NCBI GenBank assembly: GCA_963930775.1
Contig: OZ005694.1
Span: 5,263,054-5,327,053 of the forward strand
Length of the DNA stretch: 64,000 bases
Origin: Cliona cf. orientalis
Taxonomy: Eukaryota; Porifera; Demospongiae; Clionaida; Clionaidae
Direction of reading: 5' to 3'
The first letter of the stretch is position 1. Every line of letters begins with the position of its first letter. The notes under the pieces were generated by a model. It saw only the letters and a list, made by a program, of their open reading frames with translations, made no database searches and had not been told where the DNA came from. Shown here piece by piece: positions 1 to 64,000 of the stretch. The position numbers and the translations under genes were made by a program.

Positions 1-483
1 TCACTTGCATATTGTGCTTCCACCCCAATTTCTGTTGCTAAATGAAACCCTGGATGGTCATCCATAGCCTTGATGCCTAGCCCAAAAACAAATGCAAACG
101 TATGCAGCTTTGAATTTAGGGTGGATTCCATGTAAACTTGCTTTGGGATGGGCCTAAATTGTAGGTAGTAAAAAGTGTAGCTAAATGATGAAAGTAACTA
201 TAGTAAGAAAGCTGCGTCTGTTGCTCATCTTAGCATGCATTAGCAAACTAGAGGTCAATGGACCACATACCTCATGCGCTGCCCTGCATGCTTACCGTGA
301 TTAAATGGTCACCAATTATATACATTGCTTAACAATTGTGCACATGATTAAAACAAGAATTAGCCCTCGTGACCAGTGTTATTTGATTCCAAGCCACTTT
401 TAATTGTCATTACAACTCACCCAGGCACGTACCTACATACATATCTCCAGATCAGGCCATTTATGTACCGACAATGATAATGA
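1..483. other. spacer, nothing recognised
   Basis: AT-rich sequence with no exon-like open frame, RNA gene or clear repeat seen on either strand. Confidence 0.5.
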
Positions 484-692
484 TACCGTATAGCGGGAAA
501 CTTTCAAGGGAAAAAACTTTCACGAATTTTGCGATTTTTCAGCCATCCGCGAAAGTTTTCTCCACGAAATTCTAGGATGTCATGCCCATTATGTGACCAG
601 TTTTAACATTCCGCGAAAGTTTTCTCCGCGAAATGCTCCTTTCCTACCGATCCGCGAAAGTTTCTCCCTCGAAAATTTCCTGCTATACGGTA
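484..692. mobile_element. MITE sharing TIRs with the pogo-like element at 49.7 kb
   Basis: A 209-bp element starts taccgtatagcgggaaa and ends with the inverted form tttcctgctatacggta. The flanking TA is the probable target duplication. The interior repeats ccgcgaaagttttctcc-type blocks. The same terminal sequence, including a cgaggga block, bounds the transposase-bearing element at 49696-52672. This copy is therefore probably a non-autonomous derivative mobilised by that transposase family. Confidence 0.8.
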
Positions 693-1401
693 TCTGACAG
701 ATAAATTGATTGCTTTACCCAACTGAAAATAGATCAAATATTATGCAGATAGGGCAAAAAAAATTCGCTCGCAAACTGTCAAAATAGGTGTGGTTTAATT
801 GTAAGGGGACATCTTCTCAAAAGTGTTCATGTAAAATTTGTGCGTAATGGTGGGTTCATTCCCTGCTATACAGTTGTCTTCCATCATACATTATGATACT
901 TGTGCATACTTGGTATCTGATCTCATGACTATTCCCAGCCTTTCCCAGATGTCATAATTATATGTACATGTATGAGCACAGGCTTGGTCTGATGTACTCA
1001 GCCCTAGGCAATTAATTGTTCAATGAACCATGGCTTTTGCATAATTACTTTATTTAATCATAAACTTTAACGATACCTGCATATGAAGTAGCACCTTGTC
1101 CAATCGTTTCTCCAGATGAGTAGTTCTACCTTCTTTGTAACCCGAATCACCCGAGTACACAAATGGTGATGTTTCAGATTCACTATTGCTCTGGCTATTA
1201 CTCTTTTCAATTACAGTTTGATTGACCTACACAGTATCACAAAAAGTACATGCAACATGCAGTAGTGAAGTGTACAAATGCATCAAGATACAGCCACATA
1301 TTTCCACGAGCTGCTCTTGAATTTCCTGCATGTTTCAGCTAGCTCAATAAATGCCACCGTCAACATTTCATCACATGATACAGGGTCAGCAGTAATAATA
1401 A
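693..1401. other. spacer, nothing recognised
   Basis: No supported gene or repeat. Short open frames here lack codon structure or splice context. Confidence 0.45.
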
Positions 1402-1943
1402 TACTGTACCCTCGCGAAAGAGGGCCCACTACGGAATGTCGGCCCACCCCCCACTTGGGCTAAATTTCCTGCTAAGGTCTAGTGTTTACTCCAATATGCG
1501 CCCATGTGTAGCTGCCCTTGAAATCGTAGCTCAAATGGCCGGTTTATGAGGACTGAACCTCGAATAATCTATGTAAAATCGATAAGTAACCTGCTAAACA
1601 GCCATAATACTAAGCCTAGCTAGCTCTACGCCACGTTTCAGCACAAATGAACGATCGTGCACGGCTAGCGATAGTAACCACGCCCACTTAATACGGCTGC
1701 AGTCAACGACACACGGTGAAGTATCGTGGCCTTCCTTGCTCTGGATTGGTAAGCGTGCTTGAGTAAGGCTGAAATCAATAGTAGCCGCTGCTACTATTCA
1801 AATTATGAAGATAGCATGGGTAACTTACCTGGGCGCTCTTTCACGACTAAATGCAATACTGATACCTTGAATATCGGCCCACCCCTCAATCTTGGCCCAA
1901 TGTAAGGTGCACTGCCCATGGGCCCTCTTTCGCGAGGGTACGG
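1402..1943. mobile_element. MITE, TIR taccgtaccctcgcgaaag
   Basis: The left end reads tactgtaccctcgcgaaag and continues into agggccca. The right end is its inverted copy with one mismatch over about 26 bp, ending gcgagggtacggta. A TA duplication fits. A second inner inverted pair (tcggcccacccc at about 1439 and 1875) strengthens the palindromic structure. There is no coding capacity. Confidence 0.8.
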
Positions 1944-2024
1944 TATGTATATGGTACATGCACACATACATAATATTATAGGCTAAATTTTAAGTTTTGT
2001 ATGATGCTGCCCTCATAATATAAT

Positions 2025-2170
2025 AGTTAGACACTATTTAGTAGGAGGTTTCTACATGATTAGTTTTAGAAGACCAGAGGGGTCTATGTAGAATCCCAAG
2101 TGAAGCGAGGGTTGTACTGAGCCCAAAGGCCTTCTAAATCAAGTAGAAACTGATTAAACAGTGTCTAACA
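2025..2170. mobile_element. short palindromic MITE
   Basis: Ends gttagacactattta and taaacagtgtctaac are inverted copies. The arms continue imperfectly through the fttctacatgattag-like and aagtagaaactgatt-like blocks (the two arms face each other across about 50 bp). Hairpin-forming, non-coding. Confidence 0.65.
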
Positions 2171-3629
2171 TGTTTAGATCCTAGCAATAATGCCCAAAAG
2201 CTTGACAGAGATTTACATGATTTTCTACAGAGCTTACAGGATATTGATTTGACCAATCAGATCACATTTCTTGTTCAGTATAAATAGGATCTAAATCATT
2301 GTTACCCATTGGGATATCATTGTCACTTCACTTACTCCCCAACTGTACTATGCACTTCTGTTACTCCATACTTGCGAGCCTTGGATAGGGCATTGGTGTG
2401 CACACACAGGATTGTAGTTTGCATGATTCAACTAACTGACTGAGGCAATGTATAATTTGCACATACTGTACATTGTAAATTGTAGTATCACGGTTACCTA
2501 GGAGATAGGTATACTTATACTCCCTGGTACAGTATAACTGTGTACTGTTGACACAGAGCAGTATACACAGGCTATAATATCCTATACCGACCACAAAATG
2601 TTAACTGGGTGTGCTTTCACTAGAATAGTTCATTTTGAATTCAGCAGACAACAAGCTGGAAGGTCAGGCTGGCTTTGAGCTACCCTTTTTACAGCAAAAG
2701 GTGGAAAAATGACCTGAGTACTAGCCTAGCTGTTTAGACTAACATTTTGCATGCACCCAATAATTTTCTATGGATGGCTTTGAGCTAAAAATGTCAGTAT
2801 ACTAGTCTAGCTGTTTGAATTCAGCATTTTGCATGCTGCCAGTGATACTCTGGTCCAGTAAAAATGCTTATGCATGCATTTATAGACCTGAAGGAAGCAG
2901 CCTCATGTGGTGCAAAATATCCCAGTAGGAACAGTGCTTAGTGTAGTGACAAGCTAAGGACACCAGTGCCAGGTTACAATGTAGCTAGCAGTTCCTTAAA
3001 GGATCTTACCAGCTTTTTTTTTTAAATGTTGCACATATATACCACCCAGTTTCTGTGTGTGCAACAGATAGGAGAGAGATCTTGGGGAGTAGCTATAGTG
3101 AGTTACATGATGCGCTAGGAATATGGGTAGTTACCAGGGAAGATAAGCTAGCATACATTGCAGCTAGCCTTTTATGCACAATTTATATTAGGGTAAGTAC
3201 CCATGTGGGGCAAAACCACTAGTTTTGTTTGCATGAACACTCATGGGTACTCGCCTGGGACACTACGGTACATTTCTAAAGAAGTCATGGAGGGAGAAGA
3301 AGGTGGGGTATGCGCGTGTACTATATTTTATGAAAATTAGATATCCATCCCATTTCGGGGACTGAAAATAAAAAAAAAAAATTATTTTCAATAGTCAAAC
3401 ATTACGCTCAATAGTGGTTTAACATACTACAAATCAGTTACAGGATGGGTTTCTATCTTTCTTTAGCAGTCACTCTACTGGTATTTACATGTCCATATAC
3501 GTGTACAATGTATGAATTGCCAAATCTTGGGTGTTGGAGTCCCAAGTCATTATCCAATATTTTTGGCAAATGATACATGTAAATGTGTGCAATGAAATCA
3601 AAATTATTAGAGATTAGAGACATGAACTG
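2171..3629. other. spacer with a small palindrome
   Basis: No gene seen. At 3190-3266 a gggtaagtacccatg block faces catgggtactcgcctggg. Related arms recur at 10515-10581 and 60618-60793, which suggests a small palindromic repeat family. Confidence 0.45.
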
Positions 3630-5054
3630 CTAAAGCAATGGCTCATGCCAATCGTGCATATGAGCCCTTGCTTGTGTTGCTTTGCTTACTTGGTTGGGAT
3701 CATAAGGTGCCTCCACCCCGCCTCCCCCTCCCACAGACGGCTCCCTCCCTGCCATCTGCTTCTTAATGTTCCGGGCAGCTCGTCGAATATCACCGTCTAT
3801 TCCCTTCTCCAGGGTGTTCTCGTTACCATCCCCAGTTGGAGAATTAGCACTACCACCATGACCGACAGACGGATAGGGGTATCCCCTTCCTCCCACTCCT
3901 CCTCGCGTTGGTGGTTGGGTATTGGTATTAGATACACGTACACCTCCTAGAAGGGAAGGAGCGGCGGCCAAGTCTTGCTGAGGGCTTGGAGGGATTGAAG
4001 TGTGCTGCTTTAGGGGCACCTGTGAGTATCGCTGATCATGGTGTGCTGTCTCTTCTGGCCTAGTAGTAGGTGGCGGTCTAGGGATGGCGTTGGCTACCGT
4101 GACACTAGGAATGGGTGACTGATACTGAGCTAAGTCGATGTAGCCACAAAAACTGAGATCATTAGCACTGTCCACGGAGGTTGACTTCGTCTGGTGGTTG
4201 AGGTGCTGGTTTTTAGGGGGATTCTGATGCTGTGGACGCACTGGTTTGGGCTGCATGCAGAGAGGAATTGCATGAGTTTACGTTGGATTATTGTGCACGT
4301 ACGCCACAGTACAAACAGTATTAGACATTATAGATATACATGTGTAAACAGCCAAGAACACATGAGAGCTCTTTCTCACGCTGGTTATGCACATTCTCAG
4401 AATTATTTTAATCGCCCCTTGTCCTCTATTGCCATAATAATAATAATGTATACCAGTTATTGATACATGTAACAAGTATACATTGTACATGCACGTCAAT
4501 CAAACACACACACACACACACACACTTCAAGTGATATATAGAACAAAAGCATAATATATTACATCGTACCACATTCTGCGGTGTTGTTTCCTCCAACTTC
4601 ACTTCCTTATCTCCAAACGTCCTCACCACTTCTTCATACTTCCTTAGCACCTTTATAACCTCCTCCACATTGATGGGGGAGCCCTCTCTGCCTCCCTGCA
4701 CCTGACCCTGGGAATGCTGAGCTGTATGCTGTAGGAGGTGGATCTCCTCCTTTAGTCTCTGGTTTTCTTCTTGTAGTGCTGTCATAGTGTGAGACATCTG
4801 CTCACACTGGAGACATCTTCCCTTAGTCTAAACGGTAGATAAACAGCAGTAGTAAATATTATTCACCATACATGTATTTGTAGGTAAAGATCGTCTGTTG
4901 ATAAGGTAGAACGACGACCCTTTACCTATAATTAATGACTTGCCTGTTGCTCATGTTGCTCTGCCTGTTGCTTATATGTCTCCATTTTAGCTCGGCAGCG
5001 GCCCAGCTCTCCTCTGAGCTGGTCCACCTCTTGTGCTTTGGACTGAGTTTCACC
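3630..5054 (-). CDS. coiled-coil protein, 3' three exons (unrecognised)
   Basis: Three spliced exons read on the minus strand: 5054-4944 (37 codons, heptad-like Q/E/K/R-rich, containing ELGRCRAKMETYK), about 4827-4570 (coiled coil ALQEENQRLKEEIHLLQ, preceded by a CLQCEQ pair of cysteines), and 4250-3630 (Pro/Gln/Gly-rich, disordered, ending HDWHEPLL). All junctions are phase 0. The acceptor ctgcag precedes 5054 and the acceptor gcatgcag precedes 4250. The first donor is CAG|gcaagt, a GC-AG intron; the second is GTG|gtacga. Upstream exons with the start codon were not found, so the 5' end is open. The layout (short coiled coil, CxxC, long disordered tail) resembles scaffold or adaptor proteins, but I do not recognise the family. 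Confidence 0.6.
4506..4526. repeat. (CA)n microsatellite
   Basis: About ten uninterrupted CA units lie in the intron between the last two coiled-coil exons. Confidence 0.9.
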
Positions 5055-8000
5055 CTGCAGCACAATATTATTATATCAAGGGCTTATAGGGACTATAAGC
5101 ACTTGATTATATAGCAACACCAAATAGCGTGCAGGAAATTCTTGTAAAGTCCAATATACATACACGGAAGTCTAGTCAAAGTTTTCATACATACACGACA
5201 GTCACTATGGCCATTATATACTGCACAATCAAGCTTATTTAAATTTTCATGGATATAATATACTACCTTATCAAAAAATGGACCCCTAGAAAATGTCCTG
5301 CTATACATGTACATATTATGTGTAACTTGTATGAAGAAATGCACTGTGTGTGTAATCCATTCTGTGTTTGAGACTACACATTGATACGCATACTGACCGC
5401 TAGCTACATTTAGTGTATGCCACCGATTATCGATTACCAATCCTCACCCACAGGTCGTATGGTACCTAATTCTTTGCATCATTAAATTTTATAAGGAGCT
5501 CGCTCACTCCTTTATCCCTGTGCTATTTATGTGCATGCACAGAGAGCAAACTAGTGCACATGCACATCCTGTGACTTGGTCAATCAGCTAACTGAAGAAT
5601 TTGTTACTTATCTTACAGCTTCGCTCATAACGGGTTCCAAGAGAAGATGCTTAGAATAGAATTATCTCCCCCTGGAAAGCACCTATGGGCAACATCGACT
5701 CCAGAATGTCACCCTTTCCCATTCTTCAGGCCGCCATACTACAGTTAGTAAGTCTAATTCCGCCCAGCCATTTTTTTTTCAAGGAGACCACACACTAAGC
5801 AGTCACCTCCCATTCGTACAGACGCACGCAAGCACGCAAAGACAGACAAATATAATTTGATGTTTTGTTTCTCAGACAATCAGGAGCTGGAAACAGACCC
5901 GGGTGGTCGGCATGAAAATAAAAAAGGAGGTGTGGCCTAATAAATCGTGAGCATCACAAGTCCACAGACAGCCAGCTATCATTAACCCTCAGCGCATGCG
6001 CCGTAGGGTTACGGTAGTCGTTTTGTGTGTCTGTCTGTCTGTTTGTCTGTTACCACGCTAGCTGCTACATACCTCGTTTGCGAGTCCATTTTTCGGTGTT
6101 GCAAGGTTGCTTATGACGTTCCAAACGTATGATTTGTGTGGATTTCGCCAAAAATGCTTCGTTCGCCAGTTTTGGCGTCATTTGCTGATTCCAAGCTTCT
6201 TGACTTTTCCAGGCTACCGCTGGTATGCCTCTACGTATAAATAGAACATTGTGTGTCATGCGCTATATACGGTAGGTTTATGATTATTACTATGCTAATC
6301 CTCAGTGCATGCCCAGTACATAATCGTTGATGCTGGTCACCGCCGCCTTCTTCCGCTCGCTGGCGAACTTCGACAGATGAAGCCGACGACAGTGGCTTCC
6401 TTTCAACTCAAAGGGTATGTACGGTTAGCTATACTTATAGATCCAACAAGATGACTAGCTCATCACTGATTGGAGCACCGTGGAAGCAGCTCAGTGGGCA
6501 TGACGGTCATTTGCTTGCATATTATGGTCATTGTCCTCAAGGAAGCTGACTTGATGCATGTAGGCACTGCCATGAGTGTGGAATTCGATACAACACATCA
6601 AAGTTGTTGCTGCTGTGAGCCATTAAACCTTGAACAACACATTAGCCTCATCCCCAGCCCTCATGCAGTTGGTCCTTTACCCTTTTCTATGTGCAACATT
6701 GAAACTGGGCAAAGGGAAGCTACTAATAACATTTTATTGTCATTGCCTGCTCGTGCAGCTAATGCCATGCAACGCGCAGAGGGTTTTGTGCTCTAGAGAG
6801 CTCTAGTTTTAGTAGTGACTTGCATTCCAGAGCAGTTTTGATGATTGTTTGGCTTATAGCACTATCAGTAGTAGACCAAGAGTGCTCATTCTAAAGAGTA
6901 TAATACTCCTGGCCTGTCACTATCATAATGTGAGGAATGGTAATTAAATCAGCCAAAAACAGACCCGCCGAATCTGAGAAACAAAAAATTAACTTGGTAT
7001 GGCCTAATCTTAAAAATTAATGATGGTGTAGAAAATAAATTACACCTTTATATAATTTTGATCCCACAGTACTAGATTGATGGCCCAATACGCAATACAA
7101 AACATTTGCACTTCATATTTTAGGGTGGTCGATAATCAGTAGCATATATACTCTGTAACATGCTATTGATAGAAGAGCAAGTTGGACATGGACACAATAA
7201 AAATTGACTCATACTACCTACCATCTTCCCCTAAAATGATCCCTTTTCATACAGCAGATAATATGGTACAGTATTACGGCATGAGCAATTAACAGTCAAA
7301 GAAAGGTGCAGCATCCAAACAACTCCAACAGGAACACGAAACTCACTGGAAACTGCATGGGGAGAAGAGGGGCAAAAGTAATACCTAGAAGTGGCTAGTG
7401 GGAATTCTTCAGACCCTCTGAGATCACTTTTAGCACATTTTTACACTTAGATCATGTGTGTTGTTTTTTTTTACAAATTCTCTGATGCTAATATGATACT
7501 CAACACATAAGGAACAGGTACGCTGGTACTGATGAAATAATTTAGTACGAGTATATGTTTGATGTCACAATCCTGGATATTATGACTAATAATAATATTA
7601 TTATACATGTACTATAGTGTATGCATGCATGAGCTACTAAAAACATGCATGCTCACTACATTGCCAGTTATTATAGTGCATGCTTGCGCAGATGAAATCA
7701 GCACAGAACCTTGAACATATCATGATGTAGCACATCCCTCACTGCATGCAGGCCAAGAGCAGCTCCTTGAACTCACTGTGTATTAATGGCGACATTCTCG
7801 CTCTGCTCGAACATCGAATCTACCAAAATTAGTGACTGGCGCAAAAGCTATTGAAGACAGCCTGTCTGGGCATGGCCTAGGATCTATTCATGAATAATAT
7901 AGCCTTACTAACCCATCAGGCAAAAATTTAAGGCAAAAACAGCACTTTTTATAACTGTTTTGGTGACATACGATTCGCCAGTTAGCTTTGTGTAATTAAT

Positions 8001-8425
8001 AATGAGACCTGTGCACAGTATAGAGTAATGCCTGGCACAAACTGTGGCTACCTTATTAGCTAGAGAATGCAACCATTGCATCGACTGAGTAAGTTATTTA
8101 CTTTCAAGATGACCACACAAAGCCCAGGTCTATCTGAACATGGGTAGATTTTGGTCTCAAACATGCACTCGCTGGAGAGCACACCACATCCAGAGAGTTT
8201 GTTAATGCTTCAGTTTCACTCTCTATCTGATTGTAGACCAGGTGCTGTGGATTTTTCTTCTGAGTAATCACTGTTTGCAATGGAATATTACACAAAGCTC
8301 TACTGGATCCAGTTCAAGTTCCATACGATAAGTGTATGATTAATTGTTGATAGTAAAATTTTTGGGCACGAGCTAAGTAGAAGGTACCGGCATGATCAGT
8401 ACATCTACATGTGTAGCTATTGAAA
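5055..8425. other. spacer with repeat fragments
   Basis: No supported gene. At 5766-5800 a poly-T run followed by caaggagaccacacac matches the poly-A-proximal end of a LINE family also seen at 34.3 and 22.45 kb. At 6030-6055 there is a tctg-rich simple repeat. The rest is AT-rich and unassigned. Confidence 0.5.
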
Positions 8426-8429
8426 TGTG

Positions 8430-8945
8430 AGTAGGTATGTTGACCATGTTGATACCAGATGTTGATGGTCCAGGAATGACCGGAGCAGCTGAGGTGCTGG
8501 ATGTGGAACAATGGCTGGAGCTCTGTACATGGTCTTTAAATTTGCGCAACCTGGTGATCACCTTTGGTTTGCACTTGTGTCCTTTCAAACCACCCGGACG
8601 ATTCTTAGACATATCCTCCATGTACAGCAAATATGGCCGTTCTCTGGGTTTCTCTACAATTTGGATATGACAAGGACTGTACCGCAGCTGATAGTGTTCA
8701 TCACCACTCCATAAGGCAAAGTAGAATCCTACCATGAAGAACACAGTATAAAGCAATGATCATGGATTGTGATCACCAAAAATCCGTCTCTTCCACAGTG
8801 TTTCTTCCTCATCCACTGTTAGTGGCTCAGCCTGTCTGCTGGTAGAACCAACCCCTTAGGAGTGGAGGCACTTCAATTAATCATTAAGAGAACACCAGAA
8901 ATCAGCAAGGATGGCATCCTTGAAGAAATCTAGTTGTGGATTCCC
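8430..8945 (-). pseudogene. DUF3504 / Crypton-like (KIAA1958-type) relic
   Basis: The minus strand reads a degraded domain typical of KIAA1958/ZMYM-type DUF3504 proteins, which are thought to derive from Crypton tyrosine recombinases. Recognisable blocks in order are RQAEPLTVDEEETLW, SLLYTVFFMVGFYFALWSGD, EHYQLRYSPC and SKNRPGGLKGHKCKPKV. At least three in-frame stops break it, including TGA at 8762-8760 just before SLLYTV, and TAA codons upstream of RQAEPL. Similarity ends after KPKV, where the family normally continues with a Cys-Arg-Pro core, so it is also truncated. Family naming is from memory. The intact middle of about 125 codons might otherwise be taken for a gene. Confidence 0.7.
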
Positions 8946-10514
8946 ATTCTACCTTAAAAAGTGCATGATGCCAGAGACCAGGTGATGCAACATTTTGTAG
9001 GGTACTCATCACCACTCTTTTTACAAACCTGGAGAATGAGGAGCAGCAAAACAGACACTTGTGGTTGAATTAGTTCCAATTGTGGTAGCTGTGGTTGTGG
9101 TTGTGGTTGTTGTTCTAGTTTCAATTGTTGTTGTGCACTGCATGCTGGAAGGGAAGGGTTGTCAAAGTTGCAAAATTCCTCGGCCTCGAAAGCATACGCC
9201 TGAAGGTCATCAAATATAGTTCAAATTGCTCGCTGTTTGTACGTAGCTGCAGTTGACAGTTAGTAGCTTGTTTCTCTAGCCTTCCGTGCCATGGAAGACC
9301 CAGACATGATGAACTGGCACAAAACTTAGTCAGGTTGCATTCAAAGGAGAAACCTGAGGCTGCCGAGTCTAGCTCAGGAAAATCACTACTGCCACTGATA
9401 GATACCATTCTGTTTGTTTGAGAAAGGTGCAATATTGGCTATTAGACATTTTTTATTATTGTAAATTTGTTGAACAATGTATATTGCTGTCTTATTAATA
9501 AGTGTGTATTTTATCAACAGTACTGCATGTGACAGTACTAAGCTGTTTATAAATTGAGGTATAGACGTATAATAATGTATATACCTTATACATTCATTAG
9601 ACCACAGTAACTATGACTAAATATACAAATTAGACTTCATACAGGTATGAAATAGACAATTCTCATATATAATTTGACCATAAAAATTTAATATTGTCAA
9701 ATATAGCACTGTTACAGTAGGAATTTTATACTTTAGATTTTCTAAAGTATAAAGTCATCGCATCCTGTCTAATCTGCCAATACTGCACACTTATGGAACC
9801 TGAGCGAGTCCCACATAATATTATTGTTAAAAAATTGTGCACTAATTCTATAGTATATTACGTCATGCAGTTGTACAAATTATATAACCAGCATGGATGG
9901 CTCTATGGACATAAACACAGAATATTCTATTGCACATTCTCATGCTGGGCTACAGGCTGTATATGCAGTTATACACTCGTGGCTTTAGTACAAATAATAC
10001 GGTACAAGTCACCATGCCCTCCAAAAGGGACAAGATTGAGACAGCTCATGATCAGCTGAACAAAGTTAGAGGCAGATCTAGACTTGTGGCTCAGCTATCA
10101 TCCTAGCTTTGTCCTGGGTATGATGCTACTGTCGTCTTAGCTTGCGTGGATCCATGACTCCTCGTTGAATCAACTGTCAGTGAACAATAGCATGCAGCAA
10201 TGAAGACTAGAAATATAAATTTGCTAGAATAGACCAGCATACTACTTGAGTATATAGGCTAGAGACCATGCAACCTTGCCGCTAACCATTCGCAAACCAG
10301 CCCCTGACCTCCCAGCCCCTCCCATCCGTACCATCCAGCGATCGTGACAGTGTACGTAATGGTGTATTCATTGGATCACAATTGTGTCGGGATGGCATTT
10401 GCGTCGTAACATACATGATTAAAATTTATATGTGAAGCATACTATAATAGTTACTATAGCTAGTGGCAGTCTGCATTTGCATTGTAGCATTGCATACAAA
10501 AGTATCCAGAATTG
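8946..10514. other. spacer, nothing firm
   Basis: A minus-strand open stretch at 9432-9121 and a Thr-rich stretch at about 9140-9030 were considered, but they lack consistent splicing. About 10290-10410 is a diverged copy of a repeat also found at 41.42 and 42.3 kb (ctaaccattc..aaccag..cctctgacctcccagc). Confidence 0.4.
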
Positions 10515-10581
10515 TACCTATCCCAGGTAAGTACCCATGGGTGCTTAAACAATTTTGGCCTATGTGGGCGCTTACCCGGGA
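10515..10581. repeat. small palindrome
   Basis: atcccaggtaagtaccc faces gcgcttacccgggat across about 30 bp. It is related to the palindromes at 3190 and 60618. Confidence 0.45.
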
Positions 10582-10757
10582 TATTTGTATAATAATAATA
10601 TAATTAGGGCAACAGCAATTTAATCATCCTCTTCTGCCCATATAGACTTTTTGGATATTACTATATAGGCTTGGTAAAAACAAGGGCGGCATGGAAGAAG
10701 AGCTCTCACACCATGGAAAATATAAACTGTCTCATACATATTATAAAGTATAAAAAA

Positions 10758-11065
10758 AATAAAATTGAAGGATGAAGTAGGGATGGCAGGGTCAAAAAGT
10801 ACGCAAACAAGATTTGTAAGGCATAAGCATCTGCTATACATCCCTTCACTTGCTTTTCTCGATCGATGTGTTTGTCGACTGCGGCATGTGGGAGACATTC
10901 AGGTTGTTCCCTGGTTGACACGATGGTTTAGGATAGATTCTGTTACATTATTTTTGCACCGCTCAAAAAGCAAGCGTAGGGATGTATAGCAGATGCTTAT
11001 GCCTTACAAATCTTGTTTGCGTACTTTTTGACCCTGCCATCCCTACTTCATCCTTCAATTTTATT
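10758..11065. repeat. 88-bp perfect inverted repeat (fold-back)
   Basis: The arm 10758-10845 and the arm 10978-11065 are exact reverse complements over 88 bp. An imperfect extension (cttgctttt / aaaagcaag) runs into the 132-bp spacer. No TSD or TIR signature was obvious. A transcript would form a long hairpin; identity of the arms implies recent origin or gene conversion. Confidence 0.95.
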
Positions 11066-13960
11066 GTTTTTTATATTTGTTTCTGTTCTTTTTTTTATTG
11101 CTCTTAGTATAACTTATCAATGCCATCTTATATGGCTTGCTCATTCAACTCTCAGTGTAATTAAGTAGCTAGTAGATCTCCGGGGAGGTATCGAAGTTCG
11201 TGTGCGCACAAAGTTTTAGCCACGCCCTTCAAGGTGGCAGGCTGCCCAGGTAGCGGTGTCTCTTCAAGTTGTGAACTGGCTGCCGTTATGCTGACTGCTG
11301 ACTCGGGAGCCTCTTGATGCCTAGTTCACTGTATAGCGCTCAGCTCGCACTGGCCTAGTTAACAAAGCTATAGTTAGCTCGCGCGGGAGAGCCTGGCGCC
11401 TAGCTCGATCAAGGCTAAAACTGAGCGCTGAGCTCATGAGCGATCGAGCCAGGCCAGTGACAGTTACTATGATTGTACGCGGACCGGTTCATTTTTGCAT
11501 CGCGCGCGCCGTGCCCTTGAGCATAGTCACATGATTTCACCATGGCAATACATTTCGAGCATGCGCATTATATGACAAAATGGCGCATCAGACACACCCA
11601 TTAGTTAATGCGCCGTACACACCCACCATTACGTATAACTGTCGAGATAACGCCAAACAAATGTGCCATGGACCTGCGCGCTACAAAATAGAGTGGATTT
11701 ATACGAGAGCTAAGGCGAGCGGTCCAGGCAGTCTTGAGTTAGCCCTGATACTGAAAAAGAAAGAAAGAAAGAAAGAAGAAAGAATGAGAAATGGGCTATT
11801 TTTCAAACATCTGGTTCTGGCATGTACAATTGTTTTGATGAATGATCTTGGTCTTGCTAGATGCACAATCTGCTGAAAATTCTAATTTTCACACTTAGAA
11901 ATTTCACAAAATTACCTATTTTGAGATATTTGGGTATTTGTAATGTATTACATATATGGCATATCCGGGCCATCCCTACTTATAGAGTCTACCGACTCTA
12001 TGATATAGTAGCTCACTAGTCTTGTCCCCAGTGGGGTCTGGGGACGAGATTAATAGCTCGATCACAAACTTGAACTCACGAGGTCACTCTAATTAAAGTG
12101 CACTAGTAAATAACGTTAATTCTCAATAGAATAATATTATTGTCCCCTGTGGATCACATGCTGTTTTATCAGCTGCGTTTGTAAACAATGCTGCCCACAT
12201 TAATTGATCTTCTATAGAAACAGAATATTAAATTGCTACGACCTTATATTATTATAGACATTGACCCCTTGAAATGAACTATATAGCTCCAGGCGTTTGC
12301 CCAGGACATTATGGCAGCTATTGTCATCTCTATCATTTAATATAGCTAGTATCAATATAATAATATTTGCTCACAAAGTACGCGTGTTAATTCACCAGCT
12401 ACTGGGTATGTCTATAATTCCGCCACAACCATGCCTTTACTTAATTCCCAAGATAATATATTAGCTACGTCAATTCGTTTGGTTCCTGGAAGGCTATCTG
12501 TAATCACTGGACTGGACTGGTGGACTGGATCACTGGACTGGACTACTGGACTGACCTTCGACCTCCTTTTACGCACATTTATGCATATGCATGCAATTAG
12601 CGCAAGTGGTGGAAGACTATGAAGACTAGTGAAGCAAGCTACAAGCTCCGTGCCTGAAAATTATTGAAACAATGGGGAAGCCCGAGGCCAAGGCAATAGC
12701 TAATACTTTCTTCGTAGAAACGGATCAGAATTTAAATTATGAAATATATACACTATAGGAGAGGCAAAATCTGTTCTCAAATTCCTTGACTGATCATGCG
12801 CGCACAGATTGATATGAAGTAGCGAGCAAAACCATTCAGGAATTAGCTAGCTTATTGTACACAGACTATTAATAAGCTAAATGTAGCTATTGGTAGTAGT
12901 AAAGAATAGCTAGCTATAGATATACATGTTTTAACGCAAAGATTCTCAGTGATTGCTAGCTAAAGTACAGGATAGGTACATTACACTAGGCCACGTGGTC
13001 CCCATAAGGTATTTCAGGCTCAGAGAGGGACTCTCTAAGCAGTGTTTTTCTAACAATTGTGGGTATTGGCCTGGCATCATGGCCTATAGATTTAGAGCTA
13101 TTAATTACTTAATGTCGGCATAGGTAGAGCTTTCAAGTTGAGGCTTCACTCCCAAATCAAACCCACCTGGTATGCGTTATCCTTGGCACTTGGGGAGGAC
13201 ACTGCCTTTTGTCTAGCTATACCAGGCACTGTACTGTTGCTAATTGATAGACAATAAGGCATAATATTATATTTCCGGAATTAGTGGGAAATGGTACGTA
13301 GCTACTTGCATATAATATGGGAGAAATCTGGAGATGAGCTGGTGTCGGCGCCCATTATTATCATCTCGGTGGAACTTACTTCAGCGCAGGGGTGACGTCA
13401 CCCGACCACAGTATATAGTCCAGAGCTAGAGACAAATGAAGCTATTCGGTATACCACCGCCACCAGTCCAGCTCACGGCTTGCTCCTTGATTGACTATCG
13501 TTGGATGGACCACATCAATCTATGTACTTTCTGGTACAAGCGCAGCAAAAAGCGGATACCAAGAGGGAAACACCCAATCGCATGAATCTCCTCCTGCGCA
13601 TGCGCACGCTGTTGCTACTCGCTGTATGGGTTAGCGCATATGCACAAAAAACTCGCCGCAGCGGTGTGGTACCAACGGCTATAGTACATGTAATACTGAC
13701 CGCATGAATCAGGGACTGTACATTATAATTAAATTTTGATAAGACACACCACAACCGGTGGAGTAAGATATTATAACTATTGTAGTACAAGAATAGTATA
13801 GTAATCAGTGATAATAGTGAGTTCTTAGCAGGTACAGATAAAATATTTATCATTGTTCACATCAGGCGCTAGTCTCACATCCTTATAAGCTGAAGGCGGC
13901 ACATAAAATAATCCCGTTCAGTGTAGAATTTCTGACGGTGGGACTTAAACACAGAATTAT
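11066..13960. other. spacer, no firm gene
   Basis: Contains a GC-richer stretch (about 11180-11560) with CpG-rich tracts, a short tandem tggactggac-type repeat at about 12505-12550, and open frames at 11580 and 13501 that could not be supported as genes. Confidence 0.45.
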
Positions 13961-14485
13961 TATGCACTCAGTAACAATTTACTTGTTTGCAGTTATTAGG
14001 TAATTATGATGAAACCTGGTGTAATCTATGAGGTAATTATGAGGAAATTCAGGGCCTCGATAGAGCCCTTCTGGGACTTGAAATTCAGTGAAATATTATG
14101 TAGAGTATCTTGCGCGTGTATCCAGTGAATACCTTACAAGCAGCGTGTTGCCTTCTCTGACGAGCAGCGACGGCTGAACCTCATGCATTCTCTAGGCTGG
14201 TGTAATCCCGTGGATATAATATTATATAGATAGCCCTGTGCTATATTATAGCACGCACCATGAGCAGCGTGCCGCAGGACCAATCTTAGCTTTGAAAATT
14301 TTCACTATCGAGGTCCAGAGACACTCAGATTCCCAATGATCCGAGGTTAGTCTGCAACTGAGGTGCCGGCATCGTACTGTACAGTGAAGTGAACCCACTA
14401 TATTGACGACCTTTACCACACATACCATTTCAACTATATATGCAGCTACTGAGTGCATGGTCAAGTTTTCATAGCCAAGAGAATT
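13961..14485. mobile_element. ~0.5-kb MITE, uninterrupted copy (copy A)
   Basis: The left end is atgcactcagtaacaattt. The right end region is gcagctactgagtgcat, an imperfect inverted pair. The interior (gggcctcgatagagccctt, gacgagcagcgacgg, cactatcgaggtccagaga) is shared almost base for base with the copy at 49430-58036, which is split by two large transposons. Copy A therefore shows the pre-insertion state. Confidence 0.8.
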
Positions 14486-14670
14486 GAAGTACATGTATAT
14501 AGACAAGTTGAGAAGAGGCAGCAAATACTTCACAATCTAGTTACGATTCAGATTTAAGGGCAGACAGCACAAGGTTCATACATCTATGAAAGGCTATATT
14601 AAATATACTATCCAAATGAGCAACTTAAATTAATAGTCATTATTTGTGAAGAATACCAGTATGACACATT

Positions 14671-14850
14671 ACCGTAAATCGCGAATATTAAATATTTTCG
14701 GACAGCCTGGCTTGTGCGAAAATTAAAAGCTGAAAATACATGCGCAATATTAACGATAATGCAGTACAGGGTCATTTGTCCGAAAATTATTTAACGTGAA
14801 AATTTATCGCATGAAATATTTTAGACACGAAATATTCGTGATTTACGTTA
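14671..14850. mobile_element. MITE, TIR taccgtaaatcgcgaata
   Basis: taccgtaaatcgcgaatatt at the left faces aatattcgtgatttacgtta at the right, about 20 bp with two mismatches, flanked by TA. The interior is AT-rich with further gaaaatta/taattttc pairing. Non-coding. Confidence 0.8.
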
Positions 14851-14921
14851 TCTTACAGATGTACTAGAAACGTGCACGCCACCCTATTACGAAGTACACA
14901 TTTCCATTTCTGTAATTCTTC

Positions 14922-15272
14922 TAAGTCACGTCCCTAGCCCCCCTTTCACGCATGCAGAGAGAAGGGATCTGGCCAAACATGTTTAGGGCCCATATCACTG
15001 AGGAATGCGTGATGTTACGTATTTCTAGTGTGCGTGAATAAAATATTAATATTCCATTTGGTAACCATGCAGGGCTATTTCGGGTATGATCATGTAAGCA
15101 CACAATCATTAATTTTCATTTCTTTTGTGCCCGCGCAGTCATCATGGGACATATGACTTTTAACCACGCATCTGATTGGCGTGCACTGTAGGCTATACGG
15201 GCCCTATAGCTACACATTTGGCCAGACCCCTTCTCTCCACATGCATGAAAGGGGGGTGGGGACGAGACTAAA
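14922..15272. mobile_element. TIR element of the agtctcgtcccc type
   Basis: The left arm (agtcacgtccctagccccc ... gagagaagggatctggcca) faces an inverted right arm (tggccagaccccttctctcc ... gggacgagact) over about 55 bp. Related termini bound the elements at 41459-42284 and 59550-59870. Confidence 0.7.
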
Positions 15273-15396
15273 ATTAAAATCCTCATTACGAGTAAAAATA
15301 TCATGATTGGTAAGAAGCTATAAAGGCTGCTTGGAAACACCAATGGACATCAGTGTCTGTGAGGGCGCCTACAGTAGACCGTAGTCGTAGTACAAC

Positions 15397-15420
15397 ATGC
15401 TGAAAGCCATTTTTGTGGTG
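15397..15420 (+). CDS. possible first exon of a secreted protein (weak)
   Basis: A TATAAA at 15320-15325 is followed 72 bp later by ATG and MLKAIFV, then a good donor gtgagtgtg. The spacing copies the start of the MOXD1-like gene (TATAAA 18703, ATG 18771). No downstream exon could be assigned, so this may be a gene relic or chance. Confidence 0.2.
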
Positions 15421-15599
15421 AGTGTGCTTTCTATGAGTATAGCTGCATTTCATGTCCTGCTAACACTTTGTGCTGGATTATATAACTCAGAAATCAAAGC
15501 TCTCATGGGATTCTGCACAGCGCGAGTAGTAAGCCCCAATCTTGCTATTTTAAACTGGAAGGTAGCTACTCTAGGAAAATTTACTTGATGGAGATCTGA

Positions 15600-16616
15600 T
15601 GTGCTAGATAATCTCACAAACTATGTACATTATTCACTGGATAAACATTATCTAAGAGTTTCCTGCAAACCTTCATAGAAGTACTAAGGTGCCATAGTCC
15701 ATTATAGTAGCAGTACAGTCAGACATTTCCAGGCATATACACTTCTGGGCGTAACGATGATGGTAAACATTTCGCGAGCACAAGAATGTAACGTTTCCAG
15801 TTCATCTGAAGGATAATGTATAGTCCCTGGTATAACGTAAGTATGTCAGCGAGATCGATCAATCCTGATAGAAAATCTCCTGCCTTTCTATTACTAGATT
15901 GAATGATAAAGAACTGACAAGGAACAGTAAACTTGTGAAATGCCTTATCTTTAGGATAGTTTCTTTTTCAAACTCCCAATTGAACTCAAAGTTCTTGAAA
16001 CCGTTAATAATTATTAACACAAAGACTTGGGGAAAATTCATCTAGAGTTTTCCTGATACCTTCTTAAGATTCTCCATCTTATGTCTTCATGGGTATAGAT
16101 AACGTTTTCGTAGTGGGGGGGGGGGGGCTTGTGTTGCCACGCCCAATTTTGTGACCACTCCTACTTATAAAGATTGCCACCATAGCAGGTGGTGTTATTA
16201 TGTCCCAAGTCCCAATTAGAAAAAAAAAAATTCGGCTAACCTATGATGAAATTATGATGAAACCTATGATATAATTGCTCTGAACACTGCTTCAAAATGT
16301 TTAGCTAGCATGAAAGGTTGTTGGGGCCCAGAATTCGAGCCTAGTGTAGAAGAGATCGTGGACTATCGATGAGATATGACGATTCTCTCAGTTCGCTTTC
16401 TTTGGTGAGCATGCACTCGGGGGATTTCCCTATTCAGTCTAGTACATGGCAGGTGGAGGTACTAGGTCATGTCCGGGTCAACCGGCTCAAGCCGCGCCCT
16501 CAATATTATATGCGTATACGGAGCATGCGCAGTTTGCCAATGTGTCCTAGTTCGAATTATGGCGATGTAATACTTTTCATGAGGGACTCGGGATGTAGTC
16601 TAAGTTTTTCATTACA
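15600..16616. other. spacer, nothing recognised
   Basis: AT-rich, with a poly-G run near 16116 and short matches to the 0.5-kb MITE near 16235-16275 (attatgatgaaacctatg). Confidence 0.45.
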
Positions 16617-17335
16617 TCCCCGTATAAATTACTTTTCTGTGGTTATGAGGTAATTATGGTGTAATGTATGATGGTGTAATCTCTTAGGTAATCTATGAGG
16701 TAATTATGAGAAAATCCAGGGCCTCAATGGAGCCTTTCTGAGACTTAAAAATCAGTATGTATATAGAGTATCTGATGCCTGTATCCAATGAATACATTTA
16801 AAGCTGAGTGCTACTTTCTCCGACGAGTACTGCTGGCCAAACTTGACGTGTTCTCTTGGCTGACGTAATCCCGTGGATTAATAAAGCTAGTCTTGCGCTA
16901 TATAATATACATGTAGCACGCACCAAGGCACGACTGATCTGAAGTTCGGAAGCTGTACTGTTCTGTCGAGTTCATCTCCTGTGACTGAAGCATCAAAACT
17001 TGTCCCTATCGAGGTCGAGAGTCGGTCTCAGACTCCATCTCTGCAATTGAGGCGCCGACATCGATTGCTATATTGACGACTATTTACCACATGCGCCATT
17101 AGAACTACCGTATCCGATCTAATTAATGCGCCATGAAAAAATAATTACGAGTGCTGGGTGGCGCGCAAAATTTGTACACAAAAGTATAGGGACGCGTGGG
17201 TGGGCTCATTTAGATAGAGCGTGAAAATCGCACTTCAGGCCGAGGTGGCGCATCTATTACAGAAGCGCGTTCATTAGATCGGATACGGTATGCAGCTACT
17301 GGGGATGTGGTCAACTTTTCATAAATAAATTAAAT
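16617..17335. mobile_element. 0.5-kb MITE, diverged copy B, with a MITE inside
   Basis: Matches copy A from ggtaattatgagaaaatcc through gcagctactgggg. It is older (many substitutions) and interrupted at 17106-17290 by another TIR element. Confidence 0.7.
17106..17290. mobile_element. nested MITE, TIR taccgtatccgatctaat
   Basis: taccgtatccgatctaat at the left and attagatcggatacggta at the right are perfect inverted copies of 18 bp. The element splits copy B exactly before tatgcagctact, so a TA target duplication is supported by comparison with copy A. Confidence 0.9.
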
Positions 17336-17456
17336 GATAAGTTGGCTCGTCCTTTTTTGCAAAAATAAAAGTATTATACCAAGGGCTTATCGAGCCACAG
17401 CTTGATAAGCCCTTGATTGTACATAATTTAGGGTGAAAAATCTAGGGGGTCTTCAG

Positions 17457-17491
<35 letters not shown>

Positions 17492-18702
17492 ATTATCTAC
17501 ACCCTTCAGTATTCCCTTCTCCTTCCTTTCTCACAAAAGTATGATAATATGGCTTTGTTGACAGGTAAGAGATTTAGCACATAATAATTATTATTATCAA
17601 CTGAGCTAGAGTGTGTGCGCCTAGAGTACACACGCTCACCTGCTGGCATCTAGCGCTTTGTGTATGCACACATATTTAGTCGCAAACCTAATTTATCAAA
17701 AATGTACTCAATACCTAGTGGTCAGATACTGGTGGATAGGATAACTCAATCTTGGGGATTGTCTTTCCAACAATTAGAGCACATACCCTGCATGTGTGCA
17801 CATTGCGCAATCAGTAGATCTACTTTATGTGCATGGTTAAAAAATGTAGAAATGCTCAGGCTTGGTTGTAGAGACCCCAGTGATAGCTATCAGCCAAAAA
17901 AAACCCACTGATTCTCTCTCTGCTCCAGATCTAGACTAGGAAATTTTTAATATGAACTGCTACTACCAGGTCCTACATTTGTTGAATTATTATAGCTATC
18001 TTACAGTCAGATTCGATTCGGTTCCACAGGGCTTCACATCTCAGTCAATGGAGAGCAGCCAGTGTCACGAGCATTACTTAGAGTATGTCGACGATCTTTA
18101 CCTGTTCGTATAGCTGTCCATTAATTTTAGTTGTGCGCATGAGCAGAATTCGAAAGCACACAGTCATGTACAGAGGGGTAGGAGCAGGGGGGGCGATTGC
18201 CCCCCCCCCCCCCCCCCCCCCACTTTTCTAGGAGGGGGGGGGGGGGCATAGCCCCTCCACTTTTTGAGTCTGAACCACTTTCTTATACTAATTAACTAAT
18301 TTAGGAATTCATTGTGTATTTTATACCATGCACTGTTGAAGTAAATTTTCTTACTGCCTGAACGAGCCTAATTACATAGAAATAACTGATTCAAACTTTA
18401 GTCTCAAAAATGCCTCAGAAAGCATCTGGTAAAACCTAAAATCTCAAAATTTTCTAGACCCCCCTAGGAAAGCTGGGCCTTCGGCCCAAACCTATTCTGC
18501 GTCGCTTTATATGCCCCCCCCCCCCCCCCCCCCCCACTTTTATATTGCTTCCTACCCCTCTGATGTATTGAGTAGGCATACACGTACAACTACGCGATCG
18601 ATTACTTTTCCCCTTGCGCATGCGCACGGGATACTTGACCTACCCTTGCGTCGTGAATGCATTTACTAGTACGCATGCGCGTTAAAAGCAATACCAGCTT
18701 AC
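17336..18702. other. spacer with homopolymer C tracts
   Basis: Contains C runs of about 20-33 bp at 17458, 18200 and 18516. 18174-18562 looks like a TIR element (cagaggggtaggagca at one end, inverted ttgcttcctacccctctg at the other). No gene seen. Confidence 0.5.
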
Positions 18703-18708
18703 TATAAA
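18703..18708 (+). promoter_or_regulatory. TATA box candidate for the MOXD1-like gene
   Basis: TATAAA lies 63 bp upstream of the start codon in the context ttactataaatcc. The spacing would place transcription start near 18733. Inferred from sequence alone. Confidence 0.45.
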
Positions 18709-18770
18709 TCCTTCTTGCCAATAAGTTCACTTCCAGTTAAGAATCCTGCTACACGTTTGAAAGCAGCAAG

Positions 18771-21567
18771 ATGTACTCATCGTTTCTCCTACTCAGTCTT
18801 GTGTTGGGTTGCAATGGCAATACCATGGCCCTGAGCAACAAGTATCCCTTCCACGTTGCTTTAAGTACCGACCCCACCTACCAGTATGACCTATACTGGA
18901 AGGTAGATCTAGATAAACATATGATAGAATTTGCCATAAATGCAAGCACTACTGGATGGATTGGATTTGGGCTGTCTCCCAATGGCCAAATGTCTGGATC
19001 AGATGTTCTTATTGGGTGGATCAATGACGATGGAATTGAAAATATCAGTGTATATACAGTGTATTGTTTAGCCTACTTGTATATCAGATTTTGGTGTATA
19101 CTTTTAGGACCGATACGCAGTGTCCAGAACTGTTCCAATTCTGGATGAAAGCCAAGATTGGCAGGTTGTTAGTGGCCGAGCAGAGAATGGACATACGATC
19201 TTAGAATTCAAAAGACATCTGACAACTTGTGACAACAAAGATCTGGACATTAGTGTGAGTACAAAATTTCACATGCTGCATGGTTCAATTAAAATCAAGG
19301 ATGAAATTCAATACTATTTTAGATAAGCACTTCCAATGTGCTATGGAGTGTTGGGGATACAAAGCCATCAACTCCTTTAGCCACTGACATCGTACCTCAT
19401 TCAAACCAAGCCCGTGGCTCAATGGCCTTGAACTTCCTCGGTGGTCAACAAAAGATAATAGTTGATGATGCTAGTGAGATGTCATTCTCTATTACAGCTA
19501 AGGTAAGACAAACTTTAATTTTTATCAAAATAGTTATTATGATTATGAATAGAATGTGACGGTTCCGGCAGTGGATACCACCTACTGGTGCACAGTTGCT
19601 CCGCTACCAATAGAAGAACGCTACATTTACAAGGTAAACTATAGGTTACTACTTGCATGCTTCCATTATTCCTTATAATTATGACCATTGGTATCACAGT
19701 TTTCGCCTAAAATTGCTGAGGAGAGTAAACCCTATGTTCATCACATGCTAGTGTATCAGTGTGCAACCCCACCACCGCCAGACTGGAGTGGAGAGTGCCA
19801 CTTAGCTCCACCAACCGTCACATCATGCAGAGGAACAAACATTCTAGCTGGCTGGGCAATTGGCGGAGAGGTAAAAGAACAATAATTATTAAGAATTCGT
19901 GTAATAGTATGTTGTCATAAATAATTATTAAGCAGTTATTTTAGCCATCTTTCATAATTGGTTGCAGGGCTTCATTTATCCTGAGGGGGTGGCTTATAAA
20001 CTTGGTGGTCCTGGATATTATCAATATGCACTCCTGGAAATCCACTATGACAATCCAAACTTGGATCAGGGTACCCTGAAAACAATTGTTAGTAAATTAA
20101 TGATAATTAAACTGCATAATAGATGTCACTGACGAATCTGGGATAACATTTCACTATACTCCAACTACCGAGAAAGTTAAGCATCTAGCTGGCATCATGG
20201 CCGTCGGTCATCACGTATCACCCAACATGCTCATACCACCACAACGTGATGAGTATGCCATTGCTGGGCTGTGCTCAGGTGACTGTACAAAAAAGGTAAT
20301 GCCATGGTATATTATCTATGCATGCATTAAATTGTCTCATAAAAGTCCTAATTAAATTATTTATTTCACTGTAACACACAGTTTTTGCCATCAGATGGGA
20401 TCAATGTTTTTGGTGGGTTGCTTCATACTCATTTAGCAGGTATGAACAATAATGATTTAAGTTAACTGTTCCAGCCCTGATAATATTTATTACCGGCTAA
20501 ATTATTATTATTTAATTTAGGCACCAGCTTAGTGTTGCAGCATTATCGCTTCAATCGTGAATGCAATGTGTTGGAGGAATTAGCCCCTGTTGACATGAAC
20601 CTCCATTATCACACAGATTATCAGGTCAATAATAACTAATCCATCAATTCTGCTTGTAACACATCTAAAATTTATAACTCTTATCCTTTTAGCAAGTAAA
20701 CACATATCCTAGAGAGGTGAAGGTACTACCTGTGAGTCATGATCATGTATGCATATGCTACCAAAAGTATTACTGTATTTAACATACATAATAGGGAGAT
20801 GCACTCCTTCTGAACTGCACTTACAGGACAAGCGGCTTTGAAAAAAATCGTACTACTATCACCTTGGTATTAAAATTAATAAGCATTTCTTATTGTGATT
20901 TAGTAAGTCATTGTGCCATTATTTTGCTCACTGGCAGGGTGGGGAAGGAACTCATGATGAGATGTGTCTCAGTTTTCTCTTTTATTACCCAAACACTGAC
21001 CTCAGTCTCTGTACCAGTATGCCAAACCCACCTCCAGCGTATATGCCACTCAAGCAGCAGTTAGAGTAAGTTGACACAATAATTATTATTATGCAAGGAG
21101 CTGAATCATATCGAAAATGACTTTTGATGAATGGTGTACTGGTGTACAGAGAGACTCTTTACAAGAATTTGACGACTATGTTAAACAGAGCATGGAGTGT
21201 GTCAGAGATGCCTGCAATTAGGATGTTACTTGATGAAGTGGATTGGAGCTCTGGCCTGGCATCTTCTCTTCAGCAATCTGTACTTAACTCCTCACAATTA
21301 CAGCTCTGCATGAAGGATTTTACATCTGTAAGTTTGGTGTCTGCATGACTGAGCAGAATTTACCTTTTGATTCCATAGGGATTACAACATCAGCAAGCCC
21401 AACTCCCAAATCCAAGTTGCAAGTTTGTTCCTGTGAGCAAATGTGAACTTACTACTCCCAAACATCATTCTACTTGTTGCTCATCAGATTCTAGTAGTTT
21501 CATGACCATAGAAAATTTGCCACTTATTCATGCGCTTATGTTCATATCACTAATTTTTATGGCTTAA
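18771..21567 (+). CDS. DBH-like copper monooxygenase (MOXD1-like), complete, 14 exons
   Basis: Exons: 18771-19049, 19108-19254, 19323-19502, 19553-19633, 19700-19870, 19968-20070, 20123-20295, 20382-20439, 20521-20624, 20693-20731, 20795-20866, 20938-21065, 21150-21327 and 21379-21567. All introns are GT-AG, all phases agree, and they encode 633 residues (MOXD1 is about 610). The N-terminus is a signal peptide (MYSSFLLLSLVLGCNG). A DOMON domain follows (about residues 25-170: YWKVD, TGWIGFGLSPNGQM, GSDVLIGWI). The two copper type II ascorbate-dependent monooxygenase domains keep their ligands: HHMLVYQC, AVGHHVSP, HTHLAG and the Met of DEMCLSFLFYYP. The C-terminus ends in a hydrophobic tail after a Ser-rich stretch, suggesting GPI or membrane anchoring. 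The family hydroxylates amine-like substrates in the secretory pathway; the substrate here is unknown. No defects seen. Confidence 0.92.
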
Positions 21568-23019
21568 TTAGCTGCTAGTACCTAAGAGTTTCCATTACAT
21601 CAAAGTTCATAAACACATTATAAGATTTTTCTCAAGAACTGAGGAAGGTTTTAATTAATAAGCAGCGCATGTTAATGTGCGTGGTGTAATAATAGTTATT
21701 GTAAAGAGGTACGCCACACGCAGATCTATAATATTATAGAAATCAATGACACTGGTTAATTATTACTATCAATAACTAGTAATTCAAGTCCTAAATCGAT
21801 CGCTGCAGATCTAAGTTAGGAAATTGTACTGAGAGGGAGAGCATGCAGCGAGCTATAGAGTAGAGATTCATTGAACTGTTATAAATTTTATGTATCATTA
21901 CCCATAAATTGATACTGTCTCAGTCATTCAACTCTTTGATGCTATTGCAGTGAAAGAAAGTGAAGTTGACCAAAGAAGAGTACATAACAGCAGCTACATT
22001 CCATATCCCACGCTCAGTTGGCTATGAATAGCTACTCAAGTTTTTTGATCGAACATGCAAGAAATTAATGCATGTCATGTGCATGCACGTACACTGCACC
22101 ATAATCATTACAATGATTATGAAAGAATTTCCTCCTTCATTGTCAGATTATGCAAGATCTGATCACCGTAAGAAGCTAATTCATGCATGATCACTTGATC
22201 ACGACTAGCTAGTCAGGACATGCATGCAGAGTCCACCCAGATCAACATATCCCTTGAAAAAAACACCCATGGCCAGGTGTCCGACAGGAGCCTGAGCAAG
22301 CCCTGAATACACGAGTGACACAAAGTATCAAAATAAGAACCTTCAGGATTATATTTCTAACAAATATTATATTATTATTATCATCCATCAGAAACAATTG
22401 TAGCTATGTGTCAGAATCGGATATTCAAAAAAAAATGCCAATTATAAATTTCTCTTCAAGGGAGCCATCACACTAAGTAGAAAAATATTGTCTAGAAACC
22501 ACCACATGATTGAGCTGGATGTACAGCAGCTGCATGGGGCCATCATAAATAAGGCACACCAGTGCTGCATGCAAACCGTTATGGCTTCAAATGTAATATT
22601 GGGAACCTAACGGATGTGAAGATAAAGATACAGCCCCACAGAGGACAGACTTTTGATTCATGATCAGCTAGCTACTCCCACATTATCCCATGATTGTGAC
22701 ATCAAACAATGTCATACTTGTACATAATAATAGTATACTAGTCATGTATTATTATACATGCATCATTATGAGTACACACATGACATTGTACAATAATAAT
22801 GCTGTCTCTTAGTATGTTTAATTTACTGTATGCAGTAATTATTATTGTTTACAGTTGCATGTTTGTCTCAAAATTAATAATTATTAATCATCAGAAAGTA
22901 GATAATATTATTATAGCAGCAAAAATCTCAAGAAGTAAGCTTTCACATAATATTATTGTAACTATAGTAAATAATATAGTTCACTAAAGTTTAGTACGAT
23001 CGAATTAATATACACAGTT
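21568..23019. other. spacer with a LINE-tail fragment
   Basis: No gene. 22453-22530 (ttcaagggagccatcacac ... gattgagctggat) matches the 3' portion of the retrotransposon inserted at 34269-35172. The rest is AT-rich with tataat/attatt low complexity. Confidence 0.5.
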
Positions 23020-25473
23020 CACTGTAGTTTGGACTCTAAATACTGTACAACACCGTGGCAATCTCGGCTACTTGCTAGTTCCAGTGGTGTCTCATTGTTC
23101 CATCCTCTAATGTCAGGAGGACAGTGGAGCACTTCAACAAAGAACTTAACAAGTTGAAGGTGGCCAGATGAGGCAGCGTCATGAAGTGGAGTGTTATTTT
23201 TCTTGTTAGTACACAGTGAGTCACAGTGCTGCTCCAGGGTGAGGTACCGCACTACCTCAAGATGGCCACACTGAGCTGCAAGGTGCAGCGGTGTTACTCC
23301 CTCGCTGTCAGAGTGCGATGGATTACATTTAGCTACACTGTTCCACTAAATACTTGATGACGTGCAGATGTCCTCCTTCGGCAGCAAGATGAAGGGCAAT
23401 TTTACCCCCCAATCCAGTAGTGTTACCCTGGTACTCAACAGGTAGAGCAATATTAGGGTTGTTATTTTAAATGAGTAATGGAGAGTTGTACTACTTCCAA
23501 GCTTTCACATGCTGCTGCGAAACGGAGGATAGGAGCTCCTTCTATATTCGTGAGTGGATGCTTCTTCTCAACGACTTCTTTTATTTTCTTCAAGTCTCCC
23601 ATGGCTGTTGCTAGATCTACACCATGTCCCGATCCAGCAGCCAATATTATAGATTTGATAGCATCTGTAATGGAAGTATAGCTAAACCAATTGGAGTATG
23701 GTGCACGCAAAATAGGGTGTACAGGGGTTAATGCATGCACAGTCTTACAGTACTTGCCCTTGTGTGCCATTTCTAGGCTGCTCTGTTCTCTAGTGAAAGA
23801 TAGCTATCAATTTCAATCCCCATAGAAAAGGCTGCCGTGATGGGAAGAAAGAGATAGGACAGAATTACCAACTCCGTCCCCCCCCCCCCCCCCAACTCAA
23901 GCTGGTATCCGGCTGAGGCCCTGAAGGACCAGCTAAAGGAACAGCGCCCCCACAAATGGCAGCCAGGAGCCAGCCGATCCAGGCGAGAGAACTTCAGCTC
24001 AAAATTTAATAAGTAAGTCGCTGCTGTAAGTATTTTTGGCAATAATTGTTTCATAGCACTTGCTCTGTACTTTGCAGAAGGGGCTCTTGTCTCACATTGC
24101 AACACTCAAAGGCAAGGGGGCCCCTAACCCATTGGGGCCGGCTTGCCACCAGTCCTCTGAAAGTTTGTCTATCAAATTTAGCCGGGAATTTGTTGACATG
24201 GCGGAAATCTTGTCTGATCAAATGGGAGCCATAACAGGCCCTCTGTTTGCTGATGAAAAGCATTCTGTGAAAACCAAGAGATGACAGGTCACCAACATCC
24301 TTGAATGGGTGCAGTGTTACAAAATGGCAGCCGCATCGTCAAAATTGATCCAACCTTCTGGAATATGGCTTTTATCGGTTAGGCCAAAATATAATTATGT
24401 TTCAATAATGACCACTATAGACTAAAGTGTAGTCTTGTCCCCAGACCCCCACCCTTGTAAGCTGGCTTAATAGATCCCAGGCATTCCAGATGGTGAACTA
24501 GATCTTTCATGAACCGAGACCTGTTTCTGCCACAGCGATTTTCTCGTTGCTGTGAAAAGCTCTTGGAATTTGTATATCATGCTTTGTGACTCGGAGCACA
24601 CCCTCACTTTCTGTTCAAGGGTAAACGTGGGGGGACCGGAATCGAATCCAATCATAGATGATTCCGGTACATTTAAACGGTGCACCTATTCAATTTTTTA
24701 ATCACTATTAAACCATGAATAAACTCACCACTGGCTTCCCCAGGAGTTCCTTCAGTAGATGCTACAATAAAACAATAATTTATGATGAAATATTTATCTG
24801 GCAGTAGCTAGTACTACCTGTACCTTGGTGCTCAGTTGCCAGCCTATTGAATAGTAGCTTATCAATCTTCGCGATGGCATCGAGTAAAGTCTTCCATGAT
24901 GGTTTACCATATCTCTCTGTGTCGTAGTTCATCTTGATCCACTCCTTGAGAGCTTCGCTCAAACACCTGCGGCTATCGTTGGGGAAATCACTCTTGATAC
25001 GATCAATAATTGACATGTGGAGACCAAGGTAGGTGCTAAGCTGATACCACTCAGATGCTAGTGGACTGCATTCTTCACACACCACATTCCAATCATCGTC
25101 CCCTGTATAATTATGACGTTTAATAATCTATCCACAAACAGGTATGCATTTCAATGGTGCATGATATTGTGGGACCAGCCCCACCCCCCTCCCCCTGGCC
25201 CCCTCAAAGGCCTTGCTTTCAAATACATCTGATTTCTCTCTTCTGAAAAAAAAAATTATAAATCCCTATTCTATAATACAGGTGCTATCAGCACAGCATG
25301 CAGGCACAGAATATAGATTATAATAATACTTATATCACCTGCACCGAGCAATCACACCCTCGGATTTAATTTGTGGGTGTGGCGCGCGAGATATTCAGTA
25401 CGTGGCACTCACTAAAACTTGTGTTGTAAACCTCAATAAACTCGGAGAGAATATCATCGATTCCTTCAGCCAT
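23020..25473 (-). pseudogene. death-domain + ankyrin gene, broken paralog
   Basis: Paralog of the locus at 26.3-31.1 kb. Exon 25473-25413 (MAEGIDDILSEF) and exon 25102-24824 are well spliced. The latter is a 279-bp death domain with WYQLSTYLGLHMSIIDRIK and KPSWKTLLDAIAKIDKLL, the same length and phase as in the paralog. A 33-bp exon 24761-24729 follows. From 24685 on it decays. A 4-bp insertion relative to the paralog puts the block LVHHLECLGSIKP in another frame. About 0.65 kb of unrelated sequence interrupts at about 24440. Ankyrin repeats resume at about 23700-23020, with another 4-bp insertion (TAAA) in the VEQCNCNPS region. Intact ends: NETPLELASS and VVQYLESKLQ. Reading several frames is needed, so it is a pseudogene unless the assembly is wrong. 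Confidence 0.8.
23780..24440 (+). repeat. insertion inside the broken ankyrin gene
   Basis: Separates the two halves of the pseudogene. One boundary carries ggtctggggacaagacta, like the termini of the agtctcgtcccc elements. It includes a 17-bp C run at 23879. The plus strand has two exon-like open pieces: YPAEALKDQLKEQRPHKW (about 23915-24010) and a piece with GKGAPNPLGPACHQSSES (about 24078-24280), separated by a tgcag acceptor. The protein was not recognised; probably mobile-element derived. Confidence 0.5.
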
Positions 25474-25542
25474 TTGTGTTCCGTAGCTATCAACAAAGCA
25501 GTAGTAACGTCTATAAAAATGTGTACACACGATTTCTGCAAA

Positions 25543-25786
25543 CTGTCTCAAGTCTAGCCGTATCGAAAACTAGAGGGGAGGGTAGTATATATAACCATGC
25601 GCTCCCATAGATAATATAGGGGGCGGGATTGGAAACGCGCCAAAATTTCGGTATTATTATATAATATTATTATTATTATTATCGTGTACATAATATGTAT
25701 AGCCTGAAATTTTGGCGGGGAATTAAATTTCAAGTGGCGGTTTGGAGATACGACCCTCCCCTTTTTCGGTCAGTACTAGACTTGAG
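25543..25786. mobile_element. TIR element upstream of the broken paralog
   Basis: ctcaagtctag...gaggggagggta faces tacgaccctcccct...ctagacttgag, with about 20 matched positions per arm. An interior stretch (catagataatata...cgggattggaaacg) resembles the TIR of the P-like element at 52873 and may be a relic of that family. Confidence 0.6.
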
Positions 25787-25789
25787 ACT

Positions 25790-26213
25790 ATGATATTATA
25801 TTCTCTCTCTCATTCCAAATTATATTAAAGTCACACCTCACTGTTCAATATTTTTACATCCAGCTTCGCGAGTGGTACCGGTGACACCGTGTAGCATGCG
25901 TATCGAATGAATGCATGCAGGCCACAAAAACGGTGCTTGCCACGTTTTTAATTACACTAAGCCCCTCAGTTATTGAATTGCTTTCATGATATAATATTAT
26001 ACTATTAAATCTATGATATATCATATAAATTAATTATACAGTGACAAACAGTGAAAATTTAATAATCTAGGATGAATGAATTCTAAATAGTATAAACTAC
26101 TACTATTAGGGATGTTATAATATTATTATCAGAAAATAGATAATGAATAGCAATAAAATCTCAAAAACACGGTACACCCAATGTCATGTATAGTATAAAT
26201 CACTTAACTTTAG
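25790..26213. other. spacer, nothing recognised
   Basis: AT-rich, with tata/ttat low complexity between the two death-domain/ankyrin loci. Confidence 0.5.
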
Positions 26214-26294
26214 CTAAGGATGAATGGACTTTAAGTATCGTACAACATGTTGGCGACCTTTACTACGTGCTTGTTCCAGTGGTGTCATGTTGAA

Positions 26295-29200
26295 CTATCC
26301 TCTAACGTCAGGAGGACAGTGGAGCACTTCAACAATAAATCTGACAAGTTGGAGGTGGCCATTTCTGGCAGCCACATGAAGAGGAGTGTTGTTATTCTTG
26401 GCCTCACACAGTGAGTCACAGTGCTGCTCCAGGGTGAGGTACTGCACAACCTCAAGATGATCTTTTGAAGCTGCAAGGTGCAGCGGTGTTACTCTCTCAC
26501 TGTCCAAGTGCGATGGATTACAGTTACACTGTTCTACTAAGTACTTGACAATGTGCAGATGTCCTTCTTCGGCAGCATAATGAAGGGCTATTCTACCTCC
26601 ACCTCCAGTAGTCCTACCCTGGTACTCAACAGGTGAAGCAATGTTAGGGTCACAGTTAAAGTCAGTAACGAAGAACTTCACTATTTCCAAGTGTCCGAAC
26701 AAAGCTGCGTGATGGATAGGAGCATTTCCATGGATGCCTCTGCTAGTGACTACATCCTTGAGCGGAAGAAACTTGCTTAGTTCATTCACTAGATATCTCA
26801 CGACATCAATGTCCCCACCCAGAGAAGCTAGATGTAGTGGAGTAGAGCCATCTTCAGCACAACACAGTGGATCCATCTGTTGCTCGGATACTAGATAGCG
26901 GACTATATCAAGATGTTTCTTGAGAGCTGCATAATGAAGAGGTGTCATTGCTAGATTGTCTTGACTTGCTGGATGACATCCCCTCTCTTCAATGAAATAT
27001 CTTAGCACTCGTAACTGTCCAAACTGAGCTGAGTAGTGAAGAGCATTCTTTCCCAATTCACCTGCTTTCTGTAGTGGATTAAACTGCTTATCCTCAACGA
27101 GTTCTTTTACTTTCTTCAAGTCTCCTCTTTCTGATGCTAGATGTAGTTCATTTTCAGTTGATGCACCAGCTACACCAGGTCCCATTCCCATTCCAAGATC
27201 ACCTAATTCTCTGTCCACCAGATCCTGGGAATGGAACATGGGACATTAGAACAGCCCAGACCAGTAGCTGTCAGTGATCTGACTCACCTCACTGAACTGT
27301 GTCACTCCTGCTGTAGTGCCAGTGATAACACTGCTCCTCCCTTGTGCTGAGTCAGCACTGATGGAGGCAGTATCCCCAGATTTTCCCACAGCCAGTCCAG
27401 CAGCCATGAATGACAACTCAGCATCACCTATAGTGATGTGAAATATTAGACTAGTCAGTGGCGTATCCAGGATTTGAAGAAGGGAGGTGCTAAATCGGTC
27501 ACGCATGCAAAAATTGTAGCCACACCCCTGATTTATGCGTTCTTGAAGATAGCTGGCTGACAAAGAAGACTGTTTTAGGCCTAGTGGCAATGAGAAAATG
27601 CCATTTGAGGAGCAAATTATAGAGACCAGTAAGTTTATTGTTGGTATATAGAAGCTGCCAATTATCGATATCATTGACAATATTTGTCACTGAGGTACTG
27701 AGCTGGCTCTTGTGCCGGGGCCTGTGCTCCAGCACCCTGAGCTCCGTGCTAGATATGCCACTGATTAGTGGCCTAGCTGTAGCTAGTGGGACAAGCCTGA
27801 GCAGACTATAATACCATAGCTATCTTGAGCTCAGGCTCAGGCTGCTATATATGAGTAGAAACAGATAGTAGAACAAAGCAAAAAAAAAAATTATCAAACT
27901 GAAGCACAAACAGTTAGGCTTGCCCTAATTAAAGGATGTTTATCATTGACTGATTCATGGGCCCATTCCCAGATCTTCAATACAAGTAGCATTGAAAATG
28001 ATAGTACATGATCCAGTCACTGCTAACTTACATGTATTTTTGCTATCGACAGTTGCCCCACTATCAGTGTGGTCTGAGTCTCCATCAGTCGCTGGCTCCT
28101 CTACCACTTCCTGGAAACACAGAGAATGGAGCTACTCAACAAATTCATCCACTATTATCTGTTAACTTTACCTCAGTCTGTTGTGGAGTGAACTGGTAGT
28201 CCCCACAGGAGAGCTGTACAACACCTAGACCGGATAACTCTGCTTCCTGCTCACTGGAGAGAGGAAAGATGCCTTGCTGGACAGAAAGAGGGATTTGAAA
28301 GATTAGCTTGATGCTTCCAGGATTAATGCGGCATAGCCTGAGTTCAACACTAGAAGGAATCTTTAGTATCTTTCGTAAATTGCCAATGAATACGTTGAGG
28401 TGACTGACGGCGCAATTATCAAATGAATCATCCAGTGTCACGAATAAGTTAGCGCACCCCTCTTCATTCATTTTCCCAACCTCTGAAGGACACTGTGTAA
28501 TGCAGCACTCGGCATACTTGGTGAAGTCCTCTTTGTAGCTGGCCATGTTCTCCTTGTCTTGCTTCGTCCCGAATTCATCAATGATGTGCTCCACCATGTG
28601 GTAGTTGAAGAATGAACAGTAGTCCTTGACAACAGACATGACAGCATCGATAGTCTTAGCGTCAGCTAGTCCTGGTAGTTGGCTTCGCAATGGAGATCGA
28701 CCAATATCTACATAATATTATGTTGGTTTGATTGATCCTAAGCACTCCAAATGACTGACTAGCTCAACAACGGAGACTTTTTTCTCGCGTAGAGATTTCT
28801 TTGTGGACGTGAAAAGTTTCTGAAATTTGAATATCATTTGCTCAGACTCGAAACTGCATTGCTAAAAAATTTGTTGTTCATGTTTGGGAGCAGTGAAGGG
28901 AACAGACTCAGTAATGGTCATTGCTGGCACCAATTCTGAACCACCTTGGACAATACCTACATGTATAATAAAAATTGAAATGGACGATGTATAATTCAGT
29001 CCTATAATATAGCAACGAACCTCTAGAGTCAATGAAGCTAGTTTGAACTTCACCAGAAACAGCTTCTGCACATTCCTCACTATCCTGATATTTGTCACCA
29101 GTACCTGTATTAGGATGCCACCAGCAGCAATAGATGATATATATATAGACATATTTTTGTTATCTCACCTTGATGCTCTGCTGCCAACTTCTGAAACAGA

Positions 29201-31095
29201 TGTTTGTCTACCTCGGCCACAGCTCTGAGAAGACTCCGCCATGATGGTCGGCCAAACAGCTTTGTGTTGTAGTTTTGCTTGATACATTCCTTGAGGGCTT
29301 CATTCCAACAGCCAGTGCTGTCCCTCGGGTTGTCCCGTTTGATGGTGTCAATTAGTTTAAATGGGAGACCCAAGTATGCGCTGACTTTTTCCCAGTCACT
29401 GGATAATGATTTACACTCAATGACCAAAATGTTCCAATGCTCGTCTTCTGCAGATACATACAATGTCATAGTATGAAAATTTAATACAAGCATGATAGAA
29501 TAATAATTTAACGTACTAAACACAGTATTATCCACTGAGGCAGGTATTTTCTTGATTTCTTGATAATCTATTTTTATGAAAGTGCAAAAATATAATTAAA
29601 CAGTCACAGATGAAAATTTTCTTGGATAAAATTTCGCCAATGCGGTAAAGGTCATCTATGCAATCTTTAATACAGGACAAAAAAATGAGAGCAGGTGGCG
29701 AATTTGGCGAATATATACTTTCTCCTGGCGAAAATTTCTACATTAGCTAGCGTAAAGTGCCAATTATCGACATACGGTTTTCTCCCGCGTGTGCTGTTGC
29801 TTAGGAACATCGCCTGAACTTCGAACTTGGACCAAAAGGTAGGGGGTCGCCAGGGCTATAAGTACCTAAAGTCTCAGGGGGCTGCCTATCAAAGTATGTC
29901 TGCAATGGCAATTTTAGCTTATAATTGCGAATGCCAGTTATCAACAGTCGGTACGTATTTATATCGGCACACCGTATACTTTCAATACAATCAATTATCG
30001 TCACTTGGAGCTTTGTCATCACAGTGCATGCAATCCAAGAGTAAGAAAATTATATAAAAAATACTAGCAGGTGCATAATCATGAGCTCTAACTACTGAGA
30101 CAACTTCATGTTCATAGGTGAGCTTGTTCGATCTTTATCGTTTTTTCAATCTTGGCAGAAGCGCCTCGGGAACGGCACCATCGCGTCTTTGCCCCTGTAT
30201 TGAGAAAGTAAGACACTGTGAGGGTCATCTTATCACAAATGAAGCAAAACTTACCTTCAAAAGTCCAGCTTGAAGCACAGAAGCGAGTCGCGATCGACCA
30301 CGCGAAGTTATTATTAAACGCGCCACGCCCACTGCCTATACTAAGGCCCTATGTCGATAATCGATACCCGTATTTCCGATAGTTGATACCTGTCGGTAAT
30401 TGGCACATTACGCTAATTATCATGAACTCACTTGGTCCAGGGTTGAGTTCCACATCTCCAGACAAGATGAGTCGTTGACGTATGACCAGCTGAGTTGCTC
30501 GAAGCTGGATTGACCCAGACCACACCCATCCCATTCCAGAGTACACGAATACCTCACAAGAAATGTGGCTAACTGGCTCCTTGGTGACCTTTGAACCCGC
30601 CACATCACCGCTCTGTCCCTGGCTCTGTCCTATGTTGTAGTCCAACTGTTTACAAAGTTCTGCCGTTAGGAAACACCATTTGAAAAACAGCCACAGAAGA
30701 TAATAAAATTTGCAGCCCATTTCCAATGTTCCACACACTACAGCCAACAGATTGAACAGTTTCATAACAATCTTCCAACATAAACCCAGCGGCAAAGAGA
30801 CAAAGAAGACAAGGAGCCAATGGCGTCTCTTGAACGACCGCCACTGCTTGGAGTGAATCACGTGATGTAGGGAGCAGAAGAGAAGGAGCAGTAGCACCCA
30901 TACACTACACACGTCCCCCTCGCTCATCTGCCTCTTGTAGTGCCGGCTGGACAACCTCCTAATTGCAAGGACCCCGCTGATCCGGCGACGATCATACTTG
31001 TCAGGGAGAAGATCGGTACGAGCCTGGGAAACGTCGAGATCAACTCCATCCATCGTCGGAGCACTGGTGGTGGGAGGTGGACTAGTGTACAACAA
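26295..31095 (-). CDS. 2A-initiated death-domain + ankyrin-repeat protein
   Basis: Exons (minus): 31095-30432, 29567-29517, 29447-29169, 29104-29021, 28956-28931, 28861-28172, 28110-28032, 27427-27288 and 27224-26295. Phases agree throughout. Exon 1 encodes three hydrophobic stretches (about residues 62-80, 92-108 and 109-145) and ends in GDVELNPGP (213-221), a 2A ribosome-skipping motif. Exon 3 is a death domain (WEKVSAYLGLPFKLIDTIK; RPSWRSLLRAVAEVDKHL). Exon 6 carries a conserved sponge-type domain (YCSFFNYHMVEHIIDEFGTK; NPGSIKLIFQIPLSVQQ). The last exon has about eight ankyrin repeats (TPLHYAALKKHLDIVRYL and similar). Problems: exon 6 has an in-frame TAA at 28720-28718; a TAG at 28864-28862 is avoided only by a 69-bp intron; and a TAG at 26297-26295 stands where the paralog has Trp, after which the frame stays open to 26214. 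It may be decaying, or use alternative splicing. Expected role: apoptosis or innate signalling adaptor (inference). Confidence 0.72.
27455..27767. mobile_element. hAT-like MITE in an intron
   Basis: cagtggcgtatccagga at the left and its inverted relative tctagatatgccactg-type at the right lie within the intron between exons 7 and 8 of the ankyrin gene. CAGTGGCG-type ends are typical of hAT elements. No clean 8-bp duplication could be shown. Confidence 0.55.
29748..30414. mobile_element. TIR element in intron 1 of the 2A gene
   Basis: tagcgtaaagtgccaattat at the left faces ggtaattggcacattacgcta at the right, about 25 bp with two mismatches. It fills most of the first intron, directly downstream of the 2A exon. 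Confidence 0.7.
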
Positions 31096-31460
31096 GCAAT
31101 AAAATGGCGGATGTTATTGGTAGATCGATCATAAATTTCTTCACTGTTGTGGAGATATTGAGCTGCAAACAAATTAAAAGTTCCCAAAGCTGACTCCTAA
31201 AGTGGGTGGGGCTCGTAACGCTCTAATCGCTGATTCAGCACACATTTTGGGTCTGGATCGGGAACGAGACTCGAGCCATATGCCGGTAACTATGACGAGC
31301 TACTAAAATTAATATATATTCCTACAGCGCATGCTAATTGACTGGTAATGGTTGTCACCAAATATTGCGAGCCGTAGTCCAGTCCAGATTTTACGTATCG
31401 TATCTCATTCCAGAATTCGAGTATTTGAGTCTATTCTCGGCTTGTAGGCCTTGTGTATCT
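31096..31460. promoter_or_regulatory. possible bidirectional promoter region
   Basis: A 365-bp gap between the minus-strand ATG at 31095 and the plus-strand ATG at 31461. No TATA at conventional spacing was seen. The role is inferred only from head-to-head arrangement. Confidence 0.3.
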
Positions 31461-31716
31461 ATGGCTGAATCAAAGCAGGCTTCAATTGGTTGGAAGGCGA
31501 AAATAGGATTTAAGAAGCCAAAAGAACTTGAGAAAAAACAGAAACAGGATGCAAACCGGGATAAAGAACGGAATGGAAGGGGACAGCTCAGCGACCGTGG
31601 CAAGAAGACAGGCCAAAGCTCGCTGTCTCCTGGCAGTCAAGGTAGTCGCATTCATGCCAACATTCAGGATGCAACACAAGATGAGGGAGCGGCAAAGCAA
31701 GCATCACCTGAAGAGG
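31461..31716 (+). CDS. candidate first exon, charged protein (unrecognised)
   Basis: ATG opens MAESKQASIGWKAKIGF, followed by a very basic Lys/Glu/Arg/Gln-rich stretch and a Ser/Gln-rich stretch ending SPEE, then a donor gtatta. The composition looks coding and disordered. No downstream exon was identified before a TIR element begins at 31827. May be a solitary first exon or a relic. Confidence 0.35.
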
Positions 31717-31826
31717 TATTAAAGCCTGAATACTGTCACTTTATGTTTACTGGGGGATTCAGATAGACATAGAAACTTACTGATTCTACCTTTCAAGTTA
31801 CAACATCTTCTAGCTACATGTAGTAG

Positions 31827-32342
31827 TAAGGCCACTACGAAGAAATACCTTGTTTCCGGTAACCCGACCGACCCACTGAATGGCCTGCGGGGGGTGTATC
31901 ATTTATTATAATTACATAGAGTATAAAGGTCAATGGGGTGTGTGACCGCCCATGCCTTGCCCAATTGGCGCCATAGTTCGGGATTTACGCATGCGCAGAT
32001 GTTCATAAAAATCAGCTGACATCACCTCCATATATGCCAGTGCGCGCCAGTGCATGCTGACCACCGACAACGTACGTCGTCGTAGCTCCCACAGCTCAGC
32101 TGGAGACCGAGACCACGCCATGACTTCTGTAGGCATCTGCGCGTCCGTGGTGAGTGGGGCTAAGATTCTGGTTCGTGATAGACTCCTCAAAGTTCCAGAA
32201 AATAGGGGTGTGGTTATCCCTGGTTGTGGGCGTGGCTACCAAAGCGGCGGGCGCCGGCCTATTGACGAACCGACCGACCGACTCACTCTGCAAAGCCATT
32301 GTCGGGTTACCGGAAACAAGGTATTTCTTCATAGTGGCCTAA
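31827..32342. mobile_element. MITE with ~40-bp TIRs
   Basis: taaggccactacgaagaaat continuing to gtttccggtaaccc at the left is matched by its inverted form at 32303-32342 with about one mismatch. Likely TTA/TAA target. Non-coding, GC-richer interior. Confidence 0.85.
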
Positions 32343-32846
32343 GGCCAAATAAACTAGCTAATCGCTAGTTTTGCAGGCTTCCAAATTTCAAAGCCAGTGT
32401 GGGCAGTGACTTTTATGAAAAATGGGCATAGGTATACCACTTTTGCTCATAGTACAGTTGCACATATATAATTTACTAGGGACACATGAGTGCAGAATTT
32501 TCCTCACTCAGCGCACAAGCCAATTGGTTAAGGCCTTAAGGATGCTATTATAGTAGATGAATAATTTATTGTTGCACCACACCCCACAAGTTTCTAGGTA
32601 GGCCGAGTCGGGCTAGCGTCATGCTTGGCACTTGCTAAAGCACGAGGCTCTAGCTAGGGTGGGGCAAGGTTGGGGCAAGGTTGCCTCTGTACGAGTCTGA
32701 TGGTGCTTAAATCCTAGCATTCTGTAGATCTGTTTAACTATCTCTGGCGAGGCGCTAGTTAAGACTAGGAGTCTGAAAGTTTAGTATTGGATATAGGTAC
32801 TGGTTTTAGACATCTCCTATGTTGAGCTGACAAAGGAACTACAGTA

Positions 32847-33357
32847 CAGTGCTACAGAGCAAGAGAGTAGATTTTTACCACTGTGTGGTTTTTGCAGTGT
32901 TTTGTGGTTAAATTTGCATGTATCTTTATGTGATTTAATACCCAGTTAGGTCAATGGATGGACTATAAGCAATCTAAAAGCCTTTTTAATAGTCCGTAGT
33001 ATTTTTGTGGGGTTGACAGCTACTGCTTCACTAGGTGGTCCGACAATCGCACGTGTTAGCTACGTACGGTATTACTGTAGAAGCAGACATATCAGAGCGA
33101 TTCTCTACCTTCAGAAGCTTACCTCAAGTCATCCATAGCCTTCGATCTAGCAATTTTTGATTGTTTGTATTGCTATGTATAGGGCACGTGATACCAGACT
33201 AATGTCATTGTTCGTCATACCTTCTGTTATGGAGCGATGTTTGTTTGATGCTTTGCACACCAGTACTGCAGCTTAAAGTGCTATTTCTATTCATTGTAGG
33301 TCAAAATAAGTGTACATGCAAAGTTAGAAAAAAATCTACTCTTGCTCTGTAGCACTG
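32847..33357. mobile_element. MITE, TIR cagtgctacagagcaagag
   Basis: cagtgctacagagcaagag at the left and ctcttgctctgtagcactg at the right are inverted copies, followed on both sides by tagattttt-like sequence. TA flanks both ends and the CAGT start suits a Tc1/mariner-type MITE. Confidence 0.8.
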
Positions 33358-34115
33358 TATATATATGTGAAAAATCCACGGACACAACATTACGCCCACA
33401 CAGTAAGTCCAATTTTAGGTTTGGTCAGCCAATCTGTGAGTAGTAATGAAAAGGGAGCCACAACTGTGATAGTGGAGTGCACGCTTTATGGGCGGTACAT
33501 ACACTTAGGCAAGACGAAGCATTGTATGGCTTTGTACACTTGGTAGCAGGTCAGCAATCTGATCAACAGTTGATAAACTGCAAAGGCTGGCCTGTGATGC
33601 TCTAGAGGAGAGAGGGAGAGGGTGGGGGGAGAGATTGAGATGATGCCCTGCTCTCAAAACAACAAAGACTACACAAAAGCTATTCACAGCTGTAACACAT
33701 TATCTGCTTGAGACTCTTCTTTGAAGTAGACAGTTTGTTTGGTAGGATGTTCTGAACCAGAAGGAGGGCCTAGTAAGTATCTTCAGGGCAGCTTCTTGCA
33801 ATTGGACGCTTTTAGTGGTTTGTATGGCTAACCTCAACGTATATTGTATGGAAAAAGGATTAAAGATTTGTTTGATAACTTTTCATTATAGTGTTGCATA
33901 TTTGTAGTTCATTGTCTGAAATTGTGCAATGTTTGTGTGTTTAGAAGGGAAGAAAAGCATGTGTAGCATGCCACCATGCCATAGCTTCTCAAGGTTCCAA
34001 GTATGAGCTGTTTTTTTCTTCTTCGAGATTTGGGAACCACGCAAATGCAACCAGGACCCGAGTGGGAACCTCACTTCACTTGGAATTATGCAAGCTAGTA
34101 GGCTTCAGGCACTGA
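33358..34115. other. spacer, nothing recognised
   Basis: No supported gene. A G/A-rich tract lies at 33605-33640. Confidence 0.45.
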
Positions 34116-34268
34116 TCCAGAAAGGTGGTTGATGGGGTGGCTACCCATAGTAAACCTGGTACCAGTGCAAAGGGGATGGCTGGTTAATAATGGTGGATAC
34201 AGTACAGGTCAAAAAAAAGTTTACGTAGCATAACCGTATTACGCAGCGTACATAGCGCAGTATACGTT

Positions 34269-35172
34269 GTTTTTTTTTTGTTTTTTTTTCAAGGCGACCA
34301 GAACACTAAGCAGAAAAAAAATTGTCCAAAAACCACCATATAATCGAGCTGGATACATAGTAAAACCATACAATGCAAGCAGGCAGCCTAAATTACAATT
34401 TTGTCAAACAATTGGTAAAGGTCGTCACGTTTATGTGCGCGCGTGACCCCGCCCCTCACGTAGCGCGTGGGCGGAAACATTGCAAACGCATGGCTTCCCT
34501 GTACAAACATATGGGGAAACTTCAAAGGGCCGTAACTTTAATTGTAAGGTGTGAATCAAAAATCTGTCCAGTCAAATCTCTAGTTTCGACCCATTCTGCG
34601 TGCCCATGTAAAAATTATCTCCCCAAGTGCTCCCAAACCCCCCATGAATTAGATTATTTAATTATTTAATTATTTAAATCTTTTCTAGTGTTTAACTTAG
34701 TGTTTAATTATTTTTTCACACAGTTAGTTTTTACATACAACAATAATGTATTAAAACACAAAAAAACACCAAGAGTAAAGATATTCAATTCAGTGTACAG
34801 GGAAAGTTCATTAGTATTGTAAACAAATAATGAAAAGTATTCATTTAATTGTCACTGTGAAGGCGAGATTCAGAAGTGATGAGGTCAATGGCAGTGATGT
34901 GAGGTACACCTGCATGACCCCTAGATGACCGTGCTCCCCTGATGGCTTGAATAGCGGAACGGAGGAGGGAGAAGCTTAGCCTGCATCTCAGCCAGCAAAG
35001 TGTCGAGCTGTAGTGGGAATCCCATTTCTCAGCCAAAAGTGAGGCAAGACGCTTAAAAAAGGTAGTGGCTTCACTTCCCATGCCTCCAGTGGCAGATAGG
35101 ACTAGTGGGGTGAAGGAAGAGTGCTCCACCTCCCGCACACGTTGCTCATATACTCTCACAATTTTACACACA
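34269..35172 (-). mobile_element. 5'-truncated non-LTR retrotransposon with TSD
   Basis: Flanked by tatacgtt at 34261-34268 and 35173-35180. The left edge begins with gtttttttttttg and ttttttttttc, the complement of a poly-A tail, so the insert is minus-strand. The last part of its reverse-transcriptase polyprotein is still open (35180-34845): REVEHSSFTPLVLSATGGMG, ATTFFKRLASLLA, LRCRLSFSLLRSAIQAIRGA. This tail is familiar from cnidarian and sponge retroelement polyproteins (from memory). It splits the left subterminal region of the Tc1-like element, so it is younger than that element. Confidence 0.85.
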
Positions 35173-35468
35173 TATACGTTCACTGCACGGTTGCAGTGCG
35201 CAGCGAATACGTATGCTCATGTGCGGAAGTACGCACGCATGCGTGTGTAGTGCGTACCGGCCGGATCAGTGCGTGCGTACGTATGTAATACATGTAATTA
35301 GATAAAGGCGGCGTACGCAACTCACAACCTGTCAAGAGGTCAAAGGCTAGCCACAGGAACTCTATAAAACGCGCAGCATATGTCGAACACAATCTTGTAT
35401 CAAGCGACTGACCTCGAGATCGAAACCACAACCAGGACCTCATTTAGTAGACCAAGACCTTCACCTCG

Positions 35469-37383
35469 ATGATGTCAGTCAGAACTCGCCGAAAGATTAA
35501 CAGTGAGTGTTTTAATTATTAATACGTGTGGGTCATGTACTTTAGCACCTTGGTATAGCTATCAAATCTTTATGTATGACCATGTACATTGCCATGACAG
35601 AGGTATGGGTCCTTGTATATTGGCCTGAGGAGGACTCGACAATGGCGGTGGCTATAGATCACTTACTAGATGGAGAAGGCTGTAAAGTGGGAAGTACTTG
35701 TGTGGTACGGAATCTTCCTGGCCATACTGGAAAAGTGGCTGCATTAGGTATGTACATTGTGGGGTAAATATGATTATGTGTACGTGACTGTGTGTGTAAA
35801 AGTGTGTGTACATGTGATACATGTAGGTTAATCATGTTATGCAGTTTAACCCTTGGGTTAACAGAAACGATCTTCATGGTGGTGTGGGCTCCAGTGGCAT
35901 TGCATAACAGAACTCGTGGGTGGGTAAGGGTCACCAGGGTGGGAGGGCCGTGGGGCATATGGCAGAGCCTGAGCATGCGCACACTAGCAGAGTTATTGGC
36001 AGCCTTATGCCTAAGTACGTATACAACGTTTGGCTCTGTGATTTTCCTGCCCACCCGCCGCGTCACAGGGGGTAGGGTGTTAGTTCTTAGCACTTGCTTT
36101 CTCTACTGGGCTCCTACCAGGGTTGCCTAGTGTGACTGGGGGTAGGGGTAGGTTGTCGTGGCCGCTGAGATTCCCCCCCCCCCCCCCCCCCCCAAGAGAA
36201 ATCCCTAGCTACCTTCCACCGACCCTATAGCTTGGGTGAGGTATTGACCGAATGAACTGTTAACTTAGCACCTGCAATGACATTAAGCACATGTACATGT
36301 GCATTTTTTTTCATTTTTAGTTGATGAAAGTACTACTCAGTCACCACCAGATATTGCATCTCAACCTGATGATCCTCACTTGTCTGTGTCCACTCAGTCC
36401 GAGTCTGGTAAGAAATAAACAGATTTCTGTATAGATTAGATAGTCATTAGGCAGAGGGTAGGGTTTGGGTTGGAATAGTAGGGTTGGTATTGTTTGGGTG
36501 GGGTTAATTGGAAAAGGGGTCTCCAAGGTCATACAGAAATCTGTCAGCATCTCAAGAAATAAATTTTTAGGATGATTAATTTCAGGGAGTTGGTATGGTA
36601 CATTAGGTCACGAACTGATTAGAGACTAAGATAATAACAACACATGCAGATCCTCTTCTACTAGAAGTTACTGTGTCCATGCTGGAACAGAATGTGGATA
36701 AGATTTTGCACACTCAGAATAAGATTCTTCGCCACCAAGATATGATCTTTGATCGTCTTCGAGACCTTGAGGAGAAATACAGAGTCCTCAGCGAGACATC
36801 AACATCATCACATCAATCTGTATATACAACTAACTATAGCGGTTGCCCCAAGTCACAATTTCCTCTACCGTCACCTGAGTGGTACAAGGGGATGGACGAG
36901 GATGACCTTCAACAGCCACACCAATCATACCATCAGCAGCCCCCAAAAATGCCTCATGTGCAACCCAACATAACCAAATTCCCAGCACCCCCAATCTCGC
37001 CTGAGTTTACATCAACCTGTACGGGCACTCCCTCAACCTACTTCGAACTCCCAACAGATTCGGGCAGCCCCCCTATCTCCAACAGAGCCTATGAATGCCC
37101 CTCAACCTCCTTCAACCTCCCAACAGATTCAAGCAGCCCCCCATCTCTCTCAGACGGGGACTATGGCTCTCCGATACTTCCACTTCCAATTAATAAGATG
37201 AAGGGTCCAACAATGGAGTCAGCTTCCATCGACAAAGCAAACCGCTTGGCTGTAGAGACAGTGATAGAAAAGTACAAAAGCCTGAAAAGTGTTGGGAGTG
37301 CAGGTGCTTTCGCTGTGAAGCTAGCTAGGGAGAGCTTTTTTGGGCAGGATGTTCTAGCACACTGCACAGTGTATGGACATTGA
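35469..37383 (+). CDS. BEN-domain protein within the Tc1-like element
   Basis: Exons 35469-35502, 35601-35747, 36321-36407 and 36650-37383, all phase-1 GT-AG junctions. Exon 2 gives an N-terminal block WVLVYWPEEDSTMAVAIDHL. Exon 4 opens with a coiled coil (VDKILHTQNKILRHQDMIF), then a Pro/Ser/Gln-rich linker with a near-repeat (ELPTDSGSPP / NLPTDSSSPP), then a C-terminal BEN-like region (ANRLAVETVIEKYKSL; AFAVKLARESFFGQDVL; VYGH). A TGA at 37381-37383 stops it mid-domain. The frame stays open for another 61 codons to 37569 and keeps BEN-like sequence (GLPKAELFQLKQTMY; VRDSLEFMHHKHQ). BEN domains bind DNA or chromatin factors. Its place inside the TIRs suggests an element-borne DNA-binding accessory, or a captured host gene. 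Confidence 0.72.
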
Positions 37384-38485
37384 GAACAACCTGGGCTGCC
37401 CAAAGCTGAGCTTTTTCAGCTAAAGCAGACTATGTATGTTCATGTTCATGTTTGGCCTCTTCCCCCAGTATTGGGCGACTCCCGCACAGTTCGAGACAGT
37501 TTGGAATTCATGCATCACAAGCATCAATCAGTGCTGCAAAAGACTCCGCAAGACTCTCCCCATCACTGACAAGTAACAAGAAACTGAAACTTACACAGGC
37601 AAAAATAGTACATTTACATAATGATTATTATTACATTATTGATAATACAATGTCATTTTAATAATTTATATTATATATTATAATATTGTATTCCAAACTA
37701 ACTAACTAAGACTAACTTAGTATCCTGTAGCATCTCCATTTAGTTCAATTGCTCGAGGGATTACCTTTCGTATGTGCCTAATGTACTTAGTGCATTTCTC
37801 CACAGTAACAGTTGCCCAGAATGCCTTAATGCCATCAATCAGTTCAGCCTTGGTCCTAGGTTTCACTTCTCTACGTATGTACTCTTTTAGTTCGTGCCAT
37901 AAGTTCTCAATGGGGTTAAAATCTGGTGACTCCGGTGGTGTCTTCCACCAATTGATGCAGTTGAGATCCAGGAAATTAGCAACAAAGTGGGAGGTACGTT
38001 TGGGATCATTGTCTTGCATGAATCGGTGGGTCTCGAAATTGTGCAAATAAGGTACCAGGGTATTATCTAGGATTGCAGCAAACAGTTTTGTGTCCATTGT
38101 GCCCTCAAAGATACAGATCCCAGTTGCTCCTCTGAGACTGATCCCAGCCCAAACATGGACCTTTACTGGGTGCTTTGCCCTGCAGGTAAGAAAGTGAGAT
38201 CGTCAAGATTATGCACCACCTATCAATATCAGTCCTGACTACCCCCCATATAGGGAAGGGTGGAGATTTGGAGGGGATTAGTAAATCATTCTCGCCAATG
38301 TTCCTGCACTGAGGCACAATGTAGCTACAGTATTATTAGTGCATTAGTATGCTTGGGGCAAAATTTGAAGGAAAACCCCCTATGTTGCCCCCATACACCC
38401 CATGAGGGGGGTAGTCACAGATTATGGGTAGCTGCATTACAACTGCATGCTATAGAGATTAATGCGGTGCTCCTATATGCAATAT

Positions 38486-39040
38486 TAGTCTCGTGACCCA
38501 GCCCTTTAAAATGCACACGAAAAAAGGGGTCTGGTAACATTGTGTACAACGAGTTGTCCCAAACTCTGGAATGTGGTGCGACCAATCAGATCGCTCCATT
38601 TGCAATTAACATGCAAAGCGACGTTTATCATGAAAATGATTTTTACAAAGAATGCAGCTCGAAAGAGCCATTATGGTGGCGCTCGTGTCCACAAGGGCTC
38701 TATGGCGACTTTGAGTGGGCAGAAGGCATCTAGTCAGTCCAGCGATCACCTCTCCATGATACTGCGCTGTCTGTTGGCTACAGCGAACAAAGAAGCCTTT
38801 CGTAGCCCTTGCTTGTTCCCTTTTTTAAGCTTCAAGCTTTCATCGGAGCTATGGGAAGTAACTTTACTTTGCATTGTTACCATGCCATGACGAGAAGAAT
38901 GGATAAAGCCATCAATAGTCTCTTGCGCAAATTTATGTGAACGCTAATTACGTTCCAACGTGTCTACGTAGGTAGTTATTGAATTCCGCTGTGACAATTC
39001 GTTGTACATGATGTTACCAAGGGGGCTGGGTCACGAGATA
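38486..39040. mobile_element. TIR element within the Tc1 transposase intron
   Basis: tagtctcgtgacccagcc at the left faces ggctgggtcacgagata at the right. A second inner matched pair is ggtaacatt/atgttacc plus tgtacaacga/cgttgtaca. It makes up over half of the 927-bp intron. Confidence 0.75.
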
Positions 39041-39273
39041 GTACATGCAATATACACCATAGCAAGCTCTGTTATTAAATTTTAGTACATGTATACATGT
39101 ACGTACCTTGGCTTGTTCCTCGGCCTCTGCCCAACCCTTCTACAACAGAAACGCCTATGCGACTCCAGTTGCACGGTACATTCATCTGTCCACACCACAT
39201 CATTGAAGTCTAGCCCTTGGTTTTCAATAGCCCACTGCAGCCTCTTCACTTTGTTTGGCTCTCGTATCATCTG

Positions 39274-39587
39274 CATGGGCGTAGGAACAGGGGTGGCCAC
39301 AGGGGCCAGGGTCCCCCCACTTTTTGAGCTGACATTTAATACCTGCAGTTCAGAATGAGATCCAATCCAGCTAGTCTGCAGTGACTAATATGAGTGAATG
39401 TGCCTCAATTGCTTCCAAATCTATTCCATTCGACTTACAGTTCATTTTTTTCATCGAGAAACTTGCAATAGCGGTCTTGATTGTGCAAAAATGGGCGTGG
39501 TTTGACATAAAGTGGGTGTGGTCGTAAAATTTCGCGTGCCACTAGATATTGGGCCCACCTAACCTTCAACATCTTCCTACGCCTATG
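39274..39587. mobile_element. 314-bp insertion in the Tc1 transposase, 5-bp TSD
   Basis: atctg at 39269-39273 and 39588-39592 flanks it. Ends catgggcgtaggaa and ttcctacgcctatg are imperfect inverted copies of 14 bp. Removing the insert and one atctg rejoins the transposase frame as AYCQMIREPNKV. Confidence 0.88.
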
Positions 39588-40426
39588 ATCTGACAGTAAG
39601 CAGACCCACGAAAAGTCCACCCAAGCGATGTACGGCAGCGAAGGATGGTCCTCAGTGATATGTTGTAACCCTTGCTGGCTAGTAAGCGGTGGAGCTGGTG
39701 CGCTGTCGTTTCGTCATCTTTCACCATCTGCTCATTCACTATACGCTTGATTTCTGCAGTTATCTTTGATGGTCGTCCCGATCCTGGCTTTCTGGCTATT
39801 GTCCCTGTCTCTTGGTAGTGCTTAAGAAACTTCGCTATTCCTACTCGACTGGCCTTCAACTGCTCTTCCTGCAAAAGTTTTGCGATGGTAGGCGCTTTAC
39901 GTCCCTTGAAGTAATGGTGGAGCATTCTCTGCTTGAGGTAGTCGCTGAATACCATGCTGCACGTGGAAGGAAAGACTGCTAGACACACTTTGTTCAAACT
40001 TGTACTCTTCGATTTTACACCTCCAGGGACATCCCCGCCTAGTCAATTACCCCACCCACACGTAGATACGCACCGGCGTTCTGCGTGCATACTAGCACGT
40101 ACGTAGTGCGTACATACGTATGCGTACGTAAAGCAGCTGTGCGTGCGTACGTAGCGCATACACCTACGCTCTATGTACTGTGCAAGTACAGTACTACTAC
40201 GCACGATCGATAAACGTAGTACGCTTACGCTACGTAAACTTTTTTTGACCTGTACTGTATCTCCATACTACGAATGTTGCATAAAAGAACTGGTGAAGGG
40301 GGGTGGCTAGCCACCCTATCCACCCCCTCTGGATCAGCCTTTGGGCCGCTTACCTAATATCATTATGATGTTCTGTTCTGCATCGGATGGAAGGTTCATC
40401 ACTTTTGAACCTGTACACATACAATG

Positions 40427-41100
40427 TATGTGACCGTATCTGGGAAAACCCGGCATATAGCGGATTCTATGATTTTTTAGTTACATGTAGCTACATATTA
40501 ATTTTGATAAGTTCTACCATAAAGCTAACCTACCTCAAAATTTCAGATCAATCGCACACTTCGCGTAGGAGCTAGAGCGCTTTGTTTGCGATCGTGCCAC
40601 ACGAGAAATTACGGTCCAAAGGCGTTGCTATGCACACGTATGGCGTTTCCGCATACTACGTGTGACCCAGAAATCAATTAAATGGACCTGGGCGGAGCCG
40701 TTCGAAATGAACGCAAAGATCGAGCAAGAGTTGAATTTTGTGGTTGACAATGACAGCTGATTATTCTTAGATGCCCAAGAAGCTAAAAAGGTGAGCAAAC
40801 ATACAGTAGTTCGATGAATCTAGCTGTATCTAGGTAGAGAATTCTAATTAGCACCCCTAGCAACGGGCTCCGTGTACGGCTGCCGTACAGACTAGGTAGG
40901 TCAAAACGAAGGCTTATTTCGTCTTGGTAACTTATGTTTACCCTCCGTAGGTGGTGGCCAAGGTTAGTAGAAAGGTTATTTGATATGAATATGACAAAAA
41001 CTCGAATTTGACAATTTTTGACCTGAGGTACTAAAAATGTGCATTGCGCTGCTTTGCGTGTTCTCGTGATATGCCGGATTTTCCCAGATCCGGTCACATA
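40427..41100. mobile_element. TIR element, tatgtgacc type (1)
   Basis: tatgtgaccgtatctgggaa, continuing aacccggcatat, faces atatgccggattttcccaga and ccggtcacata. About 32 bp with three mismatches. No transposase. A relative with the same first nine bases is at 42457-43146. Confidence 0.82.
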
Positions 41101-41458
41101 TAATTTATGGCGAGTTTTAATCTACATGATATCATTGCAGATGCTAGTTACTGCTTTCATAGGCAATTTAAATAGGCTGTGAGGTACCATGCAACCAATC
41201 AGTCTCGAGATGAAGAGAATTCATATCATAACTGTAGTTAGTGTTCATGCCTGGCCTAAAGCAACAAGGCCTTTTAAAGAAGTTTCCACACATGTCTTTA
41301 CCAGCGCCAAGAAGCAAAAATATTCTACGACGTTCCGCACACAAGACCCCAAGCACTCAGCCACCACCATTGTCACTGCAGGCTGCTGTTATTTCTGTAA
41401 GCTTATAGACAAATCCTAGACACTAATTCTGCTAACCATTCTCAACCCAGCCTCTGAC

Positions 41459-42284
41459 TAGTCTCGTCCCCAGACCCTCCAGTGCGCGAGAAGAGAGAGG
41501 GAGGGTCTGAAACATAATCCCGGGCGGAAGTGTCCTGAAGGAATGTTGCACACAAGTAATCGTGACGCGTAATCTGGCTTTTGTGGTTTCGCGCGCGTAT
41601 AAAGAATGCAAATCACGTAGTACCGTAAACTCTGGTTAATAAGTGCATGCGCTTATAGCGGTAAACGGAACGACAGTATGCGCTTAATAAAGAATGCGCT
41701 TATGTGGCACATAACCACGCCCACAAACGTTTGGGCACGTGATGGATGCGAGGCCCAACGGTGGTAGCGCCCAGCGCTAGCGCTCGATCGATCAAGCGTT
41801 TTAGCGTTTAGCTACAGCTGGATGACGAGTGCTGGCGATTTGTCTGAAATTCGATCTTCTTGCATGACAGCTTTATTCGTGGCCATTATTTCTCCAAAGA
41901 TATCTGGACTCCATGGCTATTATCTTTGATGGCACATACTGTCCAGACGGTCAAGGTCAGGTTCATTGAACGCCACGCCTATTAAGCGCATGCGCTTAAT
42001 AAACAATAGCTTATGACGAGAAGAGAGCATGCGCTTAATAAATAATGTGCGCTTAATAACCAGAGTTTACGGTATCTTACTGAAGTGCGCACGCGCACGA
42101 GCACTGCATGCAGCACGTTTGGGCACGTTTTGCCGTCCATTCGAGTAAAGTGGTTTAACACCCTGTATTGTGGCCAATCAACACCTGTCGCGGAATTTCT
42201 GCCTTTGGGACACTTCCGCCCAGGGTTATGTTCCAGACCCTCCCTCTCTCTTCTCGCGCACTGGAGGGACTGGGGACGAGACTA
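41459..42284. mobile_element. TIR element with 9-bp TSD (MULE-like size)
   Basis: gcctctgac flanks it at 41450-41458 and 42285-42293. The ends tagtctcgtccccagaccct and agggactggggacgagacta are inverted, and the arms extend over about 75 bp (through gggcggaagtgtcc / ggacacttccgccc). The host site is a repeat (ctaaccattctcaacccagc ... ctcccagcac) also present at about 10290. A 9-bp duplication fits Mutator-type insertion. A second MITE sits inside. Confidence 0.88.
41621..42074. mobile_element. nested MITE, TIR taccgtaaactctggttaa
   Basis: taccgtaaactctggttaat and its inverted copy taaccagagtttacggta bound 454 bp, TA-flanked. The subterminal regions repeat the tgcgcttaataa motif several times in both orientations, as expected for transposase-binding repeats. 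Confidence 0.88.
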
Positions 42285-42456
42285 GCCTCTGACCTCCCAG
42301 CACCTCCGACACTAACCCTGCTAACCATTCACAACCCAGTCCTAGACCTCCTATCCATACCATCTAGCTTAGCAATTGTGACGGCGTATGTACCAGCGTG
42401 TCGCGATTGGGTTGGGATCGCATTTGCGTTATTACAGACTTGAGTGTCAATAATTA

Positions 42457-43146
42457 TATGTGACCCTCCACGAGGAAACCAAGCATAATGCGCGGAAAAA
42501 AAATTTTGAGTTAAGGCCACCATTACCAACTGCAACCTTTGAACTATTGCTCCAGTAAATTTGAAGTCTCTAGCCCTTGTAGTCATGGAGATATGAGCAA
42601 ATATATACCCGGATCGCCCGTACTAAAGTATTGCAAAAAATTGCAATGAACATTGCTACGTACGTTGCACTCGGAAGTCCGTATATTCCGATGCCGTTTA
42701 TGGTAAATACGTGGCCCCGCCCACTAAGTCAAAGAGCCAGATGGCTGCCAAAACGTTGGAAAGAGAGCAGCAGCCGGCGTTTCGATGGAAAAGAACGAAA
42801 AGATAAGTGTGTCTATAGATGGTTAGTATACAAAATCGAAGAAAGAAGTGACTGGAGACTTTTTCTGTGCAGCTGCCGTGCTTGCCTAGCTGCAACTATG
42901 GCAACGGCTCCGTATCATGGACGATCAATGTTAGCTACACGGCCGACTTCTTCGAGCCATAACTCGGTAAGTATAGCGTTCTAGAAGCTACGAAGCAGAT
43001 TTTTGTGTAGAGGAATGAATGATTCCTCTATCGATCTATACCAAAAAGTGGAAAAATGATAATTATCACCTTGGGCAACTATTTTGGCCTGTATCTCAGA
43101 TTGATATCCAGCACATTATGCTTGGTTTCCTCGTGGAGGGTCATGA
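42457..43146. mobile_element. TIR element, tatgtgacc type (2), around the first kinase-gene exon
   Basis: tatgtgaccctccacgagga, continuing aaccaagcataatg, faces cattatgcttggtttcctcg and tggagggtcatga. About 34 bp. The candidate first coding exon of the UBAN-kinase gene (42898-42966) and its donor lie inside. Confidence 0.8.
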
Positions 43147-46100
43147 ACATATGCCCAAGAAATTTCACTGAACGGTATACCATAAAACCTAAACACAGAC
43201 TTATTATGTGCATACTTCCTTCCTGTTGTAGTGATGTCTAATAAGTATATATGTGCCCAATAAAGACAACGGTGTGTAATATCAAATGCCTCAGTTATTC
43301 TATGAGACCGTAATAATTATTGTGTCATGCATTGCCACATGCTCTGATGTTCTGAGTCATGCCCTACATGTTACTGAGCTCTGAATAATCTCATGAATCT
43401 ATACTTTATGATTATCATTTTCCATATAGGGTAATTTAAAAGTAGCAAGTGAATGGGAAACTGATATACTTCGAAAGGAGTTGAAGGATGCCAAAGAGAA
43501 GCATACTGATGAAATTAGGCAATTGCAGGCTGCTCTAAAGGACAAGGATGAGCAAGAGGAGACTAAGCTTCTCTTCAAATTAGATGAACTTGCTATAAAA
43601 CATGCTGACGAAGTCCAAAGGCTGAAAGCTAAATTAAGGGAAAAAGATGAGCAGTGTACTAAAGTTATTGAGGATATCAAAGCCGAGTATGAAGAGAAAC
43701 ACAAAACTGAAGAACACCAAAAGAAAACTGAAGTAGAAGCAAAGGTTAAGAAACTGGACATTGTTGCTAATGGTGTGCTGCGAGGAATGAAAAAAGAGAT
43801 CGAAACATTGACAAAGAATTGTGAAGAGAAGGATGCTACTATTGCTGGACTCATGAAGGAGTTAGAGAGGATGAAGAAGGAGAGTCAGCGAAAGGATCTC
43901 GAAACAGAAAAGCAATTACAGAAATTTGAAGAGTGGCACAAACTAATGATTGATGATGCCGAGCAAATGCCGACTAGTGAAGCTACACCTGGTGTGTCTC
44001 AAGAAACTGTTGTTGTAAATCGTGAAAAACAAAAACAATTTAAAAAGAATTTTTTGCTTGTGACTGAAAAGAACATGAAGATGGAAAGAAGCCTTCAGGA
44101 ACTCCTTGAGAAGCTGGAAGATAGAGATAAACATATTAAGGAACTGCAGTTGAATGCAGGGGACAATTCCATTTTACCAAAAGTATACGAATCTTTGAGT
44201 TCTGAAGAAGTAGCACAATCGACTGAAGAACTAAGCCATGCTGAAGCCATAGATGAAATCCAAAAGCAAAATGCTATTATCTCGGAGCTGAGAAGTCACG
44301 TAGCTTCTCTTCAAACCAAGATGGGTACTTTTGAAAAGACAGCTGCTGAGAACAGCAAAATGGAGCGACATGGCAAAGAACAGAGTAAAGTGGTAATGGA
44401 ATGGAGGCAAAAATACGAAGCTGCAGAGGTAATATCTGGTAGATAGATTTATTATTATAGCATGTGAAAGTATGAAAGTACATGTATGCTCTAGTATTCA
44501 TGTAGTTAGGGGAATGTGAGCGCCCCCTGAGAACTCTTTCACATGTACATTGTACTTGTACGTCTGAGATCTCATACATGTACATTGTGTGTTATTACCA
44601 GCTATTATGGGAACAAGTAAAATAATATACTTGGAATTTTCTGTGGGGGAGGGGGCGGGGTGGGCAGGAGGAGGTTCCCCTCTTACCTAATGTTAATCTC
44701 TCATATACATTTAACTGTTTGAATTGCTTGTATATACTTTAGAAAAAAGTAAAGGAGTATGAAGATGAGGTTGAAATTTTGAGAGGTGAAGCAAATTTTA
44801 ACAGAGGACAGCAAAAAGGTTTGATGCATTTATTGTTCGAGTTTGTTACACTTATTATTGCTGAATGAATTTTATCCAGACTCCATTGATGTCCAAGCAG
44901 TGCAGGTTGAGAGTGAAAACCAAGTTGAGGCTCTAAATGCTGTTATAAGCTTACTTGAGGTATGCATAAAGTTTAATGTCACGTTCATTTGACATTCAAA
45001 CATTCAAAATGGTGTTTATTGTGACAGATTGGACAGTGTTGGAACAGATATCTCAACACTGTAATAGCTATTGAATTTAGTAGCAGCTTTAAATGCCTGT
45101 AATTGATCCAGGTGCTCACTTACACCTGTACAAAACTATAGAGCTCATAGAGCACATAGCTACCTTGCATGCCATAGCAATATCACCCATGGCTATACCT
45201 CTTTTTAGAGGCCTCTATTCTTTGAAGTTCAATCTCTTGCTCTCTGGTTCCTTCTGAGGTCCATGAGACTTGTGCTAGAGTGGAGAAGCTCGAGCTTGCA
45301 CAATAGACTCCCTAGTTCATACAACATGTAGGTACTAGGTGGACATGTCCAATGTAGGCGTGTCCGACATACCCTGCATGATTTGTAACTCCTCTGGCGA
45401 TTGTTAAGAAAGAATATGCAGTGTTTTTTTTTCGCTGTCTTAGACCATTAAATTTTTATCCCACTTATTGACCATGATACTGCGTGATACATTAGCATAA
45501 ATGTTGAGATTTACTGATTTTTATGCTGACAGACGAAGACAAACCGATTGCTTTACCCCTTGTGGCTCATGTGCGCACACGGGGTAAAAATTACCAGAAG
45601 GCGAAGTTGGGGCATTCGGTACATTTTGTGTGTGGTCTACACTGTACAAAGCAGGTGTGCAGTAGTGCTCACGTGCTTCTAGGCTCTCCCATTTGTAACT
45701 CTAAATCTGGTTGGGATGAGGCTACATCATCTCTATAGCACCTCTATATTTCTTTGGTACTTGTAACTTAAAGTTTTGGCAGTGGCTTGTGCAAAGTCAG
45801 GGAACGAGGCTAAGGATGGTGGTATGAAAAGTAAACAAGAATAGTAGTAGTAGCTGAATAATGATAATATTAACGTTATCATAGAGTCGGTACATGTATA
45901 AGTCTGCTACTATTAGACTTCCTTGTGCCACCTTTCATGTAGGTTGATAAAGCTGAGCTAACTGTGAGATGTGCGGCACAGGAGCAAACTTATGAACATC
46001 TACAACAAGAGAATAAGCATCTATTGCAGAAATTGCGGGAGCTAGATGAGAAACACAACCGCCTTAAGGCTGTATATGGTACTGTAACACAGCAACTATC

Positions 46101-49100
46101 ACAGCTCCATAAGTATCGGGGTGAAGTAGACGCTATGAAGAAACAGGCTGCTGCGATAAGTGAAGCTATGACTGCGAAGACTGTTGAAGCGAGTGATCTG
46201 AAGGATGAGAAAGATTCACTGCAAACAATGTTAGATGAAATAGCAGAGGAGCTGGAGCAGCAAAAAATCCAGGTATTGTTGCTAATAATAATTATTATTC
46301 TCAACCAATCTGTTGCATATATGCATTGAATATGGAGGTGAAAAGAGCCATTCACTACTGTCCACTCCTTGAGTCAACTAGGATGATGGGGGTGCATTTT
46401 GTATAGCCCTTATGCTTTCATCTGACCAAATAGTGGAGTTTACATTGTGAACTCTTAATTTTTTCTATTTAACATTAATTTTCATGTTTAAAAACTATTT
46501 CGTAGGAATATCCATGTCAATTTTTGCATGAATTTTGAGATTAAGCTTCATAGCCACCATCAACTTCATATATTTTTGAATTACGTGGTGTATATAAATG
46601 TGGTTCGTTGAGTCTACTCTCTCACGAGCTGATCTCTCAAGGACCAACTGCGCATGCATACAAAGTCTGACAGTATAATTATCCCATGTAGCTCTGGTGC
46701 TAGCTTTGTACCCAGGCCATTCAAGAAGGGGAAGAGAAAGCGCCTGGTACACATTGCACATGCATGCACTGGGGTCTCCAAAGCGATTGGTGTGTTAATT
46801 ACCATAGTGATTGTTTATGAGTTTTGCATGACGCGCAGTTCTATGGATGATAAATGCCAAGTATAATGATAGTATCCAATTACCCCAGTTTGCAACATTA
46901 AAAGCTGGGAGATCGAGAGGGGGCCTGGGGACGAGGCTAACCCCAGTTTGTTCTGGGGTCCCGGCATGTATGTAGCATGTATATATGTGCGTGCAATGTG
47001 CACCAGGCCCTTTCTCCTCCTCTTGAAGGGCCTGGGTACAGGTGCATAACATCCATGAATGCTAGCTAACAATTATAATATAGTTGGGCATAGCTTGAAA
47101 TAAACGAAGATTCTTTGCGGACAACTTAACTGTTCGGTAAAACTTGCCAATGTTTATACTAGATGCTCTAGTCATCCTCAGGGCAAAAGTGAAGTGAGGT
47201 GCGAAAATGCTGGTGTTCTTATGGGCGTGGCTCCTGCGCTCGCACGCCCATGCGGTTTGATGTAGAGGCTAAAGCGCCGGCGCGATTAGCGCTAGCGCAT
47301 TTGCCCCCGCCCCCTAGCTTCTTCATAGTTGTGATCCAGTTGCCCGGCAACGATGGAATGATGTGTATAGTTTTAAAGTAAAATAAACAGACAATCGATA
47401 GCCGCAACAGATATCTGGTACTGGCTGTTGATTGTAAATTACTGTGCATGTACATCGATGACTGTCATGATGATTACATTTTTTTCTGTAGGCTGAAATA
47501 TACAAAGAGGACTTTGAGAATGAGCGAAAGGATAGAGAAGCAAAAGCTAGCGCATATGAAGATGAGAAAGCTGCTATGAGTATACAACATCAACAGATTG
47601 TTGATGATTTGAAACAACTAACTGAAGAATTAAAACGTCAAATTGAAGATTTGAAGATTAAAGTTGAAATAAAAGAGACAAAGATGAAAGGACAGTGTGC
47701 AAAATTGGAAGAACAGATTCAAAAGTTAAACAGAGAATTAAGAAGGGTAGAGGAGCAGAGTGAGCAGGATAAGGATACATTACAAGCTGCTCTTGTTGAG
47801 AAGCAAAGCTTAGAAGAAATTCACTCTAACTTGGATGATAAATATCGAGAAAAGGAAGCTCACCTTGAGAAGGCACTAGCCCACAAATCTGATTTAGAAG
47901 ACCAACTACAGAAGTCAAGAGCAAATCATGAACATGAAGTTAATGAAATGCAAGAGCAGCTTCAGCAGCTACAATCAGAGAGTTTCTGTGCTGAACTACA
48001 ACAGCAAATTACCATAGCCAATGAACACATTGCAGCCTGGAGAGGTGACTGTCAAGCCAAAACACATCAATTAAAGCAATACAAGATACAAGTGGACCAC
48101 TTCGAAATTTATGTGGACGGTTTGATGGCTGAACTGACAGATAACAGGGCTAAGATTTCTGAGTATGAGCATCAACTTGGATACTACCAGGACCAGGTCA
48201 GACAGCTTGATAAGCACAAGATGCAATGATTATTATTATAATGCATGTAATACGCTTTAATAATTACATGTATACGCGTTTAAGAGGCCTGCTCAGCAGG
48301 CCACCGAGTCTCGAGCAAAGCGAGAGACAAGGTCTCTTCTCTTGTCATAGTCTGGTAGTAGATTTGATGTTCAAACAGAGCAAGAATGTCGCCATTGCAG
48401 TGGTGAGTTCGAACAGCTGCTGTTAACCAGCATTGAGGGGCAGTGTGGTCTAGGAAGTAATGGGTTCAAAGTTCAAGCTGCCGCCTCACTATACTAAAGA
48501 TTAACGTACATCTAGGGAGATAGATTTTCTCTGAGTATGTGAGCTTACTGTGAATAACTAATGCATATTAGCCACATTATCCCATGATTGTAACATCAAA
48601 CATACTTGCTTTGTATAGAACATTAATTAAGTACATCATAATCATAATGACTATACTTGTGTCAGCACCGAACTGCTGAGAAGCAGTGCTTAAAGTGTAG
48701 GTACAGTGTACGTATGCTGTAGAAATCATAATACATTCAAAACTGACGGTCTTAGAAGCTTTGCACATACCCACAGATAGTATTGTGAATAGGAAATTCC
48801 ATCCCAACAGTCCGAGGGGAGGGTGATGCTGATTAACACATATATACTATAGCTGCCATGGTTATTTGTACTGGTACAAAGATCAGGGTTTCATTTTCAT
48901 CAAGCGGGGGGGGGGGGGGGGGGGGGGTGGTATCCTCTGCCAGGAAATTTTTTAACTTTTCAATCTCTGATACTGTTTCTGCTATAAGCGCTGATTGCCT
49001 GCTAATTGAAGCCGCACGTGCCCACGCAGTAAATGAACACTGGGCGTGGCGGATGGCTGATAAGTTCGCGTGTACATTCAAATCTGCCTGCTGAGGCTCG

Positions 49101-52100
49101 CTCTGCTGGGCGTTCGACTTTCTAGGCATCGTATAGGCTCTCGATTCTATACTTATCAGTTTTCTTACTCTTTAGCTGTCCATAACCAAAGATTGCAGGC
49201 TTCTCAACTTGAATGTGCACGTGTTTGATCTCCGCGTACTTCCGTGGACTATACCGTGATATTGGGCGTGCCCGTACTTCCTGTGCCCACTTTAATTGAA
49301 TTTTTGAACTAATGAGCTCATTAAGAAATAATTAGGCCTTATGTATGGACACAATGCCTTTAATACTGAGACTGGCTTTTAGTGGTGGGAAGAAGCCTGT
49401 CAGTGATATCCACTAGTTCCCTCCATTTTATGCACTCAGTAACAATTTACTTTTTTGCGGTTATTAGGTAATTATGAGTAATTATGATGAAACCTATGGT
49501 GTAATCTATGAGGTAATTATGAGAAAATTCAGGGCCTCGATGGAGCCCTTCTGGGACTTAAACTTCAGTAAAATATGTCGAGTATCTTGCGTGTGTATCC
49601 AGCGAATACCTTACAAGCAGCGTGTTGCCTTCTCTGACGAGCAGCGACGGCCGAACTTCACGCATTCTCTACGCTGACATAATCCCATGGATATACCGTA
49701 TAGCTGGAAATTTTCGAGGGAGCCAATTTTCGCGGTTTTCGCGGTTGACAGGCGACCCACGAAAATTAAATCCGCGAAATAAAACCTCTAAACGTACGTA
49801 CGTTCTCGCAACGTCGACGCGTGCGATAACAGGGGGCGTGGCCATCGTGGTGCATGCCGCTGCTTGATCGATCTAACAGCTGGTTTTCTTCACACTAGTT
49901 GAGCTTCTTCGACACAAATGTCTCTGTTACGTTATTTCAAGCCTTCAAGCGACTCTACCAAACTTCCTGATCCACGTGGCCCTCTGTCTTCGAAAGTGCC
50001 ATCATCGTCTATAGAATCGGCTAACACAGAAGTGAAGCGAGCGATTGAAACTCAAGGGAGCGGTGCAGATCGACGAAAAAGAGGCTGCTATGACAAATTT
50101 TCTCCTGAACTCAAGTTTCAGATCGGTAAGCATGCTGCAGAGAATGGAGTGGCTGCAACGATGCGCTTTTATGCTAAGAAATTCGTCCTAAAGGAAAGCA
50201 GCGTACGAACCTGGAGGAACACTTACACCCGAGAGTTGCATTCAAAGAAAGACGATATCACAGCTTTGAAATGTCTGCCTGAGAAGAAGAGAGGCCGCCC
50301 TTACCTTTTAGGTGAGGAACTAGACAAGCAAGTGAGAGCTTATGTTGCGTCCCTGCGAGCTAACGGTGCCGTGGTAAACACAGCCATAGTTCTGAGCTGT
50401 GCTGAAGGGATCATCAAGAACCACGACAGTAATCTCCTTGCTTCATATGGCGGACACATCGTCCTCACGAAAGCCTGGGGGAAGAGCATCTTACATCGTA
50501 TGGGATTTGTCAAACGTAGAGCTAGCACTAAGGCGAAAATTTCGATTGAGAATTTTGAAGAAGTGAAGGCGCAGTTTCTGCTGGATATCAAAGCTGTTGT
50601 TGAGATGGAAGACATCCCATTTGATTTGATCATCAACTGGGATCAAACAGGAATCCATTATGTACCGGTAGGATCATGGACAATGGATAAGGAAGGATCA
50701 AAAAGAGTAGAAATAGCTGGTGTTGACGACAAGCGGCAAATAACAGCAGTGTTTGCAGGGTCCCTCACAGGAGATTTCCTACCTCCACAGCTGATTTACA
50801 AGGGAACAACCCAGCGATGTCTCCCAACAGTTCAGTTCCCTTCTGGATGGCATATCACATGCAGCGAAAACCACTGGTCAAATGAGAGCACCATGAAAGC
50901 CTACATTGAGAAAATTCTCCTGCCATATGTCCGTGATAAGAGAGAGGAGTTGAAACTTGCCGCTGATTATCCAGCATTGGTTATCTTTGACAAATTCACA
51001 GGCCAAGGCACAGAGAATCTCCTGAAGCTTCTTGAAGAAAACCATATCTATTTTGTTATGGTTCCCGCAAATTGCACTGACTGATTGCAGCCTATGGACA
51101 TTAGTGTAAACAAACCTGCCAAAAATTTTTTACGACAGCAATTTCAGGAGTGGTATGCTGATAAGATCTGCAATCAACTTAGCCAAAAGGAAGGAATGTC
51201 CCCAGTTGATCTGCGATTGAGTATCGTGAAGCCGTTGGGGGCACAATGGATGATCAAACTCTATGACTACCTCAAGTCAAAGCCGGACATCATCAAGAAT
51301 GGCTTTAGAGGTGCTGGTATATCTGACTATCTTACTACCGGTAGTAATTAGTTTCACCACTTATTGCCATAGTTAACAGGTGTATGTGTACATTATTTAG
51401 GACTAGGTTAAAATATTATTATGAATATTACATTGATGTACATGTGATTGTTTCAAATGAAGATAATGGATTAAAAGTGGCTACTAAGTACTGGGAAGGA
51501 ATGAAAGTTGTGTGTGTATTATAAAAATGATGGTATGTAAGCTAAGCACTAGGAAACAAGTAAAGGTTCTCTTCTTCAAAGCACTTGATAAGGTGACTTC
51601 GCATTGCTGTTTGGTTTAGTTTTATACTGGCAGGGTCTACTCCATGACCAATTGCGGTGGCGTAAGCAATGGCAAAGACTCCACAGTCTTTACCTCCTTC
51701 CTGCTTTTGGCAATCGAGCATTTTGACCGACGAAGAATGAAACAAGTTGGAAATCACATTCATAGTAGAGGTGTCTAGGGTGCCATACAGAGAGTCACAT
51801 ACAAGTACTTCATCACCGGTGCACCCAACTGTGGAAGCAACAATCCAGTGATCTCCACGGCTATGAATGACTTGAAGCTGATTCTTGGGCGGTACATTGG
51901 CTTTAGGCTTGTACTGGAGAAGCGTAGACTGTAGGCCATTCACACCTGGAAATTGCTTTTTCAATAGTGATTGTGCAAAGTCGATAGAGAGATCTGACAA
52001 TTTCTCGCCACTACTGATCCTGCTGACTTCAGTTTTGGGCAAGTTAAGTTTAGGCTTCTTCTTGGGTGGCTCGTTTTCTTTATCTGCACAATCATTTGAC

Positions 52101-55100
52101 GAGAAAGCACGCTTTAGTAGCGCCCTAGCCTTATCGATGTCGCTGTGAGCTCCTGTCAGTGTCAGCGTGCAGGGTACTTCTAGCCCCCCTTGAGGAAGAT
52201 CTTCAGAATAACGTCTGCCACCAGTAACTCTGCAGCTGATAGTACCACCTCGTCTTAAGAACATTGAACACACTGCTGATATCTTTCTCGGGACGTGACC
52301 GACGATTATTCCTGATCTTACAACAGCCACAGCGAACGGATCGCGAAAGTTTTCCACTTCTCTTACACAAGATAGCTCCTCTCCAACATCAGCACACCAA
52401 ATCTCCTTGTACACGTGGTAACCACGGACCATAGCCTCGATCATATGCGACACTCGTGCTATTTCTCGATCTACAACGATCGCTGTCACAACTTCTCGGC
52501 CGGCAGAGATTGAGCCGCGGCGCGCGTGCAGTAAGAGGCGGAGCCTAACGCGTTAACGGATATTGGGGGTGGAGCAACCCTGGAGCGTTCATCCGCGAAA
52601 ATTAGATCGCGAAATCTTTGAAGATGGGCCTTCCGCGAAAATTGGATCCCTCGAAAATTTCCGGCTATACGGTATATGGATAGCCCTGCACTATATATAG
52701 CACGCACCATGAGCAGCGTGCAGCCGGACCAATCTAGCTGTACTGCACTGTTGAGTTCTTCTTAGCTTTGAAATTTTTCACTATCGAGGTCCAGAGACAC
52801 TCAGATTCCCGATGATCCGAGGCTAGTCTGCGACTGAGGTGCTGGCATCGTATACTGTCCAGTGAAGTGAACCATAGATTATATATTCCCCTCCCCGGGA
52901 TTGGAAACGGTCACGTGAGCGCCATATGTACAGCTACAGTACTTCTTCTCGCGGGCAATCCGCGTTAGTGTTTATCGCGCTAAAGCGAGTGTTGCTTCAA
53001 GGGCTCTGAGCGAAGAGGAGAAGAGAAATCAACCGTTAGTTGGCTATCAAGGTTAGTAATATCAATCTTAAACCTCCCAAATAAGCGCTACTGCATGTTT
53101 AGAGCTCATAAGCCACTCAGGCATTGGCCATTGTCCGTTTTCACACCTGCATGAGGGTGTTTACCTTGGGTATTGGTAGGCTAGTCTTCTGTTTAAGAAT
53201 TTGTGGGACAAAATACGATCACTAGTGCATCTTTTGGACATCACTAAGGACCAGTGGTGCTCCAACAATGTTACTCTATTGCATGAATGACAGCCATCTC
53301 TTGTATGTACAATGTTTTTGTGTCAAAATTGATCTAAGTGTGAAATTTTCGTTCTGATTGGTCATATACTTTGTGGGACAGTAGCTCTCTTTCTATTCCA
53401 TTAAATAGCACAAATATTGTGTTCAGATATACTACTAAGGACCTTGTTTTGCATGAACATTTTCTTTTGATGCATACTTAAGTATACACACTGATTCTGC
53501 TATCAAACAGGTGCCTAAAAGAACATGGGCCGGAGAAAATTTAGATTGAGTGTCCACCGTAAAAATGAAGAAAGAAAAAATAATTTGGATAAGTTGAAGC
53601 AGACTGTAGAAGAGCCATCATTAACAGTGACCATCCCTAGAAATTTGATCGCCATCTCATGTTTTAAGATCTCGTTTCCAGTCTCTGTGTACAGGGATGG
53701 GTCCATCAGCTCAGTTGACCAGCTGTATTCACGGCTTGCATCATTTCCTCTGCCCGAATCATGGATATTGGCATCTTCTAAGCCACTCATTTTATCCAAG
53801 ATGCGTGTGAAATCTCAAACCACACAAGCAGATGTCTTATTCAGCCTTAGCATAGATGATCGACTGGAATGGTCCTTGTCTCTCCAGAATGTGTCCCTTG
53901 ATCCCAATAGGTGTCCCCTTCTACGGAAAGTGCCACATGCTCTAAATAGAACTAGCGCTGTGTATGACCTGCTCAACTTTGTTGATACGGCAAAGATTTG
54001 CAAGGGCAATTCTGAGCAGAGGCTCCTAGACCAGTGGAAACAGCGATCGTTGACCCTACACGGTTCTCATGGTAAGATGCAAACCCCATATTATTACTAT
54101 TAATAAGAAATTATGGGAATACTATTTTTTTCTCGTACAAGCTCTAAGAGAGGATTCTTGGATGACCTGTCTTTGCCAACTGGTGCTACAGTGAGGCACA
54201 AACACTGCCAGCTATTACTTCAAAGTGACAGTGTAGCTGTTCGTTGCTTGGCCTGCTCTGGTCTCCGTGCTGCTCTCACTGTTCAAGCTACTCGTATGCA
54301 AGGCACCAACCGTACTCATTCCACTCCCTCTAACCACATCAATTACAGGTATAATTACAATGAAAAGGTTAATTATAGGGGTTTCATTCATGAAAGAGGG
54401 GCATGCAAATGCATAGCAGAAAAGTTCAAGGGGGGCAAACACACCGCAAATAATGTTTCTCATTACATCAATGATTATTTAGGTATCAACCCATTCCCAC
54501 CCTGATCAGTCGTATGAGCCAAGTACATCGCCAGTATCGCTTAGTATCTAAGCAACTTGACAGACTGAAAAAGAAAATAGCAGAAGCATCGGAATCAAGT
54601 GGTGTTGAATTGGATGAACACACTCACGATGATTTTAAGAACATGATTACGTCATCGAATGGATCAGCGTTTTTTGAAAGTCTGCCTAAGGATTCTTTCC
54701 AGTACGTCTTCTGGCAGCAGCAACTGGAAGCTGCAAGTAAAAAGAAGGCCCAGAACATGCGTTGGCACCCCTTGATGATTCGGTGGTGTCTATATTTACG
54801 GCACAGGTATATCAAAGACTCATGCATACACTGTAATATCATTATTATTACTGTAGGTCAAGTGGTGCATATGAGGCACTACGGGATTCTGGTTGTATAA
54901 AGCTCCCATCACAAAGAACACTTCGAGATTATACGCATTATGTGAATGCTTCAACTGGCTTCTCTAGTGAGGTAGACAAGATGCTAATTCAAGCGGCTAA
55001 AGTCGATACATGTCCAGAACGTGAAAGGAATATCATACTGCTCCTGGACGAGATGCATATCCGGGAGGATATTGTATTTGACAAGCATAACGGAGCTATG

Positions 55101-58100
55101 ATTGGATATGCGAAGTTGGGGGATATCAACGACCATCTGCTACAATTTGAGCAGTCACTTACAGAAGACCAGCCTTCTCCTCCTCCACTTGCCAAGAGCA
55201 TGATGGTATTCATGGTGCGCGGCCTATTCAACAAACTCCAATTCCCATATGCACAGCTTCCGTGTGCCAGCTTGTCAGGAGATTTGTTATATGAGCCTTT
55301 TTTGGAAGCTGTGGGACGAGTGGAACCTGTGGACTCAAAGTAAGTTAATACAAACACAAGTTACCTAAATTGACACAAATTTGTGTGTATGTGTGTCTGT
55401 GTGTAATGCATATAGGTTCTCGGAGCAACTTTGGATGGCAACTCTGTCAACCGACGCCTGATTAAGCTCCATGACCCCTCGAGTGATTTAGTGTACAAGG
55501 TCAGAAATCCATTTGCAAAGGAGGAGCGCTACCTATTTTTCTTTCCCGACCCGCCTCACTTGATTATGACGGTCAGAAATTGCCTGATGTCAAAGTGCCG
55601 CAATCTCTGGGTAAGTTGATTGTGTTACCATTCTAGATTATTGATCACTCGAATGTACTATGATAACTATTGTACAGAATGATGGTTGGTTCATTTCCTG
55701 GAGCCACATCTGGAAGCTGTATGAACATGACATGGCTACTGGAATGGGTATTCGTCTGGTCCCTAAGCTGAAGTATGAGCATATCTCTCTGAATTCATTT
55801 TCCAAAATGCGGGTTGATCTTGCTGCCCAAGTAAATAATTAATAATTAAGTACCTTACATGTCATATTATATTAAGTCCTGAAGTTATAATATTATTGCC
55901 AATAACAGGTTTTGAGCGAATCCGTTTCTAAAGCCCTTCAGATTAGTGTTGGCAGTGAAGCCTCAGAAACTGCTAAGTTTGTGGGGATGATGGACAAATT
56001 TTTTGATTCATTAAATGTCCACAATTAATCTCATGGAGTGCGTGCACGGAAAAGGTTTCAGATGCCATACACTACGAGCAATGACATGCGTTTGAAGGTA
56101 TGTAAATTTCTACACAATACCAGATTATTGACTTTCACTACTATAATAGTGGATTGAAGACGAATTTCTACCATACTTGGACAAGTGGGAAGAATCTGTG
56201 AAGAGACGTCCTGGTTTGACGAAGACTCAACGAAATAATATGTTGCTTAGTACGGAAACCAGATTGGGCTTACGAATGACATGTAAGTGTATTAAAAATT
56301 CAAAATTGATTTCATTATGATTGTATAAAATTAATTTAGGCAAATCTTTTGTGGAGCTTGTGAAGTACCTGTTTCAGCAACCAGATGTTAAATCATTTTT
56401 GAGTCAGCGTCTCTGTCAAGACCCTTTAGAAAACTTTTTTGGCTGCCAACGGCAATGAGGTGGGGTTCATGATAACCCAAATGTTCAAGAGTTTACAAGG
56501 AACACCCAAGCTCTTCGCGTCATAAACTCTTTTTGTCGACCTACAAGGGGAAACTGCCGTGGAAGTCAGGATGAAGGCACAAGCTTGAGTTTCAAAGAAA
56601 ATATTAATGAACCACTTCCCAAACGTTCCCGCAGTTCAAAACGTACAAGCAAGCCCCTAGGACTTTGTTAATAATTAAATTTTTATCATGATAATAATAA
56701 TTATTATGTTTATACACTGTTTAATATTGCTATTATATTACAAGAATACAAATTAGCTATTCTTTATCTTCATCGGAATTGGGGGTGGCCTTGGATTTTC
56801 CAGCTTTTGATGGGTTTGATGTCAGGTGCTTTCTGATTCCCTTCGACTTTTGAGTGGTGGTCTTCTGGGCAGTCTTATATTTTTCTAACCAAGCACTAGC
56901 ATAGGAGAAGCCTCGGATCCTCACCCAGTGGTTGACAATCATTTGGAGTAGTTCTGCTGCACTTTCTTCCTCCCACTCAGCACTTACAATCGACCATAAG
57001 AACTGCACATCTTCATTGTCTTGTACTTCGCTGGTAATCTTATCCAAATCTTGCGTACCTCCTTGACGTATGTGCTTTCGAAGCTCATACTCCATAGCCA
57101 CAAAAACTTCGAAAGTTGTGTTGTTCACTAGGGTGAGACCTCCACGGTTAATCAGCTGTATCCACTCGGTAGATTCTCCATTTTCGTCTCCATTGTCAAG
57201 CAAATCTAACAGGCACAGCAAAATATCCTCCCTGAGAGGATGTGTTGACTTTTTTAGCTTTTTCTTCAACATTCTTGGTACACAACCAGCAGCATAGCGC
57301 AAAGCACATGTCTCGGCATGTGTAAGTGGCTCAACAGCAACAGCAGGCAATGGATCAAGTGGATGGTGTAACTTAATGAGCTCCTTGAATACGTAATGGC
57401 CCACGTACTGACAGAAAATTGGAGACATCTCAGCCTTGATGCTTTCATATAGAAAAGCCTTCCAATCTGTCGCGTAGGGGTCTGAAGATCGCAGCTGATG
57501 GTATGCAGTCCACATTCTTTCTCTTCGTACTTTCTGGGATCTAGCTCTCGACTGCATGCATGTACACAAGACAGTCACTAACTTAGTCTCGAATTCAGAA
57601 GCTTTAGCTGGATATTTGGTAAGCCAAATCGAGAGATCTGTTGCAATCTTATGGGCTGTGATGGCCGGTTTTGATCCTAGGGAAAACGAATCATCCTCCA
57701 GCATAGCATTTACTCCTTTCAAAAGGAGGCCACAAACAGCTACAAGAAATAAAAGTAATGAAAAATGGTGCCTATAATTATAAACCGGCCTTTTCTTACC
57801 ACTTTCGCTCGCCATGCTACTCTCATACATCTCAGGAGTATACCTCACGAACTTTCGCCCTTTCACTGCTGTTTCCAAAAAGAGCCCACTCACGAACGCG
57901 GACTGCCCGCGCTAAACGGTGTTAACGACCCCCGTTTCCAATCCCGGGGAGGGGAATATATAATCTATGAGTGAACCCACTATATTGACGACCTTTACCA
58001 CATACACCATTTCAACTATGCAGCTACTGAGTGCATGGTCAAGTTTTTATTTAATAGTCAAGTTACTTTAGAACGGGGTGTGTCTCCTTTTGCACGTAGC

Positions 58101-61100
58101 ATGAAGCTTCAGACAGTTTATGGGTTAAAAATGAGCCACACCATTGATTTGGACACTTTCATTATTTAAACTTTTACGTATACATGTACATGTATTGTGT
58201 GTATGATTAGTGGCTCCTCTCAAGGGGGGGGGGGGCAGCCAGCTTCCACTCCCCCCCCCCCCTCCTCACCTAAAATTAATGAAACCCTGAAGGTCTTAAG
58301 CACATAGTAACATTGATATGATCACCATCAACTAGCAAAGTTTCTGTTCGCTCTGATTCTCACTGACTTTGTCATGTGCTGCTCAATTCATCTGGATATT
58401 AATGGTGACGTTTTCTTTCCATTAGCTAAATTTTATAGCTCGATTTCAAACGATGCTTGTCCTTTACTACTAACAATGACTAAGATAACCATTCCTTCCC
58501 TCGAAAGCATAGATTTTCTCTCCCTTTACAAAAGTGGAGATTTGCAGTGTTTATCTCAGGTACTCTTTTACGTCGCATGTTTGCTGATCACTCTAACTTG
58601 AACCTCTGGCTTGAGTAGATCTAGTCTAGAATGATGCTATCTTCCCACTAGTATATCTTACATAGAGGTATAGAACAGTACTTATGAGAGGAGTAAGTAG
58701 TAAGTAGTGCCATTGCTCGCTCAGTGCCAGGTAATACGTTATTGCATGTGGTGTATTGGATACCACTGGATGTGCAAATTTTTGGGCAACAAACTGAGCC
58801 ATTACCTGACGCAATTAAATCAGTTATGCCAAACCTGAAACATAGCTAACGAGGTGTTACACTGCATGTTGTCAAAGCAGTAGAAATCCTTCTAACATAT
58901 ATTAGCAGGCATTGATAAGGGGGGTTGACTCAATTCTATGCCACTACGTGGTATACGACCATCAGCATAATTACATCAAAACTGGCTATGTACCTTTTGT
59001 ACTTTCGAGGCCAGAGCAATTCAAATGTGACATCCAATGATAATCAAGAGTCAGACAAAAGTTTTATTTCGGATCACTCAACAGGGTGGTTTGCTGTCAC
59101 ATGGGACAGGCCAGTGGCTGTCTGCATGTAGACACTTTGCCCATGCATCAAGCCACCTTGCACACCAATTTCTGCCTCTGCAGCGTGCAAAAATTGGGGC
59201 CAGGGTGGGGGAGCTCCCCCCTCCTCCAAAAAAGAAAGAGAGAAAGGGGAAAAGAGGAGAGAAATCCTGATTGTAGCTATAGTATTACCTGATCATGTCT
59301 TATTCTATTTTTATGCAGACTAATCAAGCTCTATTGCAATACGGAAGAGCTGTGAGCCACCTTGAAAGTCAATTGCAGGTAGCTATGATATTATGGTCAC
59401 TCTAGGTGGCAATTATTAGCATCTGCTGGTATTCTCAAGGGTATACAGTTAAGGCAGGAGTCCAGTCCAAAGTAGTCTCAAGAATAGCCCCGCTCAGGAG
59501 GTTGCCAGTATAGCACATGCATACATTAACCTCAGGAGACCTGACTTAAATAGTCTCATCCCCAGACCCCACCCGCAAAAGGAGTCTGGTACACATTGAG
59601 TGCTTTTTGAGGCGCACAGGATGCAGCATATCATGTAATTGTCATGACAATGCATTGCTTTGGCATGACTACATACATGTATCAACGGCTCTCACATGCA
59701 GCAATAGTTGGCAAAGGCATGGTGTCACATGATAATCACGTGCAAACCACATGGTGTGAATCTGATTGGTGCGATAGAACTCGGAAATGCCACATCAGCA
59801 AGCCTCAGAAAGTGCTCAATGTGTACCAGACCCTTTCCTCCTTTTGGGAATGGGGTCTGGGGATGATTACATAACAATGCCAAGAATTTCAAAGCTGCTT
59901 TGAATATCGGTGAGGTTTAGTGTGCTCCAGTAAAGCTCACTACGCGTTCATTTAACATAGCTAATAATCGTTCACTAATTGGTTGGCTACATGAGTGGGC
60001 TGGGTAATAAGCATGCCAATATGAAGTACAGTCATCATAATACAATATATATTTTAAGTCTAGTCTCATTTCGTTCCACGATCGAAAGTTGCATTTCAAT
60101 GCCCACCACTGGCCGTCTAGAGCGTGGATAACATCAATATTTTTGATTGACTTACTCCAATAAATTAATCATCGTGTGGTTTGCTGACCTTCATAGGCTT
60201 GACTGCATGATACTCGAGGCGTTTCTTTGTGGGGTCGTTTAGTGCTCCGGCAAATAGCTTCTTTGTTAGTCCGCCTATCGTTTGACCTTCTCAGTACAAA
60301 GTAGGCCAAATGCAGCGCATGCATGCAGCTAATGAGATTCACAAGCATGTAATTAGCTGATACAAACAAGCTGATAAGACTGCTGGTAGCAGAATAGAAG
60401 CTCCCTTGCCTTAACTATCACTATTGAACCTATAGCCAATCTATAGGTGAACGTCCCGTCTGTCTTGTCTCTACAAAATCTGCTGCCTACCTCGTCTATA
60501 TAAATATGTCGAAAATTACATGTATGTGTCTTGTATAGGATTCCTTATGGTATTTACAAGGTATGACTTTTGCTAAATCAGATAATTAGAATTTCCTACC
60601 TTTCTGAGTTTACTGTAGTGACTCGGGCACAAGCGCCCACTCCCGAGTAAGTGCCAATGTACCGCATTTCAAGGGATCTATAGATATAATATAGCAGCTT
60701 CTATACGAACGTATGGAATTTATATCCCATGCAGGAAGTATCCATACAGGCCAAAATCACGATTAATTTTATATTCGGGTGCCTACCCAGGACACTATAT
60801 AATTATATTATTATATATAACAAATATGTTTAACATAATCATGGGATGATGTGGCTAGTACACATGTTCATCTATTAATAGTACATGCTCACAGAGAATA
60901 TAGCGACACGTGGTGCTGTTACTTACTAAAACCCATTCTCCTTTCAACTGGGGATTGACATGTTTTGGTTCATTGCCTTACTGCATGTGGCTCGTACAGT
61001 CCATTATGAATCTGGGGATGAGAGTATCATGGCTTTGGCCACAAATTTAATGTTAAAACATATTATGGCCTTGTATCTAATTGGGTTACTAGCAGGATCG

Positions 61101-62233
61101 AGTAAAAGAAAAACCCTCCTGCCTCCCCCCCCCCCCCCCCCACTTATATTGGTAATTTTTACTATTAACTTTTGTAGTGGGTTAATAATGAAGTACTGAA
61201 GTTTTCAAATCAAGTTGCCAAGGTTTGTTATATCTATTGAACTTATAATACGTCATTAATTTAATACATACTTTGCTAATAGGAAAATGATTTGTCTCCC
61301 TTCATACCAGCTGGTATGAATGCCCCTCCTAATGCAATAGCAGGCATTGGACGAGGAGCATATGGAAGCGTAGATTTGGTGAAAATCAATGGAGTAGAGT
61401 GCGCAGCAAAAACGATTTATAATGCCCTTGTAGGGGGAAGCGTGAGCTCTGCAGAAAGAAGACCAATGCAAGAAAGATTTCGCCAAGAGTGCATTACAAT
61501 CTGTCGAATGCGTCATCCAAATGTTGTTCAGTTTATGGGAGTATATTGTAATGATCATCAGAGTCTTGATTTGGTGCTATTTATGGAGCATCTACCCATT
61601 GATCTTCATAAATGTTTAGAAGAGGCAAAAAGGAGGAATTACAACATTCCAATTCCAATGAAACTGTCCATTCTCATTGATATCTGTCGGGGTCTTTTAC
61701 ACATCCATAGCTTCCTATTTCTCCACCGTGATCTTACAGCAAAGAATGTCCTACTGACTCATCACGTGAGAGCAAAGATATCCGATTTTGGTAATTCAAA
61801 GCTATACGATTTATCGCAAAAGCTTTCCACAGCTCCTGGTAATCTTGCGTACATGCCCCCTGAAGCTAAAACTGAAGCACCAAATTATGACACTGCACTC
61901 GATGTATTCTCATTTGGAATTTTGACCTTATTTGTTGCCATTCAAGAATTTCCAGAACTACCGATGAATTTGTACTTTGATATCCCCCGTGATATTAGAG
62001 ATCGAGGTGAAGAAGAAGTGTTTATTCGTGGTCAGTGGGTTTCAAAATTGAAGGAACGATATCCTCTTTCTCCCTTGATTTATCACTGCTTGCAAAGAGA
62101 TCCTTTAAAACGACCAACAGTGAACCAGCTTAGGGAGAATTATCTTGGCAGTTTGAACAATAGGCTATCGATAGAAGCAATAGCCAAAGCACATACAGAA
62201 ATGCTTCTTTATTTCAATGAAGTACTCCCCTAA
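42898..62233 (+). CDS. UBAN-type coiled-coil protein kinase
   Basis: Exons: 42898-42966 (tentative start MATAPYHGRSM), 43430-44428, 44743-44818, 44880-44959, 45943-46272, 47492-48196, 59319-59378, 61178-61222 and 61283-62233. All introns are GT-AG and phases agree; about 1,100 residues. Residues up to about 790 are almost continuous coiled coil (KDAKEKHTDEIRQLQ and similar). The exon at 47492 begins AEIYKEDFENERKDRE, which matches the NEMO/optineurin UBAN signature DFxxERxxRE, used there to bind linear ubiquitin. The C-terminal exon is a TK/TKL-like kinase: glycine loop GRGAYGSV, Lys in CAAKTI, HRDLTAKN (61724), DFG (61784-61792) and MPPEA. All catalytic residues are present. The 11-kb intron 6 contains the nested transposons. 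A ubiquitin-dependent signalling kinase is a reasonable inference. Confidence 0.82.
45000..45942. other. intron 4 of the UBAN-kinase gene
   Basis: Nearly 1 kb without an exon. No clear TIR element seen. An open frame at 45523-45738 has no splice support. Confidence 0.45.
46708..47040. mobile_element. TIR element in intron 5 of the kinase gene
   Basis: gtacccaggccattcaagaa ... gcctggtacacattgcac faces gtgcaatgtgcaccaggc ... ttgaagggcctgggtac. About 55-bp arms, imperfect. The cctggtacacattg block is shared with the element at 59550-59870. Confidence 0.75.
48833..49129 (-). CDS. weak candidate exon in the large intron
   Basis: The minus-strand open frame begins MPRKSNAQQSEPQQADLN and contains AIRHAQCSFTAWARAASIS and EIEKLKNFLAED, then a Pro run encoded by the G/C homopolymer at 48905-48927, with a possible donor gtaccag. 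The composition resembles coding sequence. There is no partner exon and no recognised family. Confidence 0.22.
   Translation of the reverse strand: MPRKSNAQQSEPQQADLNVHANLSAIRHAQCSFTAWARAASISRQSALIAETVSEIEKLKNFLAEDTTPPPPPPPLDENETLIFVPVQITMAAIVYMC
49918..51351 (+). pseudogene. pogo/Tigger-type DDE transposase with one nonsense codon
   Basis: A single-exon frame opens MSLLRYFKPS. An HTH region follows (FSPELKFQIGKHAAENGVAA; RTWRNTYTREL), a GRP hook (KKRGRPYLL), then a CENP-B-type second helical region (LSCAEGIIKNHDSNLL). The DDE_1 core shows NWDQTGIHYVP (first Asp), ALVIFDKFTGQGTENLL (second Asp) and VPANCTD before LQPMD (third acidic position in the pogo pattern). TGA at 51082-51084 replaces the residue between NCTD and LQPMD, which is commonly Arg or Leu in relatives. 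After it the frame runs to 51351 (SVNKPAKNFLRQQFQEWY). About 476 codons in all. Otherwise intact, so inactivation looks recent. Confidence 0.88.
51542..52489 (-). CDS. HIRAN-domain + Ulp1/SENP-like cysteine protease
   Basis: A 315-residue intact frame. Residues about 18-112 resemble a HIRAN domain (VRGYHVYKEIW; ENFRDPFAVAVVRSG; GHVPRKIS), known in HLTF/Rad5-type proteins where it binds DNA ends. A basic PKKKPKL at 142-148 looks like a nuclear signal. Residues about 160-310 match the Ulp1/SENP C48 fold: His214 in GDHWIVAS, Asp232 in VCDSLYG, Gln263 six before Cys269 in QKQEGGKDCGVFA. The catalytic set is complete. It lies convergent to the pogo transposase, within the same TIRs. The start is the first in-frame ATG. 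A SUMO- or ubiquitin-directed protease acting with the transposon is inferred; the substrate is unknown. Confidence 0.82.
   Translation of the reverse strand: MTAIVVDREIARVSHMIEAMVRGYHVYKEIWCADVGEELSCVREVENFRDPFAVAVVRSGIIVGHVPRKISAVCSMFLRRGGTISCRVTGGRRYSEDLPQGGLEVPCTLTLTGAHSDIDKARALLKRAFSSNDCADKENEPPKKKPKLNLPKTEVSRISSGEKLSDLSIDFAQSLLKKQFPGVNGLQSTLLQYKPKANVPPKNQLQVIHSRGDHWIVASTVGCTGDEVLVCDSLYGTLDTSTMNVISNLFHSSSVKMLDCQKQEGGKDCGVFAIAYATAIGHGVDPASIKLNQTAMRSHLIKCFEEENLYLFPSA
53525..56672 (+). pseudogene. P-element/THAP9-type transposase, degraded
   Basis: About nine exons (53525-54070, ~54145-54350, 54484-54807, 54857-55340, 55416-55612, 55678-55829, 55909-56098, ~56150-56282, ~56339-56672). Diagnostic blocks in order: coiled region RLVSKQLDRLKKKIAE-like; MRWHPLMIRWCLYL; LRDSGCIKLPSQRTLRDYTH; LLLDEMHIREDIVFDKHNG (first Asp); LGATLDGNSVNRRL; FFPDPPHLIMTVRNCL; LVPKLKYEHISLNSFSKMRV; DPLENFFGCQRQ then GGVHDNPNVQEF. 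Breaks: TAA in the NVHN..SHG block near 56027, TGA at 56456-56458, and phase mismatches at the second and fifth exons. No obvious THAP zinc finger was seen at the N-terminus. Confidence 0.82.
56757..57893 (-). CDS. accessory protein of the P-like element (unrecognised)
   Basis: Exon 57893-57800, a 60-bp GT-AG intron (57799-57740), then exon 57739-56757; about 358 residues. Mostly helical and charged, with blocks GLLLKGVNAMLEDDSF, ALRYAAGCVPRMLKKKLKKS, EWIQLINRGGLTLVNNTT and EVFVAMEYELRKH, and a Lys/Thr/Ser-rich tail ending SDEDKE. Similar proteins of unknown function recur in invertebrate genome annotations (from memory). The intron length is a multiple of three and contains no stop, so retention is possible. 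The frame is intact while the facing transposase is broken. It lies wholly inside the 38-bp TIRs, with the start about 75 bp from the right TIR. Confidence 0.72.
   Translation of the reverse strand: MSGLFLETAVKGRKFVRYTPEMYESSMASESGKKRPVYNYRHHFSLLLFLVAVCGLLLKGVNAMLEDDSFSLGSKPAITAHKIATDLSIWLTKYPAKASEFETKLVTVLCTCMQSRARSQKVRRERMWTAYHQLRSSDPYATDWKAFLYESIKAEMSPIFCQYVGHYVFKELIKLHHPLDPLPAVAVEPLTHAETCALRYAAGCVPRMLKKKLKKSTHPLREDILLCLLDLLDNGDENGESTEWIQLINRGGLTLVNNTTFEVFVAMEYELRKHIRQGGTQDLDKITSEVQDNEDVQFLWSIVSAEWEEESAAELLQMIVNHWVRIRGFSYASAWLEKYKTAQKTTTQKSKGIRKHLTSNPSKAGKSKATPNSDEDKE
58037..59318. other. 3' part of the large kinase-gene intron
   Basis: Contains facing G and C homopolymers at 58223-58262 and no convincing exon. 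Confidence 0.5.
59550..59870. mobile_element. TIR element of the agtctcgtcccc type
   Basis: tagtctcatccccagacccc ... ggtctggtacacattgag faces ctcaatgtgtaccagacc ... ggggtctggggatgatta. About 55-bp imperfect arms. In the intron after kinase-gene exon 7. Confidence 0.82.
60618..60793. repeat. palindromic repeat, low confidence
   Basis: gcccactcccgagtaagtgcc at the left and gggtgcctacccaggac at the right are related to the palindromes at 3190 and 10515. Confidence 0.35.
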
Positions 62234-62976
62234 TAACTATTATAAAAGCGACCTTGCAAGGTTGTTAATTTTCCCCTAGATTTTGTCTCAATAGTTGCTT
62301 ATAATTATTATGATCTGTCAGCTAGTGTCATAATATTTTTAAAAAATGAACAGTTGATTAATTTTGTTATAATGTTTTATAACTAAATTTTTATTTTTGT
62401 TGTGGTATTTTTGGTTTTATAGCTACATGGTATTATAAATATTAAATTAACTTTTATAGGCATTCTTTGTGCAAGTTAATAATTATTATGTACCGGTATG
62501 TGAGTTTTGTCACGGTTAAATATTCTAAATTAATGTGGTATCATTAATAATGAGCTGAATTATACTTTGTATTAATTGATTTTGTGTGAATTTCTTTGGA
62601 ATGCCTATATATTATGCTCTGGTTCTCTTTGTTTTTTCCCTATACCCAACTTTCCCATGAATTTTGTACTTCAGTACGAAATTCAAACTGAATCGCGGGG
62701 ATCGATAACAGATCTAGACAGATATGTACAAGTATTATTATACTAACTGGTCATGCATGGGATGGGCCATTCCAGTCTCTTTGGGTCGTAACAATATTAT
62801 TGTAGCACTCACATTAAATATATTATTTATCTTTTCCAATAGATACAAGTATAGGGACGGTATCTGGAGGATATAATATACCAGGTCCTAATCACAAAAT
62901 CAAATAATGAACACCATTGCATGGTGCTAAACCTTCGGTGCTGTGATCATGAGATTTATAGGCCACTCCAATCTCA
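62234..62976. other. 3' flank of the kinase gene
   Basis: AT-rich probable 3' UTR and spacer. No second gene seen. Confidence 0.45.
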
Positions 62977-62979
62977 GGT

Positions 62980-63622
62980 TGTCTAAGGACTGGGACACCC
63001 ATTCAGACTCATGATTTTTAGCTGTATCTTTGCTTGTTTAGTGTCTAGAAGACAACATGATACGGACAAGAAAGTTGCACCATAATGTAGAGCAACCATT
63101 TCTCTAACCGCAAACTAATTTATAGCCACGCCCACTAATTAGTTACCTCCTGGTGACGTCATGAGTAATGGCTATTCTGAAGATAAAATCGCCAAAGGCG
63201 GCGGTGAAGATCAGCCTGGACGACTATTTCTCCAGGCCTTAGATAATATTCATATGCCTAACTAATAAATATCACGGGGGCAAGTCGATCTGTCATACTA
63301 CTAAGCTAGAATACCACGAAGTGTGATAAATGTACCGATCTTGGAGGGCTATTTACCTGAATATCTCCCGTCCCGTTGAACAGCTCTTCTTGCCCCCGGA
63401 TAGTATGGCTTAAAATCGACGTTATTCGCTTTGTGCAACGGAGATATCTTCGTAGCTAAGCGTCTTCATCGCCGCCTCGGCAACCTTCAGCCTTTATACA
63501 GCTACTCTATGGCCATGATCGTGATCATGTGACTAAATGTAGTGCTAGGTATATTGCGCACGTGATCCCGCTCGCGCGTGCGCGTACCCAGTCCTTACCA
63601 GTACCCAGTCCTTAGACTACCT
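62980..63622. mobile_element. TIR element, gtctaaggactggg ends
   Basis: gtctaaggactgggac at the left faces gtacccagtccttagac at the right, with the right end carrying a second tandem ccagtccttaccag copy. About 16 matched positions. The interior is GC-richer with internal inverted blocks (cggcggtgaaga / tcatcgccgcc). Confidence 0.6.
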
Positions 63623-63626
63623 CCTC

Positions 63627-64000
63627 AGTGCTAACGGGCTCTACCTTGGTGCTTTTGCGCATGCACTGGACGAATTTATATATTTCTAATATCGAGGAAA
63701 GATCTGAAATATGATGTTTCGACTTTCAGTTACATGTGAAAGTTGTAGAAAGGAGATATTTCAACAAAAGAGCTGAAATACGATAAAATATGAACTTTCA
63801 ATGACGTTTAAAACTGAATAAATATCGTGTTTCAGTGTAATCGTAAATATGTGCTTATTTATCATGTTTCCATTGTGTTTCATCATAGCATAAAGATGAG
63901 AAAATGTCATAATTACACTGATTCACTGAAATTTAACATTTCTTCATTTATACACATGATACTTATTTACACTGAATTTCAAAAGTGTGGACTCATAATA
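63627..64000. other. AT-rich end of window
   Basis: Short motifs such as cactgaatttcaaa and cactgaaatttaac recur. No gene or TIR seen. Confidence 0.4.

Follow-up and report, generated by a model that had tools for sequence, protein, structure and literature searches.

The window analysed here is a stretch of 64,000 nucleotides of Cliona cf. orientalis (C6:5263054-5327053 within a 216.8-Mb genome). Eight exons between 43430 and 62233 can be joined through their splice sites and phases without an internal stop, and the addition of an upstream exon, E0, yields one frame of 1166 residues that runs from the ATG at 31461 to the stop at 62233 in nine phase-compatible GT-AG exons, again with no internal stop. 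The features of this predicted gene are as follows.

31461..31715, plus strand: E0, putative first coding exon, with ATG, 85 codons, donor GAG/gtatta, phase 0
43430..44428, plus strand: E1, 999-nt coiled-coil exon in phase 0, with acceptor atag and donor gtaata
44743..44818, plus strand: E2, coiled coil, 76 nt, GT-AG, phase restored together with E3 (76 + 80 nt)
44880..44959, plus strand: E3, coiled coil, 80 nt, GT-AG, phase restored together with E2 (80 + 76 nt)
45943..46272, plus strand: E4, coiled coil directly ahead of the UBAN-like core, phase 0, four paralogous places
47492..48196, plus strand: E5, UBAN-like core AEIYKEDFENERKDRE at the start, coiled coil after it, substitute donor CAG/gtcaga at the end
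48218..48229, plus strand: lost donor, AAG/AT in the window, then an in-frame TGA at 48227-48229
48230..59318, no strand assigned: E5-E6 intron, 11 kb, containing reading frames of mobile elements (DDE_1, a HIRAN protein and a TNP/P-element-like RNase H)
59319..59378, plus strand: E6, 60-nt exon TNQALLQYGRAVSHLESQLQ, with an 89% DNA match at C6:5148690-5148755
61178..61222, plus strand: E7, 45-nt exon WVNNEVLKFSNQVAK, both splice sites kept in the sister locus P2
61283..62233, plus strand: E8, last exon, with a complete protein kinase domain (115.1 bits against PF00069) and the stop codon

The model is surer for the other exons than for E0, which is probably the first coding exon; its last 80 nt show an 82.5% DNA match to the first exon of a neighbouring paralogue, P3. 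Paralogous DNA was also found for E1 (C6:5139495-5139948 and 5131653-5132194) and for E2 and E3 (C6:5129551-5129769), and the dN/dS of E4 against P3 is 0.28. The first-pass annotation had the peptide AEIYKEDFENERKDRE opening an exon at 47492, which is where it lies, and had proposed phase-matched exon ends at 48196, 59319-59378 and 61283, all of which are GT-AG and in phase 0. What this annotation missed is the 45-nt exon E7 (61178-61222) and the five upstream exons (31461-46272). Elsewhere in the window, the minus strand carries a frame of ankyrin repeats at 26298-27245 and, at 28148-28714, an N-terminal domain of the TRADD-like kind. The mobile-element frames, all in one intron, lie at 49921-56671 (DDE_1, a HIRAN frame with a tail that is protease-like by eye, and a TNP/P-element-like frame).

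The kinase domain of E8 is complete, as had been claimed from the first reading, and its catalytic motifs are intact: GRGAYGSV (GxGxxG), AK, HRDLTAKN (HRD), DFG and PPE. Among the 56 PDB chains listed for E8, the closest solved kinases by sequence are TNNI3K (1.2e-19) and JAK2 (6e-17 and weaker), and none is an IKK or TBK1 chain; judged by these closest solved relatives, the E8 kinase falls outside the IKK/TBK1 type. The likeness of TNNI3K and JAK2 to the window gene is limited to the kinase, and neither protein is known to have a UBAN coil. The window kinase has a single close paralogue, P2, which is 86% identical to it, the next being about 45% identical among the at least 126 places listed, a lower bound given that 126 of 1047 candidates were scored. 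The pairwise dN/dS of the kinase between the window and P2 is 0.25.

The case for a UBAN-like coil is built from several observations. In a six-frame reading of the window the strict pattern Y..DF..ER..R turns up once, and it appeared in none of 20,000 shuffles of the 730-residue coil in which heptad positions were respected. Taken alone, E5 scores 17.1 bits against the Pfam family CC2-LZ, which ranks after the generic coil families TACC_C and ATG16; with E4 and E5 joined, CC2-LZ (PF16516) becomes the top family with 23.9 bits, yet this is under the curated cut-off of 35.3. Also under this cut-off are P2 (21.9 bits, with two generic coil families scoring above CC2-LZ), P3 (26.8) and C6:5180 (16.4), together with two kinase-first loci described below, C5 (31.1) and C16 (15.5), while C6:5113 (37.4) and C6:5435783 (42.5) are above it. 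The genome listing for PF16516 contains at least 20 places and misses the C16 core. Because the score of the window coil lies under the curated cut-off, we name this coil UBAN-like and do not treat it as a certain member of the family. A single-sequence search with E5 gave no UBAN protein among its PDB matches. A profile of five aligned paralogues (the window, P3, C6:5180, C6:5164 and P2, the C1:6263 coil being left out as the exon before it was not located) matched 16 PDB sequences at E<=1, all but one of which (15/16) are TNIP2, NEMO or TNIP1, the best being TNIP2 (E = 0.0048) and the next NEMO. In the alignment no variation is seen at the core Y, D, F and E or at the first R, and the last Arg is a Lys in two of the five; the Y..DF..ER..R core within the coiled coil is present in both the window and P2. 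As far as sequence can tell, the UBAN likeness is real, though every individual score is weak.

P2 lies about 130 kb from the window, on the minus strand, with its kinase at C6:5145399-5146355. On that same strand follow one another a coil exon, an E4-type exon, a UBAN exon, a 60-nt exon, a 45-nt exon and the kinase, six exons that are all GT-AG and in phase 0 and that encode 881 residues up to the kinase stop, counted from the coil exon, the first exon of P2 lying outside the model. The UBAN exon of P2 ends with a strong donor, AAG/gtgagt. No E2- or E3-like exons were found in P2 within the compared stretch. The long introns of the two genes differ in their inserts, which are hAT-like (by eye) in P2 and of the DDE_1, HIRAN and TNP types in the window. 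In DNA searches, which diverged copies would escape, E6 and the E7-E8 stretch were found at the window and P2 only, besides a 20-base chance match. Between the window and P2, E6 and E7 together have a pairwise dN/dS of 0.19 (15 changes in 35 codons), and E5 has one of 0.51. The frame ahead of E6 in P2 reaches a stop 20 codons back, with no Met between. The exon order and phases shared with P2, the differing inserts and the lack of a Met ahead of E6 are hard to explain without a common transcript for coil and kinase.

UBAN-like cores form a cluster in the 5.1-5.44 Mb region of C6, and zinc-finger exons cluster with UBAN-like coil exons around the window (C6:5.10-5.44 Mb). Within the window, a coil fragment at 3633-4827 on the minus strand looks, by eye, like the 3' portion of a further gene of this array. 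The neighbour P3, whose pieces extend from about 5142.9 to 5119.5 kb on the minus strand, is 82% identical to the window in E4 and 76% in E5; within its UBAN exon (C6:5125033-5125974, minus strand) part of the coil is duplicated, as seen from two overlapping matches. At the P3 end, the E5 counterpart, a short coil exon and a last exon are in phase, with more exons between them possible, and lead to ICPMCRQQFRIGEIQKYRQHVQHCHGT and a stop. The zinc finger of P3 matches nine places; eight of these matches, seven on C6 and one on C16, are strong. A CxxC...H...C finger is present in P3 and in C16, and the window gene and P2 terminate in a kinase instead. Pfam matches of the P3 and C16 finger are to other finger families and under the cut-off, and against the PDB the top match is a consensus finger, followed by TAX1BP1, with neither NEMO nor OPTN among the 16 matches. 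Since these matches are other fingers, the kinship of this finger to that of NEMO and OPTN is argued from its position and spacing. The window gene is apparently a tandem paralogue of the C6 UBAN scaffold genes in which the finger end has been replaced by a kinase, and the simplest history would be that a gene of the coil-UBAN-finger type was duplicated and its finger end then exchanged for the kinase.

Three further loci, C5:5863, C6:5113 and C16, carry a kinase ahead of a UBAN exon. At C5:5863553-5867491 and C6:5113320-5117066, both on the plus strand, a kinase exon with an ATG, a coil exon and a UBAN exon follow one another in phase 0 without a stop, giving predicted frames of 393 and 406 residues so far, the 3' ends lying beyond the models. 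The joined UBAN regions are those that gave 31.1 bits at C5:5863 and 37.4 bits, above the cut-off, at C6:5113; between these two loci, conservation is confined to the kinase and UBAN exons at the threshold used. The C16 locus (C16:2506951-2501573, minus strand) is the cleanest fused gene model that we have seen, with five phase-0 exons in 5.4 kb and a 781-residue kinase-coil-UBAN-finger frame. Its core, ALTYKADFEEERRDRE, is intact; the low CC2-LZ score quoted above is that of the region, and CC2-LZ is not listed for the full-length C16 protein at E<=0.1. Against the PDB, the C16 UBAN region has NEMO or TNIP2 in 7 of 11 matches (best E 0.16). These kinase-first gene models may miss intermediate exons. 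No UBAN core was found on the kinase strand in the stretches read around the kinases C15:7057, C2:4319 and C9:4945, and the 1.5-kb flanks of 30 kinase loci contained no UBAN pattern, which is a weak negative, as the UBAN exons of C5, C6:5113 and C16 lie farther out.

In a tree of 30 of the at least 126 kinase places, the window-P2 pair stands apart from the C5-C6 pair, and a single clade for the window, P2, C5 and C6:5113 kinases is not rejected (p-AU 0.158); the C16 kinase is in the tree and stayed outside the four-member clade test because its UBAN exon was found later. Because a single clade is not rejected, two fusions in opposite orders are a bold reading and not one that has been shown. 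We see an evenly balanced case for the proposal that ubiquitin reading and a kinase were joined at least twice in this lineage, with the kinase last in the window gene and P2 (coil-UBAN-kinase) and first at the other loci (kinase-coil-UBAN, followed by a finger in C16). The products would be kinases that respond to ubiquitin by themselves, as a parallel to the NEMO-IKK and OPTN-TBK1 pairs.

The weak single-sequence and Pfam scores of the window, which are under the cut-off, are what would be expected if this were an ordinary dimerisation coil, its UBAN likeness being due to chance or its ubiquitin binding being gone; this is improbable in view of the absence of the pattern from all shuffles, of the NEMO or TNIP identity of nearly all PDB profile matches and of a core that is mostly invariant across five paralogues. 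That the UBAN coil and the kinase belong to adjacent genes at every locus, their phases matching by chance, is very unlikely: exon order and phase are common to two loci with unlike intron inserts, the P2 frame ahead of E6 reaches its stop without a start codon, and in the reverse-order loci the kinase exons with an ATG stay open to their donor, after which coil and UBAN exons, and in C16 finger exons too, continue in phase.

The window copy itself calls for more caution, in that its usual E5 donor has been lost. AAG/GT at the end of E5 is kept in four of five paralogues (P2, P3, C6:5180 and C1:6263) and reads AAG/AT here, and the frame read past 48196 meets a TGA ten codons later, so that the splicing of UBAN to kinase in this copy is uncertain. 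The 48196 donor of the first-pass annotation is indeed a GT in phase 0; it is a substitute site. CAG/GTCAGA scores 2.49 there, the top phase-0 site among the 24 GTs of the stretch; this score is level with the second lowest (2.5) of the 25 donors of the model, which come from these same, mostly predicted genes, and is exceeded by that of an out-of-phase GT at 48044 (4.36). There is an in-frame ATG just ahead of E6 in the window, at which a separate kinase start is possible. Together with the large mobile elements within the E5-E6 intron, and with the fifth paralogue, C6:5164, in which the usual E5 end is also gone, these features agree with a window copy that has lost the fusion, its UBAN transcript stopping at the TGA at 48227 and E6-E8 being relics or a separate kinase transcript, while the fusion survives in P2 and at other loci. 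We hold such a loss to be rather unlikely, as E6, E7 and E8 have kept their frame and splice sites, the kinase has a low dN/dS against P2, and a phase-0 GT is present at 48196. It is fairly likely that the window copy is fused via the substitute donor, as opposed to having recently lost the join, and we regard the splicing of E5 to E6 from 48196 as probable and not as proven.

In conclusion, the window gene (31461-62233) and its sister P2 probably belong to a small family of genes that fuse UBAN and kinase; in these two the finger end was apparently swapped for two small exons and a kinase, and the product of the window gene is a putative ubiquitin-gathered kinase. The original proposal that a UBAN coil and a kinase reside in one polypeptide is supported by the window frame, by the same exons in P2 and by the three reverse-order loci, and for the window copy it is weakened by the lost donor. 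The comparison that went with it, of a NEMO scaffold fused to its own kinase, goes too far, as the kinase, by its closest solved relatives, is of a type other than IKK/TBK1, the NEMO N-terminal kinase-binding domain stays under its cut-off in an exon-wise search and the coil profile fits TNIP2 best and NEMO next. For this kinase-binding domain (PF11577), the best match of the exon-wise search of the genome reaches 17.8 of 23.2 bits (on C13), and introns may hide it. Similar searches, in which introns weaken a negative result, gave nothing above the cut-off for TBK1_ULD (PF18396) and zero matches for the IKBKB SDD (PF18397).

We propose that the coil would dimerise and that the UBAN core would bind linear or K63-linked ubiquitin chains, so that the fused coil would bring the kinase directly to the chain; kinase domains gathered there would trans-phosphorylate and then phosphorylate their targets. 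Such a protein would be a one-piece counterpart of NEMO for IKK, or of optineurin for TBK1. In known systems, UBAN coils form dimers that attach to linear or K63 chains and bring a partner kinase to high local concentration, and the IKK and TBK1 of vertebrates are activated by ubiquitin chains via separate scaffold proteins. NEMO, which is not known to contain a kinase domain, associates with IKK as a subunit of its own; in our alignment it shares with the window gene a UBAN core of the same spacing in a coiled coil, and a finger is found in the window relatives P3 and C16. TNIP1 and TNIP2 (ABIN), the latter being the best PDB match of the paralogue profile, are also not known to have a kinase domain. 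Optineurin is described in PMC10907724 as a ubiquitin-binding adaptor that serves as a platform for TBK1 activation, two proteins there compared with one predicted polypeptide here. The passages of PMC10694592, on NEMO and optineurin across animals, that were considered here describe no fusion. Among the literature matches listed, judged by title and start of the abstract and with most subscription papers and preprints outside this scope, there was no UBAN-kinase fusion.

If this reading is true, the sponge gene would be a one-piece sensor-kinase, in which ubiquitin recruitment alone can serve as the regulatory input. It would offer a simple system for proximity activation and a Rosetta-stone hint on the origin of scaffold-kinase partnerships. 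As the C6 array carries kinase or zinc-finger ends on the same coil, domain replacement may be traceable there among recent duplicates.
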